A DNA stretch of 64,000 nt, taken from Deroplatys truncata (taxonomy: Eukaryota > Arthropoda > Insecta > Mantodea > Mantidae). The notes under the pieces are model-generated. The model did no database searches and was not told where the DNA came from. It worked only from the letters and a program-made list of their open reading frames with translations. Below, piece after piece: positions 1 to 64,000 of the stretch (position 1 is the stretch's first letter; each line of letters opens with the position of its first letter). The DNA is taken from the NCBI GenBank assembly GCA_030765065.1, contig CM060990.1, forward strand, positions 495,680,190 through 495,744,189, read 5' to 3'. The position numbers were made by a program, and so were the translations under genes.

Positions 1-130
1 CGAATCCTTGGCCCCTCAGGAGATTTGCAAGCCCGCAGCCCGAGATGAGCTACAGGTTGCTCCAACTACCACCAGGAATTTTTAATCTGTGAAAGGTAGG
101 GGCCATGTCCTCTGCCCTGTAGATGTACCC
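1..130 (+). repeat. Fragment of dispersed SINE-like repeat
   Basis: The phrase around a 'gtgaaaggtaggggcc' block followed by a C/T-rich stretch resembles the 3' portion of the repeats at 820-1000 and at 3790-3920 (minus strand), which read '...tctgtaaatggt(a/g)gggaccctg(t/c)cctttgcctg'. No tRNA-like head is present. Assignment rests only on this within-window similarity. Confidence 0.3.
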
Positions 131-285
131 TGTCCCCACTCACCTCACTCCTCCCACCCGTAAAATTAAACATTCCCGCAATGTCTGGATAATGTATTAT
201 ATAGTAGAAGTTCTTATTAACTATCGTCGAAATTCATTAACACCGTTTTCGTGACTGTCATGCTATAACTTTGGATGCGTTCAGC

Positions 286-693
286 TCACTTATAATTTAC
301 CAATCTATTCGAATTTTCAAGCGTAGATACCACTGAATTATCTCCATATGGAAACGTCAAATTAGTAAAAACACGACTTGCACTGTATTCCGATTCCTCA
401 CACGCAGGAAACACAAGTGTAGGTCTGAGATCGAGCGTAGATATTACTGAATTCTCGCCATATGGAAACGTCAAATTAGTAAACACCCGACTTCCGCTGT
501 ATTCTGGTTCCCCGCCCACAGGAGACTCAAGTGTAGGACCGAGAGTTGATTCAGTATAACATTTTCCTCTATGCATCTTAAGTCTTGACAAAGAACGATT
601 CTTTAAAATCCGATTGCATATACAGCATTTAACGATTCGTCTTCCTCCGAGTGTAATGTATGAAAAATTGAGTTTCTCATAAGTCGGTTGCAC
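286..693 (-). CDS. Small BED-like zinc-finger ORF with a 38-codon internal duplication
   Basis: A 135-codon open frame on the minus strand. Near residues 22-45 it has a C-x2-C ... H-x4-C arrangement (KCCICN, then MHRGKC), like the BED/C2HC fingers common in transposase-related proteins. After it, a segment rich in 'RVFTNLTFPYG' occurs twice; in DNA the copies begin near 321 and 435, a 114-bp period that keeps the frame. The ORF has an ATG and no internal stop. It could be a single exon of a host gene or the 5' part of a decayed transposon gene; no neighbour decides this. The function is unknown, and the zinc-finger reading is from spacing only. Confidence 0.4.
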   Translation of the reverse strand: MQPTYEKLNFSYITLGGRRIVKCCICNRILKNRSLSRLKMHRGKCYTESTLGPTLESPVGGEPEYSGSRVFTNLTFPYGENSVISTLDLRPTLVFPACEESEYSASRVFTNLTFPYGDNSVVSTLENSNRLVNYK

Positions 694-819
694 CGATTTT
701 CTCCCACAATAGTCACGCTGAAACTCTAAAGGAAATTAAATGAAGACGTGAATGCTAACGCTCAAAGGAATTAAAGTGAATGAATGAATTGATAACGCGC
801 AACTATGTATATATCTCGA

Positions 820-1170
820 ATAAGGGTGACGGAGGGGAGCCTCGGCATACGCATAGCACGGGAAAAGAATGCTCTCCGGGAACATTCGTCATCCAGACAG
901 CGATTGGTCTCAGGGTCTGTAGACGTGAGGTTGGGCGGAAGAGACTCCAGGTTCAAATATTTAAAAGGTAGGGACCCCGTCCTTTGCCTGTCATGTCTAC
1001 TGGACCATCCTAACCACGTAACATGATGTAACCAGAAAACGTAACCAACAATCGTAACCAGAAGATGGAGGCTGCGAGCAGAGGAAAAGGATGCTCTCTG
1101 GAAACATTCGTCGTCCAGGCAGCGATTGGTCTCAGAGACAGTAGAAGTGAGACGTGAGTCCCCAGAGCCA
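820..1170 (+). repeat. Two partial copies of a SINE-like repeat
   Basis: A block reading 'ggaaaa(g)aatgctctc(c/t)gg(g)aacattcgtc' followed by 'cagcgattggtctcag' occurs near 860-910 and again near 1083-1135. The first copy continues into 'ggtagggaccccgtcctttgcctgtc', the 3' module also seen at 3790-3920 (minus). They look like truncated members of one dispersed family. Confidence 0.4.
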
Positions 1171-1520
1171 GGTTATTTGGTACATTTTTGCCATACTTAT
1201 ATATATTTTAAAGAGGAGATGTCTGTTTCGAAGGCTGGTGTATTTTATCTCGTGTGTCCGCATGTTTTAAAGTCGCCTGATCCGTGTTATTTACATTGTC
1301 GCAATACTTATATATCTTTCTAAAAGGAAATGCTTGTTTTAAAGTCCTTGTATTTTTACTCGAGTGTCAGCATGTTTTAAAGTCCCTAGATCTAGGTTGT
1401 TTACACATTTGCAATACTTACTTATTTTTTCAAGGAAATGCACCTATTTTTACCTCGAGTGTTCGCATGTTTTAAAGACCCCAGATCCCTGTTATTTACA
1501 TTTTTTTCTAAAGATTGTCA
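1160..1520. repeat. Tandem repeat, about three copies of roughly 110-120 bp
   Basis: The marker 'cgcatgttttaaag' recurs near 1258, 1368 (as 'cagcatgttttaaag') and 1464. Each is followed by a '(c)agatc(c)gtgttatttaca' type phrase and an 'aatacttatatat' phrase. Copies are diverged, so this is an old local array. The short ORFs over it are translations of the repeat. Confidence 0.6.
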
Positions 1521-3789
1521 TATTTCATTTTAAGGCCGCCTTTGTTAAAGATAATGTCTTGTAACCCACGGTTTAAAGGTAGTCAAATGTTCCTGTCTAA
1601 ACCTGTTCGATCAGGAATTATAAACAAACATGCATCACCTTTTAAATTTCTTTAAAATCAAGTCAACCGTGAAATGACAGGAACCTTCCATCTGCTAGCA
1701 ATAATAATTTTTATAAAAATTTCAGAGGTTCGCAGTGTGCCTAAACAATCACGGCTCTGTTACAGGTGGCTTTTCATTTTTTGCTTGAGTTTTATTTATG
1801 GACGCTCTTTAACTGCTGTTAATTAAAAGAACAAAAAATGGAATGGCTTGTTGTCCTATTAGTTTAAGTAGACTCATGTTTCATTATTTATTTCTTTTTC
1901 AAAAGTAAACCCGCGTGTAATCAAGCCTTAGAGATAAAAAATCTTGAAGCCGGAAGTACATTATCCTCCTTTTAAGTGATTTACGCTCGCCTTATCCATT
2001 TTATTTTTTCTTGGAAGGTTAAAGGCATATAATGACGGGCTTGCAGCTATGTTTATCTCATGCAGGAAGCGGTCAAGCAAGGTATACAGGCGTACCTCCC
2101 TCCATGGCAGGCAGAGAGAGTATAGGGATGGGGGTTGGAGGAAGTGGAATTATCATTACAATATGTCTGGTAGGAGCGAACTCTCTGTTCCGAAACCGCT
2201 CTCCTCCCTGGTCGTTATGGTAGGAGTAGGTATAATACAGACATACAGAAATGACCTGTTTCATTCTGCGTAAGAACGCGCACGAAGGCGTAGGCATAAT
2301 CATGTTTCCGAAAAATATCCCTTTTAAAATACGTTACCGTCTTGCGTATTTTTTGAAGTTGCTATTTACGCTAACTTTGTCTTTTAGTCATACATTTTCA
2401 ATTCATCTAAGAGGTGTAATATTCTTATAAGTCTGATAATTTCCCTCAACGCAGAATTAAACAGGTGTCATTAATCGTAATAATTATACATTCGTAATAA
2501 TGGCTTAATTAAGTTTTAGTAAAAAGATTTCCGTGGGCACGCGTGCTTGCGGGGGGGGGAAGCGGCGGTACTTTGTCGACATCAACTCTTTATACTGTAA
2601 CAATAAAAAATACTCAATTGGAATAATTGTATTAATCGATCGACGGCCTGCGTCCAGCCCTTTAGGGTACGTGATACCGCGAATCCAAGACGTTAAGAGT
2701 CCAACATAGCCTTTGTTAGCCCTTTAAATCCTTTATTTTCAATGACGCTACATGATGTTATGCATGGGCGAACATTACCTGATTGATTGACAGAGATATT
2801 TAGAACTTTAGAGCCGGGGGACTTCACCCTCACAATGGAGCGGGAGGAGGGCACCTCCGGTGTTGGAAATATACCGCCAAAGGGTGTCAAAAACATTTGT
2901 ACACACATATGTTTACATGCACGCTGAATTAAACTATAATTGGCGTGTCTTTGTGGCCTAAACCTCTCCCATCGATTTACGAGGGGTGGCGGCACGCGTC
3001 TGAGGGTCCCAGAGGGGGCAAAGGCTTGAAGCGAGATAATCTTACACATGGACGATTGTTATCAACCCTCGTCAGTCAAATTTGACAGCTACATGATACA
3101 TCTATTAGCTGCAAGTGACACAAAGGACGTGGAGGGGGCGGGCGGTGACAGAGTAGCACACAAAGTGTGGCGGGCCGGCGGACGGCATAGAACAAAGACT
3201 TATCTGACACATGTTATCAGTCGGCAGCATCTATTTGTGTGCTACTCCGACACCGACAGATACATGTCACCCCCATTAGCGATGAAAACAATAGCCCATT
3301 GTTCTGGTTCTCTGCCGGGTGACGTTCGAACTAGCACATAAACAAGGGACGTGGCCTGCGGCATAGAACAAAGGGATATCTGATTACAGAGTCAATAGGA
3401 TTACAACCTTATCAATCGGAGGCATCTCCCTTTGTGCGCATAAATTGTCATATTATTCATACTAGCGTCCATAAGTTCCCGAACCTAACCTCAGTGATGC
3501 AATGTGAAGAAGCCTTGGACATAGACAAACACATAAGAATAATGTGACAAGTATGCGAAGACTTCGAAACGAGATTTGAAGACATTACAAAATTTCCAAA
3601 ACAATTTCAGATATTTTTAACACCATTGTCAGTGGATCTATTAACGATAGATCATCCTTGATATTCCTGTTGGAATATAATAATAAAATAATACGAAATA
3701 GGTTAATCATAATTAACTACGTACTTGTTAGGAATAGGATTCAACGCGGAGGGGAACTTAACACGTCGGCCTACATAGATCTTTTACAC
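1521..3789. other. No gene recognised
   Basis: AT-rich non-coding sequence. It holds a G10 run near 2551 and a pair of related blocks at about 3185-3215 and 3359-3385 that share 'ggcatagaacaaag' followed by 'tatctga'. Those blocks lie in a GC-richer patch (2960-3340) that could be a decayed non-autonomous transposon. No terminal repeats could be fixed. Confidence 0.4.
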
Positions 3790-4307
3790 CTATGTTTCAC
3801 ACAGGGCGCCCGGAGTGCGAGGAAGGGATTAGGTGAGAGGAGACAGAGGACGGCCGGAGCAGGGGACACAACAGGCAAAGGGCAGGGTTCTCACCATTTA
3901 CAGAATTTAAACTCCCCAGATGGACACTGGTGCAGCCGGGTCCCCTTCCTCCCTGTGGGCTTGCACATCTCTGGGGGCCCGGAACCCGGAAACCGCCCCC
4001 ATTCCGGGGAACGAAGGGTTTCACTGAGTATTCCTTTTCCCTGCCATGCACACACCGAGACCTCCCGCCGACACGTACAACACTGAAAGAGACCAAGTGG
4101 ATGAAAGGTGATGTGAAATGAGAATGGTGGTGAAATGGAGCGACAGGAAATTCCCGGACTTTATGATCCTTCCCAGAATTCGCCTAGCGACCCGGGGAAG
4201 CCCCGAAAAAACTCTGGGTCAGGAAAGACGGCCACGGAAATCGAACCGACAACCTCCCAAATGCGGGCAACAGACGTTACCGCCTGAGCCATCCGGCTCG
4301 GTTACAT
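3790..4307 (-). repeat. tRNA-derived SINE, minus strand
   Basis: Read on the minus strand from about 4307, the head has an A-box-like 'GGATGGCTCAGGCGG' and, about 45 nt later, a B-box-like 'GGTTCGATTTCC', so the 5' head derives from a tRNA gene and could carry an internal Pol III promoter. The body continues to about 3790, sharing its 3' module with the fragments at 1-130 and 820-1000. Long ORFs in this interval are shadows. Confidence 0.65.
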
Positions 4308-7300
4308 AGTTGTTACATAACACTGTATTTTTTTCCACTAACTTCAATATAAATGTGGACGTATTAAAGGCAGAGGTAATACTAATGGTAATCCAAAGTG
4401 AACCTCATTCATATACTATGTGTTGATATAAGCACACACATTGGTTTGCTTATCTCCGATACGAAATTGAAATTGGGGAGCAGTCATGGCAATCAATTCA
4501 GCAGAAAAGTCCACAATATTAGATAGTTTAGTAAAGAAAAATGAATTAAAGGTATAAACATACTGCAGTAATTTAGAACATAGCTATAGTAAACATAATA
4601 TTAGCACTAATAACATTAACAATAACAATAATATTAATAGGTATTCTTATTATTACTATTATTAATAACATTAAACATTTCCGCAATATTCCTTAAAATA
4701 GGTAAACACTAATGGAATTAACTGTAACGTCTTCTATACTTATCCATTGTACGAGCTTTGTCCACCTTTTTCTACAGGTCTGTCCTGTAATTCCAGCAAT
4801 TCCACTGTGGGTATGTTTTCCACTGGTAAAGCGCCCAGCATCATCTGAGGGCTTACTGAACTTACTACAAATGAGTTTGCTTTGACATGTTTGATCTAAA
4901 ATTGTGAAGACTAAAAGAAATCCATTAGCACCATAGAAAGCTACCGACCCTCACTAATAAGCTCTGCGCAAAATACGATCCCAGTGTGCACCAAGTAAGG
5001 ATGACAACTTCGAAATTTCGCTGATAAAATGGACTCATCTCCCAAATCCAGCAATTCTTTTCAGAATTGTGTGGTCGTGAAATGAAGGCTACAAAATCTC
5101 ATTGCCCTTCAAGCCCAGCTACAACTTACTTCTTTTCTTACTGCTTGGCCTCAAATTCCGCTATTGATCCACCTCAAACTTAAAAAGCCAATTAAGTTCT
5201 TTGTGCGTTACCTTAAAGGTTATACGTTAAAGAAATTTCGAGTTAATATGTGGTATTAACGTATTTAGAATACCTCCACTATACGAAAAACTCCTAACCC
5301 TGGTACAGAAAAGAAAATTAAACCGCTCTGTCCTAAAGCTATTAACAATTTGCTACACATACCTGCAAAATGGCATCAGCAGATTATCTTACCTGTAACA
5401 AAGCAAACCCAGCATTAGCATATACTTTAATCGAGAAACAGTGCAAGAATTTCTAATATTTTCAGTATATATTTCACTATTTTGTGTGCATCAATGGGCA
5501 GAATGGAGAATGTTTTATACGTTCATAGTTCAGCGTCACACACACAAACGTGCGTATCATATCCAGCCATATAGCAAGTTCATGCATTCCACACACTCTG
5601 ATATCAATTTCATACCTTCTATGTCAGCATGCGTTCATTTCTGGGAAATTATAGTATCGGGAACTTTCAGATTCTTTTCGAATGAAAGCATTTCGCATGA
5701 ATACGTTTGACGAATAGAGCACAGAATGTTCGTTTCTACATGGGAAGTTATGCTTTGAGTGGTGTACCGCGTAAATGAGAAAAATTTTGGAAATTATCAG
5801 CATGATAAGAAGGTAATCTATAAACAGAAAAATCGAAAAATACGGAATTGGCTATAAAGAGCAAAGCTGCTCCATCTTCAGTTATCGAAAATACGTACTC
5901 AAATATGTGTCATATTATAACAATACATTTTTATATTTTAAATATTAATTTTTTTTACATAGACAAAGCATTGCACCAATTTTAATCGTGACCTCACTTT
6001 AACATGGCGGTTGTATTGGTTGCACAGGTTACTGATTGCACTTGGTTCTTCGCGAATATACATATTTTCTAAAAACATATTTCATAAAATCATGCACCAA
6101 AACTGCGCATCCTGTCCTAGAATGTTCTCTTGTTACTTCTTTAATTATTCGATGGTTTTAACAAAATCCATGAATTAAGTAACATTTTCCCCCCAATGTC
6201 CTTTTCGTTGAAATTCCATTCTCGTCCACTTTTGTTTCAATACTCCTCTCTATTTCCACATGCAAACCGTTTATCTTAACACCATAATGTTTTATTCTCA
6301 TATTAATTTATCTGTTACTATAGAGAATGAAAGAACACGGGCAAAGAAAATTGCCAAACACATTCTAGAAGTATTAAGGTAGGTTTTAACCAAAACTGAA
6401 TTATGGCTTACTCATGAAAAAATTCTGTGCTAACTTATTTTTGAGAATATAATACAGAACTATTTTGAGGATTAGTAAGTAAGAGCTTTATCTAATCAGG
6501 GACGCTGTGCTGTGAGGAACTGATATTGTCACACGAAACATGTTCAAAGCTCATGCAGCGCTTAGCTTTGGCTACAAGATTGAGACTCCGAAATCGCGTT
6601 TGACAATCCCAACCTAAAGATTTATTAGGAGTGTTAATCCCCTTCTTGATGAAACGGGATTCTTAAGAGGAGGCGAAAGTCTACAAAATTCTTTGAAGCC
6701 ATTCGAAGAACAGCACCAGATAATATTGCTCCCACATCTGATCTTGACTGCAGAACATGTTCGTCTGCTACACACTGGGGCTAAACATCTTGCTGCATCT
6801 CTCCTATGTAAATACTGTACCGAAAATATAAGATGAGTGATACGACAGATTACATCGTTGTTTAGGGTTCTTCCACCTTAAGGCAGCGATAGCAACACGA
6901 CTTATGCGTCAGTTGCCACCTCAGAGGGAAATACCCTCTCGTGCTTTCAGCAATACAGGGGTCGAATGACTTTTCCAGGCATCTGTATATGAAACAGAGC
7001 AACTGGAGCAGCAAGACAATGGTGAAATGCCCCATACCTGTATTCTCGAGCCTATTTCCTAAGGCTGTACACTTTAGTTAGTACGCGACTTAAACTTGCA
7101 TGCCTTGCGTAGGTTTTACAGCAAGATGGAGCCTGGCACTTCATACCTCCAGATGCTTTGGCAGCTCTCAGGAAGCCGGCGTGAAGTCGATTAAACATCT
7201 GAGAAGTGCCGCAGGGTGCGCCTGTCTTTCATATGGTGAAATGGATAGCCTGTTGTGTCAAATGGAGGCAGATCTGAACTCTTGGCCGTTCACTAGACTC

Positions 7301-7753
7301 TATCCTGAAGACATTTCATACCTTAGTCCTGTATATTTCTTAAGAAGTGCTCCTTTCTTTAACCAGAGCTGACCAAAGTTTACAGTTTAGGTGGAGATTT
7401 ATTCAGTCGCTACAATAACAGTTTTGGAGGCAGTGATCTGGGACTATTTAAGTAGTCTGCAGCAACAGCATAAATGGCAGTCCAGTAATCCAAACGTAGG
7501 GACTGTGAAGGTGGAGCTTCTCAAGGATGGTTATCTACCTTTTATTTCTTGAAGATTGGCTACCGTCAGGTAGACTATTCCTGGATGAGATGGATGGGTG
7601 CAGACAGACGTAATTCGCGGCAGCAGTGTAACTTTGAAGTGACCCATTCATAACCAAGTTCGCTGCAAAATAAGGGCGATTACGTTTACGTGTTTATTTT
7701 TCTTTATGCCCTGGGTAATAGTATTTTATGATTAGGTATGATTATGTTAGGTA
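4308..7753. other. No gene recognised
   Basis: About 3.4 kb of AT-rich sequence. The longest ORFs (5441-5710 and 7100-7372, plus) have no recognisable motif and no homologous copy in the window. A run of AAT/AAC triplets lies near 4600-4670. Confidence 0.4.
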
Positions 7754-9327
7754 CAGTGACCGTCAGAATTTTTCGGACAGGACGGTCTGTTTGTGTAATA
7801 TTCCTGTTCTTAAAGAAACTGCGGACAATAAATTCGAAATTGCTAAACTCTGGATTGTCTGCACTTCATAGGTACTGTAAAAATACAATTGCGATTTGTA
7901 GATCATTTTACAAAGAAGTAAAACCTGTTCTTTGCTTGAGATACGAATAAGTACTCATCAATATTTTCGGACAGGAGATGTTTAGCAACTCAAGGCATGC
8001 TTTGCACTTGTTATGCGCCGTGTGGGAATGTCTCAGTGCCTTTCGCATGCACAAAGCAGACGCAAGCATTCATGAGTAAAATGGGACGCAGAGGAAAGAA
8101 CAGTATATTTGAACACACACAATTAGTGATATTTCACCATGAAAAAGGAAAAACATGTCGACAAATCGCAGATTTGCTGAACACGAAGAAAAGTACTGTT
8201 AGCGACATTATCTGCCAATACAGATATCAAGATAGAATTAAAAACTTGCCACAGACAGGTCGCCCGAGGGTCCTTACTAGGAGAGAAGAGAGGGCAGTAA
8301 TAAGAAATGTAAACAAAACTCCACGTCTTACTGCAACGCTATTGCTGCTGAGGCTGACAGCGAGTTTGGAAAGAAGATCAGTGCAAGTACAATCCGGAGG
8401 GTGTTATATAGGAATGAATTTCACGGGCGAACTGCGAAAGAAAGCCCTATATCAATAAAAGAAATAGGATCAAAAGGCAACGATTTGCTAAGCAGCATAT
8501 TAGCAAAGACATGGGCTGATGGAAGACGGTAATTTTCTGCGATGAATCATAATTCAATGTTTCTGGCTCAGATGGGTGCATCATGCTTTTGAGACAGCCC
8601 AATAAAGAGTTTGAAGAAAGAAATATGCAGGCAACAGTAAAACATGGAGGTTAACATGTTATGGCTTGGGGCTGTATGTCAGCTCAAAGGATAGGTCAGC
8701 TCGGTTTTATAAACGGAAACATGGACCACCACCAGTATCTTCAGATTTTAAAGAATAACCTGAAGAAAAGTGCAGAAAATATGAGTATAGGAGACTGTTT
8801 TAAATTTTTTCAGGACAACGAACCCAAACATACGGCATATAAAGTACGGCTCTGGTTGCTGTACAACTGTCCTAAAGTTGTGAATCCTCCCTCACAGAGT
8901 CCGGATATTAACTCGATAGAGAATCTATGGTATATACTGGAAAACAACGTAAGAAAAGTTCCCATAAATTCCAAAACTGATACCAGGAGACATCTGCAAG
9001 ACGAATGGAACAGATTGTCCCATTTTACAAGCAAACTCGTGGAGAGCATATCGAGACGGCCGACTGAAATGCTTTATTCCTACATGGGCTCCATTCTTTC
9101 TATGTTTGTTGTACTTATATGTTTTGTCCGAATATTTTTGAAGATAAAGTTTTGTATTATTGTAATGATTTTATAAAGTTTATCTTTATTTCATCATGGA
9201 ATGAAGTGTATTTTTATTTTTGGTATCTGTATAAGTAACTGTTCATTCTGGAGTAAGTAAAATGAAACAATATATGTTTGTTATTCTTCTTATATTAAAC
9301 CTGATCAAAAAATTCTGCCAGTCACTG
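7754..9327 (+). mobile_element. Tc1-type DNA transposon, both ends present (1,574 bp)
   Basis: The left end 'CAGTGACCGTCAGAATTTTT' and the reverse complement of the right end, 'CAGTGACTGGCAGAATTTTT', are inverted repeats. Both ends are flanked by TA (7752-7753 and 9328-9329), the Tc1/mariner target duplication. The interior holds a broken transposase in plus orientation. This defines a complete-length but inactive copy. Confidence 0.9.
7997..9176 (+). pseudogene. Tc1-type transposase, broken
   Basis: The transposase would bind the inverted repeats and move the element by cut and paste. The N-terminal part (from about 8072, MGRRGKN) contains a paired-type helix-turn-helix: 'GKTCRQIADLL' then 'STVSDII', followed by the 'GRPRVL' hinge typical of Tc1. 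The first catalytic Asp lies in 'FCDES' near 8540, directly before a stop. The C-terminal ORF (8661-9176) has the second Asp in 'QDNEPKH' and the final Glu in 'SIENLW', giving a DDE pattern. The two halves are in different frames and the middle holds stops, so no functional protein is encoded. Family assignment is firm; the subfamily is not determined. Confidence 0.88.
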
Positions 9328-11156
9328 TATTATTGTGCTTGACTTACTACATTGGATAGCCTAATGAACCTTAATATCAATAGTATCATTTATGAATAAG
9401 GAACAGCGTTTGAACAGTTAAGACTTACCGTAATGAGCTATTTAAAACTGTGATTTAATTTTAAATGTGGTACACATAGCTGTGTCAGTAGGTTTAAGCA
9501 GAGTTCGCACTGTCTCTGGTAGTTGGTGTGAAGGACACAGGGGTATACCACCTCCTGGACTGCCCCCCCCCCCTGAGTTTTGTGTGTAGGTCAGCGAACA
9601 TGAGGGTTTAACAACTTTTATCCGGCAAAGACTAGCACTTTAGTGACAAACATTATGGATTAGACAGGCCACATCTACGTGTAACGCTGAAAATCAATTC
9701 CCGGTAATGGCGATTAGTTGTAACGTAATAATTAATGCATTTAATAATTAATAGTTAGCAATAAACATATTATAGTCATTCTTGTTGTGCTTCTTTCTTT
9801 TAACACAGTAATCCAATGAACCGGCATCTGGCTTCGTATACGTTAAATCTTGCGAGAAGCTAGTCCGATTACTGTAGGAACATTTTATATCACATACCTC
9901 AGATGCAAGTGCAATTACAACATATAAATATATATATAGCTTATTTTTGCATAATTTCCATATCGCACATGTTTTTTGCCTAATTCATATGAATTTGAGG
10001 AAGTACGAATTTTCGCATGAACAAACTATTTTTTCTATTATATTTTCCAGTAGACCTCAGAAGATGGGTGGTTCAAATCTGCTTTGGCTTCAGGTGGAAG
10101 TTATCTATTCCTTTACATACAAAGCACACTACTCCTCTTACTGTAAGGTGTGTGTGAATTTCTAAAGGAAGTATCCATTATCTACGCGAAAGCCGAGTCA
10201 TTGCGCATGGAGGAGGTACCAAAACATTTCCTCACTCCGGTTTGAAGGACTTTTATATTGCAGTGTTTTAATAAATAAAATAACAGAATAACAGGAAAGA
10301 AAAGAAAAAAGCTACCGAAAATACTTCCGTTTTGTTCCAAGCCGCTTTTGTGGACTTAGCCGAATCCGAGTTATCCGAAGTGCACACGGTTTGAAAGGAC
10401 GGGAAGCCAAAACCCGAGATTACGTCTTTATCCTTTCGAAACATAATCTTCTAAATGTGAGGCGGAAAATCGGAAATTGCACATTTTCCTATTTATCATA
10501 TATCTTGAGAAAGAGTTGACATTAAATCGCGAACTGGGAACTTAGCATCAGTGAATGCTTTCTGTTTCCGAATCGCACTCCGTTTCCAGCAATTGCTCAT
10601 TTCTACGTCTTAGAGTTTATATGTTAATATTGAAAATGTAAAAAAGACTTAAAGTTAACCAAAAACGTATCGCATTCAGGAAAACATAAGGTAATAATAT
10701 ACAGGCAGACCATTTAAGTTGAGACTGTACAATATGTGCAATACTAAGCGTTCTGGAAGGAATCGTCTTGAATAAAAGTTGCTTGACATTATGGGGAAAG
10801 TAAATGCCATTAATGGTATTTTCTTTGCAGGACGTTGTGATGCTTACTTTTAGAGCTAATTTAAATTGACCCTAATTGTAAGTTCCCATTTAAAAAAAAT
10901 AAAATTCATCATAAAGTGTTGTATTGGTGAATTGGAATGCATGCGAAATATAATTAAAATGAAATCTATTGGAAGCTCAAGTGATATAAAATCTGAAAGG
11001 CAACTCAGAAATTAGGAGCTTTAGCTGCAAGTATTTAATTTTCTCCGCCATGTTAAAAGCACATTACTACACATTTGCGTAACAAATTTCACATGCAGCT
11101 GCATAATTTAGTGGCATGTTGCTGAATGTGATTCCTGACCCTGCTTACAACCAGAG
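9328..11156. other. No gene recognised
   Basis: Flank between the Tc1 copy and the retroelement. It holds a C-rich run near 9563-9572 and short ORFs without motifs; nothing else can be supported. Confidence 0.4.
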
Positions 11157-12185
11157 AGTATTTACACTTCTAAGATTTAATTATGTTGGTATGTTTATTG
11201 TCTCATTTCTGTTATCGTTTTATTATATAGCAGGGTTCTGACACATTTGCAATGTAAAGAAATATGTATGTACCTATACCTTTTTAGTATCTTTAGACTT
11301 ACGCACCAGCAGAAATGTAACAACCTTTGAAAATAACAAGAGTAAAGGTTATTGCACTGTGTGTTACATGTTCGTAGAAGTCTTTATTAGTTGGCGTGCT
11401 AATAGGACACAAGTAGCTGACGCCTGGGAAATTTCGAAGTACTTCACAAACGGGATTTTTCACTGTATTTTACCGTGTGAGCCCGAGTTGGCCAATCAGG
11501 TTAACAGAAATCTATTAGTGTTTGAACATAACGTAAATTCGCGCCAGCCCGAAGACCAATAGAATTAGCTTGTAAGTTTCATATTCGCGCCCCTCAGAAC
11601 TGCATATATTTGAGGTCCTTGTCAAAATTTCGGGCAGTATGAACTTTAAAGGCAGGAGGAACGTATGCTCCTTGCAACAAGATTTTCGCACCGGAATTAA
11701 TTTAAGAATGTGACGCAGCTTTTGGACATAGCCGCGCGAGTAATATGTGGTAAAAGTGACAAAAAATTCGCGAAGAGAGTAACTAATTATGCACAAGTCT
11801 TGTTATGCGCTGTTAGACAATTGATTGAGTTATGCACTGGTGAAAGTCGAAGTGTAGTCATGTACTTTGTTTAATACAGCAAATGAAAGGTAGGTTGCTG
11901 GGTTTCTGTTTCAACACGGAACAATAGAAATAAAATGTGTGTTGAATTTCATATGCTGTGACGTCTACAGTTATTTTGTTGGCAAGTTGAGCCTTCATGT
12001 GTCCCACCATGGAGATCAAAGAAAACATGCTTCTACCACAATAATAATTGCAACAGGTATTCGAATCCAGGCAACAATATCTTCAGTGAGCAGCCGAGTT
12101 GATGACGAAAACGCCATCAGGAGGTGACTGACGGACTGCATTATCTAGGTAAATATAAACACATGTAAAGGACGACGCACAATAA
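11157..12185 (+). repeat. 5' LTR of gypsy-type retroelement
   Basis: This roughly 1.03-kb block is repeated, diverged, at 37709-38309 plus 56357-56797. Shared landmarks in order include 'ttattatatagcag', 'gcaatgtaaagaaatatgta', 'gcaccagcagaaat', 'gtgtgttacatgttcgt', 'aatatgtggtaa' and 'tcaacacggaacaata'. The 3' edge is set by the primer binding site 2 nt downstream; the 5' edge is approximate because the two copies diverge there. The point matching the E2 insertion is at about 11741-11746 (GTGGTA) and is uninterrupted here. Confidence 0.8.
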
Positions 12186-12187
12186 GA

Positions 12188-12205
12188 TGGCGCCCAACGT
12201 GGGGC
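12188..12205 (+). promoter_or_regulatory. Primer binding site for tRNA-Lys1,2
   Basis: The 18 bases TGGCGCCCAACGTGGGGC are complementary to the 3' end of tRNA-Lys1,2 including CCA. They lie directly behind the LTR, where minus-strand DNA synthesis would be primed. Confidence 0.85.
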
Positions 12206-13209
12206 ACGAAAGAGTAAAGGCTCAAGGGGAATGCAATGCTAAAGGAACATCAACCGACGGGGAACGCAACAGAAAGCCGAGGACGGCGGACACATCATTG
12301 CTGACGGCGAGGGAGGAACAGGACAACGTCGGCGATACGAAGAGCAGAATAGGAATCAACAGCGACGAAGTATATTGAAAATACTAGTGAATTAAACGTC
12401 TGAGGAAGGAGGTACACGAAACAATTTTGAATGCAACGGGAGGAACACACGTCAGCGCCCAAGGTGCCGCAGGAATGAAGAAAGGACAACTAACAAACAC
12501 GTCAAAAGGCAGCAATTTCATTATAAGTCAATTTGGTATGTCGTATTATTGTTATATTTATGTTTCTTAGAAATTAGAAAGTAATTAGTAGAAAAATGTC
12601 AGACAAAATAGCAGGGTGGAGAATATTCAAGGTGATGAGGAAATAGGTATAGGGGACAATAATATTGATTGTGGCTACGTACAGAGTTTCCATATGGAAA
12701 TTCAACTTAGTCACAGTTTGACTGATTCAGGTTTACAAAAGGGTTAAGATACAGTTGGGGAGTTTATTGACCACTTTGTAATATAAACATTGTCCCGAAC
12801 TCAGAGCAGCTGCAAAACTCCACGATGGCTTTGCAAGAAAAGACAGATAGGGCAGTTGTAACACCAACTAAATTAGACCTCCTCCTTTTGGTTATTATGG
12901 AAGTAGATAAAAAGTTAGAAAAATGAAATTGTTGAGAGACAAAATAGAGAGAAATAAGCACAATTAAGGGTTATGTTAATCAAAGATTTTACAGGCACAA
13001 TGAGAAAATGAATAAGATTGAGAGGAAGATAAGTAAGGGAATAAACAAAGAACTTGACAACTTTAAAGAGGAACTACAAGGACAAATAGCAAAGCTTGCA
13101 CTTGCAAATTCAAAGGAGAGATGTGTCAGGCTAGAAAATAAATAGGTAACAGGGAAACTGAAATTATCCAGCAGGTAGAAAACAACTTAGTGTAAGTGGC
13201 GACATATCG
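12206..13209 (+). other. Retroelement leader, no intact ORF
   Basis: The region between primer binding site and the first gag-like ORF. It holds short ORFs only, and a purine-rich stretch near 12215-12420 that may be part of a decayed gag start. Confidence 0.5.
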
Positions 13210-14323
13210 ATGCTTGACGAAAAGTTTTCACAAACACAGAAACAAAATCAAGAACATGAGAAAACGTGGGATGACAAGTTTCATTCCATTTATGAGGAAA
13301 TGCTGGAAAAACTAAGAAACGAGGAAGTTTCGAAAAAGGTACAAAATATAAATGTCAAAATTTCTGACGTAATACACAAACAGGATGCAAGTTGTCACTC
13401 CATCCAGAAAATTATTGATATTTTAATGCAAAAGGTTTGTAGCATGAATGCAAATAGTGGTGTTTCTAATGGAAATTCATCAACTATAGCGCAACGTGAA
13501 AACAATAGTATAAGGGAAATGTCAAATCACCTCTTAAGTAATATGAGTGAAGCAGCAGGTTCTTCAATGCCTAGTGCTTACATTTGCAACGGCAATACAA
13601 GTATGCAGCGACAAGCAGGTTAATTTATCACTTACATGAATCATAACGCATGTCTGAATGACCTCCCACTACCGACTTTTTCTGCTGGGATAATGACCCT
13701 CCTATAAACTTTATCGAGCAGCTTCAGAAATATTTCCCGCTGAAAAATGTGTCAGAACCTCTGAAGATGACCATTATTAGGAGATGACTGACAATAGAAA
13801 CTCAAACTGGGTGCGGATAGCTATGGGTCCGGGAAATAATTCTGAATACGTTCAGCACCTATTCCAAAATCATTTCTCGAACTTAAGTCAATAGCAAAGG
13901 GTTAGAGCAAGATTGTGCTATGGTCAATATCCACCACGTGAGAACATCAGCATAACCGATTATTTACCGCATAACTCGCGATATATAAAGTATTTGAGAC
14001 CCCAAATCACAAAGGAAGGTTTTATCAATTTAATGACAAATCACTTGGCACTTCGTATTCAAAATTATCTCCTTATTGCTAAACCCCGAACAATTATGGA
14101 GATATTGATCTAATTTCAGCTTTAGAAGATCAGGAGCATGAATCTATCTCACCATGGGAAAGCAATTGGTGGGAAAAGAACCCACGAGGAAATAATATTC
14201 ATTCAAATCATAGGGTATATGCAGGTCGGGAAGATGGTGTTCGAAACAGTTATTAACACCCCATGCCGCACTTTTCTGGAGAAAAGCACCATGAACGTCG
14301 CGGAGGCATACAAAATGGGTTAA
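13210..14323 (+). pseudogene. gag: gag remnant of gypsy-type retroelement
   Basis: Gag would form the retroelement particle. The first piece (13210-13623, 137 codons) is charged and heptad-like near its start, consistent with a coiled coil. A middle piece near 13680-13790 reads as a 'DPPINFIEQLQKYF'-type phrase typical of insect gypsy capsid domains. A later piece (13913-14113) contains 'YGQYPPRENISITDY' and 'RYLRP'-like phrases of the same domain. Frames change between pieces and stops occur, so the gene is dead. The assignment comes from these capsid-like phrases and from position between primer binding site and protease. Confidence 0.65.
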
Positions 14324-14969
14324 CTTTATTCACGCAAGCAACAGAAGCCCAGTGAGGGACAGAAGGGGGCGTGGACGTGGCCGACTTCGCAAGAAGAAAC
14401 AGGCGCAACGGACATCAGAAATACCACTACTACAGGTCCGATGATGAATTGTTAACTGGGTCGAACGAGCAAAGTAACGTGAACCATATTGACCAGTATG
14501 AAACACAAAATGTAGACTGACGTGGCAGTGCGCTCGCACCTGTCAGGGAGAACCGCCAACAAAATGAAAGAAATTTTGATACGTAAAATAATCCGTGACA
14601 TAATGGTTGGGGATTTCAGAAGTGTCACGAGCGAAAATTATAACAATAAGCTCTACTTTTCCACCAGCCCGAACCAAACTCTTACAGGAGAAATCAAAAT
14701 TGTGAACAACGCGCCAAGCGATTTCGACACGCTTTTCATAAGGATAAGAATCGAAGATAAGCGATTTCGTCACGCCATTCATAAAGATATGAATTGAAGA
14801 CAAACAACGACATACACCCTTTGGTTCGGGTGTCAGTTCTTATGTATGCTTTCTAAACTTATATAGTCAACCTATAAATATGGTCTGAAAATTATAAGCT
14901 TACCAACATCCAACGTAATATGCAGAGTAGCCATCGGTAAATCAACCCAAATTATTAAAAAAGCAATGT
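14324..14969 (+). pseudogene. Retroelement gag/pol junction, Arg-rich stretch and unidentified ORF
   Basis: Near 14340-14410 one frame is very basic (a 'GRGRGRLRKKK' phrase), as in nucleocapsid tails, but no CCHC knuckle is visible. A 91-codon ORF at 14522-14797 follows; I recognise no motif in it. It could be the nucleic-acid-binding end of Gag plus the start of the protease domain. Confidence 0.4.
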
Positions 14970-15287
14970 TTGCTAACCATTAAGATTGAAAATAAAGTTT
15001 TTGAAATTATGTTCTGTGCTGTGGACAGACTTAACAATGACATAATTCTTGGATGCGACTTCTTTGACGAGTGCAGGGTGAAAACATATTTTGAAAGAAG
15101 TGCTGTTGTATTTCACAAAGACAACAAGGTAATAATAACGAAATTCGTGGAAGAACAGATCTGCTCCATTGAACTGACTCCCCAAGAAAAAGAACTAGTC
15201 GTTTCTGAACTATTCGTTCAGCAAATTAACCTTAACAGAAATACGGAAGTTAGAAGAATAATAAATGAAGAAAATTTGAGACCGTAA
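14970..15287 (+). pseudogene. pro: Retropepsin-like protease region of pol
   Basis: Within this 105-codon ORF the phrase 'NNDIILGCDFFDE' matches the C-terminal 'ILG.DF' block of gypsy-type aspartic proteases, which process Gag-Pol. The catalytic D-(T/S)-G loop lies upstream and is not seen in this frame, so the gene is truncated or frameshifted. Position between gag and RT supports the call. Confidence 0.6.
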
Positions 15288-15429
15288 GGATCTAAATGAA
15301 GAACAGGTTTTTCAGGGAGGAGAACCGATATGAACCAGTGCCAGGTAATGAAGATGACGTTAAAAAGAAAGCAAAATCATTGCAAAATATCAGAATGCAT
15401 ACGATCTAAGTGACAGCCAGATAGAACAA

Positions 15430-17190
15430 TTGAAAAACGTAATTAGTAAAACTGCAGATGTTTTCTCAGAAATTCTAAAGATATGCACGGTTTATACTCG
15501 CACATTCCAGGCAGATGGAATTAAACCATTTTGCCACAATTATGACAATTTGCCGAATAGTTTAGGACCACAATCTAAACAAGTTGTATATGACATGTTA
15601 CAAAATTCTGGTATGGACGGAGACTCGAAGCTTTATTAGTGCCCTATGTTGGACCGTGAAGCGCGGTTCACCCGTATCTTTAAGGGTAACTTTAGATACA
15701 AGACAACTGAATAGCTATATGGAACAAGACCATTTTCAGAACGAGAACGGAATTAAAATTATCTCAAAATTGTCAAAAAAGACGCTACATTTCGTCCATA
15801 GGTCTTACGAATAACTACTGGAAGATTCCATTGGAAGAAAGCGTGAGGAATTATTGTTCATTTATAATAGAAGGGAAGGTTTTCCGGTTCAGAAAATTAC
15901 CTTTCGGGCTTAAAAATTCAGGCAGTAGATTTCTTCGAGTTTTCAAAGAAGTTGTTTTTTAAATTCATAAATAGATTTTTTAAGTTACATACGAGGGCTG
16001 ATCAATAAAGACTGAGACTGATTTTTTTCACAGATATTTATTACTCCATTTCAATGTTGACATGATCTATTTCAAAGTAGTCCCCCCCCCTAAGTGAATG
16101 CACTTTTTATAGCGTCTCTGCCAGTCTTCGAACACATGGTGCAGGCCATTCTTTGTCAGGTCTTTGAGAATCGCCTCACTTTTCTTTAGCACTGCTTCAG
16201 TGCTCTCAAATCGAATGCCCCGGAGCTTTGCCTTTAGTAATGGGAATAAAAAGAAATCACAAGGGGTAAGACCGGGGCTTTAAGGCGGATGCGGTACACA
16301 GGTAATGTGGAATTTAGCCCAAAAATTCCTGGACTTGATTTGCGACGTGAGGCCGCGCGTTGTCGTGATGAAGTCGCCACCCATTCCGATGATGTTCTGG
16401 ACGTTTCCTTGTAATGTGCTTCCTCAGTGTAGCCAATACTGACGTGTAGTAGCTGCTGTAACAGTAGTGTGAGGGGGGAACTGCATGCTGGTAAATAATT
16501 CCATTCCGAAACACCAGGCCCACCTTTCTTAGCACAGAGGACTCGACCTTCTTTGAAGTCCTTGAACCACCTAAACACCGTTGCACGAGGTAGTGCATCT
16601 TCACCGTATGCTTGCTTCAGCTTTTCGAAAGTTTGAAGGCTGTATGATTTAAACGAAAATAAAATTTTATTGCGCTGTATTGCTCCTCTCGTTTCAACTC
16701 CATTTATGTGGTATGCGAAATTCAAGTAGGGTCAACAATATACAGCATTACTACCAAGCTACCGTTACGAGAGTGCTGTCGCTTATGGACATTATACATG
16801 AAACCCTGCTCTTTTCAAGTATTTGTGGTGGAGACATAAAACTATCAAAGAAACTACAGGAAAAAATCAGTCTCAGTCTTTATTGATCAGCCCTCGTAGA
16901 TGAGTTTCTGAAAATCTCCAAAAAAAATTAGCAACATATGTAGAATATCACCTTTGTGCTATCTCAACTAAATGAATGCGGTGAGCTTAAATAAATCCAG
17001 CTTTTTTGTAATACAGGTTAGTTTCTTAGGATTTATCATCCATAAAAATGGGATGAGACCAGATCCAAAAATAATTGAAGCTATAGGTAAAATTCCAGCA
17101 CCTAAAAATGTTCAACACCTCAGAAGATTATTTGCTATCTGGAATTACGTTAGTAGATTTTTCCCAAATATTCTCAAGAGGTAGTGACAT
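15430..17190 (+). pseudogene. pol: Reverse transcriptase region of pol, split by mariner
   Basis: RT pieces in order: 'FQADGIKPF'-like pre-RT region (15430-15639); 'RVTLDTRQLNSYME' (about 15685-15725), the motif with 'R...D.R.LN'; 'FRFRKLPFGLKNSG' (about 15885-15920), the 'LPFGL' block; then, after the mariner at 15992-16896, 'VSFLGFIIHKNGMRPDP' (about 17020-17060) and the 'HLRRLFAIWNYVSRF' connection. The YVDD catalytic block should lie where the mariner inserted and is not visible. Several frame changes confirm a pseudogene. Confidence 0.8.
15992..16896 (-). mobile_element. Shortened mariner transposon nested in RT (905 bp)
   Basis: The ends are inverted repeats beginning 'CGAGGGCTGATCAATAAAG' and identical for about 35 bp, flanked by TA (15990-15991 and 16897-16898). 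The minus strand holds a broken mariner transposase: 'EKLKQAYGEDALPRATVFRW' near the N-terminal HTH and 'HHDNARPH' with the second catalytic Asp. The usual mariner is about 1.3 kb, so roughly 0.4 kb of the interior is missing. It interrupts an already integrated retroelement. Confidence 0.92.
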
Positions 17191-17219
17191 TAAGAAAACT
17201 GATACAGAAGAACCATACA

Positions 17220-17640
17220 ATGGAGATGGCATAACGAACTTCAAAATTGTTATGAACGAGTTCAAAAATTGTTTGCTTCAGCCATACTTTCAGAACGACC
17301 ACAAAATGGGTGGTTACATGAAAGTTATGTTGACATATCTATAGGTGGTTATGGTTGTATTTTAGGTCGAAGGGATCCAGAAGACAATTTCCATGTTATA
17401 TGCACTGCATCACGAAAATCTGTGGAGAAAAATTTCTCTGTGACAGAATTAGAAGTGGCAGCACTTCACTTTGCTTTAAGTTGATTTAGGGCTTATGTGT
17501 ACACTCAAAAAGTAAAAGTCTACTCTGATCATGTTAGCTTAACATTAAACCAAAAGTTTACTCCTACTAAAATTTCGAGGTATGTTTACGCAATAACAAT
17601 TTACGACATCTAGATTATAACATCCCAGGAATACAAAACG
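17220..17640 (+). pseudogene. pol: RNase H region of pol
   Basis: RNase H would degrade the RNA strand during reverse transcription. 'DISIGGYGCILGR' (about 17330-17370) matches the 'D.S..G.G..L.Q' block; 'EKNFSVTELEVAALHFAL' (about 17430-17480) matches the 'E.NY..TE.E.LA' block; and 'VYSDHVSLT' (about 17520) matches the third 'TDH..L' block. Frames are broken. The sequence continues as retroelement to 17796, where Polinton E1 enters; the integrase resumes at 35774. Confidence 0.75.
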
Positions 17641-17790
17641 CGTTTAGTGATCTGTTACTAAGAGTTAGTTTTGTTAAAGGAATACCGGAAACTTTGGAGA
17701 AACCAAAACAAGAAGTAGCAATGTTGAGAATAAACATTAAACTGAATAAAGAAACAAAGTGAAAGATAAAGCGACTGGCAGAATTGCAGC

Positions 17791-17796
17791 CACTTA
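17791..17796. repeat. Left 6-bp target duplication of Polinton E1
   Basis: CACTTA, repeated at 35768-35773 directly outside the other terminus. Six base pairs is the Polinton/Maverick duplication length. Confidence 0.9.
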
Positions 17797-17960
17797 AGTA
17801 GTAAAGTACCCAGATTAAGCAATGGCTTAAGCAAATCCTGCCGTTAGGGGCGCTAGTGTCGCCGTTAATCCTTCTTAATCCCGATGGATTAAGTTGGATT
17901 AAGTTTGAAAGTGCTACTAGCGGTAGGATTAAGATAATCTGCGTTGCTTAATCTTGGGCC
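17797..17960 (+). repeat. Left terminal inverted repeat of E1, itself palindromic
   Basis: About 164 bp, matching the reverse complement of 35596-35767. Inside it, 'CCCAGATTAAGCAA' at 17809 pairs with 'TTGCTTAATCTTGGG' at 17943-17957, and 'CCGTTAG' with 'CTAGCGG', so the repeat can fold on itself. The motif GGATTAAG and its complement CTTAATCC recur throughout. Confidence 0.85.
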
Positions 17961-18829
17961 GAATTAAGGGTTTGAAGATAAGGTTAAATATGTATTGGGA
18001 CGTGGTTGAGAGGCGAAAGGATAAAAGAGGATGAGGGGGTTAGGAAATTGGAATGATTGGGAAAGAGGTATGAAATGAAGTGACGGATTAAGAAGAACGG
18101 GGTTTAGGGAGGTCTTGTCCTCACGTAGGTCGGGGGCAGAAAGAGTGTCAAGATGGCTGTTGTGGGATAAAAAGTGATTTAAACAGGAAGTGACGTGGCG
18201 TGTAGTGATTGGTGAAAATAAGACGCGACGGAATTGGTGGATAGTAGAGGAATAAAGGTTATGGATTGGTGAAAATAAGCTGCGTTGTGATTGGATGTTG
18301 GAATGGATTAAGGAAGGGATAGAGGTTTAGGGAAGTGTTTAGCGGTGTATGTTTGAACTAAGATGGTGTGGGATTATAGGGATGGATAAAATAGATAAGG
18401 TATGAGTGAGGGTTGTGTACGCGCGTGGAACAAAAAATTAGAAGGTGATAAGAGATTGAAGCGAGAAGGAGGCGCTAGTGTCGCTGTTAATTGTTGGATT
18501 AAGAGCGACGGTTGTAAGTTTTTTTTTGAGAAAGCTCCATGAGTAGTAGGATTAAGGTTAAGCGAGTTGAAAAAATTATTGGGGAAAAACGGTGGGAAAA
18601 TGACGAGGAGGCAGGTGTGATGTAGGTAAAGTCTAAGGGTTGAAAGAAGGATTTAGTTGGCGAACAAGGGATAAGAAGTGGGACAGGTGGTGACGTGATA
18701 GGCTATGGTTGGTGGGAATAAGCCGCGATGTGATAGGTGGATAGGAGAGGAATAAACGTCAGGGATTGGTGGAAATAAACTGCGTTGTGATTGGTTGGAA
18801 GAATGTATATAGACATGAGGAAACAAAGG
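17961..18829. repeat. E1 left subterminal region with duplicated blocks
   Basis: Non-coding. A roughly 105-bp block near 18198-18300 ('ttggtgaaaataag...gaggaataaa...tgcgttgtgattgg') recurs diverged near 18688-18800. A degenerate copy of the inner half of the terminal repeat ('ggcgctagtgtcgctgttaatt' through 'gtaggattaagg') lies at 18474-18560. The end of the element therefore appears to have been partly duplicated inward. Confidence 0.65.
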
Positions 18830-18837
18830 TATAAAAG
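18830..18837 (+). promoter_or_regulatory. TATA box of the E1 secreted coiled-coil gene
   Basis: TATAAAAG, 43 bp upstream of the ATG at 18873, at a normal spacing for an RNA polymerase II core promoter. Confidence 0.6.
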
Positions 18838-18872
18838 GGGAAAAAGCAAGGTGGCGGGAATAGATTGCAAAC

Positions 18873-20093
18873 ATGATAGCTGTTGTGACGGCATTGATAA
18901 TAGCAGGATTGGTTGGCGCAGAGATGGGCTGCATTAGCTTTGGGAGGTGCGGGTTCGAGTTGAATGACGAGACCGGTCATTTGGAAAATGTGACAGGATG
19001 CAATAAGGATTACGAAATGTTGCCTAACTGCACGTGCGTGTATCGAATGGGTAGTGTTTGTAGGTTTGGGTCTGACTTTATAAACTTGGGTACATTTAAG
19101 AAAGTGTATAATTGTTTAAACCCAATAACCAGATGTTAGAAGGGCGGAAGGTGTGGAGGGATGATGTATGGGTGTGTAAAGATGGGTCAAGTTGAATGTT
19201 CTGAGGGTTACATTGTAAACGGAAGGTGTGTGTGTGAAAAAGGAAAGCCGAGGGATGAAGACAGGTGTAATTTTTATAGAAAGCCGGTGAAGATGTATGC
19301 TGGCGACAACAGTTCGATTATTGTGAAGATGGTGGATTGTAGTTTGCTGATGGATACGGTAGACTTGCCGGACGGTTTGGAATTGGAATGGCGACTGACA
19401 CCGGAATAGAGTGAGCTCGTGATGGCTTATAGCGTTGTAAACCAGATGAATTTATACTTTTCTGAAAATTTTCTTTACGTTTTCGGGCGTTATGAAAAAT
19501 GGGGTGAATGGGAACTAAGCTTAGATGAAGGGAGGAAAGTGAGCGGGAGGGTAAAACGGTCATCTAGGTGGTCTGCGGAGGGGAAATTGAAATTAAATTC
19601 GGAATGTGATGGCGGAGAAGCGGGAAGGGTGTCTGTGACGAGCATAAGGAAAGCGGCATCTGAGCGGTGTAAGTAGGGGATGAATGGAATGAAGCAAAGG
19701 ATGAAGAAAGAGTGCGATAGTAAGGTGAAGGAAGTAAAGAGGATGATAGACGCGTTGAAGAAGGAAAAAGAAGAATGTGAAGGAAGGGCGAGAGAAATGC
19801 AAGGAATGGTGGAAAGAATGAAAAAGGAACTGGAAGAGAAGAAGCAGAACGTGACAAAGCAGCAGCTGTTGGTGGACAGAATAAAAGGAAATGTGGTAAA
19901 AATTTTGGAAGAATTTGAGGCATTAAAACAGATGATTGGTAAGTTGGAAAATGCATGCACGCGCGGAGCGGATGAATTTGCAAATTACGAAGCAAGTTAT
20001 AACGAAGACACAGAAGAAGAGGGTGGAGATGGCGGAGGGGATAGTGGGGAAGAGGTGAAAGAAGAAGAAGAGTTTGAATACGGGACGAAATAA
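18873..20093 (+). pseudogene. Secreted Cys-rich coiled-coil protein (E1 copy), three in-frame amber stops
   Basis: I do not recognise the family. One frame runs 407 codons from the ATG, broken only by three TAG codons (19137, 19407, 19674) and no frameshift. Residues 1-16 form a hydrophobic signal peptide. A Cys-rich domain follows (about residues 19-140), then a region ending in a furin-type site RVKR (near residue 230). Next comes a long Lys/Glu coiled coil (about 270-370) and an acidic tail (EEVKEEEEFE). No transmembrane segment is visible. The E2 copy at 38747-39966 shares the Cys pattern, the GRVKRS site, the coiled coil and the acidic tail. A secreted or virion-surface role such as attachment is an inference only. 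Confidence 0.7.
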
Positions 20094-20781
20094 AAAAAAG
20101 AATAAGGTAGCTGGAAAAGAAATAGGTTAATTATGAAAACAGAATTGGAAATAACCTATTGAGACAGTAATATTATTGTTCTTACAGTAGGAAAATGCTT
20201 TTGCTTGTATGTACTCGCAAAGAATGAATACACGACGCGCGATATTGGATGCAGAACAATTATGTGTGTAGGTAGGAAGACGGCATAGTGAAGACTGTGT
20301 GTTGGTGGAAATTAAAGAGCTGGTTATCACGAATGCAAACCTTGACTTGAGTAGGGCAAGCGATATCTTTTGTGCTCGCTAACGGAAGTCTGCGGTATAA
20401 GATAAAGCCAGCTAACGGGACCTTGACGGCAAAGTTGTAATGTAGAACGGTACGACGAAATTATACGAAAATGAAAGGAAAGAATAAATGGAACGAAACG
20501 ACTTGCTCACTCACAGCATAAATTAGGTATTAGCGGTATGCAAGCGTAGTTTTTTGCGCTGTTTAGCAAAGGGTTTGTTGTTGTGAAAAATGACGCTACA
20601 AAATATTGCGTTGTTTGATGCTTTTGCCTTGATGACAAATATTGCTGGAAATGAAACGCCTTTAGTGCTGATAGCTCAAGTCTTGATGCTGGAAAAATGG
20701 ATGTCTGTGCTTGTGGAAAACACATAAATACTGAGAGAAAAAACAGTGGCTTACCAGAATAAGCGAAAACAAGTTTAAGCG

Positions 20782-20827
<46 letters not shown>

Positions 20828-22271
20828 CAATACGTATACGCTTTGAATGTTATTGTTGTACCACAAACATAGTTTGTGTTATTCAGCAAATGACGTGTTT
20901 GTTCGCGAAACGCAAATATTGAAGCTGATAGTTTAAGCGTTGTTGCCCCGGTAACTGTGTATGTAGATGAATGCAGCGAGAAAAAAAGTAATGAGAACGC
21001 TAACTTAGAGCACGGACGAAGCAAAATAATTCTTTAACTATAAAAAACATAAGGTTTTAGTAGCGTATGAGGCTATAGGTTCAACGCTTTATGTGACTAT
21101 TCACACTACACCATTACATGATGGTGAAATAATAGTATGTATAAATAGAGAAAAAAGGAATACGTACCTTGAGAAGTGTTCATAACGGTTGCGCCCCATT
21201 TCGAAGACTTGGAGTTCGGTGGACACTTGCATATTCACACTCGCAATAAGAATGAGAACGCGTAAGAATGGCGTTTGTAAATACATGGAAGAAAAGAGGG
21301 TAGAAGGCGGTTTTTTGCGAAAACACTTGAACGCACGCACAGCGTGGGCAAAAAATACTAATATTAAAAACACAGTAAAGTATTGCAACGAATAAAAGAA
21401 AAACGCAGCGCTGTAGCGGCGGCTACCGCGGGGAGAGGCGGTTGCGCCATGTTGATGTGTAGAACTCCTGCTGAAGACTGGCTGTTGAGACAGGAAATGC
21501 GACGCCATGTTGAAAAGGACTGGTGACCAGGAGTGGGGGGTTGGCGTAGTAAATGGCTGCCGCGATACAAGTTGAAGAAGGGGCGCTGGAATATTTAAAA
21601 ATGGCAGTTTAAAAGGAAGCTCATTAGCGAGAAAACATTGAAAAATGTGGTTTTTGCTGTAAATGGCAGGAAAAACTGTTGCACGTGGAAAACGGATGTT
21701 GGGGCCATTTTATATGGTGCAACCGGAAGTGTTGTTGGAAAAGCACGCGATTACAGGTTGTTTTTTAGAAGTTGAGGCCAGATAAACCAACAGGGATTTT
21801 TGTAATCGGGGGTTTACCCGAGCGCTATTTTATATGGCGCAACCGGAAGTGTTGGTGGAAATGCACGCGATTACACTTTTTTTTTTTAGAAGTTGCGGCC
21901 GGATAAACCAACGGGGATTTACCCGAGCGCGAGCGGAAGTTGCGATAACGATAAGCACTATGTATAAAAGCACGGGCCAATAAGCCGATTGCTGAAGTGC
22001 GACGTTTTGCCGTAAAAGCAGATAGTGTGAAAAAAGTGTGCTCGTAAGCTTCGTGACATTTTTATACATTACTTTAGGCGCATTTGCACAGTGCTTGATA
22101 ATGGCGGTATACCGGCTGATGCAATAAGAACAATTTATTTCACGCAGTGCATTTTGTTTATGGTTAAGAGAAAATTACACACACAATACGGTTGCCTTGC
22201 GGTGCGTGTTGATATACTTAAGAGAAAAGGCGCAGCGGAAAGAACAGAGCATTTAGCAGGCGCGCGTTTTG
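20094..22271. other. E1 long non-coding interval with repeats and leftward TATA motifs
   Basis: In E2 the matching interval holds two leftward genes; here no related frame survives. It contains an AAT triplet run at about 20781-20823 (the poly-Leu/poly-Tyr ORFs there are artefacts). A tandem duplication has copies starting near 21708 and 21830: 'ttttatatgg(t/c)gcaaccggaagtgttg' through 'ggataaaccaac(a/g)gggattt'. Each copy has TATAAAA on the minus strand. TATAAAAG on the plus strand is at 21963-21970. Loss of leftward genes with retention of their promoter region is a possible reading. Confidence 0.45.
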
Positions 22272-22278
22272 TATTTAA
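22272..22278 (+). promoter_or_regulatory. Candidate TATA-like element of E1 polymerase gene
   Basis: TATTTAA, 27 bp upstream of the ATG at 22299. The motif is weak, but the position fits and E2 has a TATA box at the corresponding place. Confidence 0.4.
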
Positions 22279-22298
22279 ACGAAGCGCTGCTTAGCGAC

Positions 22299-25200
22299 AT
22301 GGAGCCCGAGAATGGGACGAGTGGTGAGGCGACCTTGCAGCCTACGTTTGTAATTACGGTGCAAAATCGGTGATTGATGTAAAGGCTTTTTTCGGGCTTT
22401 ACCGAAACGCAAGTGACAGTGAACCCGGTGCCTAGAGATGCAAACCCGGACCAATGGGTGTCGCTGCTGTTTACAGACATTGTTAAGTTCGCGAAGACAA
22501 CTTATTGGGGAACGAACCCGGGTATTTAGACATAAGCATTGCGGACGAATACCAGGCGTCGAAAGCGTTTAACATGAGCGTGAGGCGCACGGACCAGGTG
22601 AATGCGGAGGCGGTGATAAAATCGATAGAGAAGGTGATGCAAAGCAACCAGCAGTTCTTGCTAGGGGGACCTCTGAAATTCACTTTTGTGTGGACCAAGG
22701 AGGTCTCGGGTTCGCGTCACAAGCCGTGCGACGCCTGTAGCGGGAACAAAGGTATAGTTGAAATTAAGAACAAAGACAACTTGTGCTGAGCAAGAGCTAT
22801 TGCGGTGTGCAAAGCTAAAGTGGACGGTGACGTCAATTATACCACCATTAGACGGTCGGAATATGTGCAGAAACAAAAAGCTTTAGCTTTGTACGAAAGT
22901 GTAGGAAAGATGGATGGCAGATTTACTATCGATGACGTTAGACACTTTGACGCCATGTTAAAGGGGTACGAGGTGACGGTGTTTGCAGATCATACGGGCA
23001 AGCACGTGCTGTACGCGTCAGATAAGGTAGGAGATAAACCCATTAACGTCATGTTTCACGAGGGGCACTTTAACGCCATTGTAAACCTGCACATGTGTTT
23101 TAAATGCAAGTGGTATTGTCGTCATTGCCATTATCCCTCGTTGCACAAAAAAGAATTCCATCGATGCGACGGTGGTTGCTCAAAGTGCCACCAGCAGTGC
23201 GCTAAGCGCTATGAAGCATTCATACACTGTGGTGCGTGTAACCGCGACTTTAAGGGCGCAACCTGTTTTGCGAATCATGCGAGGAAAGGCGGCTTTTACC
23301 CGAAGGCGCTGTCGGTGTGCGACGTGGAGAAAGTGTGCACAGCGTGCCACAAGTTTGTGAATTTGAGGCACAGAAAAACCGCTCACCAGTGCGGAGAAAC
23401 GTTTTGCAGCCATTGCAAGATACACGTGCAGGACAATCACATGTGTTACATACAACCGTATGTTTCACAAAGCAAAAGAAATAAGTTTGTGTTCAGGTTT
23501 ATCGACTTTGAATGCACACAAAACACGCCATACTCGGGGCAACAGAACACGTACGAGCACGGTCCTAACTTTTGCGTGTTATATTAAGCCTGTCCACTTT
23601 GTATCGACGAACGGCGCAAGATGGCGTATTGTACCGAGTGTGGAGTGAAAAAGTGGATGTTTGTGCAAGACCCGGTGAAACGGCTGTTTGAACACATTGT
23701 GCAGGCGAGATTCGAAGCCTGGGACGTTATCGTGGTGGCACATAATCTGAAAGCGTACGACGGCCAGTTTTTGTTGAAGTACATGGTGGAACGCTTAAAC
23801 TGGACACCGGAGCTTATTATGAACGGAAGTAAGATTTACAGAATGAGATACGTTGACGTCACATTTCTCGACTCGCTCAACTTTACACCCATGCCACTGT
23901 CTCGCTTTTCAAAGACGTTCGAACTGAAGGATTGGAAGGCTATTTTCCTTACTTGTTTAACACGAAGGAAAACCAGCAGTACGTGAGTTCGATTCCCGAC
24001 AAAAAGTGCTACAGCCCGGAGGGCATGTCGGCTGAAGCTCGAACAGCCTTCGAGCGGTGGCACGACGAGAAGGCGGTTTCCGAATACGTCTTCGACATGA
24101 AGACGGAAATGGTGACGTATTGCAAAATGGACGTGTTTTTGCTGAGTCAGGGAGTTGCCAAATTTAGAAAGGAATTCCTAGACGAGAAAGGGATAGACCC
24201 ATTCAAGGAATGGGTCACCATTGCGCAGGCGTGCATGTCGTGTACAGGAAGCGTTTCATGCCGCCGAAAAAAATTGCCACGATGCCCGAGGGCGGATACC
24301 GCCTAGCGGACAGGCAGTCCCGCATAGCATACATATGGTTGACTTGGCTGGAGTTGGAAAATAGGCTGACCATTCAGCATGCCATGAGGGGGCGGGAAGT
24401 GAATATTGCGGGGCACCAGGTGGACGGATACATAGAGGAACGCGATCAGAAATATGTCTACTTCTTTCACGGCTGTTTCTACCACGGTTGCAAGCGATGC
24501 TTTCACAATCGCCATGCCGTGATATACAGCACGGGTAACGAAACCATGGCCTCGAGATACGAAAGCACCGAGAGGGTCACGCAAAAAATCAAGGATGACG
24601 GCTGCACCGTGGTGGAGATGTGGGAGTGCGATTTTAACGCCATGGTGAAGGCGAACGAGGACCTCGCGCGATATGCCAAGCACTTCCCAGCGCCGGAACC
24701 GCTCAACCCCAGAGACGCGTTCTACGGAGACCGCACCAATTGCACGAAGACGTACTGCGAGGCCAAGGGAGACCGGAAGATATACTATTATGACTTGTAC
24801 AGCCTGTACCCGTACGTGAACAAGACCAAGCCGTACCCGGTGTGGCACCCAAAGATTCACGTGGATCGCTTTCCGACCTTAGAAGACGTGTGGGGAGGGT
24901 TGGTGAAGTGTCGGGTGTTACCGCCGCAAACCCGGTACTGCCGGCGCGCATGCACGGAAAGTTTCCGCTATGTCGCGCTTGTGCAGAGGCGGAGAACCAG
25001 GACGAGTGCCGACACGTGGACGACGAGAGGGCCTTGACGGGAACCTGGGTCATCGACGAGATGAAAGTGGCCCTGCAGGAGGGTTACCGGCTGCTTCGGG
25101 TGGACGAGATCTGGGAGTACGACGTGGTGCAATACGACCCGTCCACCGCAGCCAAGGGACTGTATCACGACTACGTGAATCAGTTCCTGAAGATCTAAAC

Positions 25201-26045
25201 CGAAGCCTTAGGGTGACCCTCGGACTGCGATACGCCTTCCGCGAGGGACGAGTACGTAAGGGAGATTTTCGAGCAAGAAGGCGTCTTCCTAGACCCGTAG
25301 GCCGTCGCACCCAATCCCGGCAGGCGAGAGCTGGCCAAGCTCATGTTGAACTCGTTCTGGGGAAAGCTGAGGCAGCGCGACAACATGTCCGCGTGCGAGC
25401 TGGTGGACCGGTATGACCGCCTCCTGGACCTGCTAAACGATCCTGGGGTGGAAGTGCAGACGTACGTGCCGGTGACGAACGTGGCATGTACGTGGTGTGG
25501 AGGTACTGCGAGCAGAGCCCCAGGGTGAACTCCACCGGCAACGCCGTCATTGCAGCATACACCACGGCGCACTGCCGCTGGTGCTCTACTCCTACCTCAA
25601 GCTACTATGAGATCGAGTGTGCTACTTCAACACCGACTCCGTCGTCGTCGCAGCCGCCCCGTGGGAGTGGACCCCCTCCGTGGTATGCCTCCTTGGTGAC
25701 ATGACGGACGAACTGGAGAAGTACGGCCCGGGCTCTTACATCTCCAGGTTTTCCTCCACGGGGCCCAAGAGCTATGCCATGGAAATTAAGTGCCCGGATA
25801 CGGGCAAGGCCTTCTCGGTGTGCAAGGTGAAGGACATCACGCTCAATTCGCTTGCAGCTGGTAAATGCCGGTGTGCTTCGCGACATGGTACTGAGGGACA
25901 GTGGCGGCACGGTGACGCTCGCGTGCACCCAGTCACCGAGCCGGCCGACAAGACATTTCGAATGGTGGTGAATAAGCGCGTTCTAGCCAACGACTTTGAC
26001 TCTTATCCCTACGGTTATAAAAAAACCATAAATGAGGCGTTAGCG
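22299..26045 (+). pseudogene. polB: Protein-primed family B DNA polymerase (E1), broken
   Basis: The enzyme would replicate the element from its ends using a protein primer. The usual order is visible. Exonuclease: 'FIDFECTQ' (Exo I, near 23500), 'AHNLKAYDG' (Exo II, near 23740), 'YCKMDVF' (Exo III, near 24120). Polymerase: 'YDLYSLYP' (motif A, near 24790), 'MLNSFWGK' (motif B, near 25343), 'YFNTDSVV' (motif C, near 25625). Motif C normally reads DTDS, so the first catalytic Asp is Asn here. Upstream are Cys/His clusters (23100-23450). Breaks include a frameshift before 22505, TGA at 22787, TAA at 23585, and frameshifts near 23930, 24235, 24930, 25200 and 25520. The end is approximate; the ATPase follows in another frame. 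Confidence 0.92.
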
Positions 26046-26049
26046 CCTG

Positions 26050-26677
26050 TTGCCAGCCATTTTGACCCCGGGAACTCTGCGCGACACGATGCGCGGGACG
26101 TGCCAGCTGAGACGGGGGAAATCGACTTTTGCGAATCACCTGATTCTGCACGCGGACCACATGTTCTACAAGCGCCCCAGAAAAGTGCTGTGGTGCCATC
26201 CGCCGGAGTATTCGCCGAGACTCGAACCCTCGTCCCTGAAGTGCGAGACCCACGCAGGAATTACGGAACTTGGCTTGGCGGGCGAGAACGACCTCGTCAT
26301 CCTCGACTATTTGATGGTGGAAGGGGGGCGGCAGCAACGTGTCCAATTTTTTCACCAGAGACTCGCATCACAAGCGCTTCGGATTCGTGTACATTCTGCA
26401 AAACGGATTTTCGCAGGGGCAGAAATATCAAAACATCTCGTAGAATGCCAATTATATCGTGGTCTTCAAAAACAACAGGGACAAGCTGCAGATCGATAGG
26501 CTCTGCCAGCAGATCGAACCCCGGAACTCCAGGTTCCTTTTGGAGGCTTTCGAAGAAGCGTTCCGACATCCTTACGGGTATCTGGTGCTGGATTGCCCGC
26601 AATATACGCCTAACCTTTACAATTATCGAACGGGCGTTCTCCCGAACGAAACGCTCTCGTATTTCGTACCCCACTGA
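26050..26677 (+). pseudogene. FtsK/HerA-type packaging ATPase (E1), broken
   Basis: The ATPase would pump DNA into the capsid. 'RRGKSTFANHL' near 26115 is the Walker A region, but its first Gly is lost compared with 'GPSRSGKST' in E2. 'NDLVILDYLM' near 26295 is Walker B. A C-terminal block 'EPRNSRFLLEAFEEAF...GYLVLDC' (26515-26600) matches E2. The frame changes near 26350-26460. Unlike E2, there is no long repetitive N-terminal extension. It ends at TGA 26675-26677. Confidence 0.8.
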
Positions 26678-26917
26678 GGCCAATGATCGGTAAAAACAAC
26701 TCCTTTTTTGCCGGCGTAAAAGCAACATCTCAACCTCCTTCCTTTATCGCATACCTATGACGCAACTGAACGGAATATAAAGGGCGTTGCCCCCCAAAAA
26801 ATGCTTGAGCGTAGGTATGGGGTGTTGCTATGCCACTCAGCCGTTGATTTTAAATAAAGTGCGATTCGCCGCACCGCGTTCGTTATTGCGCAGACATATC
26901 TACGGGTAGGTTAAGCA
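26678..26917 (+). promoter_or_regulatory. E1 poly(A) signal and promoter between ATPase and X
   Basis: TATAAAG at 26776-26782 and AATAAA at 26853-26858 lie in this 240-bp gap, the only real gap in the E1 structural block. It could end the early polymerase/ATPase unit and start the late unit. In E2 the same two genes overlap and the gap is absent. Confidence 0.45.
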
Positions 26918-27290
26918 TGGCCAAGCTCAGCAAACCGCTGATAGCCAAGCAGCACGGCAATGTATCGGCTTTGCCAAGGCAAAGGCCCCTCTGTGCAAAA
27001 AGTTGTTAAAAATGCCGATGGAGATCTGATCAAGACCATTTGCGAATGTATGCTCAATGTGTGCCGAGGTCACGTGCAACTTCCCGGAAAGTGCTTGAAT
27101 CGCTTGAAAAGGCACAAAGCGCCTTGGAGAAAGCTAGTCGATAAACGCGTTCCGTTGAAGAAGAAGAAGAAAAAAAAAGAAAACGAAGAAGAAGAAAATC
27201 TTGGTTCAAAAAGGAGGCTTTCTGCCCACTTTTCTCCTCCCTGTATTAGCTTCCCTGAGCAGCGCTCTGGTATTGAAATTGGAGGGATGA
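26918..27290 (+). pseudogene. Short basic protein X with Gly-Gly hydrophobic tail (E1)
   Basis: A small protein found at this place in both elements. It opens MAKLSKPL (26918), shifts frame near 26955, and continues with 'NADGDLIKTICECMLNVCRGHV' split by spacing typical of the family. A run of Arg/Lys follows (KLVDKRVPLKKKKK), and in a third frame the hydrophobic tail 'QKGGFLPTFLLPVLAS' up to TGA 27288-27290. The tail recalls adenovirus core protein X or a membrane-active amphipathic helix, as proposed for adintovirus relatives; this is a resemblance, not proof. Its stop overlaps the next ATG as ATGA. Confidence 0.65.
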
Positions 27291-27709
27291 AGTACGGCAG
27301 GTGGATCGTTGTTGCCCCGCAACCGAAAACGATGGAAAAGCTTCAACTCATCGACAAAACCATCTCCACATTGGCCAAAGAGATGGAGAACGTGCAGCAC
27401 GCTAAACTCTCTGCCGACGACAAGTAGCGGCTGAAGATAGTTTTGGCCAACTATCTCGATCTCGTGACACAAGTGCGGCGACCCTACCTTAGCGATCACG
27501 CAGGCGAAGACGACGACGAATACGAAGACGTGTCCGAAGATGTGTTTGCAGCAGCGTGGGTGAAGCAGGAGGTGCAACCCAAAACGGTAAAGGTGAACCC
27601 GCTGTCCCCTCGCAAGATCAAGAGGGCGAAACCTGTGTCGCCCAAAAGGAAATCCAAGTCGCCTTCCTACCATTTTGGTACGCGCCGCTGGCAGCCTCTG
27701 TACAAGTAA
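27287..27709 (+). pseudogene. Small acidic/basic protein Y (E1), one in-frame amber
   Basis: I do not recognise this family. The frame runs 141 codons from ATG 27287 with one TAG at 27425, where the E2 homologue reads Trp. The N-terminal part (about residues 1-75) is helical and charged; next comes an acidic run (EDDDEYEDVSEDV) and a basic C-terminus ending near 'TRRWQPLYK'. E2 has the same gene at 48349-48788 with matching start (MKYG) and 'SKWQ' end. It starts inside the stop of X and ends 3 nt before the integrase ATG, so it belongs to the coupled block. Confidence 0.65.
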
Positions 27710-27712
27710 GGC

Positions 27713-28749
27713 ATGAAGGAATGGAAAGCGCTAAGAAAGATATATGCCAAAACGGAACACTATGCCGGACTGGGCACGATAAATCCGCTTCGCAAGGCCA
27801 CGGGCGCATCAAAGGCGAGCATCGAGTCCTTCCTTCAAACCCCGGACAGTTACACCTTGCACAAGCCGGCGAGGAAGAAGTTTCCCACTAGATACTATCA
27901 CGTAACCAATATGGACGATCTTTGGGAAGCAGACCTAAACGTCATGAACAGCGTCAGCGAACATAACAAACCGTACGCGTACATTCTCACTGTCATCAAC
28001 GTATTTTCCAAATTGATTGGGCCGTCCCTCACAAATCGAAGCTGGGCACCGAGGTGGCGCGAGCCTCTCGCACTATTTTTTCCCAGCGGATTCCTAGAAT
28101 CCTGCAAACTGACAAGGGAACCGAGTTTACCAACAAGACGTTTCGGGCCAAAACCACCATGCAGCATAAAACCACCAAGAATAACGTGAAAGCAGGCGTG
28201 GTGGAGCGCTTTAACCGTACCTTAAAAACGAAAATATGGGGGTATTTCACGCACAAAAAACTCTCAAAGATACGTGGAGGTGTTGCCGGCCCTACTCGAG
28301 TCGTACAATGGCTCGCATCACAGATGCATCAAAATGGCACCCAAGAACGTCAACGAGTCCAACTTTATGCAGGTGTACCGTAATCCCTATGGCAATAGGC
28401 AAGCGCCGCGCGCAACAAAGCCTAGATATTCCATCGACGATCACGTGAATAAAAAATGAAGTTTGACAAGGGGTACGAGCAGAATTGGACGGACGAAATC
28501 TTCCGCATAGCCGACGTGGTGCCCGGTACGCCGGTGGTATATAAATTGGAGGATCTCGCCGTAGAGGCCATAGACGGCCTTTTCTACCACCAGGAGCTGC
28601 AAAAGGTCACGCTACTCAAAACGTTCAAAATTGAGAAAGTCTTGCGCACCACGGGTCGCGGGCGCAACAGGCAGCACTTGGTGAAGTGGAGGGGGTACCC
28701 CGCCGAGTTTAACTCGTGGGTCCAGGCTTCGACCGTCCGCAAGACATGA
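27713..28749 (+). pseudogene. int: Retroviral-type integrase with C-terminal chromodomain (E1), broken
   Basis: The integrase would insert the element and make the 6-bp duplication. In order: N-terminal helical region 'HYAGLGTINPLRKATGAS', typical of Polinton integrases; 'SYTLHKPARKKFPT'; catalytic core with first Asp in 'LWEADLNVM', second Asp in 'LQTDKGTEF', Glu in 'VVERFNRTL'. Near the C-terminus, 'HLVKWRGYPAEFNSWV' (about 28675-28725) is a chromodomain core. Frameshifts lie near 28020, 28250 and 28400. Its TGA (28747-28749) overlaps the next ATG at 28746. Confidence 0.92.
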
Positions 28750-29895
28750 TTAAAACCACCCCGTTTTCCCTCATGCTTGTGAGCAATGCTTCCATGGATC
28801 ACTTCACCGATAACACCACGGCGAGATTTTCAAACATCTTGCCCGAGAGAACCGTCTTCTAGGGTGAATGGGAAGTGACTCTGCAGAAAGTGAGGTATCC
28901 TGTAAAATTATATAACGTTTCCCGAGACGACGCTCGCGTCGGAGGCACCAAGTACACCATGACCCATCGACCCACGCATTCCAAATTCAGCTTACAAATG
29001 CCGCAGAGCATCGTGCACAATCCCAAAGACCTGGTGAACCTCGTGAACGCTGTCAGTGGCGATCATTTATACGTGGAAAGCTTCTTTCTATTCGACGAAC
29101 GCAAGAAGACGGTAAGCGTCAATGCCGACGTCACCCATCTCGAACACCTGCCCGACATTCCATTCGACGGGTTTGTAGAAACGGTGGTGCGCATGGCCAA
29201 ACCGTACACTATACCCGACAACGAAGTCATAAGCGACGTTCCCCACGGCAAAAAATACCAAGATCGTCAAGAACGGCAAAACCACCCGTGCAGACCAAAC
29301 CCGTCCAGAGTGCGATTGGTCCGGTAAGACCTGCGTCTTCGACTCAGACGAGACCCAAACCCGAAGCTACATCCTTTACCGAGCAGCCACACCAAGAGCC
29401 ACCGCATGAGGGCGCGTCTTGGGTTCAGGGGCAGGCTACACCAGACGCGGGAACTCCCACCCCGCATGAGAGTGCATCTTCGTCACCAGACCCACTGCAT
29501 CGCATTCACAGTTTGCTCTTGACGCCCGCTATGGCCAAGATGCTAGGCTTCGAACCCTATACTAACTTCATCCTCGCGAAGGAACCTAAACACCCCGTGC
29601 ATACGTATATGGGTTTGCTTACGAAATGTTCGTCTATTGCGATCTAGTAACCCCGCAAGTGGTGGGCGATTCCTTCGTGCAGGTCATAGAGAGCGTAGCG
29701 GTGGAATACGAAAGAAGCAACAACAATTACATGAGCGACGAAAAGACGTTCTTTCCGCAGAATTGGATACCCTTGATTCGATAAGACTTCAAAACCGTAA
29801 ACATAGATTGAAGGAACGGTTACATCGATCTCTTGCCATTCGCTGACGGATTTTCCTCTACTATAGTTCTGACCTTCAGACCCAAACCGCAGTAA
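28746..29895 (+). pseudogene. Candidate minor capsid (penton-like) protein (E1), broken
   Basis: The N-terminal domain has 'SNASMDHFTDNTTARF' followed by 'GEWEVTLQKVRYP', a pattern that recurs in capsid-associated proteins of Polintons; E2 shows the same block (49852 onward). A Pro/Thr/Ser-rich linker (29290-29490) joins it to a second conserved part starting 'IHSLLLTPAMAKMLGF' and ending 'VLTFRPKPQ'. Position between integrase and core protein and the two-domain layout fit a minor capsid or penton protein, but I cannot see a diagnostic residue set. A TAG at about 28860 stands where E2 has Leu; frameshifts follow near 29260 and 29640. The TAA overlaps the next ATG as TAATG. Confidence 0.55.
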
Positions 29896-30324
29896 TGGAT
29901 GTGCAGATTGTCACGCAGTACTATCTCAATCAGGTTGGCGGTGCGTTCAGCGATCGTGATTCCATTTTGTACAGAGACAAGCGCTATCAAAGAGGTAGCG
30001 CTCTCTTTTCAGCTCTCGGAGGGCTCTTCAGAACGGTGCTGCCCTTCTTAAAGAGAGGGGCGAAAGCCGTCGGAAAGGAGGCGCTCAAGAGGCGCTCACG
30101 TGAACTCCGATGTAGCCACCGCGGGCAGGGCGCCAAAGGAAGCGTTTAAACAGATAATGAAGGAAGCGGGTCTGAATTTAAAGCGAAAGGCCGACCAAAA
30201 GCTCGATGCCATGCTCGGATCCGGAATGAGACGTCTAAAGAGAATAAAATACATCAAACCCAAAAAGAGTGCACAGTTAAAGCTTAAACGCGGTAGGTGC
30301 AAGGTGCAAGACGTTTTCTCGTAA
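29895..30324 (+). pseudogene. Core/pVI-like basic amphipathic protein (E1)
   Basis: A small basic protein placed directly before the major capsid gene in both elements. Landmarks: 'QYYLNQVGG' at the start, then 'YQRGSALFSALGGLFRTVLP' and 'RGAKAVGKEAL', an amphipathic Gly-rich segment. After a frameshift near 30100 comes a Lys/Arg-rich helix 'KRKADQKLDAMLGSGMRR'. This layout recalls adenovirus pVI/pX-type core or lytic factors and would place it inside the virion; that function is inferred. Both its start and its stop overlap neighbours as TAATG. Confidence 0.6.
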
Positions 30325-31602
30325 TGGCAGACGCAGCCGTGCACATGAGTTCCGAACTCGATCTCTTCAAAGATGTTCCTGTTCAGATGAACATCGAGGA
30401 GTCTCGGTTCATCTTTCTAAACCCGCAAAACACGCTGATGAAGAATGCTTCCATTACCTTTCATTACTCGGGAAATGCAAACGATTACCTCGACTTGACC
30501 TACGTCATCCTCGAGCTCATGGTACGCGTTTGTCGACGACAAGGGGGCGGCTGTCAAGGCCGAAGTCGACGCCGCTTTGGCCAACAATGCCCTAAATTCC
30601 CTGTTTCAACAGGTAGAAGTTTCGCTGAATAACGTCATTGTGTCCATGCCTCAGGCGGGGTACCCTTATCGAACTTACCTCGAGACACTTCTGAATTACT
30701 CCGAAGATGTCATGAGCAGCAAACTAGAATCCTCCCTTTGGAGAAAGGACACGCCGTGCATCATGGACATTTTCACGGCAATGAGGGGTTTCAGTGGCGT
30801 CACGGGTTCACCAATGCGGGAACGTGGTTCAGCACATCGGACCTCTGTCCAGCGCCCTCTTTAGACAAGAAAATCTGCTTCTCAACAGAGTCAGCGTGAC
30901 CATCAAGTTCAGCCCTTCCTCTACGCAATTTTATCTGTTTTCGGAATCGAAGGACTTCAAGGGCTATGCCGAAATCCAGTCTGCCGCGCTGCGTTTAAAA
31001 ACCGTACGTCCCTCGCCGAACATCAAGCTGGCTCACCAGGCTGTCCTGGCGAAGAACAACGCAAAGTACCATCTCAAGGATGCAAGCTTTCATGCCCTAA
31101 GCATCCCCAAAGATTCCAGGGCCATGACGTTTAACGACGTCTCCATAGGGCAAATACCCAGAAGTATGGTCGTATCCATGGTCACGGACAAGGCTTACTC
31201 CGGCGATTTTAACAAAAACCCTTACAATTTCCAACATTTCAAGCTCAACTTGTTTCAACTTTATGTGAACGGACAACCCGTCCCCTCTCAACCTCTGCAA
31301 CCCGACTTTGCCAACGGACACTATATCCAATGCTTTCAAACCCTGCAGGATGGCCCTGGCATTCACTTCAAGGTCACTCCATCTCTAGAGAAGCGTACAC
31401 GGTGGGATACACCGTCATGGCGTTCCATCTCACTGCCAACATGAGCCCGAACGAATCTCACATCTCTGGACAGCGCCACGGAACCGTGTTTATAAGCATC
31501 GATTTTGCCGATAAATTGTCAGAACCGGTCTTTCTTCTGGTGCTGGCGGAAATACATCGCATGCTCGAAATTGACGGCAACAGATCCATCTTGGTGACAT
31601 GA
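30324..31602 (+). pseudogene. mcp: Major capsid protein, double jelly-roll type (E1), broken
   Basis: The protein would form the hexon-like trimers of an icosahedral capsid. Phrases shared with the intact E2 copy, in order: 'FHYSGNANDYLDLTYV', 'NNALNSLFQQVEVSLNNVIV', 'YPYRTYLETLLNYS', 'SPNIKLAHQAVLAKN', 'NPYNFQHFKLNLFQLYVNG', 'EPVFLLVLAEI'. Frame changes near 30520, 30800 and 31350 break it into pieces (30324-30632, 30577-30864, 30794-31444, 31330-31602). Its length matches E2 (428 codons). Its TGA overlaps the protease ATG. Confidence 0.9.
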
Positions 31603-32102
31603 ACACATTCAACATTCAGCGTTTTTTGTCCGCATGCCCCTCTACGCGCTGTCACTTTTTAGGTGTCTACCCTTGCGACAGGCTTCCCAAAATTCATGCC
31701 GTTCCAAAGCTTCCCATCGTTCTAGTCGCTAACACCGACCCCAGCACCGAACCGGGCAAACACTGGGTCTGCATCCTCGTCGATGACAACGTTCATGGTG
31801 AATACTTTGACAGTTACGGGATAGGCCCCCTTTCGCCCCATTTTCTTCGGTTCTTAAATTTAATCTGCGGGACAAAATGGTCCACCAACGCCAGAAGGCT
31901 GCATGGTTATGACAGTACCACTTGCGGACATTACGTCATAGACTACCTCTCCCACCGCTGCTCTGGTCTACCGCTGTATACTTTCTTTTCCACATTTCGC
32001 ACCAATGATTACTCTCATAATGATAAAGTCATTCGCAAAACCTACAAACACGTGTACCGCGCAAAGTGCTCTGATATCCACCAGTCCTGCCAAACTTTGC
32101 AG
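31599..32102 (+). CDS. pro: Adenain-like cysteine protease (E1), open, with splice donor at its end
   Basis: A maturation protease for capsid proteins. The frame is uninterrupted. Catalytic His is in 'GKHWVCI', the acidic partner in 'EYFDSYG', and the Cys in 'DSTTCGHYVIDYL', the adenain/Ulp1 C48-clan order. It begins MNTFNIQRFL, with its ATG inside the capsid stop. The frame stays open to 32420, but a consensus donor CAG/GTAAGT sits at 32102/32103, after which the conserved region ends; E2 has a donor-like GTGAGT at the same place. I therefore end the coding exon here. This is one of the few unbroken E1 genes. Confidence 0.85.
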
Positions 32103-32247
32103 GTAAGTGCTCATGAACCACATTGTCACTATCCATATCGCTTTTCCGTAGCGCATTTTTTCATCCTCCCTCTCTTGTATGTGATGTCAGAACACGTTCC
32201 TGCACATATAAAAACCCACCGTCCTGCCAAAGCTCGCCTTAGTCGGC

Positions 32248-32848
32248 ATGCACGACGCAAAGGCAGCCATGCCACCCAGGTTAGTCCTACTTGCATGTGC
32301 TATGTTCTGTTTTTTGTTGTTGTTGCGCGTCACACTCATTCGTATCGTGTGTCTCTCTCTCTTGTTTCAGTGGCACAGGATTTCAAACCCCAACTTCCAC
32401 AAAGTTCGCAGCCAAAATGAAGCTTCGCGTCACGCAACAACCCAGCACCAGCGCAGTTGTGGACCCTCTGTCGAACATCTACTTTCTCAATGCGCAACAA
32501 ACCAAGTTCGCGTGTGTGGGTTTTTCCCACCAGTCACCGCACCGTCTCACCGTCACCATTGCAAAATGCGGACGGCGCAACGCAGTCGTCATGGGTTCCT
32601 CGGAGTGGCACGAACTCGTCGAAGCCATCCCCATCATTCAAAAACTCTTGAACGACCCACAGGGCCGTCTACAGGAATGTAAATTCAGCGACAGTGTTAC
32701 CGCCCTGTTCAAAAACGTGTTTGGAAAGCTGAAAATCGTGTTCGCACACCCGCAGGACGGATCCGTCACCCTTAACCACGAAGAGTTCAACATGTTGGAC
32801 AGCCTGCAGCGAATCGTTACCGACGTCATGTATCACAAAAAGAAATAA
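32248..32848 (+). CDS. Unidentified conserved protein, two exons (E1)
   Basis: Exon 1 is 32248-32279 (MHDAKAAMPP), intron 32280-32370 with GTTAGT donor and a pyrimidine-rich 'cttgtttcag' acceptor, exon 2 from 32371. Joining keeps one frame into the 144-codon stretch from MKLRV (32417) to TAA at 32848. A TATA-like TATAAAA lies at about 32207. The E2 relative (54003-54611) shares 'SNIYFL', '(K/R)(C)G' and 'EW' landmarks. The compact beta-rich pattern 'LTVTIAKCG...EWHELVEAI' loosely resembles PC4-type single-stranded DNA-binding domains; this is weak. Not recognised with confidence. Confidence 0.55.
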
Positions 32849-32872
32849 GAAACGGACGTTCAAAATCAAATC

Positions 32873-33046
32873 ATGCCATTTCACAAGTACATGCTTCACA
32901 ACCATGCCGCAAACGTCCCCTTCCAAATCATAAACTTCACCCATTTCACCAAGTACATACGCTCTGCCAATTTTAGAAGCTTCCTCGAGGTACAACATTT
33001 TCTCAAAACTCCTTTCGCCCTATCCATCGCACAAAATCAACCCTAG
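32873..33046 (+). CDS. 57-codon ORF, conserved in part (E1)
   Basis: ATG 32873 to TAG 33046. It holds 'FTHFTKYIRSANFRSFLEV', comparable to 'FTEYMICVTPRIYHEIRFFL' at the end of the E2 protein near 54496-54560. The function is unknown. It sits 25 nt behind the previous gene. Confidence 0.4.
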   Translation: MPFHKYMLHNHAANVPFQIINFTHFTKYIRSANFRSFLEVQHFLKTPFALSIAQNQP

Positions 33047-33067
33047 TGCGCTTGCATCTCTCTACCC

Positions 33068-33506
33068 GTGTTCCATTCCTCCCGCACACAATTTACTCTC
33101 GTCCTATGGTATCGCATGTTCTCCTCCAGCATGGGATACAAAAATTACCTATCCGTGTACTGCGAAGCAACTAAAGTGTTTAAAATCTACGAAGTGGATG
33201 GCCATCCTCAAAAAATACTCCTTATGCATTCCGGTTTGTCCATAACAACTACCACGGCAAACCCATCTCCATCAATTTCACAGCTGCGAGAGCAAAATTC
33301 ATATTGTGTTTTCCAACATCAACTTCAACGAAATCCAATTCAAATCCAATTCGCAGCCTTCTACCCACACCTATAAAACACGTGATAGTGACCAAGAAGA
33401 ACAATGGTTCCAATGTGTTGCCGCAAGAGGATTATACATAATTTTCTACGAACAACAGTACGTTTTCGTAGCTAAAATGCAGGAAATGATTAACCAAGAC
33501 CGGTAG
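33068..33506 (+). pseudogene. Degenerate hypothetical region of E1 tail
   Basis: Two overlapping frames: the first contains 'NYLSVYCEATKVFKIYEVDG' and the second (33306-33506) 'GLYIIFYEQQYVFVA'. Together they look like one short beta-rich protein broken by a frameshift. No function or E2 copy is evident. Confidence 0.35.
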
Positions 33507-33689
33507 ATAGCTAACGGTCAATTTTGGCCATGTCACACCCTACATTCTACCCGATCATTTCCACGGTGATTGGCTGTTCAGCGTCAACGAACACAGAGCT
33601 ATCGTTCAAAATGAAGACGATAACAACTCCATATTCAAAAAACAAAGCAATGCCTGGTGGTAAAACCCAACGTACATTCTTTCCCACGG

Positions 33690-33912
33690 ATGTGCTACTT
33701 CCCGTGTGCAGCATAATCAACGCTTCCACCGGATGTGCTCATCAACGGATGTACTCCTTCCTCTGTGTGCAATTAACCCATCCGCCGGATGCAACAATGT
33801 AGTTTCCTGTGATTTCCGGCGGATGCAACATCCACTTCCCACGGATGTACTCCTTCCTGCGTGTGTAATTAACGCTTCCGGCGGATGTGGAGCAACGGAT
33901 TTCCCCCTCTAG
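33690..33912. repeat. Imperfect repeats 'cggatgt(a/g)ct(a/c)cttcc' in the E1 tail
   Basis: The block 'ACGGATGTACTCCTTCCT' with 'gtgtg(c/t)a...aattaac.c(a/t)tcc.(c/g)(c/g)cggatg' appears three times (about 33686, 33757 and 33843). Copies lie in different frames, so the repeat is selected, if at all, at DNA level. Confidence 0.55.
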
Positions 33913-34028
33913 TGTTTTCCCCATATATATTCATTCCAATGCCTACCCTTCACTCAGTGCGGATCTAACGTCCGGAAACGCCAGACGTTTCGTGCCCAGC
34001 TCACACCTGCTCCTGCTGCACCGCGAAA

Positions 34029-34286
34029 ATGCTTAATCCTCGTAGCAGGAACCTTTGCTGTACTTGCGAAGTTCACTATTTTCAGGAACTCTCCAAACTT
34101 TGCCAGCAAATTCAGGAGTTTAACGGGAAGTACAACAGACAACGCTCACGACTTGCGATTGCTCCTCTGTGCTTCTCAAGTTTCTACAAAATCAAAGGTG
34201 CATTCAATTTCTCCTGCCTCAGGAACGAGAAGTCCTACTTCGAAACGCAAGTGTCATCTTCTCAAGCCATCCACCTGTCGACGTAG
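34029..34286 (+). other. Unidentified E1 ORF
   Basis: An 85-codon open frame beginning MLNPRSRNLCC. It has a Cys cluster near the start but no recognisable motif and no E2 match that I can see. It may be a decayed gene or chance. Confidence 0.25.
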
Positions 34287-34440
34287 ACGTCGTATGGGAA
34301 CAGCTACACATTCAGCTTCAACACATTTGCGCACCATATCGTCGCTGCAGACGCCACTACAACATACCTTCTCAAAGAACTCACTTTGACGGACCACCAC
34401 CGTTCGTTAAATACTGCCACTGGTGCGTCAGAAGCCAAAC

Positions 34441-34747
34441 ATGAGCGCAAACACCCTCATTCGACAACTAGATGAACTCTCCAACAACACCAACATTCTC
34501 TGCGTTGCTACTCTGCAAGAAAACGTACCATACACCGTTCTAGGCGTCAGATCACTCGCCACCAGATACGGCACAAGAACCGTTAATCGACGAAGATACC
34601 GAAGTCTTTCTCCCTGCAAGATACGAAAAGGCCACTCCAGAACTCATTCAACAACTCGACACCGCCAAGTTCACCATCACCTACCAAGGTGTAGAACAAC
34701 TCTCCAACGGATTGAAAAAATATCGCGTCAAGTTCGCACCAAAATGA
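34441..34747 (+). pseudogene. Small transposon protein of the 'KYG...FLP.R' type (E1), one frameshift
   Basis: ATG 34441 opens 'MSANTLIRQLDEL'. 'LATRYGTRTV' is the conserved block that in E2 reads 'VQTKYGKRTI'. After a frameshift near 34585 the sequence continues 'EVFLPARYEKATPELI' and ends 'YRVKFAPK' at TGA 34745-34747. This arrangement is common in small proteins of invertebrate Polinton-like elements; the role is unknown and could be nucleic-acid binding. Its stop overlaps the next ATG as ATGA. Confidence 0.5.
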
Positions 34748-35268
34748 GCTGCGAAACCGAACCCATACACATCGGAAACAACCTCCTCCTCAAACTCCTC
34801 TTTCTACCCCAACTCTCCGAAAATGGAGAATATTCTCAAGTCTCATTACTCTCCACTCAAAACTCCTTCTTTAGCAATAAAAAGCAAATCGTCGTAAGAC
34901 TTTCCTCCAACAAACCTGAGGCCATCCACGTCAAGTGCCTCCCTTCCAAAGCTATCCAATGTGCAGCAGATGCTCAACTCTCCGTCTTCCTCTGCCACAA
35001 CAAAACACCTAACCTCAACATAAACGTCACATCCAACGGGTGCTTCTCCAACAACTTCACCAACGAAATCGTCATCGCCGTTACCACACCCATGGAAACG
35101 TACAGCAACTTCCACCATCTTCTTCTCACATGCATCACCAAAACCATCAGTGCCATGTTTTGCATAGATAGTGACTCCAGCGACACCGACAAGGACGACG
35201 ACAGTATCTCCATCATCACAAAGTTTAAAATTATTTTCTGTGATAAACAAAGTAACTGCTCAGAGTAA
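34744..35268 (+). CDS. Unidentified 174-codon protein, last gene of E1
   Basis: It is open from ATG 34744 (MSCETEPIHIGNN) to TAA 35268. It has an acidic stretch 'DSDSSDTDKDDDS' near residues 150-162. E2 has a start-related gene at 55177 (MSVTSEPIYLGNN) that also holds acidic clusters. The start block and acidic tract recall nucleoplasmin-like or chaperone-like proteins, but I cannot support a family. The AATAAA signals near 35452 could end its transcript. Confidence 0.5.
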   Translation: MSCETEPIHIGNNLLLKLLFLPQLSENGEYSQVSLLSTQNSFFSNKKQIVVRLSSNKPEAIHVKCLPSKAIQCAADAQLSVFLCHNKTPNLNINVTSNGCFSNNFTNEIVIAVTTPMETYSNFHHLLLTCITKTISAMFCIDSDSSDTDKDDDSISIITKFKIIFCDKQSNCSE

Positions 35269-35595
35269 TTTCTCAAAAAAGTACTTTTAAAGAACTATAC
35301 AGTGAGTGTTCACAGTGATTTATACACTCAAAAGTAGTCTTAAACAATATATTATCTTAATGTTTATTTTTCTTTCACATTCATTTTACTTATTATCTTA
35401 ATACCTGTAAACATTACCAATTTTATCAGTATGTGAAAATCTCTGTATTGAAAATAAATAAATTGTCCTATGTATCACGTAATAAATACTTATTACTTTT
35501 AATACCAGTAACCATCACCAATCTTATCATTTGTAATCATAAGCAACATAAGTTGTAAATCTCTGTATTTTTTAAAACTAAATTAAAGAAAATGT
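35269..35595. other. E1 right subterminal non-coding region
   Basis: AT-rich, with repeated phrases 'tattatcttaat' and 'accagtaa(c)cat(c)accaat(c)ttatca' near 35396-35430 and 35500-35530, and AATAAA near 35452. Confidence 0.5.
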
Positions 35596-35767
35596 CCCAG
35601 ATTAAGCAACAGATTAAGCTAATCCTACCGCTAGAGGCGTTTCAAATTTTTACCGCCAAACGTTAATCCACATTAATCCATTCGAATTAAGGAGGATTAC
35701 CATCGACACTAGCGCCCCTAGTGGCTGGATTAGGTTAATCTATTGCTTAATTTGGGGTTTTACTACT
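35596..35767 (-). repeat. Right terminal inverted repeat of E1
   Basis: The reverse complement begins AGTAGTAAAACCCC and follows the left repeat through 'GGGGCGCTAGTGTCG' to 'CTAGCGGTAGGATTA' and 'TTGCTTAATCTGGG'. Like the left copy it is palindromic within itself. It differs from the left copy at many positions, including an insertion of about 8 bp. Confidence 0.85.
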
Positions 35768-35773
35768 CACTTA
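35768..35773. repeat. Right 6-bp target duplication of E1
   Basis: CACTTA, identical to 17791-17796. Confidence 0.9.
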
Positions 35774-35998
35774 AATAGAAGTTAAAACATTTATTGATAA
35801 TGCACCGCAGATAAGCGAAGTGAAGGAAGAAAATATTGCTCTTTCCGACGGTTTATGATACAGGAGACACGAAAGGCTAATGAAGTAATAGAAGGTAATT
35901 ATTCCTAAAGAATTAGAGACAGAGTTGCTCATCGAATTTCATCATTATCTACTTCATTCTGGGACATATAAAGTGACAGATACCAAGATATATGACCA

Positions 35999-36063
<65 letters not shown>

Positions 36064-36990
36064 AAAAGCTCGGGAGAAAGTGAGAAGATAATTGGATGTT
36101 GTGACATTTGCCAACGTTGCAAACAGAGAAATGTAGGCTATCAATTTGACACCAATTCAGTAATTACGAAAATTTCCAGAGATCTCATTTTTAGATATCC
36201 ATGGAGAATTGCTTACCTCACCATTTCGATGAAACTGTATTTTCGTTTGCCATGATGTATTTAGCAAATACGTGAGAACATTTCCTTTGAAGAAAGCAAA
36301 TAGCCAATCATGCGAAAAACCGTTTCGTCAACAATATGTACCATACGAAGGTCAGGTCAATGTCATATTGACAGATAATGTGACTGTGTTTACAGGAAGA
36401 AGAGTTGCAGGGTCAATCAAAGATGCAGAGATTACCCAATATTTTTGTTCGAGGTATCATGCTTGTGGAAATCCGAACGATCGCGCCATAAAAGATATCG
36501 GAATTTTTCTGAGAATTTTGGCGCATAATCAACACTCAAAATGGTTTAACTATTTGAAACATATACAGCAACTTATACATGAAACCATTAACCACATAAC
36601 CGGGTTTAAACCTTTAGAATTAGCGCGGGGCCAACAATTAAATCTAGCATACCATCCACGATTCCCATTGAGGAAGTACAATTGAAAGGCAAGGAAATAT
36701 TTAAAATGGCTTCCGAAAAAATAGAAAGAATGGCAAAAAGACGTAAGGATCGTCACATCGACAAGCAAAAAGGTAAAAAGTGGAATATCAAAATTGGAGA
36801 GTATGCTTTATTGAGAAATAAAGCATTATCGAGAAAAGTGAAGGAGAACCAGAGATTGATATATTACCAAGAACTTTACCTCGTAGTAAATAAATTCTCA
36901 ACGGACACATCTGAAATAGCAAAGATCAATGAATGCAAAATCGTGAGAAGATATCATAAAACGTTACTTAAAGGATACAAGCAGAAGTAG
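35774..36990 (+). pseudogene. int: Integrase region of the gypsy-type retroelement
   Basis: Continuation of pol behind E1. Near 35935-35960 'EFHHYLLHSGTYKV' gives the two His of the HHCC finger; after an AT microsatellite, 'CDICQRCKQRN' near 36100-36130 gives the two Cys. The core has 'LTDNVTVF' with the second catalytic Asp near 36370 and 'GNPNDRAIKDI' near 36475, where the usual Glu (NP.ER) is replaced by Asp. 'ETINHITGFKPLEL' matches the downstream 'TG.SP.EL' block. A basic C-terminal ORF (36682-36990) follows. Broken and inactive. Confidence 0.8.
36001..36060. repeat. (AT)n microsatellite
   Basis: About 30 AT units inside the retroelement integrase finger; the Tyr-Ile runs in overlapping ORFs are its translation. 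Confidence 0.95.
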
Positions 36991-37708
36991 GAAGATGCTG
37001 ACGAAGAGCAAGAAAGAGATGAAGAATAACTTACAATAAAAAGCGGCAGCAAGAAAAAAGCCAGAAATTATATAAAGAGGATGTTCATTCAGAAATATAC
37101 TTTTGTAGAAGGAAAACAAATGTAAATTGTATATCAGTATGCTGTAATGTTGAGGAATCTGCGGTAAAACCTTTTTATACGTAACCACGGATACACTGTA
37201 AGAGTGATATTTCAATGAAGTCTTGAGAGGTATAGTAGCCATATAATGTAAGAATATTGCCAAACTTGCCAGCTTTAAAGCAATACACACACCCTCTAAT
37301 GCTACGTGTAAACTGTAAATATATTTTGTTTATGTGAGTGTTTAACATGTTGTATCTTAAACAAATGAAAGGAAAATCAGTATATTTTTGTGCAGCAAAA
37401 CTGGACTGGAATTAACGCTTTTAGTTCCAGGAAATGTTTTTCCACACCTGTGGGTGTGTAACAGTGCGTGGCACTACAATGCTTGGGAGTGTTATGTTAT
37501 TGAATGCTTGAGAAAGTGAAAGGAAGTCAAAGCAGTGTAGCACTTAGCAAGGTCACGAACAGCTGACGTGATCCTGCAACTATTACAAGCCGAAAGTGAA
37601 AGCAAGGGATCTTTACACTCGGGTAAAAAATCTCATGAAGGAAGTATGAATGACTATCAGCTATTACCTGTAATGTAGACAAAAATTCATTCATAGGGGC
37701 AGTTTGAA
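36991..37708 (+). other. Retroelement 3' region before the LTR
   Basis: No env-like gene is recognisable. A purine-rich 'ATAGGGGCAG' near 37694 could be the polypurine tract, though it is short. Confidence 0.4.
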
Positions 37709-38309
37709 ACATTACTCACACTTCTCCTAAGGTTTAATTATGTTAGTATGTTTAGCGTCTCATTTGTGTTATTTTATTATATAGCAGAGTTCATTTATAT
37801 TTGCAATGTAAAGAAATATGTAGGCACCTATGTTTTATTTTTACAAACTTTAGATTTCCGCACCAGCAGAAATACAACAAGCGTTGAATAGAACAATAGT
37901 AAAGGTTATTGTACTGTGTGTTACATGTTCGTGGATAGTCTTTGTTAGTTGGCGTGCAAATAGGACACAAGTAACTGATGCTAGGGAAAGACCGAAATAG
38001 TTCCCAAACAGGATTTTTCGTCGTATTTTACCATGTGACTCCGAGTTGGCCAGTCAGGTTAACAGAACTTTATTAGTGTTTAAACGTAAAGTAAATTCGC
38101 ACCAGCTTGAGGATCAATAGAATTAGTTTGTAAGCTTCACACTCGCGCCTCTAAGAACTGCAAATATTTGAGCTGCCTGTCAAAATCTCAGGCATTTTGG
38201 TCTTAAAAACAGAAGAAACGTGTGCTCCTTGCAACAAGAGTTTCGTGCCGGAATTAATTTAAGAATGGAACGTAGTGTTTAGACATAGCCGCTCGAGTAA
38301 TATGTGGTA
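37709..38309 (+). repeat. 3' LTR of retroelement, left part
   Basis: It matches 11157-11746 in the same orientation with scattered differences, then stops at GTGGTA (38304-38309), where Polinton E2 begins. The rest resumes at 56357. Confidence 0.82.
38304..38309. repeat. Left 6-bp target duplication of Polinton E2
   Basis: GTGGTA, repeated at 56357-56362. The intact 5' LTR carries this sequence once (about 11741-11746), which proves the duplication. Confidence 0.95.
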
Positions 38310-38503
38310 AGTATTATATGCCCCACGGGAGGCAGACACCGCCAACAGGTTACTGGCGCCAAGGTAGAGGTATTCCCCCGTCCTTGAAACGTATGACTCA
38401 TTTGTTTCTTAGAAAAACTGATTTGTTTCTAAGAAAAGGGAATTCCCTTGACCCTGAGCTGAGTCAGTAAGCTGTTGCGGAGACCTGCCTCGCCGTGGGG
38501 TAT
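38310..38503 (+). repeat. Left terminal inverted repeat of E2, itself a long palindrome
   Basis: 194 bp. 'ATGCCCCACGGGAGGCAG' at 38318 pairs with 'CTGCCTCGCCGTGGGGTAT' ending at 38503, and 'TTTCTTAGAAA' lies near the centre, so each terminal repeat could fold into a long imperfect hairpin. About 95% identical to 56163-56356 reversed. Confidence 0.92.
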
Positions 38504-38625
38504 AATTAAAAAGAGGGAATTTTTGTTGACTTTTTGATTTTAGAGAAAGAAAAGCAATAATTAAAAAGAGGGAATTTTTTCGTTGACTTTTTAATTTTAG
38601 AGAAAGAAAAGAAATTTTTATGACG
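38504..38625. repeat. Two direct copies of a roughly 62-bp block inside the E2 left end
   Basis: 'aattaaaaagagggaattttt' through 'attttagagaaagaaaag' occurs twice in tandem. Confidence 0.8.
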
Positions 38626-38746
38626 AAAAAAACAAAAGTTATTTATTACGTAATGAATAGGTATTTAAGAAACCGGTTATAGTGTTTTTATATTAATAGT
38701 TTTGTATTAGCCGTGGTGCGAGAAAGAGAAACGCATAGGATAAAAA

Positions 38747-39966
38747 ATGTATGTGTTCATATTCACTTTCGAGTGCTAGCGAGGAAGATTTGAGGTCGAT
38801 GCTGATACGGGTCATTTACAGAACGCAACTATGTGTCGCAAGGATTATGAATTACTGTCAAATTGTTCTTGTATATATAAAAAGGATAGTGTATGTAAAT
38901 TTAACGCTAAATCTATGGATGTAAAAAGTATTAAAAATGTATATACGTGTCTAAAACCTGTAACAAAATGTCAGGCAGGAAGGAGATGTAGTCTAATGTA
39001 TTATAATAATATACCTGTTGGACAGGTACAGTGCCGGGATCCATGATGAATGAGGTTTGCGAGTGCGTTACGGCTCATGAAAATCAAGAGGGATGTAGCT
39101 TTCGGGGTACTTCCGTGAATATGATTGCAAACGATGATAAACTGGTATTGGTTGAAATGGTAGACTGTAGAGAACTGATTGATTTGTTTGATGTTCCAGA
39201 GGGCATTGGTCTTGATTGGAAGTTAACGTCAAAAGAAACAGAATTGATCACTGTATATACTATGATAGAAGATATGAATGCTTATTTTACAGATAATTAT
39301 ATATACGTTTTTGGAAATTGTGGGAATGGTGAATGGAAATTAAAGATAGGAAACAAAAGTGTTATAACGGGAAGGGTAAAAAGATCCGCATCTAGTTGGG
39401 CCGCTGAAGGTACGTTTAACATTAGATCAGAATGTGGTCAGGGGTCAACCGAATCTGGAGGGCGCATCTCCGTAGAGAGCTTAAGGAGAGCTGTGCTTGA
39501 AAAATGTAAGACTTCCGTTGTTAAGGATAAGCAAAAGCTTGTAAGGGAATGTAATGAAAAGACGAAAAATTTAAATCGAAAAATTAGTTTATTAACCGAA
39601 GAAAATAAAAGAATTAAAGAAGATTTGAAAAAATCGGGTGCCACGATAGCAGGTTTGAAGAGCGAATTGGAAGTTCGAAATCATAATTTATCTAAGCACA
39701 AGGATTTAGCTGACAGTATTAAAGGAAATGCACATCATATATACGATCAATTTCAAGAATTAAAAACTTTAATATCGAAGTTAACAAAAACGGGGGCGTG
39801 CACAGATGAGAAAAATGATGAGGAACCTGACATGTTTGTAAACTACGATCTTGAGGAATTAGAAGGAGAAGAAGAAAAGGAGATTGGAGATATTGGAGGA
39901 ACAAGAAATGAAGAGGAAAAGGAAGAAGTTGAAAAATACAGTGACGAATTTTCGTATACTACATAA
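38747..39966 (+). pseudogene. Secreted Cys-rich coiled-coil protein (E2 copy)
   Basis: Homologue of the first E1 gene. The ATG at 38747 opens a short hydrophobic start (MYVFIFTF) but meets TAG at 38777; the frame then continues with 'DTGHLQNAT' and Cys spacing as in E1 to 39046. After a frameshift near 39035 it runs unbroken for about 310 codons. That part holds further Cys, a 'GRVKRSASSW' furin-type site, a Lys/Glu/Asn coiled coil (about 39510-39780), a Cys pair region and an acidic tail (EEEKEEVEKY). No membrane segment is visible. Conservation of site, coiled coil and tail in two diverged elements argues for a real function, perhaps in the virion exterior; family unknown. Confidence 0.7.
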
Positions 39967-40002
39967 AAACTGATGCAAAGGGAACATAAAGAAAGCGGAA
40001 AT

Positions 40003-40370
40003 AAGGATTTTTTAAATACATAACAAAGAAAAAAGGTAATATATACATATATTTATTTATAATTTTGTTTTGGATGCCGCGACAACGGCCCACCTACTTC
40101 CATAAAAGTACAATAGGTGATGTTATGTTTGTAAAAAATTTGTAAGCTTTTTCATGTCTGTAAATTATTATAGTATTAAGTTGTAAGTAAGTTAAGTTTT
40201 TTAATTGTAGGAAGAATAAAAGGAAGAGAAGATAAGGATTTTTTAAATATATAACAAAGAAAAAAAGATAATATATATTTTTTATTCGTGGTTTTTTTTG
40301 GGCGACAATGGCCCACCCACATCCAGAAAAGTACAAGTGATGTTACGTTTACCCATTTCCAAAAAAAAGT
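40003..40370. repeat. Tandem duplication of about 230 bp between converging genes
   Basis: 'ggattttttaaata(c/t)ataacaaagaaaaaa' followed by 'cgacaa(c/t)ggcccacc(t/c)ac' and 'aaagtacaa...gtgatgtta' occurs near 40003 and 40235. It is non-coding and separates the rightward first gene from the leftward pair. Confidence 0.7.
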
Positions 40371-40455
40371 ACAAGTGATGTTATGTTTTTATATCTGTAC
40401 ATAATATTACATTATTAGGTTATAACTATGTGTTAGGTTTTCTTACTTTTCATGA

Positions 40456-40467
40456 TTATAAATTTTG

Positions 40468-40517
<50 letters not shown>

Positions 40518-41127
40518 CAGGACGTTTTTGCAGATCGTACGTTTGAACTATAAAGCTTTCTTTTAAGCTACCATTCATCATTAAGTCTTCCCAGTCAAAA
40601 TATTCTTTGTAGTCTTTAACAAAGCTTTCTGTACGTGGTTGAAATTTGGCTACATCAGGACGATATAAACTGTGAAAATATTTTCTTAACAATCCTTCCG
40701 ACAAAATTTGATTTTCGCACAAAGAGCCCCAACTTATATATTCCTCATATGGTTCTATTGCTTTTTCTGAGAAGTTTTGATATTCGCATAAATACATCCA
40801 GTCTAAATATTCCTTGAATTCAATTATAAATTTCTCATCCAAAGTTAAATATATAGAAATGGCTGACCAATTAAACTTTGTGTGAAATTTATGAATCACA
40901 CCAAAAGAAAATTTAATGCAAAACACTGATTTGTCTTTAACGACATTTGAAATTACATTTTCCAAAAATGAATACCTATATTTATCATCATATGTCATAT
41001 GATAATGATATAGATTGTCACACATACTAAACATATTGGTTAGTATTTGTTTGTTGATCTTTTCATGTTTTCCTAAGGAAATTTTGTCTACTACAATTTT
41101 CCTCACGCACAAATTTTGCAAATTCAT
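40456..41127 (-). CDS. Protein with repeated DW..LC..Q.LSE units (E2, leftward)
   Basis: A 223-codon open frame. From about residue 107 a motif recurs: 'YLDWMYLCEYQNFSEKAI', 'YISWGSLCENQILSEGLL' and a degenerate 'YFDWEDLMMNGSLKESFI'. Such 'DW..IS..Q.LSE.FI' repeats are familiar from giant-virus and phage proteins of unknown role. The N-terminal 100 residues show no motif. The last residues run into an (AT)n tract (Tyr-Ile repeat), so the true C-terminus is uncertain. The ATG at 41127 lies 29 nt behind the dUTPase stop, suggesting one leftward transcript. No E1 copy is visible. Confidence 0.6.
40470..40514. repeat. (AT)n microsatellite
   Basis: About 22 AT units at the 3' end of the leftward gene; it may have grown over the original stop codon. 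Confidence 0.95.
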
Positions 41128-41156
41128 TATGATTTTTTTTTGGTCGATCCAAATTT

Positions 41157-42045
41157 TTAATACCTCTTGAGGTAGTTATTTTTAATTTGTTTTGTTTGAG
41201 GCGTTTTTATCAAATGTACATTCAATTGTGCAATTGCGCAATATTTTTTAACAGAAATAATTTTATTGGAAAGGTTAAAGAGTATTACATTAATAGTATC
41301 AATGTAATCTTGGTCAATTACTCCGCCTAGTACTATTAAATTTTGTATTGCCGAACTCGACCGTGTAGCCAGTTTACCGTAAGTATCTTTAGGTAGTTTT
41401 ATGGAAATTTTTGCATCCACAATAGTGTTACTCCAAGGGAATATACTTACAGTTTTTGGTGCAAATATATCATACCCTGAGGAGTTGTACCTTCGAATTG
41501 GTGCTTTAGCAGATTGACTATGGACGAAATATAACAATTTATCACTGGTGTCTTCTTCTTCTTCTGAGTCACTGTCTTTTATTATTATTACATTGTCATG
41601 CTGTCGTGGCTGAATATCTGCTTCTTGACGTGAAGATATGCTCGGCTGCTGTTGCGACTGTTGCGGCGGAACGTCTTCTTCTGAATGCTGTTGCGGATGG
41701 ACGTCTGCTTCTGAATGCTGTTGCGGCAGGACGCCTTTTTCTGAATGCTGTTGCGGCAGGACGTCTTCTTCTCAATGCTGTTGCAGCAGAACGCCTTCTT
41801 CTGAATGCTGTTGCAGCAGAACGCCTTCTTCTGAATGTTGTTGTGGCTTGTCTTCTTCTTTCTGCTTTTGTGGTTCTTCAAGACTTTTTGCAAGATTTTC
41901 TAATTCTCCAAAAAGTATATTTTCAAACAGATTGTGAAAACACATGGCATTCGCAGTTTTCACAAGTACATAAACAATTGCCAATTAATTGTTTATTTTC
42001 ATTGGAACAGAACTCATTGTACTTCTCTGGATGTTGTTGTGCCAT
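41157..42045 (-). pseudogene. dut: dUTPase with Gln/Glu-rich N-terminal extension (E2, leftward), broken
   Basis: dUTPase hydrolyses dUTP to dUMP and keeps uracil out of DNA. The conserved blocks are in order: 'SSGYDIFAP' (motif 1), 'TRSSSA' (motif 2, usually RSG/RSS), 'GGVIDQDYID' (motif 3) and 'CAIAQL' (motif 4). The glycine-rich motif 5 is missing; the frame ends 'NNYLKRY'. Upstream the same frame carries repeats of 'QQHSEE(G/D)V(L/P)', broken by a TGA near 41775, and before that a frameshift near 41930 leads to a Cys-rich start (MAQQHPEKY, ATG at 42045). TATAAAA lies 29 nt upstream on the minus strand. Missing motif 5 and the two breaks indicate loss of function. Confidence 0.8.
41640..41840. 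repeat. Array of 36-bp coding repeats in the dUTPase extension
   Basis: Five or six copies of '(t/c)gaatg(c/t)tgttgc(g/a)gcaggacg(c/t)c(t)tcttct' encoding QQHSEE units on the minus strand. Confidence 0.85.
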
Positions 42046-42570
42046 TGTGCTCTCAAAGTAGCCATCACTTGTGTTTTATACTGCATATGATTTAAAAAAG
42101 CGACAGGTTAAGAGGATAACTTGTGTAGTTAAGTGTCAAGGATGAATTGATGCAACTCATGTTATATAATTTGTTTATTCTATTGGGTAAAAAGTTTTGA
42201 AACTTGGAGTACTGCATAGTTAAATGTCAAGGATAAATTGATGCAATTCACGTTATATAAGTTGTTGTTGTATTGAGTACAACTTGCAGCGCCACAAGGG
42301 CATGACTATCCCAATGCAGCTTGCTAAGGATAGATTAGTGCAAGAGCATTTGGTAGGGGAAGTACTAAGAGCAAGGCCATGTTATATAAGTTGTTCTGTT
42401 GAGAGGAAAACACGAAGCGCAACTTGGCACGTGCTGACATAAGGAAAATACTGCAAGGACAAATTAAATTAAATGTCAAGGATAAATCATGAGTATAAAT
42501 TAAGCCAGCGTGCACGCTTTAATGCAGGAGGAAGAGAAGAACATATAATCTTACTGAACACGTTAATACA
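42046..42570. promoter_or_regulatory. E2 divergent promoter region with three repeated blocks
   Basis: It lies between the leftward dUTPase and rightward polymerase genes. TATAAAA is on the minus strand at 42074-42080 and TATAAAT on the plus strand at 42494-42500. Between them a block 'gtcaaggat(g/a)aattgatgcaa(c/t)tca(t/c)gttatata' occurs near 42137 and 42228, with a weaker third copy near 42322-42395 and a fragment at 42475. The blocks could bind a shared regulator of early genes. Confidence 0.6.
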
Positions 42571-45500
42571 ATGAAATATTTTTCAATTTTAAATTACAGA
42601 CAATGAACATTAGATAAATTTTACTCAGGATATACAGAATCTAGTATATTAGTAGATACAATAAATACAAACGAAAATGATGAAGAAGATGAAATCGATC
42701 CGATGGAGTGGGTACATTTAATATTTAAAGAGTTTTTAGAATTTGCTAATCGAGAATTGTTACATTATAATCCTAGTTATTTTGGCATGTCTGTGACCAA
42801 TTCGCAGGACCCCCCTAAAAGTTTTGATATAAGCCTTAGAAGATTTGATCAGATTAACATTGAGACAATTCTAAAATCTTTGGAAAGGGTTGTTCAAAGT
42901 AACCAAAGCTTTTTCTTACATGGACCGATAAAATTTTCATGTGTTTATACAAAAATACATACAGAAAATTGCTTTAGCGCTTGTCAAATGTGTAGCCAAA
43001 ATAAGGGTATGATAGCTATAGAAAATGATGACTTTTTATGTCTTCCTAGGTCGATTGCTGTAGCAATTGCCAAAATTGATAACGATAAAAATTATGCTTC
43101 TATAAAAAGATGCAATAAAAAGCAAACAGAACAAGCAATGAATCTGTGCAATCTCGTAAATAAAAATACAGGATTCACAGTAAACGACGTGGTTTGTTTT
43201 GAAAAGCATTTAAAAGACAGATCATGATGGCAAAAACATTTTGTATACATCTGCAATAAACAGTAACAAACATATAGATTTGCTACATCATAATAATCAC
43301 TTTAGCGTAATCGTGGACGTACACAGAGCATTTAAATGTAAATATTACTGCAGACAGTGTAATTCACAGTTTAAATATAAAAAAGAGAAACATCGCTGCG
43401 ATTTTTCCTGTTCAAAATGTCATCTTCAATGTAATAATACATTTGATAGATTTGTATATTGCCAAAACTGTAATCGTGATTTTAAAGGACAACTTTGTTA
43501 TGAAAATCACTTAAAGAAAGGTGTCTTTTATCCAGGAAAAATATCTGTCTGTGACACAGAAATGGTTTGTAATAATTGTTGTAAGTTATACAATTTAAGA
43601 AAAAGAAAAGTAGATCATGTCTGTGGTGATATGTTTTGTTGTGTGTGTAAAAATATGTAGCATCCAATCATTTATGTTGTATTCAACCATACAAGAACAA
43701 ACAATTAAGGAAAAGCTTCATAATATTTTTTATTGATTTCGAGTGCACTCAGGAAAAAATATTTAACTTACAAAACGATAAGCTTGAACACGAACCAAAT
43801 CTCTGTGTTCTTTATCAGGCCTGTGATGAATGTATTGATACTTATACAAAATTGGAAGTTTGTCACAAGTGCGGTGTAAAGGAATGGATATTTAAAAAAG
43901 ATCCCGTACGTGAGTTAATAGAATATATTACACTACCACGTACAATACTTAGAGATATAACCGTTATTGCACACAATCTCAAATTTTATGACGGCCATAT
44001 TCTGCTTAAGTATATGGTTGGTACACTAGGTTGGTCACCCGAATTAATTATGAATGGTACTAGGATATATAGAATAAAGTACAAAAATATAACGTTTATA
44101 GATTCTTTAAATTTTATACCAATATCTTTGGCTAGATTTTCAAAAACATTTCAATTACAAGAAACAAAAGGCTATTTTCCATATCTATTCAATTCAAAAG
44201 AAAATGAAAATTATGTTGGAAATATGCCGGATCGCAAATACTATTGTCCTGAAGGAATGTCAATAGAAGAACGAAAAGAGTTTGAAAAGTGGTATATCGA
44301 AAAAGAAAAATCTAGTTATAAGTATGATACGCAAAAAGAACTTGTAGATTATTGTCGAATGGATGTACAGTTATTATGTTTTGGCGCTTCTAAATTTAGA
44401 AAGGAATTCATAGATGAAAACAGTATTGATCCTTTTAGGGAATGTGTGACAATAACTAATGTTTGCATGAACGTATACAGAAAACGTTTTAAGCCTGTAG
44501 ATACAATTTCAGTATTGCCATTAGGAGGATATCGGTTAGAGGACAAACAGTCGCGTGTAGCACTAATCTGGCTTACCTGGTTAGAGAAAAAAGAAGGTAT
44601 TTTAATACAACATGCATTGAATGGTAGAGAAATAAAAATTTTATATCATAAAGTTGATGGATATAGTGAGGATGATAAAATCGTTTACTTTTTTCATGGA
44701 TGTTTTTACCATGGTTGCTTAAAATGCTTTACAGATAGATCTTCATATATTTACGATTCGTACTATGAAACTATGAATTCTAGATACGAAGCAACCTAGA
44801 GAATCACAAATGAAATAAAAAAAGCTTCGTGTAATGTTGTGGAATTATGGGAATGTGAATTTAAATCCATGATAGAAACTGACGAAGATCTCGAAAATTA
44901 TGTAAATAATTTTTCTTCTACTCTTCCTGAACCTCTCGAACCGAGAGATGCATTTTACGGTGGGCGAACAAATTGTATCAAGTTATATTATGAACTACAA
45001 GAAAATGAAAAGATATTTTACTATGATGTATGTAGTCTATATCCTTTTGTTAACAAAACCAAACCATATCCTGTTGGTCATCCAAAAATATACTACGAGG
45101 AAAATAAGTTTCCCGATTTACATCTCATCAAAGGACGACTTATAAAATGTGAGATTTTACCACCCACCGACGTCTATCATCCGGCACTACCGTTACGTGT
45201 GAATGGAAAATTGATGTTTCCTTTATGTAATAGTTGTGCACAAGCAGAAAATCAAGCAACAAGCAATCATACCGATGAAGAAAGATGCTTAAATGGTACG
45301 TGGGTGTTGGATGAGGTTAAAGTCGCTATTAATGAAGGATATAAAAATTTTTTAAATTTTTGAAATTTGGGAATATCAAATGGCACAATACGATTCTAAA
45401 AAGAAAGAACACGGACTTTTAGAAAAATATGTTAATCAGTTTTTAAAAATAAAAGCATAAGCGTCGGGATGGCCGTCAGAGTGTAACACTGAGGAGAAAA

Positions 45501-46340
45501 AAACAGTGTGTTGCTAGTTTTGAAGAAAACGAAGGAATTAAATCAGATACTGATAAGATATCTTTTAATCCAGGTAGACGTGAATTAAGTAAATTGATGC
45601 TTAACTCGTTTTGGGGAAAATATGGACAAAGAGATAATTTACCGACAACGGAATTGGTGACAGAATATTCTCGTCTTGTTGAACTTTTAAACAATCCAAG
45701 TGTAGAGGTTCACACATATCTTCCAGCAACAGACGACATAATTTATGTTGTTTAGAGCCATGTTAAGGAAAGTCCTAAATAAATCCTACTACTAACGTAG
45801 TTATTGCTGCTTACACTACGGCCCATGCTCGTCTTGAGCTTTACTCCTATCTTAAGAAATTAAAGGAGCACGTACTGTATTTTGATACGGATTCCGTTAT
45901 AGTAACACATAGACCAGGAGACTGGCTACCGCCTATAGGATCCTTTCTTGGATGTATGACGAACGAATTAGAAAAATATGGCAGGAATGCTTATATAGAT
46001 AAATTTGTTTCAAGTGGCCCAAAAAGCTATGCATTCAGAATAAAATTTAGAGAAAATACAAAAATAACGTAAAATTAAAGGCATTACATTAAATTCTGGA
46101 AATCTAGAAAAAATTAACGAAAGTGTAATGACAAATATTATATTAAATGATAACAGTATGAAGATTACACTACGTAGTACTCAGATATCTAGAAAACCTT
46201 TATGGACTTTAGTGACAGAGCCATCCATTAAAACTTTTCGTTTAGTAGTAAATAAACGAAAAAGAGTTTCAAGTTTTGATACAGTACCCTGTGGATTGAA
46301 AAAAGAACACGTAAGTAACATTTTAATTAAATTGTGGTGA
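42571..46340 (+). pseudogene. polB: Protein-primed family B DNA polymerase (E2), broken
   Basis: The motifs are all present: 'FIDFECTQ' (Exo I, near 43730), 'AHNLKFYDG' (Exo II, near 43975), 'YCRMDVQ' (Exo III, near 44350), 'YDVCSLYP' (motif A, near 45025), 'MLNSFWGK' (motif B, near 45597), 'YFDTDSVI' (motif C with DTDS, 45884-45895). An N-terminal Cys/His-rich region (43330-43660) probably binds zinc. Start at ATG 42571: an in-frame TGA at 42604 precedes 'YSGYTESS', which matches E1. Further breaks: frameshift near 43225, break near 43660-43735, TAG at 44797, frameshift near 45355, TAG near 45755, frameshift near 46070. It ends at TGA 46340. Catalytic Asp residues are kept, unlike E1. Confidence 0.93.
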
Positions 46341-46371
46341 CAAAGTTGTAGTACCTTCAGTAGTGGAAAAA

Positions 46372-47979
46372 ATGTCTTCAGAATCAGACGATGATTCCAC
46401 AGGATATACTTTAGACAGTTTATCTAACGTGGAACCTCTACGTTTACCTTCTAAGCGTAAATCCGATCAAGAAATGTTATTTTTTAAAAAAAGGTTCCTA
46501 ATTTAGCTATTTTGAATGAACCAAGCAAACGTAATATGGATTCGAAATATTCTTTTTTTAATAAAGTTCCTAAATTATCAATATTAAACAAAACAAGTAA
46601 AATTCGAAGAAGTGATGGAGATCAGATTTTGGGCTCTAAACTGTTTAATCCAAATGCATCCGATTTTATTAACCTTCTCTTTGATTCAGGTTCTGAAGAT
46701 AGCGGTGTATCAATGCACAGAAAAGATTTAAAAAGAAACATTAACGCACTTTTTGATAATAAGCAAAATAAAAGATATAAATTAAACAAAGAAAAAGGTA
46801 TAACACAAAATTTAGAGTTGGGTACGACTTATCAACTGCGTAATCCTAAATTAGAAAAGTCAAAAGGAACACAAAACAAAGGAATAAACCTTACAAATCA
46901 GATAATGTTTTTTCAACAAAGTTGGATTGACAAAAATTTTAAAAGAAGTAAAAGCCCACTTCAAGAAAAAGAAGAAGCCGTCGATGAACATTTTAAAAAA
47001 CTTAAGAAGGTTAACGTTAACACGAAAGATATATCTCGAGAAGTTGTAGATGAAAATTTTAAAAACTTTAAAAAGGTTAATACTGGACAAACCGTAGAAA
47101 TGAAAGATCTATCTCAAGGAGAAGTCGTAGATGAAAATTTTAAAAAATTTAAAAAAGTCAATACAGGTCAAACCGTAGAAATAAAATATCTATCTCAAGG
47201 AGAAGTTATCGATGATAATTTCAACAAATTTAAAAAAGTCAATTCTGGTAAAGAAGTGGAAATGAAAGACTTATCGTCCTCTAATTTAGATGACCTAGAA
47301 AATGAAATACCTTCGGAAACAGTGGATCCTAAAATAACCAAGTTTATATTTCCTAGCACGATGCAAGTTGGAGGTCCCTCGCGTAGCGGTAAATCTACGT
47401 TTGTTAGAAATTTATTAAAAATGCTGATAAATTATTTAACGAACCTATAAAAAGATGCTTATGCTGTCATCCTTCCGAATATCCACCTCCTCCTAACACT
47501 GAACGTGAATTTAACAATTGTACGTTTAATGTACGAATGCATGAAGGAGTGCCAGATTTAGAATAGGTGAAAAACGGTGATATGGTAGTACTACACGATC
47601 TAATGTATGAAACAGAAAATAATAACGTATCGAAACTTTTTACCAAAGATTAACATCATAAAAATTTTGGTGTAATTTATATATTACAAAATATTTTTCC
47701 ACAAGGTAAAAAATTTAGATCTATCTCGCTTAATTCAAATTATATTGTTGTATTTAAAACAATAGAGATAAGTTACAAGTAGATAGATAATTTCAGCAGC
47801 TTGAGCCGAGAAGTTCGAAATTTTTGTTAGAAGCATTTGAAAAGGCTACTGAAAAACCACACGGTTATCTAGTGTTAGACTGTACACAACAAACTCCTGA
47901 CAAATTTCGTTACGGAACAGGAGTATTACCTGACGAAGCGTTGTCGTTTTTTATTTCTAAAAAGAAAAATGGCACCTAA
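46372..47979 (+). pseudogene. Packaging ATPase with repetitive N-terminal extension (E2), broken
   Basis: ATG 46372 opens an acidic Ser-rich start; after a frameshift near 46500, a frame of 313 codons leads to 'GGPSRSGKSTFVRNLL' (Walker A, near 47370). Before it are four tandem units of 27 residues containing 'VDENFK(K/N)FKKVNTGQTVE'. Following a frameshift near 47430 come 'HPSEYPPPP', Walker B-like 'GDMVVLHDLMYE', and the C-terminal 'EPRSSKFLLEAFEKA...GYLVLDC' block. Stops at about 47563 and 47651 and a frameshift near 47760 break it. E1 lacks the extension. The last codons overlap gene X by 11 nt. Confidence 0.82.
47000..47290 (+). repeat. 81-bp coding repeats in the E2 ATPase extension
   Basis: Units beginning 'gatgaaaattttaaaaa(a/c)tttaaaaa(a/g)gt(c/t)aat' near 46984, 47049, 47130 and 47211; the last three are exactly 81 bp apart. 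Confidence 0.85.
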
Positions 47980-48344
47980 ATTATCTCCAAAAGTTTTTAA
48001 AAAGTTTGCAAATTATCTTCCCCCACAGTTGCAAAACAGTGCGGTAATCTAGCAGTTCTCAGCAAAGCGAGACCCAAGTTACGTAAAAAACATTTAAGCG
48101 AGGCCAATCCAGAATTAGTAAAAGCTATTTCCGAATATGTATTAAACATTAGTAACCGTAAAGTACCGATTTGTAATAAGTGTAAAATAGCTTAAAAAGT
48201 ATAAAAAATTGTGGAGAAGGCTAGTAGATAAAACATCTTTAAAAAAAGAAAAACATAATTATACAAAAAGGAGGATTTCTACCTTCGTTCATACTGCCAG
48301 TATTGGGTGCATTAGGAAGTGCTCTAGTATCCAAATTTGTTTAA
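47969..48344 (+). pseudogene. Short basic protein X with Gly-Gly hydrophobic tail (E2)
   Basis: ATG 47969 (MAPKLSPKVFKKF) overlaps the ATPase stop. After a frameshift near 48050 the conserved middle 'SEANPELVKAISEYVLNI' appears, then 'LWRRLVDKTSLKKE', and in another frame the tail 'IIQKGGFLPSFILPVLG' to TAA 48342-48344. It has the same layout as the E1 copy. The hydrophobic Gly-Gly-Phe-Leu-Pro tail is the best conserved part. A core or membrane-active virion protein is an inference from similar adintovirus proteins. Confidence 0.65.
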
Positions 48345-48348
48345 AATC

Positions 48349-48788
48349 ATGAAATACGGAAAACAAATTATGTTACTTTACCCACAACCTGAAAGTTTGA
48401 AAAAATTAATGTAATTGACAGAAGTTTAGAAAATTTATCTAGCGACATTGAAGCTATACAAAGCCGAGCTATGACGCCCGATGAAAAATGGAAATTACTT
48501 AAATATAAATTAATAAATTATCACGATATTGTGTCAAAACTTCGAAAGCCTTACATACAATCACAGGAAGAATTATGGAAAGAATCAAACAAAAAGAAGA
48601 GGAAGAAGATAATTTCAAAAGCGACTGGGAAACCGATCAACCTAAAACGAAAATTAAAAAAATTACAACAAAAAATAAAATAAAAAATACAGCATCAACA
48701 AAAAAAATAAAAAACTGAACCTGTTCATGATATAAGATATAAACCTTATAACTTATGTTCTACTAAATCAAAATGGCAGAAGCCTTAA
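48349..48788 (+). pseudogene. Small basic protein Y (E2)
   Basis: It starts MKYGKQI at 48349, four nt behind X. A frameshift near 48410 leads to 'NVIDRSLENLSSDIEA' and 'DEKWKLLKYKLINY', which aligns with E1 'DDK.RLKIVLANY'. A Lys-rich tail follows, broken again near 48680, and the gene ends 'SKWQKP' at 48786-48788, overlapping the integrase ATG (48773) by 16 nt. Unknown function; conserved position in both elements. Confidence 0.6.
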
Positions 48789-49855
48789 CCGAAAGAGATA
48801 AAACAATACTTAATAAATACTATTCTAAACTTGATCATTATGCCGGTCTTGGGAGTATTAATAAACTTCGCAAGACTACAGGAATTTCTAAGCAAAAAAT
48901 AAATAAATATTTACAGGGAGAAGACAGCTACACTTTTCATAAATACGTAAGAAAACGGTTTCCTACCAAACAACATCACGTTACCAACATCGATGATTTG
49001 TGGGAAAGTGACTTAAATGTGCTGAATAGCATTAAAAACTACAATAAACCTTATATCTATATTTTAACTAGTATCGATGTCTGTTCTAAATATGCATGGG
49101 CACTACCTTTAAAATCCAAAGCGGGAAATGAAATTGTTAGAGCTTTTCATTATATATTTAAGCAGTATAAACGTGCTCCAAAAATTTTACAGACGGATAA
49201 AGGTACAGAATTTACTAATAAACAATTTCAATCCTTTTTAAAAAATCGTGAAATCATTCATTAAACTACGAAAAATAATGTAAAAGCTAGCGTAGTAGAA
49301 AGATTCAATAGAACACTAAACGAACAAATGTGGAAATACTTTACGTATAAAAATACTTACAAATATACGGATGTATTACCTAATTATTAAAATCTTATAA
49401 TAGTCGTATCACAGATGAATAAAATTGGCACCTATAGAGTAAAAGAAACTAATATTATGTTAGTTTATGAGAATTTTTATGGAAAGAATTTGCGTACAAA
49501 AAGTGTATTTAAACCACAAAAATATAAAACAGGTGATCGTGTTCGTATATCTAAACCAGAAATGAAATTTGATAAAGGCTATGGACAAAATTGGACGGAT
49601 GAAATATTTAAAATTAGAAAAGTAATAAAAGACATGCCGGTTGTATACAAGCTGGAAGATTAAACTGGAAAAGATTTAGATGGTATATTTTACACAGAAG
49701 AAATACAAAAGGTACAACCTCAATCAATCTTTAAGATAGATAAAATTTTAGACGAAAGAGGTAAAGGAATCAGTAAAGAAGTACTAGTTAAGTGGAAAGG
49801 ATATCCTGCAAAGTTTAATTCCTGAATAAAACAATCAGATATAATAGCGCAATGA
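48773..49855 (+). pseudogene. int: Retroviral-type integrase with chromodomain (E2), broken
   Basis: The first 163 codons are open. 'HYAGLGSINKLRKTTGIS' is the Polinton-type N-terminus; then 'RKRFPTKQHHVTNIDDLWES'. Catalytic residues: Asp in 'WESDLNVL', Asp in 'LQTDKGTEF', Glu in 'VVERFNRTL'. TAA at 49262 replaces a Lys codon seen in E1. Further frameshifts lie near 49390 and 49415, TAA near 49661, and TGA near 49825 inside the chromodomain ('VLVKWKGYPAKFNS'), where a Trp codon is expected. Its final TGA (49853-49855) overlaps the next ATG at 49852. Confidence 0.92.
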
Positions 49856-50821
49856 TACGAAGAGAACCTTTTACCATTACGCTTACCAGTAATGGATCTA
49901 TGAACCACTTTAAAAATAACACTACATCGGGCTTTTGCAACATGCTACCCCAGCGAACGGTGTTGCTAGGAGAATGGGAAGTTGCTCTAACCAAAATAAG
50001 ATATCCCGGAATGTTTATTAATATTACAAAGAGTGATAATTTTTTAAAATGAGATCGAATACACGTAACAAAAACTGGAATTAGTACGTACAGTTTTCGT
50101 TACGACTTAGGAGAATCTACAATTACTGATAATGTAATGCTTTTAAATGAAGTTAATCGCATATTAGAAAAAAATGCATCTGTTAAAACTTTTTTAAATA
50201 CAACTCAAACACTGGATTTGTAAGCATTAATCCGGAAGCAATAGATAAAAGCGAATCAATTGGAGATACAAAACCAAAGAAACGAGGAGACAACGAGCAA
50301 GGAGACTCGAAACCAAAGAAGCGAGACACTGTCCAAGATACTTCAACTTCGAAAACTAAAAAGCAAGAAGTAACTAAATCAGATGAATCAGCAACAGTTC
50401 AATTGGATGAAACAAGGACGAATAAACATTACATTTGTAACTTGTATTTGTCACCCAATTTAAACAGACAGCTAGGTTTCAATTTTGGAACCAACGTGGC
50501 TAAAACTACACGTGCATCGTATCCTATGAATCTATACCTAACATTTCCTTACGACATAATTGTTTATCGTAACTTAGTACATCCTCAAATGGTTAGCGAT
50601 ACATTTGCTCAGATAATTGAAAGGACAACAGTAGATCTAAATATCGACAATAAAAATTTAGCAGTGGAAAAACATTCTTTCCTCAAAATTGGGTATCTTT
50701 ACTTCAACACGATTTTAACATTACAAAAATAGATTTAAGAACAGGTACAGGGGAATTTTTACCATTTGTAGACGGTTTTTCCTCAGCCGTTGTACTTTCA
50801 TTTAGACCAAAAAAGAGATGA
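49852..50821 (+). pseudogene. Candidate minor capsid (penton-like) protein (E2), broken
   Basis: It begins MIRREPFTITL. 'NGSMNHFKNNTTSGF' and 'GEWEVALTKIRYP' match E1. A TGA at about 50051 and frameshifts follow; a charged linker rich in 'KPKKR' repeats (50270-50400) corresponds to the Pro-rich linker of E1. The second conserved part, 'YICNLYLSPNLNRQLGFNFG', is at 50430-50480, and the gene ends 'LSFRPKKR' with TGA 50819-50821. The linker differs completely from E1 in composition while both flanking domains are conserved. Overlaps the next gene as ATGA. Confidence 0.55.
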
Positions 50822-51174
50822 GTCATCACGAACTTGCTAAATATTTTTTAAACCAAACAGGGAGAGGTGTGAAGAAAATACAAATTTTGTATTATATAGA
50901 AGAAAACGTTTTCAAAGGGGTTACGGCCTTTTTGGTGCACTTAAAGGATTATGGAGGTTCATGTCTCCAATTTTTAAAAGTGCTGCAAAAACTGTAGGTA
51001 AGGAAGCTGTTAACGTAGGTGCAAGTGTTTTAACGGACGTGTTAACAAGCAGAAAGCAATTAAAAAAACTCGCTTAATGAAAGATTAAAGGAAAGTACTG
51101 AAAATATCAAGAAAAAGGCTGATAAATTTATAGATACCATGTTAGGATTTGGAATAAAACCACATAAAAAATAA
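50818..51174 (+). pseudogene. Core/pVI-like basic amphipathic protein (E2)
   Basis: It starts 'MSHHELAKYFLNQTG', like 'QYYLNQVGG' in E1. Broken frames then give a Gly-rich amphipathic part, 'KSAAKTVGKEAVNVG' (about 50978-51022), and a Lys-rich helix with 'KADKFIDTMLGFG' near 51115-51152, ending at TAA 51172-51174. At least two frameshifts. Unlike E1, where the stop touches the capsid ATG, 84 nt separate it from the capsid start. Confidence 0.6.
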
Positions 51175-51258
51175 AACTGGTTCATTCTACAGTTAAGCCG
51201 CACCACAAAAGCAATAAAAGAAGAAAAAGAAGAAAAACAGATATACTTACTTAATACC

Positions 51259-52545
51259 ATGTCGAATATTTACACGCATTCAGCATTTAAAATGTTTGAC
51301 GATCAACCGATACAAACTGGAGTAGACAGTACAAATATTATCGAACGTGTTACGCAAAATGCTATATCGTATAATTCCCCGTTAATATTTCACTACGCAG
51401 GAAACGCAGATACTTATTTGGATCTTTCATACATGGTATTACGTTTACGTTGTAAAATAGTAAAAGAAGATGGTAAAAATTTCACACCATCTGCTGTCGA
51501 TGTTCCTGTTACTGAAAAATCTACGATTGTTAATAATTCCTTAAATTCTATTTTTCAACATATTGAAGTTATTTTAAATAATGTTACAGTATCTCAACCT
51601 CAACCGGGATATCCGTACAAATCATATTTCCAAACTTTGTTAAACTATTCTACAGATGCTATGGAAACATGGCTTCAATCATCACTTTGGAAATTAGACG
51701 ATCCTGATAAAATGAAGGATATAGAAGGAAACAGTGGTTTAAAATGGAGATACGATATTACAAAGGAAAGTAAGGAGTTTGAAATGATGGGTTGCTTATA
51801 CAGTGAAATACGTAATCAAGATAAATTTCTATTAAATAACATATCCATAACTATTAAGCTAACTCTTTCAACTCCGGAATTTCACCTTATTGGAAAAGGA
51901 AAAACTATAATAACTTCCGCTACATTATCTCTTAAGCGTATATATCCATCGCCCACTATTCTCCTAGCCCATCAAGAGGCGCTGACAAAAAGTAGTGCAA
52001 AGTATCACTTAATTGGAGTAGATTTTCAGCCGTTTAATATCCCAAAAGGGACTATAAGCAAAAGCATAAACGACATTTTTGTAGGTAAAGTAGCACGCAG
52101 AATCATAATAGCTTTTACTACAAATAAAGCATTTAGCGGTGCATTCGATGAAAACCCATACAACTTGAAACATTTTAATATGAATTTTTGTCAATTAATC
52201 ATTAATGGACAACCAATACCTTTGAAACCACTGACTCCGGATTTCGAAGGAAGAAAATATTTACGATGCTATCAGACATTAAAAGATGGCTTAGGCATTC
52301 TTTGCGATGACCGAGGACATTCCATTCCTCTAGATAATTATGCAAAAGGATATACTATATTAGTTTTTGATTTAACAGCAGATATGAGCGCTAACGAACC
52401 ATATATTTTAGGTCTGCAGCACGGAAATGTTTCTATAAATGTAGCCTTCAAAAACGCTTTAACTGAACCGGTAACTATGCTTGTTTGCTCAGAATATCAA
52501 AAACTTTTAGAAATAGACGTAAACAGATCTATCTACATATCATAA
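51259..52545 (+). CDS. mcp: Major capsid protein, double jelly-roll type, intact (E2)
   Basis: 428 codons with no stop or frameshift, the longest intact gene in either element. Shared blocks with E1: 'LIFHYAGNADTYLDLSY', 'NSLNSIFQHIEVILNNVTV', 'YPYKSYFQTLLNYS', 'SPTILLAHQEALTKSSAKYH', 'NPYNLKHFNMNFCQLIING', 'LTADMSANEPYILG'. These match the hexon-like Polinton/adintovirus capsid family. By hand count about half of its leucine codons (21 of 42) are TTA. The start is MSNIYTHSAF; the TAA overlaps the protease ATG as TAATG (52543-52547). Confidence 0.93.
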   Translation: MSNIYTHSAFKMFDDQPIQTGVDSTNIIERVTQNAISYNSPLIFHYAGNADTYLDLSYMVLRLRCKIVKEDGKNFTPSAVDVPVTEKSTIVNNSLNSIFQHIEVILNNVTVSQPQPGYPYKSYFQTLLNYSTDAMETWLQSSLWKLDDPDKMKDIEGNSGLKWRYDITKESKEFEMMGCLYSEIRNQDKFLLNNISITIKLTLSTPEFHLIGKGKTIITSATLSLKRIYPSPTILLAHQEALTKSSAKYHLIGVDFQPFNIPKGTISKSINDIFVGKVARRIIIAFTTNKAFSGAFDENPYNLKHFNMNFCQLIINGQPIPLKPLTPDFEGRKYLRCYQTLKDGLGILCDDRGHSIPLDNYAKGYTILVFDLTADMSANEPYILGLQHGNVSINVAFKNALTEPVTMLVCSEYQKLLEIDVNRSIYIS

Positions 52546-53059
52546 TGGATACTAATCAAATACATAAATTTTTATACAATAATCCGCATACTTGTCCGCA
52601 CCTTATTGGAGCATTTGCACGTGATCAAATACCTAAAAACAGACATTTAAATTTCCCATTGCAATGGTAATAAATACTGACCCTAGCAACAAACCAGGTC
52701 AACATTGGATATGCATATTTATATCTAAATCCGGTATAGGAGAATATTTTGATAGTTTCGGACATACTCCTCTGTATTCAAATATTTTAAACTTTTTGCA
52801 ATATCAATGTGGAAAAAACTGGGAATATAATAAACGACGATTGCAAAGTTCTTATAGCTCAACTTGTGGACATTACGTCGTTGCATATCTTCTTCATCGA
52901 TGTTGTAACTTACAAAAAAATATTTTTTTTTCAAAGTTTAAAATTAAAGATTTTAAATATAACGACAATGTGATCCCTAAGATTATATGCTCTTCTCAAA
53001 CACCCTGCAAAAATAGAGGAGTTTCATATCAAATATGCAAACCAATAAAACGTGAGTAA
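52545..53059 (+). pseudogene. pro: Adenain-like cysteine protease (E2), one frameshift
   Basis: The N-terminal part (52545-52670) reads MDTNQIHKFLY; a frameshift near 52660 leads to the catalytic part. His is in 'GQHWICI', the acidic residue in 'EYFDSFG', Cys in 'YSSTCGHYVVAYL'. The C-terminal part ends 'YQICKPIKRE' at TGA-free TAA 53057-53059. A donor-like AAC/GTGAGT at about 53050 and an acceptor-like 'tttcattatag' ending at 53101 suggest splicing at the same place as in E1. Confidence 0.82.
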
Positions 53060-53105
53060 ATTGTATCTTTACATTCATTTTCTTTTTATTTTTCATTATA
53101 GAAAC

Positions 53106-53711
53106 ATGTCAACGGGTGCAGGTTTTATATATTTTAATTTTTTAATTGACAATGAACGTGAATACGTAGTTAAAGAACTTTCTATATGTGGTTTAAATCA
53201 TGAGGTTCAGACGTGGATATTCCTTCCTCCTTACGAACGCAACATATTAAAAGAATTGGTTAAATCGACCAATGACAGAATTACTGCAAAAGTACACGGA
53301 TTAAAATGGGAAGACGGTGATGTAAAATATAATTTACTGTCATCCATCTTAAAGAGGTGCGTGGATAGATTTACTGTAGTATTTACAAAAGGCGAAGAAA
53401 AAGCCAAATTTCTTCGAGCACTAACTGGAAGTACCATAATAAATATAGATTAAATAGAGCCTTATCAAGAGGCGTTTGCTACATTTAACGCAAATCCTTG
53501 TATGCATCCTTGCCATAAAATACCTATTCTTAATTGTTCTCAAAGAAATGCTATTAATATTTCCATGTGGTACTCACACGTAGTTAATAGACGTGACGCT
53601 TATCCCTGCGATCCTAAACCAAACGAATCGCGTCTCCCCTCCGATTTGAACCACGATGCAATGAATTTTAAATCTAGCATTTACGATGTGTATATTAATG
53701 ATCTGTTTTAG
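53106..53711 (+). pseudogene. RNase H-fold-like protein of the 'GL.W..GDV.Y' family (E2)
   Basis: ATG 53106. 'EYVVKELSICG', 'WIFLPPYERNIL', 'HGLKWEDGDVKYNLLSSIL' and 'FTVVFTKGEEKAKFLRAL' follow the order of a small exonuclease-like (RNase H-fold) family that I have seen in invertebrate transposons and viruses; I am not certain of its biochemical role. A TAA at 53451 interrupts the frame, which continues with 'CMHPCHKIPILNCSQRNAI', a Cys/His cluster, to 53711. No counterpart is visible in E1 between protease and the next gene. Alternatively an unrelated structural protein. Confidence 0.5.
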
Positions 53712-53816
53712 AATGCACATCTCAGTAATCAAACGTTAGAGGCAGGAACAGGATATCAGACCAGGTGCTAAAAAAAGATGTAGGTATATACAATTGAATT
53801 GTTCTTAAAAAATCAT

Positions 53817-53900
53817 GTCAGATTGGCCGAGTGGTTAAGGCGTCGTACTTAAGATACGATTCTCTTTAAAGAGAGCGTGGGTTCAAATCCCACATCTGAC
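53817..53900 (+). tRNA. tRNA-Leu (UAA anticodon) inside Polinton E2
   Basis: 84 nt. Acceptor arms GTCAGAT and ATCTGAC pair fully. The D arm is GCC...GGC. The anticodon stem TCGTA/TACGA encloses loop CTTAAGA with anticodon TAA. A long variable arm (TCTCT..AGAGA) marks a class II tRNA, as expected for Leu. The T arm GTGGG/CCCAC encloses TTCAAAT. The A box (TGGCCGAGTGG) and B box (GGTTCAAATCC) are consensus, no intron is present, and a T6 run at 53902 would end Pol III transcription. CCA is not encoded, as in nuclear tRNA genes. It lies between the RNase H-fold-like gene and an acceptor-like site at 53922. Confidence 0.95.
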
Positions 53901-53922
53901 ATTTTTTATTTCATTTTTTCAG

Positions 53923-54611
53923 GTCTACAGATATAACAAAGCTGAAGTTGAGCAGTGATGAAGATGAAATTAAATCCGCATCTAAACCTGATTCATCACT
54001 AATTGGAATCCAAAGCAACATTTACTTCCTCGATCATGGCCAAAAAAATTCTATGTATAGGATTTTCGCCAGAATTTCCATACGATTTACGGATTACCAT
54101 TTCCAAATGTGGTGAACATCGTGGTATATTGCTATATGACTTGAACGAATGGAAAAATTTAATTCATTGTATAAATTGCATTGATACCGGTTCCAAGAAA
54201 GAAAATTTTAAATGGAAATGCAATTTAACAGAAGAATTACATTTAGATATAAAATACGTATTTGGTACACAAAATGTGATTTTAAAACAATATCAAGGGG
54301 ATGAGCAGGTCTCCCTATCATTAATTGAAGAAGAATGGACAAATATATCCAAACTTTATCCGGTCATAAACGATATATTCTATCACAAATTAAAGGAATC
54401 TAAAGAAGTAAAGAATCTTATACTGGCATACTGCAATTACATAAAATACACAGCAGAATCGTCAGAAGATACGAGTAACATGTCTTACTGGCGCTTCACC
54501 GAGTACATGATATGCGTCACACCAAGAATTTACCACGAGATACGTTTCTTTCTTCACAAACAACTAGTCACGTGTAACGAAAAATGTGATGAAACAACTA
54601 GTCACGTGTAA
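53923..54611 (+). CDS. Unidentified conserved protein (E2 relative of the two-exon E1 gene)
   Basis: An acceptor-like 'cattttttcag' ends at 53922. A frame from there carries 'SLIGIQSNIYFLDHG', matching E1 'DPLSNIYFLNAQQ'. It shifts to the frame of 54003, which gives 'ILCIGFSPEFPYDLRITISKCG', 'LNEWKNLIHCI' and continues open to TAA 54609-54611. The last 50 residues hold 'YWRFTEYMICVTPRIYHEI', similar to the separate 57-codon ORF of E1. The tRNA-Leu would lie in the 5' intron or leader. Function unknown; PC4-like single-stranded DNA binding is a weak possibility. The stop and next start overlap as TAATG. Confidence 0.5.
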
Positions 54612-54877
54612 TGCTACCATATAAAAGTGTCATGCAAGAACATAACACATCGTCATTCGACGCCGCCGCCGCAGTAAACAAGATGCTGGAAGAACTTAAT
54701 GAAATGGGTAAAGAATCAAAACCTCTAACCACAGGAGAGTTAACACAAAATAAAAACTATTTAATTGAAGAAGCTTGTTCCGTTCAAACCAAATACGGAA
54801 AGAGAACAATAATAAAAATTAATGGAAGAGATTTTCTCTGTCATCGAGATTCAACGAAACCTCAGGAGAAAGTTTAA
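54611..54877 (+). CDS. Small transposon protein of the 'KYG' type (E2)
   Basis: 88 codons from ATG 54611 to TAA 54877, then the reading continues in another frame with a Leu/Tyr-rich end near 54890-54948. 'LTQNKNYLIEEACSVQTKYGKRTIIKINGRD' carries the 'V.TKYG..(I/V)' block shared with E1 (34441-34747). Ala-rich and charged N-terminus. The 'FLP.R' block of E1 reads 'FLCHR' here. Role unknown. Confidence 0.5.
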   Translation: MLPYKSVMQEHNTSSFDAAAAVNKMLEELNEMGKESKPLTTGELTQNKNYLIEEACSVQTKYGKRTIIKINGRDFLCHRDSTKPQEKV

Positions 54878-55176
54878 GATTATTAAATAAAAAAGAGTAC
54901 TGCTTGGTTTACAAAGGAGATGCCTACGCATTCGTCAAAATGGAATAAAAAAGGTGAGTAAGCAATGAAAAAAACCATTACTATAGTCATGCAGCTCGAT
55001 AGTATATTGTTAACTTATATGTCAATAATATTGCTATAATTCACCTGTATCACTTTTTGCATTTTAAAATTACATAAACTTAAATACACATGTGCTTCTT
55101 GCAATACATGTGCAGAGAAAAAGACAGAGACCGCATAAATAACAAGGTAGATTTTAAATATTGTTCACTTATCATT

Positions 55177-55807
55177 ATGTCTGTCACGTCGGAGCCTATC
55201 TATCTAGGAAACAACGCTTTTGCAAGAATAACAATTAATCAGGAATTTCTTGTTAATACTTGTGGTTGATATCAAAATCTAGATACATTTAAAATTTTAT
55301 CTACTTCCATCACACAATGTGAAAAAACTAAAAGTGTTGAAATCAAAGTGGGTAAACACTCTGAATACCACGAATTGCAAAGAACAAGATATATTTAATG
55401 TATATTTTACACTTTCTAGATTGGATCCGAAGGCAGAAGATGCCAGAGTAAAAGTAAAAAGTAACGGACGATGCATAGATCAACTTCTAACACGACAAGG
55501 AAACCTCAACGTGTTAAAAGAAGAAGACAGCGATCAACATGTGCTGGTAGGTGCTCTGTTTTTTCCGAAGATTCATCAAAAAATTCATAACAACTTTCAC
55601 CACCTTGGATATCTGATAGAAAGCAGAGAACTGGAAGAAGAAAAAGACAGAGACAGAAACGCTCGAAAACTTTTGTGTAATAGTGATTCGGCATATGCAT
55701 CGAAAGAAAAAGAAGAAGAAGAAAAAGGAAGAGACGTGTGCGGAACTTATAATTCATTGTTTTCAACAATAATTAAATTAACATTTTTTAACATTGATAA
55801 ACAATAA
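55177..55807 (+). pseudogene. Last gene of E2, start-related to the last gene of E1
   Basis: ATG 55177 gives MSVTSEPIYLGNN, aligned with MSCETEPIHIGNN of E1. A TGA lies at about 55268 and a frameshift at about 55320, after which 55319-55807 is open for 162 codons. That part contains acidic/basic clusters (ELEEEKDRDRN, KEKEEEEKGRD) near its end. The function is unknown. It is the last gene before the terminal region. Confidence 0.45.
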
Positions 55808-55844
55808 GTTCAGTAACATTTTTTCATATCTGTAAACATCTTTT

Positions 55845-56075
55845 TATTGTCAAGAAAATGTTTATCCTGTTTTAATTAATTATTGTCATATATCACTTAT
55901 ATATTATTTAATTGTAATTAAACTTTTTATTGTCAAGGAAAAATTAATTATTGTCATATATCACTTATATATATTATTTAATTGTAATTAAACTTTTTAT
56001 TGTCAAGAAAATATTAATCCTGTTTTAATTAATTATTGTTGTATATCAATTATATATTATTACTGTATTCAATTA
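55845..56075. repeat. Three tandem copies of a 70-80-bp AT-rich block in the E2 right end
   Basis: 'ttattgtcaag(a/g)aaa...taattattgtcatatatcacttatatat(at)tatttaattgtaattaaactt' starts near 55847, 55928 and 55998. Confidence 0.85.
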
Positions 56076-56162
56076 TTTAATTAAAATTACTTTTATTGTT
56101 ATTAAATTTTATACCATATTGAAATTATTTTTGATGTAACCAAAAAAGAATTACAATAAAAA

Positions 56163-56356
56163 ATGCCCCACGGCGAGGCAGGTCTCCGCAACAGGTTACT
56201 GACTCAGATCAAGGTCAAGGGAATACCCTTTTCTTAGAAACAAATCAGTTTTTCTAAGAAACAAGTGAGTCATACGTTTCAAGGACGGGGGAATACCTCT
56301 ACCTTGGCGCCAGTAACCTGTTGGTGGTGTCTACCTCCCGTGGGGCATATACTACT
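56163..56356 (-). repeat. Right terminal inverted repeat of E2
   Basis: Reverse complement of 38310-38503 with roughly ten differences; the same internal palindrome is present. Confidence 0.92.
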
Positions 56357-56797
56357 GTGGTAAAAGTGACAAGAAATTCGCGGAGAGAGTAACTTAACAT
56401 GCAGAAGTCTTGTTATTCGCTGTTAGACAAGTGATTAAGTTGTGCGCTGGTTGAAGTCGAAATGTAGCCATGAACTTTGTTTAAGACATAATATTAAAGT
56501 TTGGTTGTTGGTTTCCTGATTCAACACGGAACAATAAAAAGAAAAATGTGCGTTGAATTTAATATGCTGTGTCGTCTACAGTTATTTTATTAGCCAGTTG
56601 ACCCTTTACGTATCACGCCCTGGAAATCAATGAAAACATTTTTATACCACAAACGTAATTACAACAGGTATTCGAACCCAGACAACAAGATCTTCCGTGA
56701 ACAGCCGAGGTGAATGAGCAAAACGTCATAAGGAGGTGACCGACGGTCTGCATTCTCTAGGTAAATATAAACCAAGATAAAGGAGGACGCAACATAA
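56357..56797 (+). repeat. 3' LTR of retroelement, right part
   Basis: It starts with the duplicated GTGGTA and follows the 5' LTR from about 11741 to its end ('ggtaaatataaac' and 'gacgcaa(c)ataa'). Together with 37709-38309 it gives about 1.04 kb, as long as the 5' LTR. Confidence 0.85.
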
Positions 56798-59209
56798 ATA
56801 GTGAAACGTCGATTCATGTGTTGCTTATTCATCGTGTTTAAAGCATTATTTGGAAAGGCGGAAGATGCTGTAACATCAGAGGTTGTTTCACAGAAAGAAA
56901 TTAAATTGCTCTTGTGATTATCTAAAGCAACGCATTGATAAATAGAGATTATATATGAAATCGGGACGAGTGTGTATAATTTAAAAACCACTCGCACTAG
57001 CATAAGAACTATGGGATATTTTGATAGGAGTAGCGATCATCCCGGGAAGATAATGCGGTCACTCGGCGTTAACGGGACATCTAGTAGGTTACGAGGTCGT
57101 ATAGAAGCCGGCACTTTGTCAGCCGGGTCCTCGACATCACAGCAGCGGAATGTGAGGATACCGCCACCCGCGATTATGAAACTATTGGAAGCTCAGTATT
57201 TCCCAAAAGCCTATTCCTGCTTCGTAACAAGTGCACACATTTTCATATCCATTTTGATGCATCGCAGCATCTGCTACTTTGGAACTGTGCTGATAAATGT
57301 GCCCCATTATTATGAGCGCTGACTTTCTGCGTCCAGGGTTTTTAATTGTGATTAACATATGGCAGACTAATGTCAGTAGAATTACTGACGTGTAAAACCA
57401 TTCCTGTGGGACTAACTCCCGGCACACCGGTGACAGTTATATGACCGTGGTAGTTGCTGGCATCGTTAAATAAAATTAAGAATTTAAGTTTTGAAATTGT
57501 TGGATGCGAAATCCAGGACAGGGACGGAGATAATTTCCTATAGATAAAAGTCGAAACGGCCCGAAATAAAAAACAAAACTGTACTATATAAAATAACTTT
57601 TGTTGTAGTAGTTTTACAAGTATGTTCACACGTAAAACTACAACAGGATCTTATGGACCATGATTTCCTTATGCAACATTAAAGCGTAAGATTTCCAAAT
57701 GAATGGTTTTCACAAATTAATTCAATGATTGAAATTATTTGTCACAACACTATCACCGTTATCACAGCTACTCACCTGCCATACATTTATAAGCACTATT
57801 ATACACAAAATAAAGATTACAACACATTACGTATACTCATACTTCTCAATATTATTTAACAGCAAATTAATAACAGAAAGAAACACTGGCGGTCTTGAGA
57901 GTTGAAACAGAAATTGCGAAACATTCAAGTTATAAATTAAACAGAATATAAGGCAATTTGAAAGTAAAAATCATGGGAATCATAAGCTTCCAATATAATT
58001 TATTCACAATTCAATAAACAGGACACATCACTGGAGATACTCCCTTCAAGAGAAAAAAATGAACACACATGATCCAGTAAAACAGTAATATGCATTTCAA
58101 TATGGCATTTATAAACAACATGAACTAATACTTGTATTACGCATTCCTTGAGCAATGAAAAATCCAAGTGAGTTTTAAAATAAGACATTATTGTTCCCTG
58201 CCATAAGAACATACCTTAAAATTGAAGTAACTGCGATGAAAAAAGTGCATTAAAAAGGCACGTGTAGCGCTTATACTTTATCAATATATTAAATTAGGTT
58301 TCTTATAAGAATACATTTGGTAACAAAACTCTATGGATTTTTCATTTGCGCTGTGGAAAATGTATCAGTGGAGAATTTCCTGCAGCGACAAATTATGAAT
58401 TGACACATACCTTACCGAGATGAAGTGCGCACGAGACTTAGTCAGCCTCCCGTAGTTTGCGTGGAAGCTATTTATAAGAGGAAACGGAAAGAGAACATGA
58501 GTAGAGACTGGCAAAATATTATGAAATTTCATGGTATACGCATGGTTGCTAGCACTACAGAAACAAGGATTTCAAAGATTTGCAGCGTGCAGAACTCAAA
58601 TCACCCATTAAAAATCTTCTTGCATAATATTTTGCTAAAATATTCACATTTCATGAAACTCTTCATACTGTTTCATGTATTATAATTTTTATTTTTATTT
58701 TCTTAGTGTTAAGTTTATTTATTTGTAGTTAAAGAGATTGTACTATTCACGTTTTGCACAATTTTTCTGCCCCCATTAATATTTTCATCAGCAATGAACC
58801 AGGCTTTCTAGATACTCTGTCAAGCTAGTCTTCCGTGAAATATGTATATAACACCGCGGTATGTAGAAAGTCTTAAAGACCTGGCTGAAGTTTTAGGGTG
58901 AGTTGTTAAAGTATGTAGTGCAAAACAGACAGGAGAAACTCTCGATTATGTGATTAGGCCTGAACCTACCATGACTAAGTAGGTACTCTTTTAACGGAGA
59001 GCTTAACAGTGTACTTTATAGCTTGATTTCAACCTTTAAATGGCTAAAAGACTGAAAAGATCAGGGTATTAAAATATGAACATACTGTAAAGAACTTAGC
59101 TATGGTTTTGATTATTCACTGAGAATACCACAAAGTAAAACATGTACAAGTACCGCATGAAAACTGTGGTTGTTACTTCACGAAGAATGGGTATAATAAT
59201 GAAACCAAA
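56798..59209. other. No gene recognised
   Basis: Right flank of the retroelement. A GC-richer patch at 57030-57180 has no recognisable motif; other ORFs are short and motif-free. Confidence 0.4.
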
Positions 59210-59737
59210 TCCGTGTAGAGGTAGAGGTGATTCAACGAAGGGGGATATCTCGCCCGCTGCGACCTGCACAGATCTATTGCGGCTACCACCTCCCAGGAGG
59301 AAGGGATAAGAAGGAATCATAGGAGGATACAGGTCTTAGGCAGACAGGCCAGAGAGAAGCGCGGAGGTTCCTAACATTTCCAAGCTCGCAGACCCGTCCC
59401 ACTACTGGAACCGCCGAGAGAGGGCGATGAACGACCCACCAATCAAGCAGCCTTCTGGTGTCCACGGGGAATACTCTTTCCATTGAGCATGCATCCGCGC
59501 CATCTGTCCGGCACCACCATTCACCACGAAATCTAGAAGCACACCTGAAAGATGAGAAGGAAATGGAATGAAAGGGAAGTATGGAAAGAAGTCGTGTTAG
59601 ATAAGAAACCACTCAAGCATTCGCCTGCCGACTCCGAGGAAACACGAAAAACCCATGGGCCAGAGTGTGCGGTAGCCGGTAACTTCTGAATGGGAGTCGC
59701 ACACGTTACCGCAGCGCCACCTCGCTCGGTACCAAAA
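59210..59737 (-). repeat. SINE-like repeat, minus strand
   Basis: On the minus strand from about 59737 it reads 'accgagcgaggtggcg(c)tgcggtaacg' (A-box-like) and 'gcacactctggcccatgg', the latter shared with the repeat at 61003. No clear B box. The body extends to about 59210. Confidence 0.6.
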
Positions 59738-61002
59738 CCGCGCAAATTCTATTTTAAGCAATGTAGGAACTAGCAATTTAACAACTAAAAAGACAGAGCA
59801 AAGCAGAAGACAGCCAGATCATGCTTATAAGTATGTATTCATGTGATATTTATTTCATTTATTTACATTTTATTCAAACCCTGCCGATGTGTGCAGTAAA
59901 ATTCACTGTTAACATCAAAACCAAACATTATTCTAATTCTACAAATGTAGTGACAATGCTGTATAGAGCAATTCCGCGCGTAACAGACTGATATTCATAA
60001 TACATTTTTCCGGATAACCAAAGTTTCACACGCATGAGTGTTGGAATATGAGTTTTGACCACATCATTCGATAACACAGAGGATTAAAATGATCACAAAA
60101 ATTACGGTTTAGGACCAAATTGATATGAAATATTTATTCATTAACAATTCGTAACATACTGACATTTGTGTCAACTCTTTACAGGTGAAGTAGGGCCATT
60201 CAAAATTTCTCTGAAAGTTTAATCCAATAACAGCATTGAAAACATTCGTTTGTAGAAGTGAAATTAGGCTTTATTATAAAGTTTTAAAAATTCATATATT
60301 CCAATTATTATTGAAGAAGTGCGGATCCAGAGTGTGCTCCAAAATACACTGACCTCACTTCGTAAAAGAGAAATTATGGAAACTGATTGCACAAAGGAAA
60401 TAAAATATATTCTTTTATATTTATTTTATTCGCTGTTATTTAAGTTTCTATAAGCCTGTTTACAATTAATTACAATGTTAGCACTTCGGGATTTCAAACA
60501 ACAGTAGTTTGCGCTAAGGACTTATTTGTAATAAACAGTATTCACTAAAGCTTCTTTATATGACACTTTCACGCCAAAGACAACAGAAGATAGGAGAGAG
60601 AGAGAGAGAGAAGGTGAATATGAAATGCTGGTTTTTCTTTTTAATGAACGTACAATCCTTTGATTACATACCATTAAATTCATGCAGAAAATATGAAAGA
60701 AAACTTCATTTCATCTTCCACTCACGCTACAAAGAAAGTCTTCGAATCATTCACATGCAGGTTCTCTGACTCAAGTGCTTCAGAGACGTGCAGATAAACA
60801 GATTACAAGCTGAATCGCATGCTTTATTGTGTCACAGGATACAGATATAGCTTATTCTTCAGGTTCACTAAATGCAGCAGAGACTGTACATAAAGTTATA
60901 TTTTTGCCTTGATACTGAACAGCGGAACTTTCTATCAGTCTGACTGACACTGCACATGAAAGGTGAGCATACTCGACGACATATTCCTATATCACTTTAA
61001 CA
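59738..61002. other. No gene recognised; (GA)n run
   Basis: AT-rich. A GA microsatellite lies at about 60592-60612. No ORF with a motif. Confidence 0.45.
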
Positions 61003-61565
61003 GGCAGAGCGGGATGGCTCAGGCTGTTACATTCGTGTCCCGCATTCGGGAGGTACGGGATCGATCCCCGCCGACCGCGCACTCTGGTCCATGGCTGTTT
61101 CATGGTTTGCCCGTGTCGCCAGGCAAATGCTGGTGTGGTTCATCTACAACGGCTCTCCTTCCCCTCATTCCCTGCACCCATTATCTTGCTTGTCATATGC
61201 TTCAGGGTTGTAGGACCAGGCGACGGTGTTTCTGCGGGTTACGGCTGGACGGTGGCTTGCGCTCTGTAAAGGTTTCTTCTTGGCATCACCGCGGTACCGC
61301 TCAGTTAGGTCTCTCCTCAGCATGGGACTCCGCTCCGGGGACCCTGGGAGTTGGTGGCTTGTGGGCAGGAACCGTGCGACGTCGGATGCGTTCTATCTGG
61401 AAACGTTAGGGACCCTGTCCGTACTTTCGCACTTGGGAATTCGGATCTGGTCGCCCTTCGGGTCTCTCCCCTCATCATTCTCTCCCAGGGTTACGTTGGA
61501 AGCATAAAGGGCCAACTGGCCTGCGTGCGGTGTTCTGCTCCGATTCCGGGGGTCCCTCCGTGATA
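61003..61565 (+). repeat. tRNA-derived SINE, plus strand
   Basis: The head 'GCGGGATGGCTCAGGCTG' (A-box-like) and 'GGGATCGATCCCCGCC' (B-box-like) resemble the element at 4307 (minus). The following 'gcgcactctggtccatgg' module is shared with the copy at 59210-59737. Confidence 0.65.
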
Positions 61566-62049
61566 CGTACCTTTACCTTTGTCACTTTCACAGCATGAAT
61601 CTATGAGTGGCTGGAATGAGCGAAATATGTTGAAATCATGTCTTAAAATATTTGTTTTCTCTTCTTCAGCGTCGCTCCGGTATATCTCTTGAACACTGGT
61701 ATGTTTTGTTTTATCGCACAGCACGAATGAACTATTCTGCATCTTGCACTATAGTTCTAGTTTTAACAGCCATCCATGCGATCCTTTTTACTTGCCTTCC
61801 AATTTGATTCATAGTTCCTCTGTCGTGATAAGATTCAAAGAAGTTTCACTCAATTTGGACTCCAAATATGCTGGTGATCAGTGTTACATTGCTTAAACTG
61901 TACTTCTGTTTAAAGTGGCCTGCAACTCCATCAGAAAAGATTTTGATGTCTTCGAGGTGGGGCAGAATCTCCAATAGTTGAGAAAATAAACTTATTAGGC
62001 AAATTTCAACGGCATATTTATCATGTGCAATGTAACTGGAGACCAGAAC
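61566..62049. other. No gene recognised
   Basis: Sequence between the SINE and the leftward transposon remnant; nothing supported. Confidence 0.4.
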
Positions 62050-63190
62050 AAAATAATTCTTCTGAATCTCTCCACCACTCTCTTTACCAAGCTAAGCAAA
62101 GCAGTGCAGTTGGAAACCTTTGTGTTGTTCCAATGGGCAGCCTGAATTTCATTTGTTGCTTGCATGCGTAGTTTTCGGAGAAGTCAATCTGTAAAAGTGC
62201 TTCATTAATTGGATAGGTTCTCGAGCACATTTGAAGACCTTTGCTTGCTATCTTTTGGCATAAACGTGGTTTATAAACTTTACCAGCTTCTTGCTCAGTA
62301 CCCAATTCAGTCAATAACAGATCCCTCTTATTCTTCAATCTGAACTCTTTCATTCCGCATTATCCTTTGATTCCAGTGACACAGGAAATAAACCTGGTCA
62401 TGTGTAATGTCTACTTTACTCAGAGGTGAATATTTTTTACAGCCTGACTGCATATATTTCTCTTCATTCTGGTCACAAACCACTTGGGATATAAACTCAC
62501 AAAGTTCAGTTTTAACAGGTACCCGTTTTCTGTGCAATGCAGCCAAAATAAACCTAACATCTTCATGCACAATCCATGTGCATACATTGTGTGAAATCTC
62601 ATCTTGCAGATACGAGCATAAACGGGTTGTAATTCTGCAAACTTAGAAAAACTATCACACTGGTTTTTGTTATTCTGTATAAATAATGCATATGCCTCTT
62701 TTAGAGTAACTACCAAATATTTGATCCGAACCTCCTTGACTGCTCCATCAAAGCGCATTTTTTTGAATACATCTCTCCCTGGAGCCTGATATAATATTAA
62801 ATCATCCCTGTAGAAATTTAGGATTGCCACTTTAATGTCCTCTAAAAGTCTACGGTTTGATGCTGTTTTCCCTGGCTGACAACAGTTACTCCTTCTATTG
62901 TTGCTAGATCGGCAATCAGTTGTAAACTCTGCCGTGGAGACTTGGGAAATGCTTCTGCAACACGTTCTGTGCACTTTCCAAAATGTTGCCTAGATATGAA
63001 TGCTTTTTCAGGTGTCGTAATAATGGTAACATCTCTTGCTTCCTGTTTTCCATGCATCTTGTCTCTGATTCGCTGCATCTGTTTGTAGATTTTTTTCTTT
63101 GTCTTAATCAGTTCTTTTCCTCTTTTAGTCATGCTGAGTTTGGACGTTTTTTCTCTCTTAGCAGCATTTTCTTTACTTTTACGTTCTCCA
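62050..63190 (-). pseudogene. Transposon-derived protein remnant with 'FSKFAELRP'-like block
   Basis: Three leftward pieces in order: a basic coil 'KKKIYKQMQRIRDKM' (63132-62842); a middle piece (62974-62420) with 'LYQAPGRDVFKKM', 'VTLKEAYALF' and 'CDSFSKFAELQPVYAR'; and a C-terminal piece (62353-62084) with 'LLQIDFSENYACK'. I recognise the order (basic N-terminus, 'PG..D', 'L.EAY..F', 'FSKFAELRP', 'DF.ENY') from many uncharacterised arthropod and cnidarian proteins thought to come from a DNA transposon, but cannot name the superfamily. Frame changes show that it is decayed. Confidence 0.55.
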
Positions 63191-64000
63191 TAGCGACCTT
63201 GTTCTCTTAGATGCTGTCTACATTCCTTTGCCTTTCTGCTGATGTTTCAACAATGTTCTCAAGATGCCTGTTTCTGCAATCGACAAAGTCTATCTATCAG
63301 CTGAGAGCAATATTAAGTAGCAGGAATGTCAGTTCGTTACGGCACTATTACAGGAAATCCACTGAATTTAGAAAAACGTTCTTATATACCTTTTATTTTT
63401 AATGTAATACTAACGCAGGATTTGGATGTAAATTTTAATCCCTAATATATTTTACGGTCCATGATACTTTAACCATGACTGATAACCGGTATCTATAAAG
63501 CAAGTCCGAAAATGTCCTTAGAAATGTTAACATTTGGAAGTGCCTCTCGCTGTGAATCAAGGAAGACCTAATGTCTGATGTAAAAAAAAAGATCTGATGT
63601 AAATTACAACATTTACCTTATACAATGTGTGCGTAGAAGAAAGAAAGTTTCATGCGTTTTTCGTTGGGCTTTGCATCCACCGAGATCTTTAGGAATAAAT
63701 TATCTTATTCTTTGCGATCTTTTGGCATTTTATTATTGAATAAGGCCTCCCAGAGTATGAGGAATCATATACCCTGATTTAAAGTATTGTAATATTGAAT
63801 TAAAATTTAACCGCTTGATATGACTTCTCTGTGGAATAGCTCTATATCAAAATATCTTAACATCCTTTATTGGAGTATAGTCATTTAATCTATTGCCTCT
63901 GTGTGTAAACAAATTCATTACCCCTACACCCTAAACATATTGGGGGTGCTAAGTCGATTTCCCGAAAAATTTAAAGAAAGCGATAGTTGTAATCATAAAA
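63191..64000. other. No gene recognised
   Basis: AT-rich end of the window. Short ORFs only; the basic start of the leftward remnant may extend a few tens of bases into it. Confidence 0.4.

Follow-up and report, generated by a model that had tools for sequence, protein, structure and literature searches.

The window, that is, the whole analysed stretch of 64,000 nucleotides, carries an intact-looking tRNA-Leu(TAA) gene inside a Polinton, here called E2. The gene holds a fixed position in two Polinton families and was found in many separate insertions; it is conserved, and compensated changes are present in its stems. The explanation judged best is that a tRNA-Leu(UAA) gene was captured by a Polinton ancestor and kept as a gene of the element, where it would supply translation, and we regard this account as probable.

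ARAGORN, applied to the 64-kb window, predicted a single tRNA, a tRNA-Leu with the anticodon TAA at 53816-53902 on the plus strand. The Rfam model RF00005 matched 53817-53901 over its full length (model positions 1-71 of 71) with 63.2 bits (E 2.3e-11, cut-off 29), and zero non-standard pairs were marked in the alignment. The folding energy of the tRNA strand was 3.55 standard deviations below that of dinucleotide shuffles, and 0 of 200 shuffles were as good. The gene, placed here at 53817..53901 (+), has a long variable arm (class II) as well as A and B boxes. Directly 3' of it follows a T6 run (53902..53907, +), a candidate Pol III terminator recognized in the sequence and in the alignment of 40 copies, which merges into a pyrimidine tract before the AG at 53921-53922. 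The claim of the earlier note that this is a complete tRNA-Leu(UAA) gene with paired arms, a TAA anticodon and a following T6 was thus confirmed, and the gene is regarded as real.

From the boxes and the variable arm, we take the tRNA to be of the eukaryotic cytosolic type. A mitochondrial or bacterial origin was judged unlikely, as the long variable arm and the eukaryotic-type D-arm presumably speak against it. The D-arm/anticodon motif CGAGTGGTTAAGGC-N5-ACTTAAGAT had zero exact matches in the viral and prokaryote sequence collections, and strict tRNA patterns likewise had zero matches in the viral contig collection, although one of these patterns was an N too long for this tRNA. An origin as a SINE or a retroposed tRNA was rejected, since neither CCA, nor an A-tail, nor a clear short flanking duplication was present; the good ARAGORN and Rfam scores also speak against the earlier concern that the gene might be a pseudogene or SINE-derived. 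A 10-bp inverted match to the B box at 53643 was taken as chance.

The host element E2 (38310..56356, +) is 18,047 bp long and was delimited by its inverted repeats, its AG...CT ends and its genes. The inverted repeats, at 38310-38503 and 56163-56356, measure 194 bp and are 95% complementary, and the element is flanked by a perfect 6-bp target duplication, GTGGTA, at 38304..38309 on the left and 56357..56362 on the right. With the ends located in this way, the tRNA lies well inside E2, among element genes and 2.4 kb from the right end, as had been stated beforehand.

Several E2 genes are broken in the window copy. The family B DNA polymerase was recognized in a fragment of one such gene (Pfam PF03175, E 1.4e-26) and has relatives in Pyrocoelia, Photinus and Araneus. 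The rve integrase (PF00665, E 1.5e-13) and, on the minus strand at 41160-41771, a dUTPase (E 4.8e-23) were also recognized by Pfam. Ahead of the dUTPase gene, and in frame with it, lies a 30-nt unit repeated seven times (41628-41867), and three in-frame 81-nt repeats (47038-47280) lie within the ORF ending at the ATPase-position gene. The capsid gene (51259..52545, +) is intact in the window copy and has 35 homologues, with named relatives in Colias, Fopius, Diachasmimorpha and Liolophura; its protein has no Pfam match and no solved relative by sequence, and the name is taken from its position in the family. Relatives of this protein in the viral contig and genome contig collections were not confirmed.

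The ATPase- and protease-position genes lie where the packaging ATPase and the cysteine protease of a Polinton would be expected and have homologues in the neighbouring element E1, with no Pfam match above the cut-off. The second of these (52664..53059, +), which we assume to encode a protease, is 51% identical to E1 31707-32039. It is followed by ORFx (53106..53711, +), situated directly upstream of the tRNA and interrupted by one in-frame stop in the window copy, for which no homologues were found in the protein collection, Pfam or PHROGs. ORFy (54045..54608, +), the gene whose apparent intron contains the tRNA, is 26% identical to E1 32504-33004; its frame is shifted near 54040 in the window copy, and its identity in related families is 80-84% and 53-55%.

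Polinton E1 (17797..35767, +), with the target duplication CACTTA, is collinear with E2 in the polymerase, integrase, capsid, protease-position and ORFy genes, and a match to ORFx was not found in it. The absence of the tRNA from E1, noted earlier, also held: neither a tRNA nor a remnant of one was detected, and the two E1 matches listed by Rfam at E<=10 were not tRNAs. The same absence was observed over the 2.2 kb that follow the protease-position gene in 8 of 8 E1-type elements (of 150 rows listed). Between the protease-position gene and ORFy, at 32103-32370, E1 has GT-AG intron signs, and splicing in this region may therefore be old.

Copies of E2 were searched for in the genome of 4.29 Gb. 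With a 211-bp query around the tRNA, the best 40 of 146 candidates comprised the window and 39 others, at 90-96% identity, and each of the 39 can be aligned with E2 to the left and to the right of the tRNA. ARAGORN predicted a tRNA in 39 of the 39, with the anticodon TAA in 35 of them (not TAA in L022, L026, L040 and L047). The right end was recognizable in 37 of these copies, and the 37 flanks beyond it were all different. A later insertion of the tRNA into a single copy is ruled out by this common position in copies at different insertion sites, and the suggestion that other members of the family might lack the tRNA was contradicted by the fetched copies, all 39 of which have it at the same place. 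The tRNA was therefore present before the E2-family copies spread.

Because the 211-bp query included the tRNA, the search was repeated with a tRNA-free query, 52300-52700, from which the best 40 of 626 candidates were taken (41 rows, 40 loci including the window). By coordinates, 38 of the 40 loci have the tRNA, two of these at a distance of 5-7 kb, as if displaced by insertions. At locus L049 the tRNA is decayed by several changes and rejected by ARAGORN, and locus L048 has a deletion that removes 53182-54346. A capsid-protein query gave the tRNA in all 37 E2-family loci listed (35 by coordinates, 2 fetched with tRNA-Leu(TAA)).

Some features of the copies themselves were also observed. Half of the E2-family places (20 of 40) are on C16, which makes up 707 of the 4290 Mb (binomial p 1e-6); C16 might be a sex chromosome, or a region where insertions are lost slowly. 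Seven loci (L017-L020, L022, L024 and L027) share 94-97% with E2 as far as 54600, but only about 65-75% from there to near the right end (54600-56000), as though elements had swapped this right-hand part. In several Polinton families of this genome, numerous near-identical copies have an open frame for the capsid or the protease-position gene, which suggests recent spread.

Related families were distinguished with the capsid query, which yielded 99 rows (best 98 scored of 3470 candidates). By identity, 38 rows belong to the E2 family, 42 lie at 69-72% (the 72% family) and 19 at 56-57% (the 57% family). The stretch behind the capsid gene was fetched for 7 of the 42 and 7 of the 19. A tRNA-Leu(TAA) is situated between ORFx and ORFy in 7 of 7 fetched copies of the 57% family, and it is absent from 7 of 7 fetched copies of the 72% family, where ORFx and ORFy are present. 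With the 57%-family tRNA as query (best 40 of 240 places), the tRNA was located at the common position in 18 of 19 loci of that family, 17 by coordinates and L062 among the fetched copies. At the 19th locus, L072 (C16:346635200-346636900), an insert of about 98 bases that includes an A-run interrupts the anticodon arm of the tRNA. In the simplest history, the tRNA was captured once, prior to the split of the E2, 72% and 57% families, and was lost in the 72% family; exchange of the tRNA between families is a possible alternative.

Conservation of the tRNA was evaluated within the E2 family and between families. Letter-identical tRNAs are present in 19 of 40 E2-family copies, and the mean pairwise divergence over the 40 copies was 3.1% in the tRNA vs 4.3-8.0% in six neighbouring blocks. 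When the copies were sorted by eye into five groups, near-fixed differences between the ten group pairs numbered 0 in the tRNA everywhere and from 0 to 28 in the flanks. The uncorrected Fisher p values were 0.023 for A-C, 0.023 for B-C and 0.036 for C-E, and exceeded 0.2 in the other 7 of 10 pairs, so the support from this within-family test is modest.

For covariation, 14 chosen tRNAs were aligned, 8 of them distinct and three taken from decayed E2-family copies. In this alignment, 98.5% of the cells pair, and in four pairs both bases have changed. None of 500 shuffles came up to the alignment in pairing percentage or in covariation score, and structures slid by 1-3 columns pair at 31-50%; the count of doubly changed pairs was not above that of the shuffles, 294 of 500 of which attained it. 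The acceptor stem does not vary, three anticodon-stem pairs differ between families, and the anticodon is TAA both in E2 and in seven 57%-family copies.

The tRNA is enclosed by an apparent 144-nt GT-AG intron (53779..53922, +), and its end lies 21 nt before the AG. The borders in the copies read GAT/GTAAGT ... tRNA ... CAG/GTCTACAG; of the 40 copies, 35 have GTAAGT and 39 have the AG, and the window copy has GTAGGT at the 5' border. Removal of 53779-53922 would form an ATG from 53777-53778 and 53923 (GAT/GT...AG/GTC, read by eye), and the unspliced sequence reads ATG TAA in 34 of 40 copies. Both related families have a similar intron-like stretch at this point in the gene. In the 57% family it measures 126-132 nt and includes the tRNA (2 loci measured), and the ATG of that family is in the first exon and not across the junction; in the 72% family it measures 88-100 nt and lacks the tRNA (three loci measured).

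Such an arrangement could be a dual-use module, in which one T-rich tract both ends Pol III transcription and acts as the pyrimidine tract, so that use by Pol III and splicing of the Pol II transcript compete. We put this forward tentatively and consider it doubtful. If it were true, tRNA supply would be tied to the expression of the adjoining ORFy in animal Polintons.

Codon use was compared between elements with and without the tRNA. The count given in the earlier note for the E2 capsid gene, in which 21 of 42 leucines are encoded by TTA, was correct. Its proposal that the tRNA suits the codon bias of the element fared less well as an explanation. Over 19 E2 segments, TTA accounted for 119 of 284 leucines, or 42% vs 36% expected from base composition, and this small excess speaks against a role in supplying translation. 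In four ORFs of the families with the tRNA, TTA encodes 16-18 of 41-49 leucines (35-41%) at a GC3 of 0.27-0.31, while in those of the 72% family, without the tRNA, it encodes 14-20 of 37-43 at a GC3 of 0.21-0.24, corresponding to 49-51% in 6 of 7 copies and 33% in one. The presence of the tRNA was thus not associated with stronger TTA use in the four ORFs, contrary to what codon compensation implies, and the explanation of the tRNA by codon bias is weak. As the 72% family lacks the tRNA and most of its copies are richer in TTA, the tRNA appears dispensable, and its presence does not follow from codon use.

On the favoured account, an ancestor of these animal Polintons would have gained a cytosolic-type tRNA-Leu(UAA) gene, and the element would have retained it as its own. 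The gene sits in a short apparent intron that interrupts ORFy at its 5' end and comes after the capsid and protease genes. RNA polymerase III would most likely transcribe it from the internal A and B boxes, and the T-run, also part of the intron pyrimidine tract, would stop the polymerase. The resulting tRNA would accept leucine and would read UUA, and by wobble UUG, during synthesis of the element proteins. Transcription, splicing, charging and a benefit to translation are all presumed here.

Other explanations have to be weighed against this account. The tRNA could be a passenger, captured once from a host and since copied along idly, which we hold to be unlikely. Many copies are young (group C copies differ by 0.15% in the 5' flank, and since insertion of the window copy about 2 changes would be expected over 85 nt), so that an idle tRNA would also look intact, and the absence from the 72% family agrees with this reading. 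However, E2 and the 57% family have 72 of 85 tRNA positions in common (85%), vs 65.5-68.4% in longer alignments over adjoining coding DNA that include the tRNA; paired changes occur in the tRNA and its anticodon is retained. The compensated stem changes already strain the idea of idle copying. A quite improbable account is that the folded tRNA, or its transcription by Pol III, matters mainly for the splicing of the ORFy intron and thereby for the creation of the start codon. It draws on the well-kept intron borders, the short distance to the AG and the common intron position in two families, but the 72% family, in the three loci measured, retains an intron without the tRNA, which is therefore not needed for it, and the kept anticodon is left unexplained.

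Comparably low in probability is the idea that the tRNA answers the cutting or depletion of tRNAs by the host during infection, with the element supplying a diverged tRNA-Leu(UAA) that escapes. This idea is known for viral tRNAs and, in the available text of PMC12220804, is proposed for polinton-like viruses (PLVs); the differences between families in the anticodon stem and variable arm, with the identity parts kept, speak for it, and it is compatible with a tRNA presence uncorrelated with codon bias. A host tRNA-Leu(UAA) for comparison was not identified by motif searches: an animal motif had 0 genome matches at 0 and at 2 mismatches, and a looser pattern gave one site, inside a tandem tRNA-Ser array. 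That array (L073 1-3024, near C11:57072765) comprises 12 tRNA-Ser genes in 3 kb, with one further unit reading Leu(TAA). A use of the promoter only is very improbable; here TFIIIC, recruited by the A and B boxes, would provide an insulator or a start site, and the tRNA as such would go unused. The boxes are indeed kept, yet so are the acceptor stem, the anticodon and the compensated variable arm, none of which the boxes alone would need.

Giant virus and phage tRNAs are thought to match codon use. In the available text of PMC12220804, these tRNAs are cited in that sense, and codon compensation and a response to tRNA depletion are proposed for the tRNAs of PLVs. Giant virus and phage tRNAs differ from the present case, as the D-arm/anticodon motif described above had no exact counterpart in the viral or prokaryote collections. 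Related families with and without the tRNA in one genome offer a natural comparison, by which the idea of codon compensation becomes testable; it fits poorly here.

The earlier note knew of no standard description of a tRNA in Polintons. For animal Polintons and adintoviruses this stands, in that no report was found in a search of mostly openly accessible literature, and the word tRNA is absent from the main text, as available, of PMC8363768, PMC10120064, PMC11071308, PMC8097293 and PMC3671162. It does not extend to polinton-like viruses and virophages, for which tRNAs are already described in the accessible parts of PMC12220804 and PMC6905037. The first of these reports 558 tRNAs in PLV and virophage genomes (n = 8300), including one leucine tRNA in a cryptophyte PLV. 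The PLVs differ in being protist elements, with seven His tRNAs in one cluster, and neither intron nesting nor compensated changes between families are described for them in that text.

Virophages resemble E2 as small integrating dsDNA elements that carry tRNA genes (PMC6905037, PMC10741620), and the set in the available text of PMC6905037 includes Leu with the anticodon TAA in two clades. They differ in being protist-associated and metagenomic, and are described in these texts without a fixed intron position or conservation between families. E2 also resembles the animal Polintons/Mavericks and adintoviruses, whose gene content and ends, according to the accessible text of PMC8363768 and PMC8097293, are as in E2, and animal Polintons are suspected in the latter to be integrated viruses. 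The retention of an intact-looking tRNA gene in two families, within an apparent intron close to the capsid and protease genes, suggests that at some stage translation or the supply of tRNA is important to animal Polintons.
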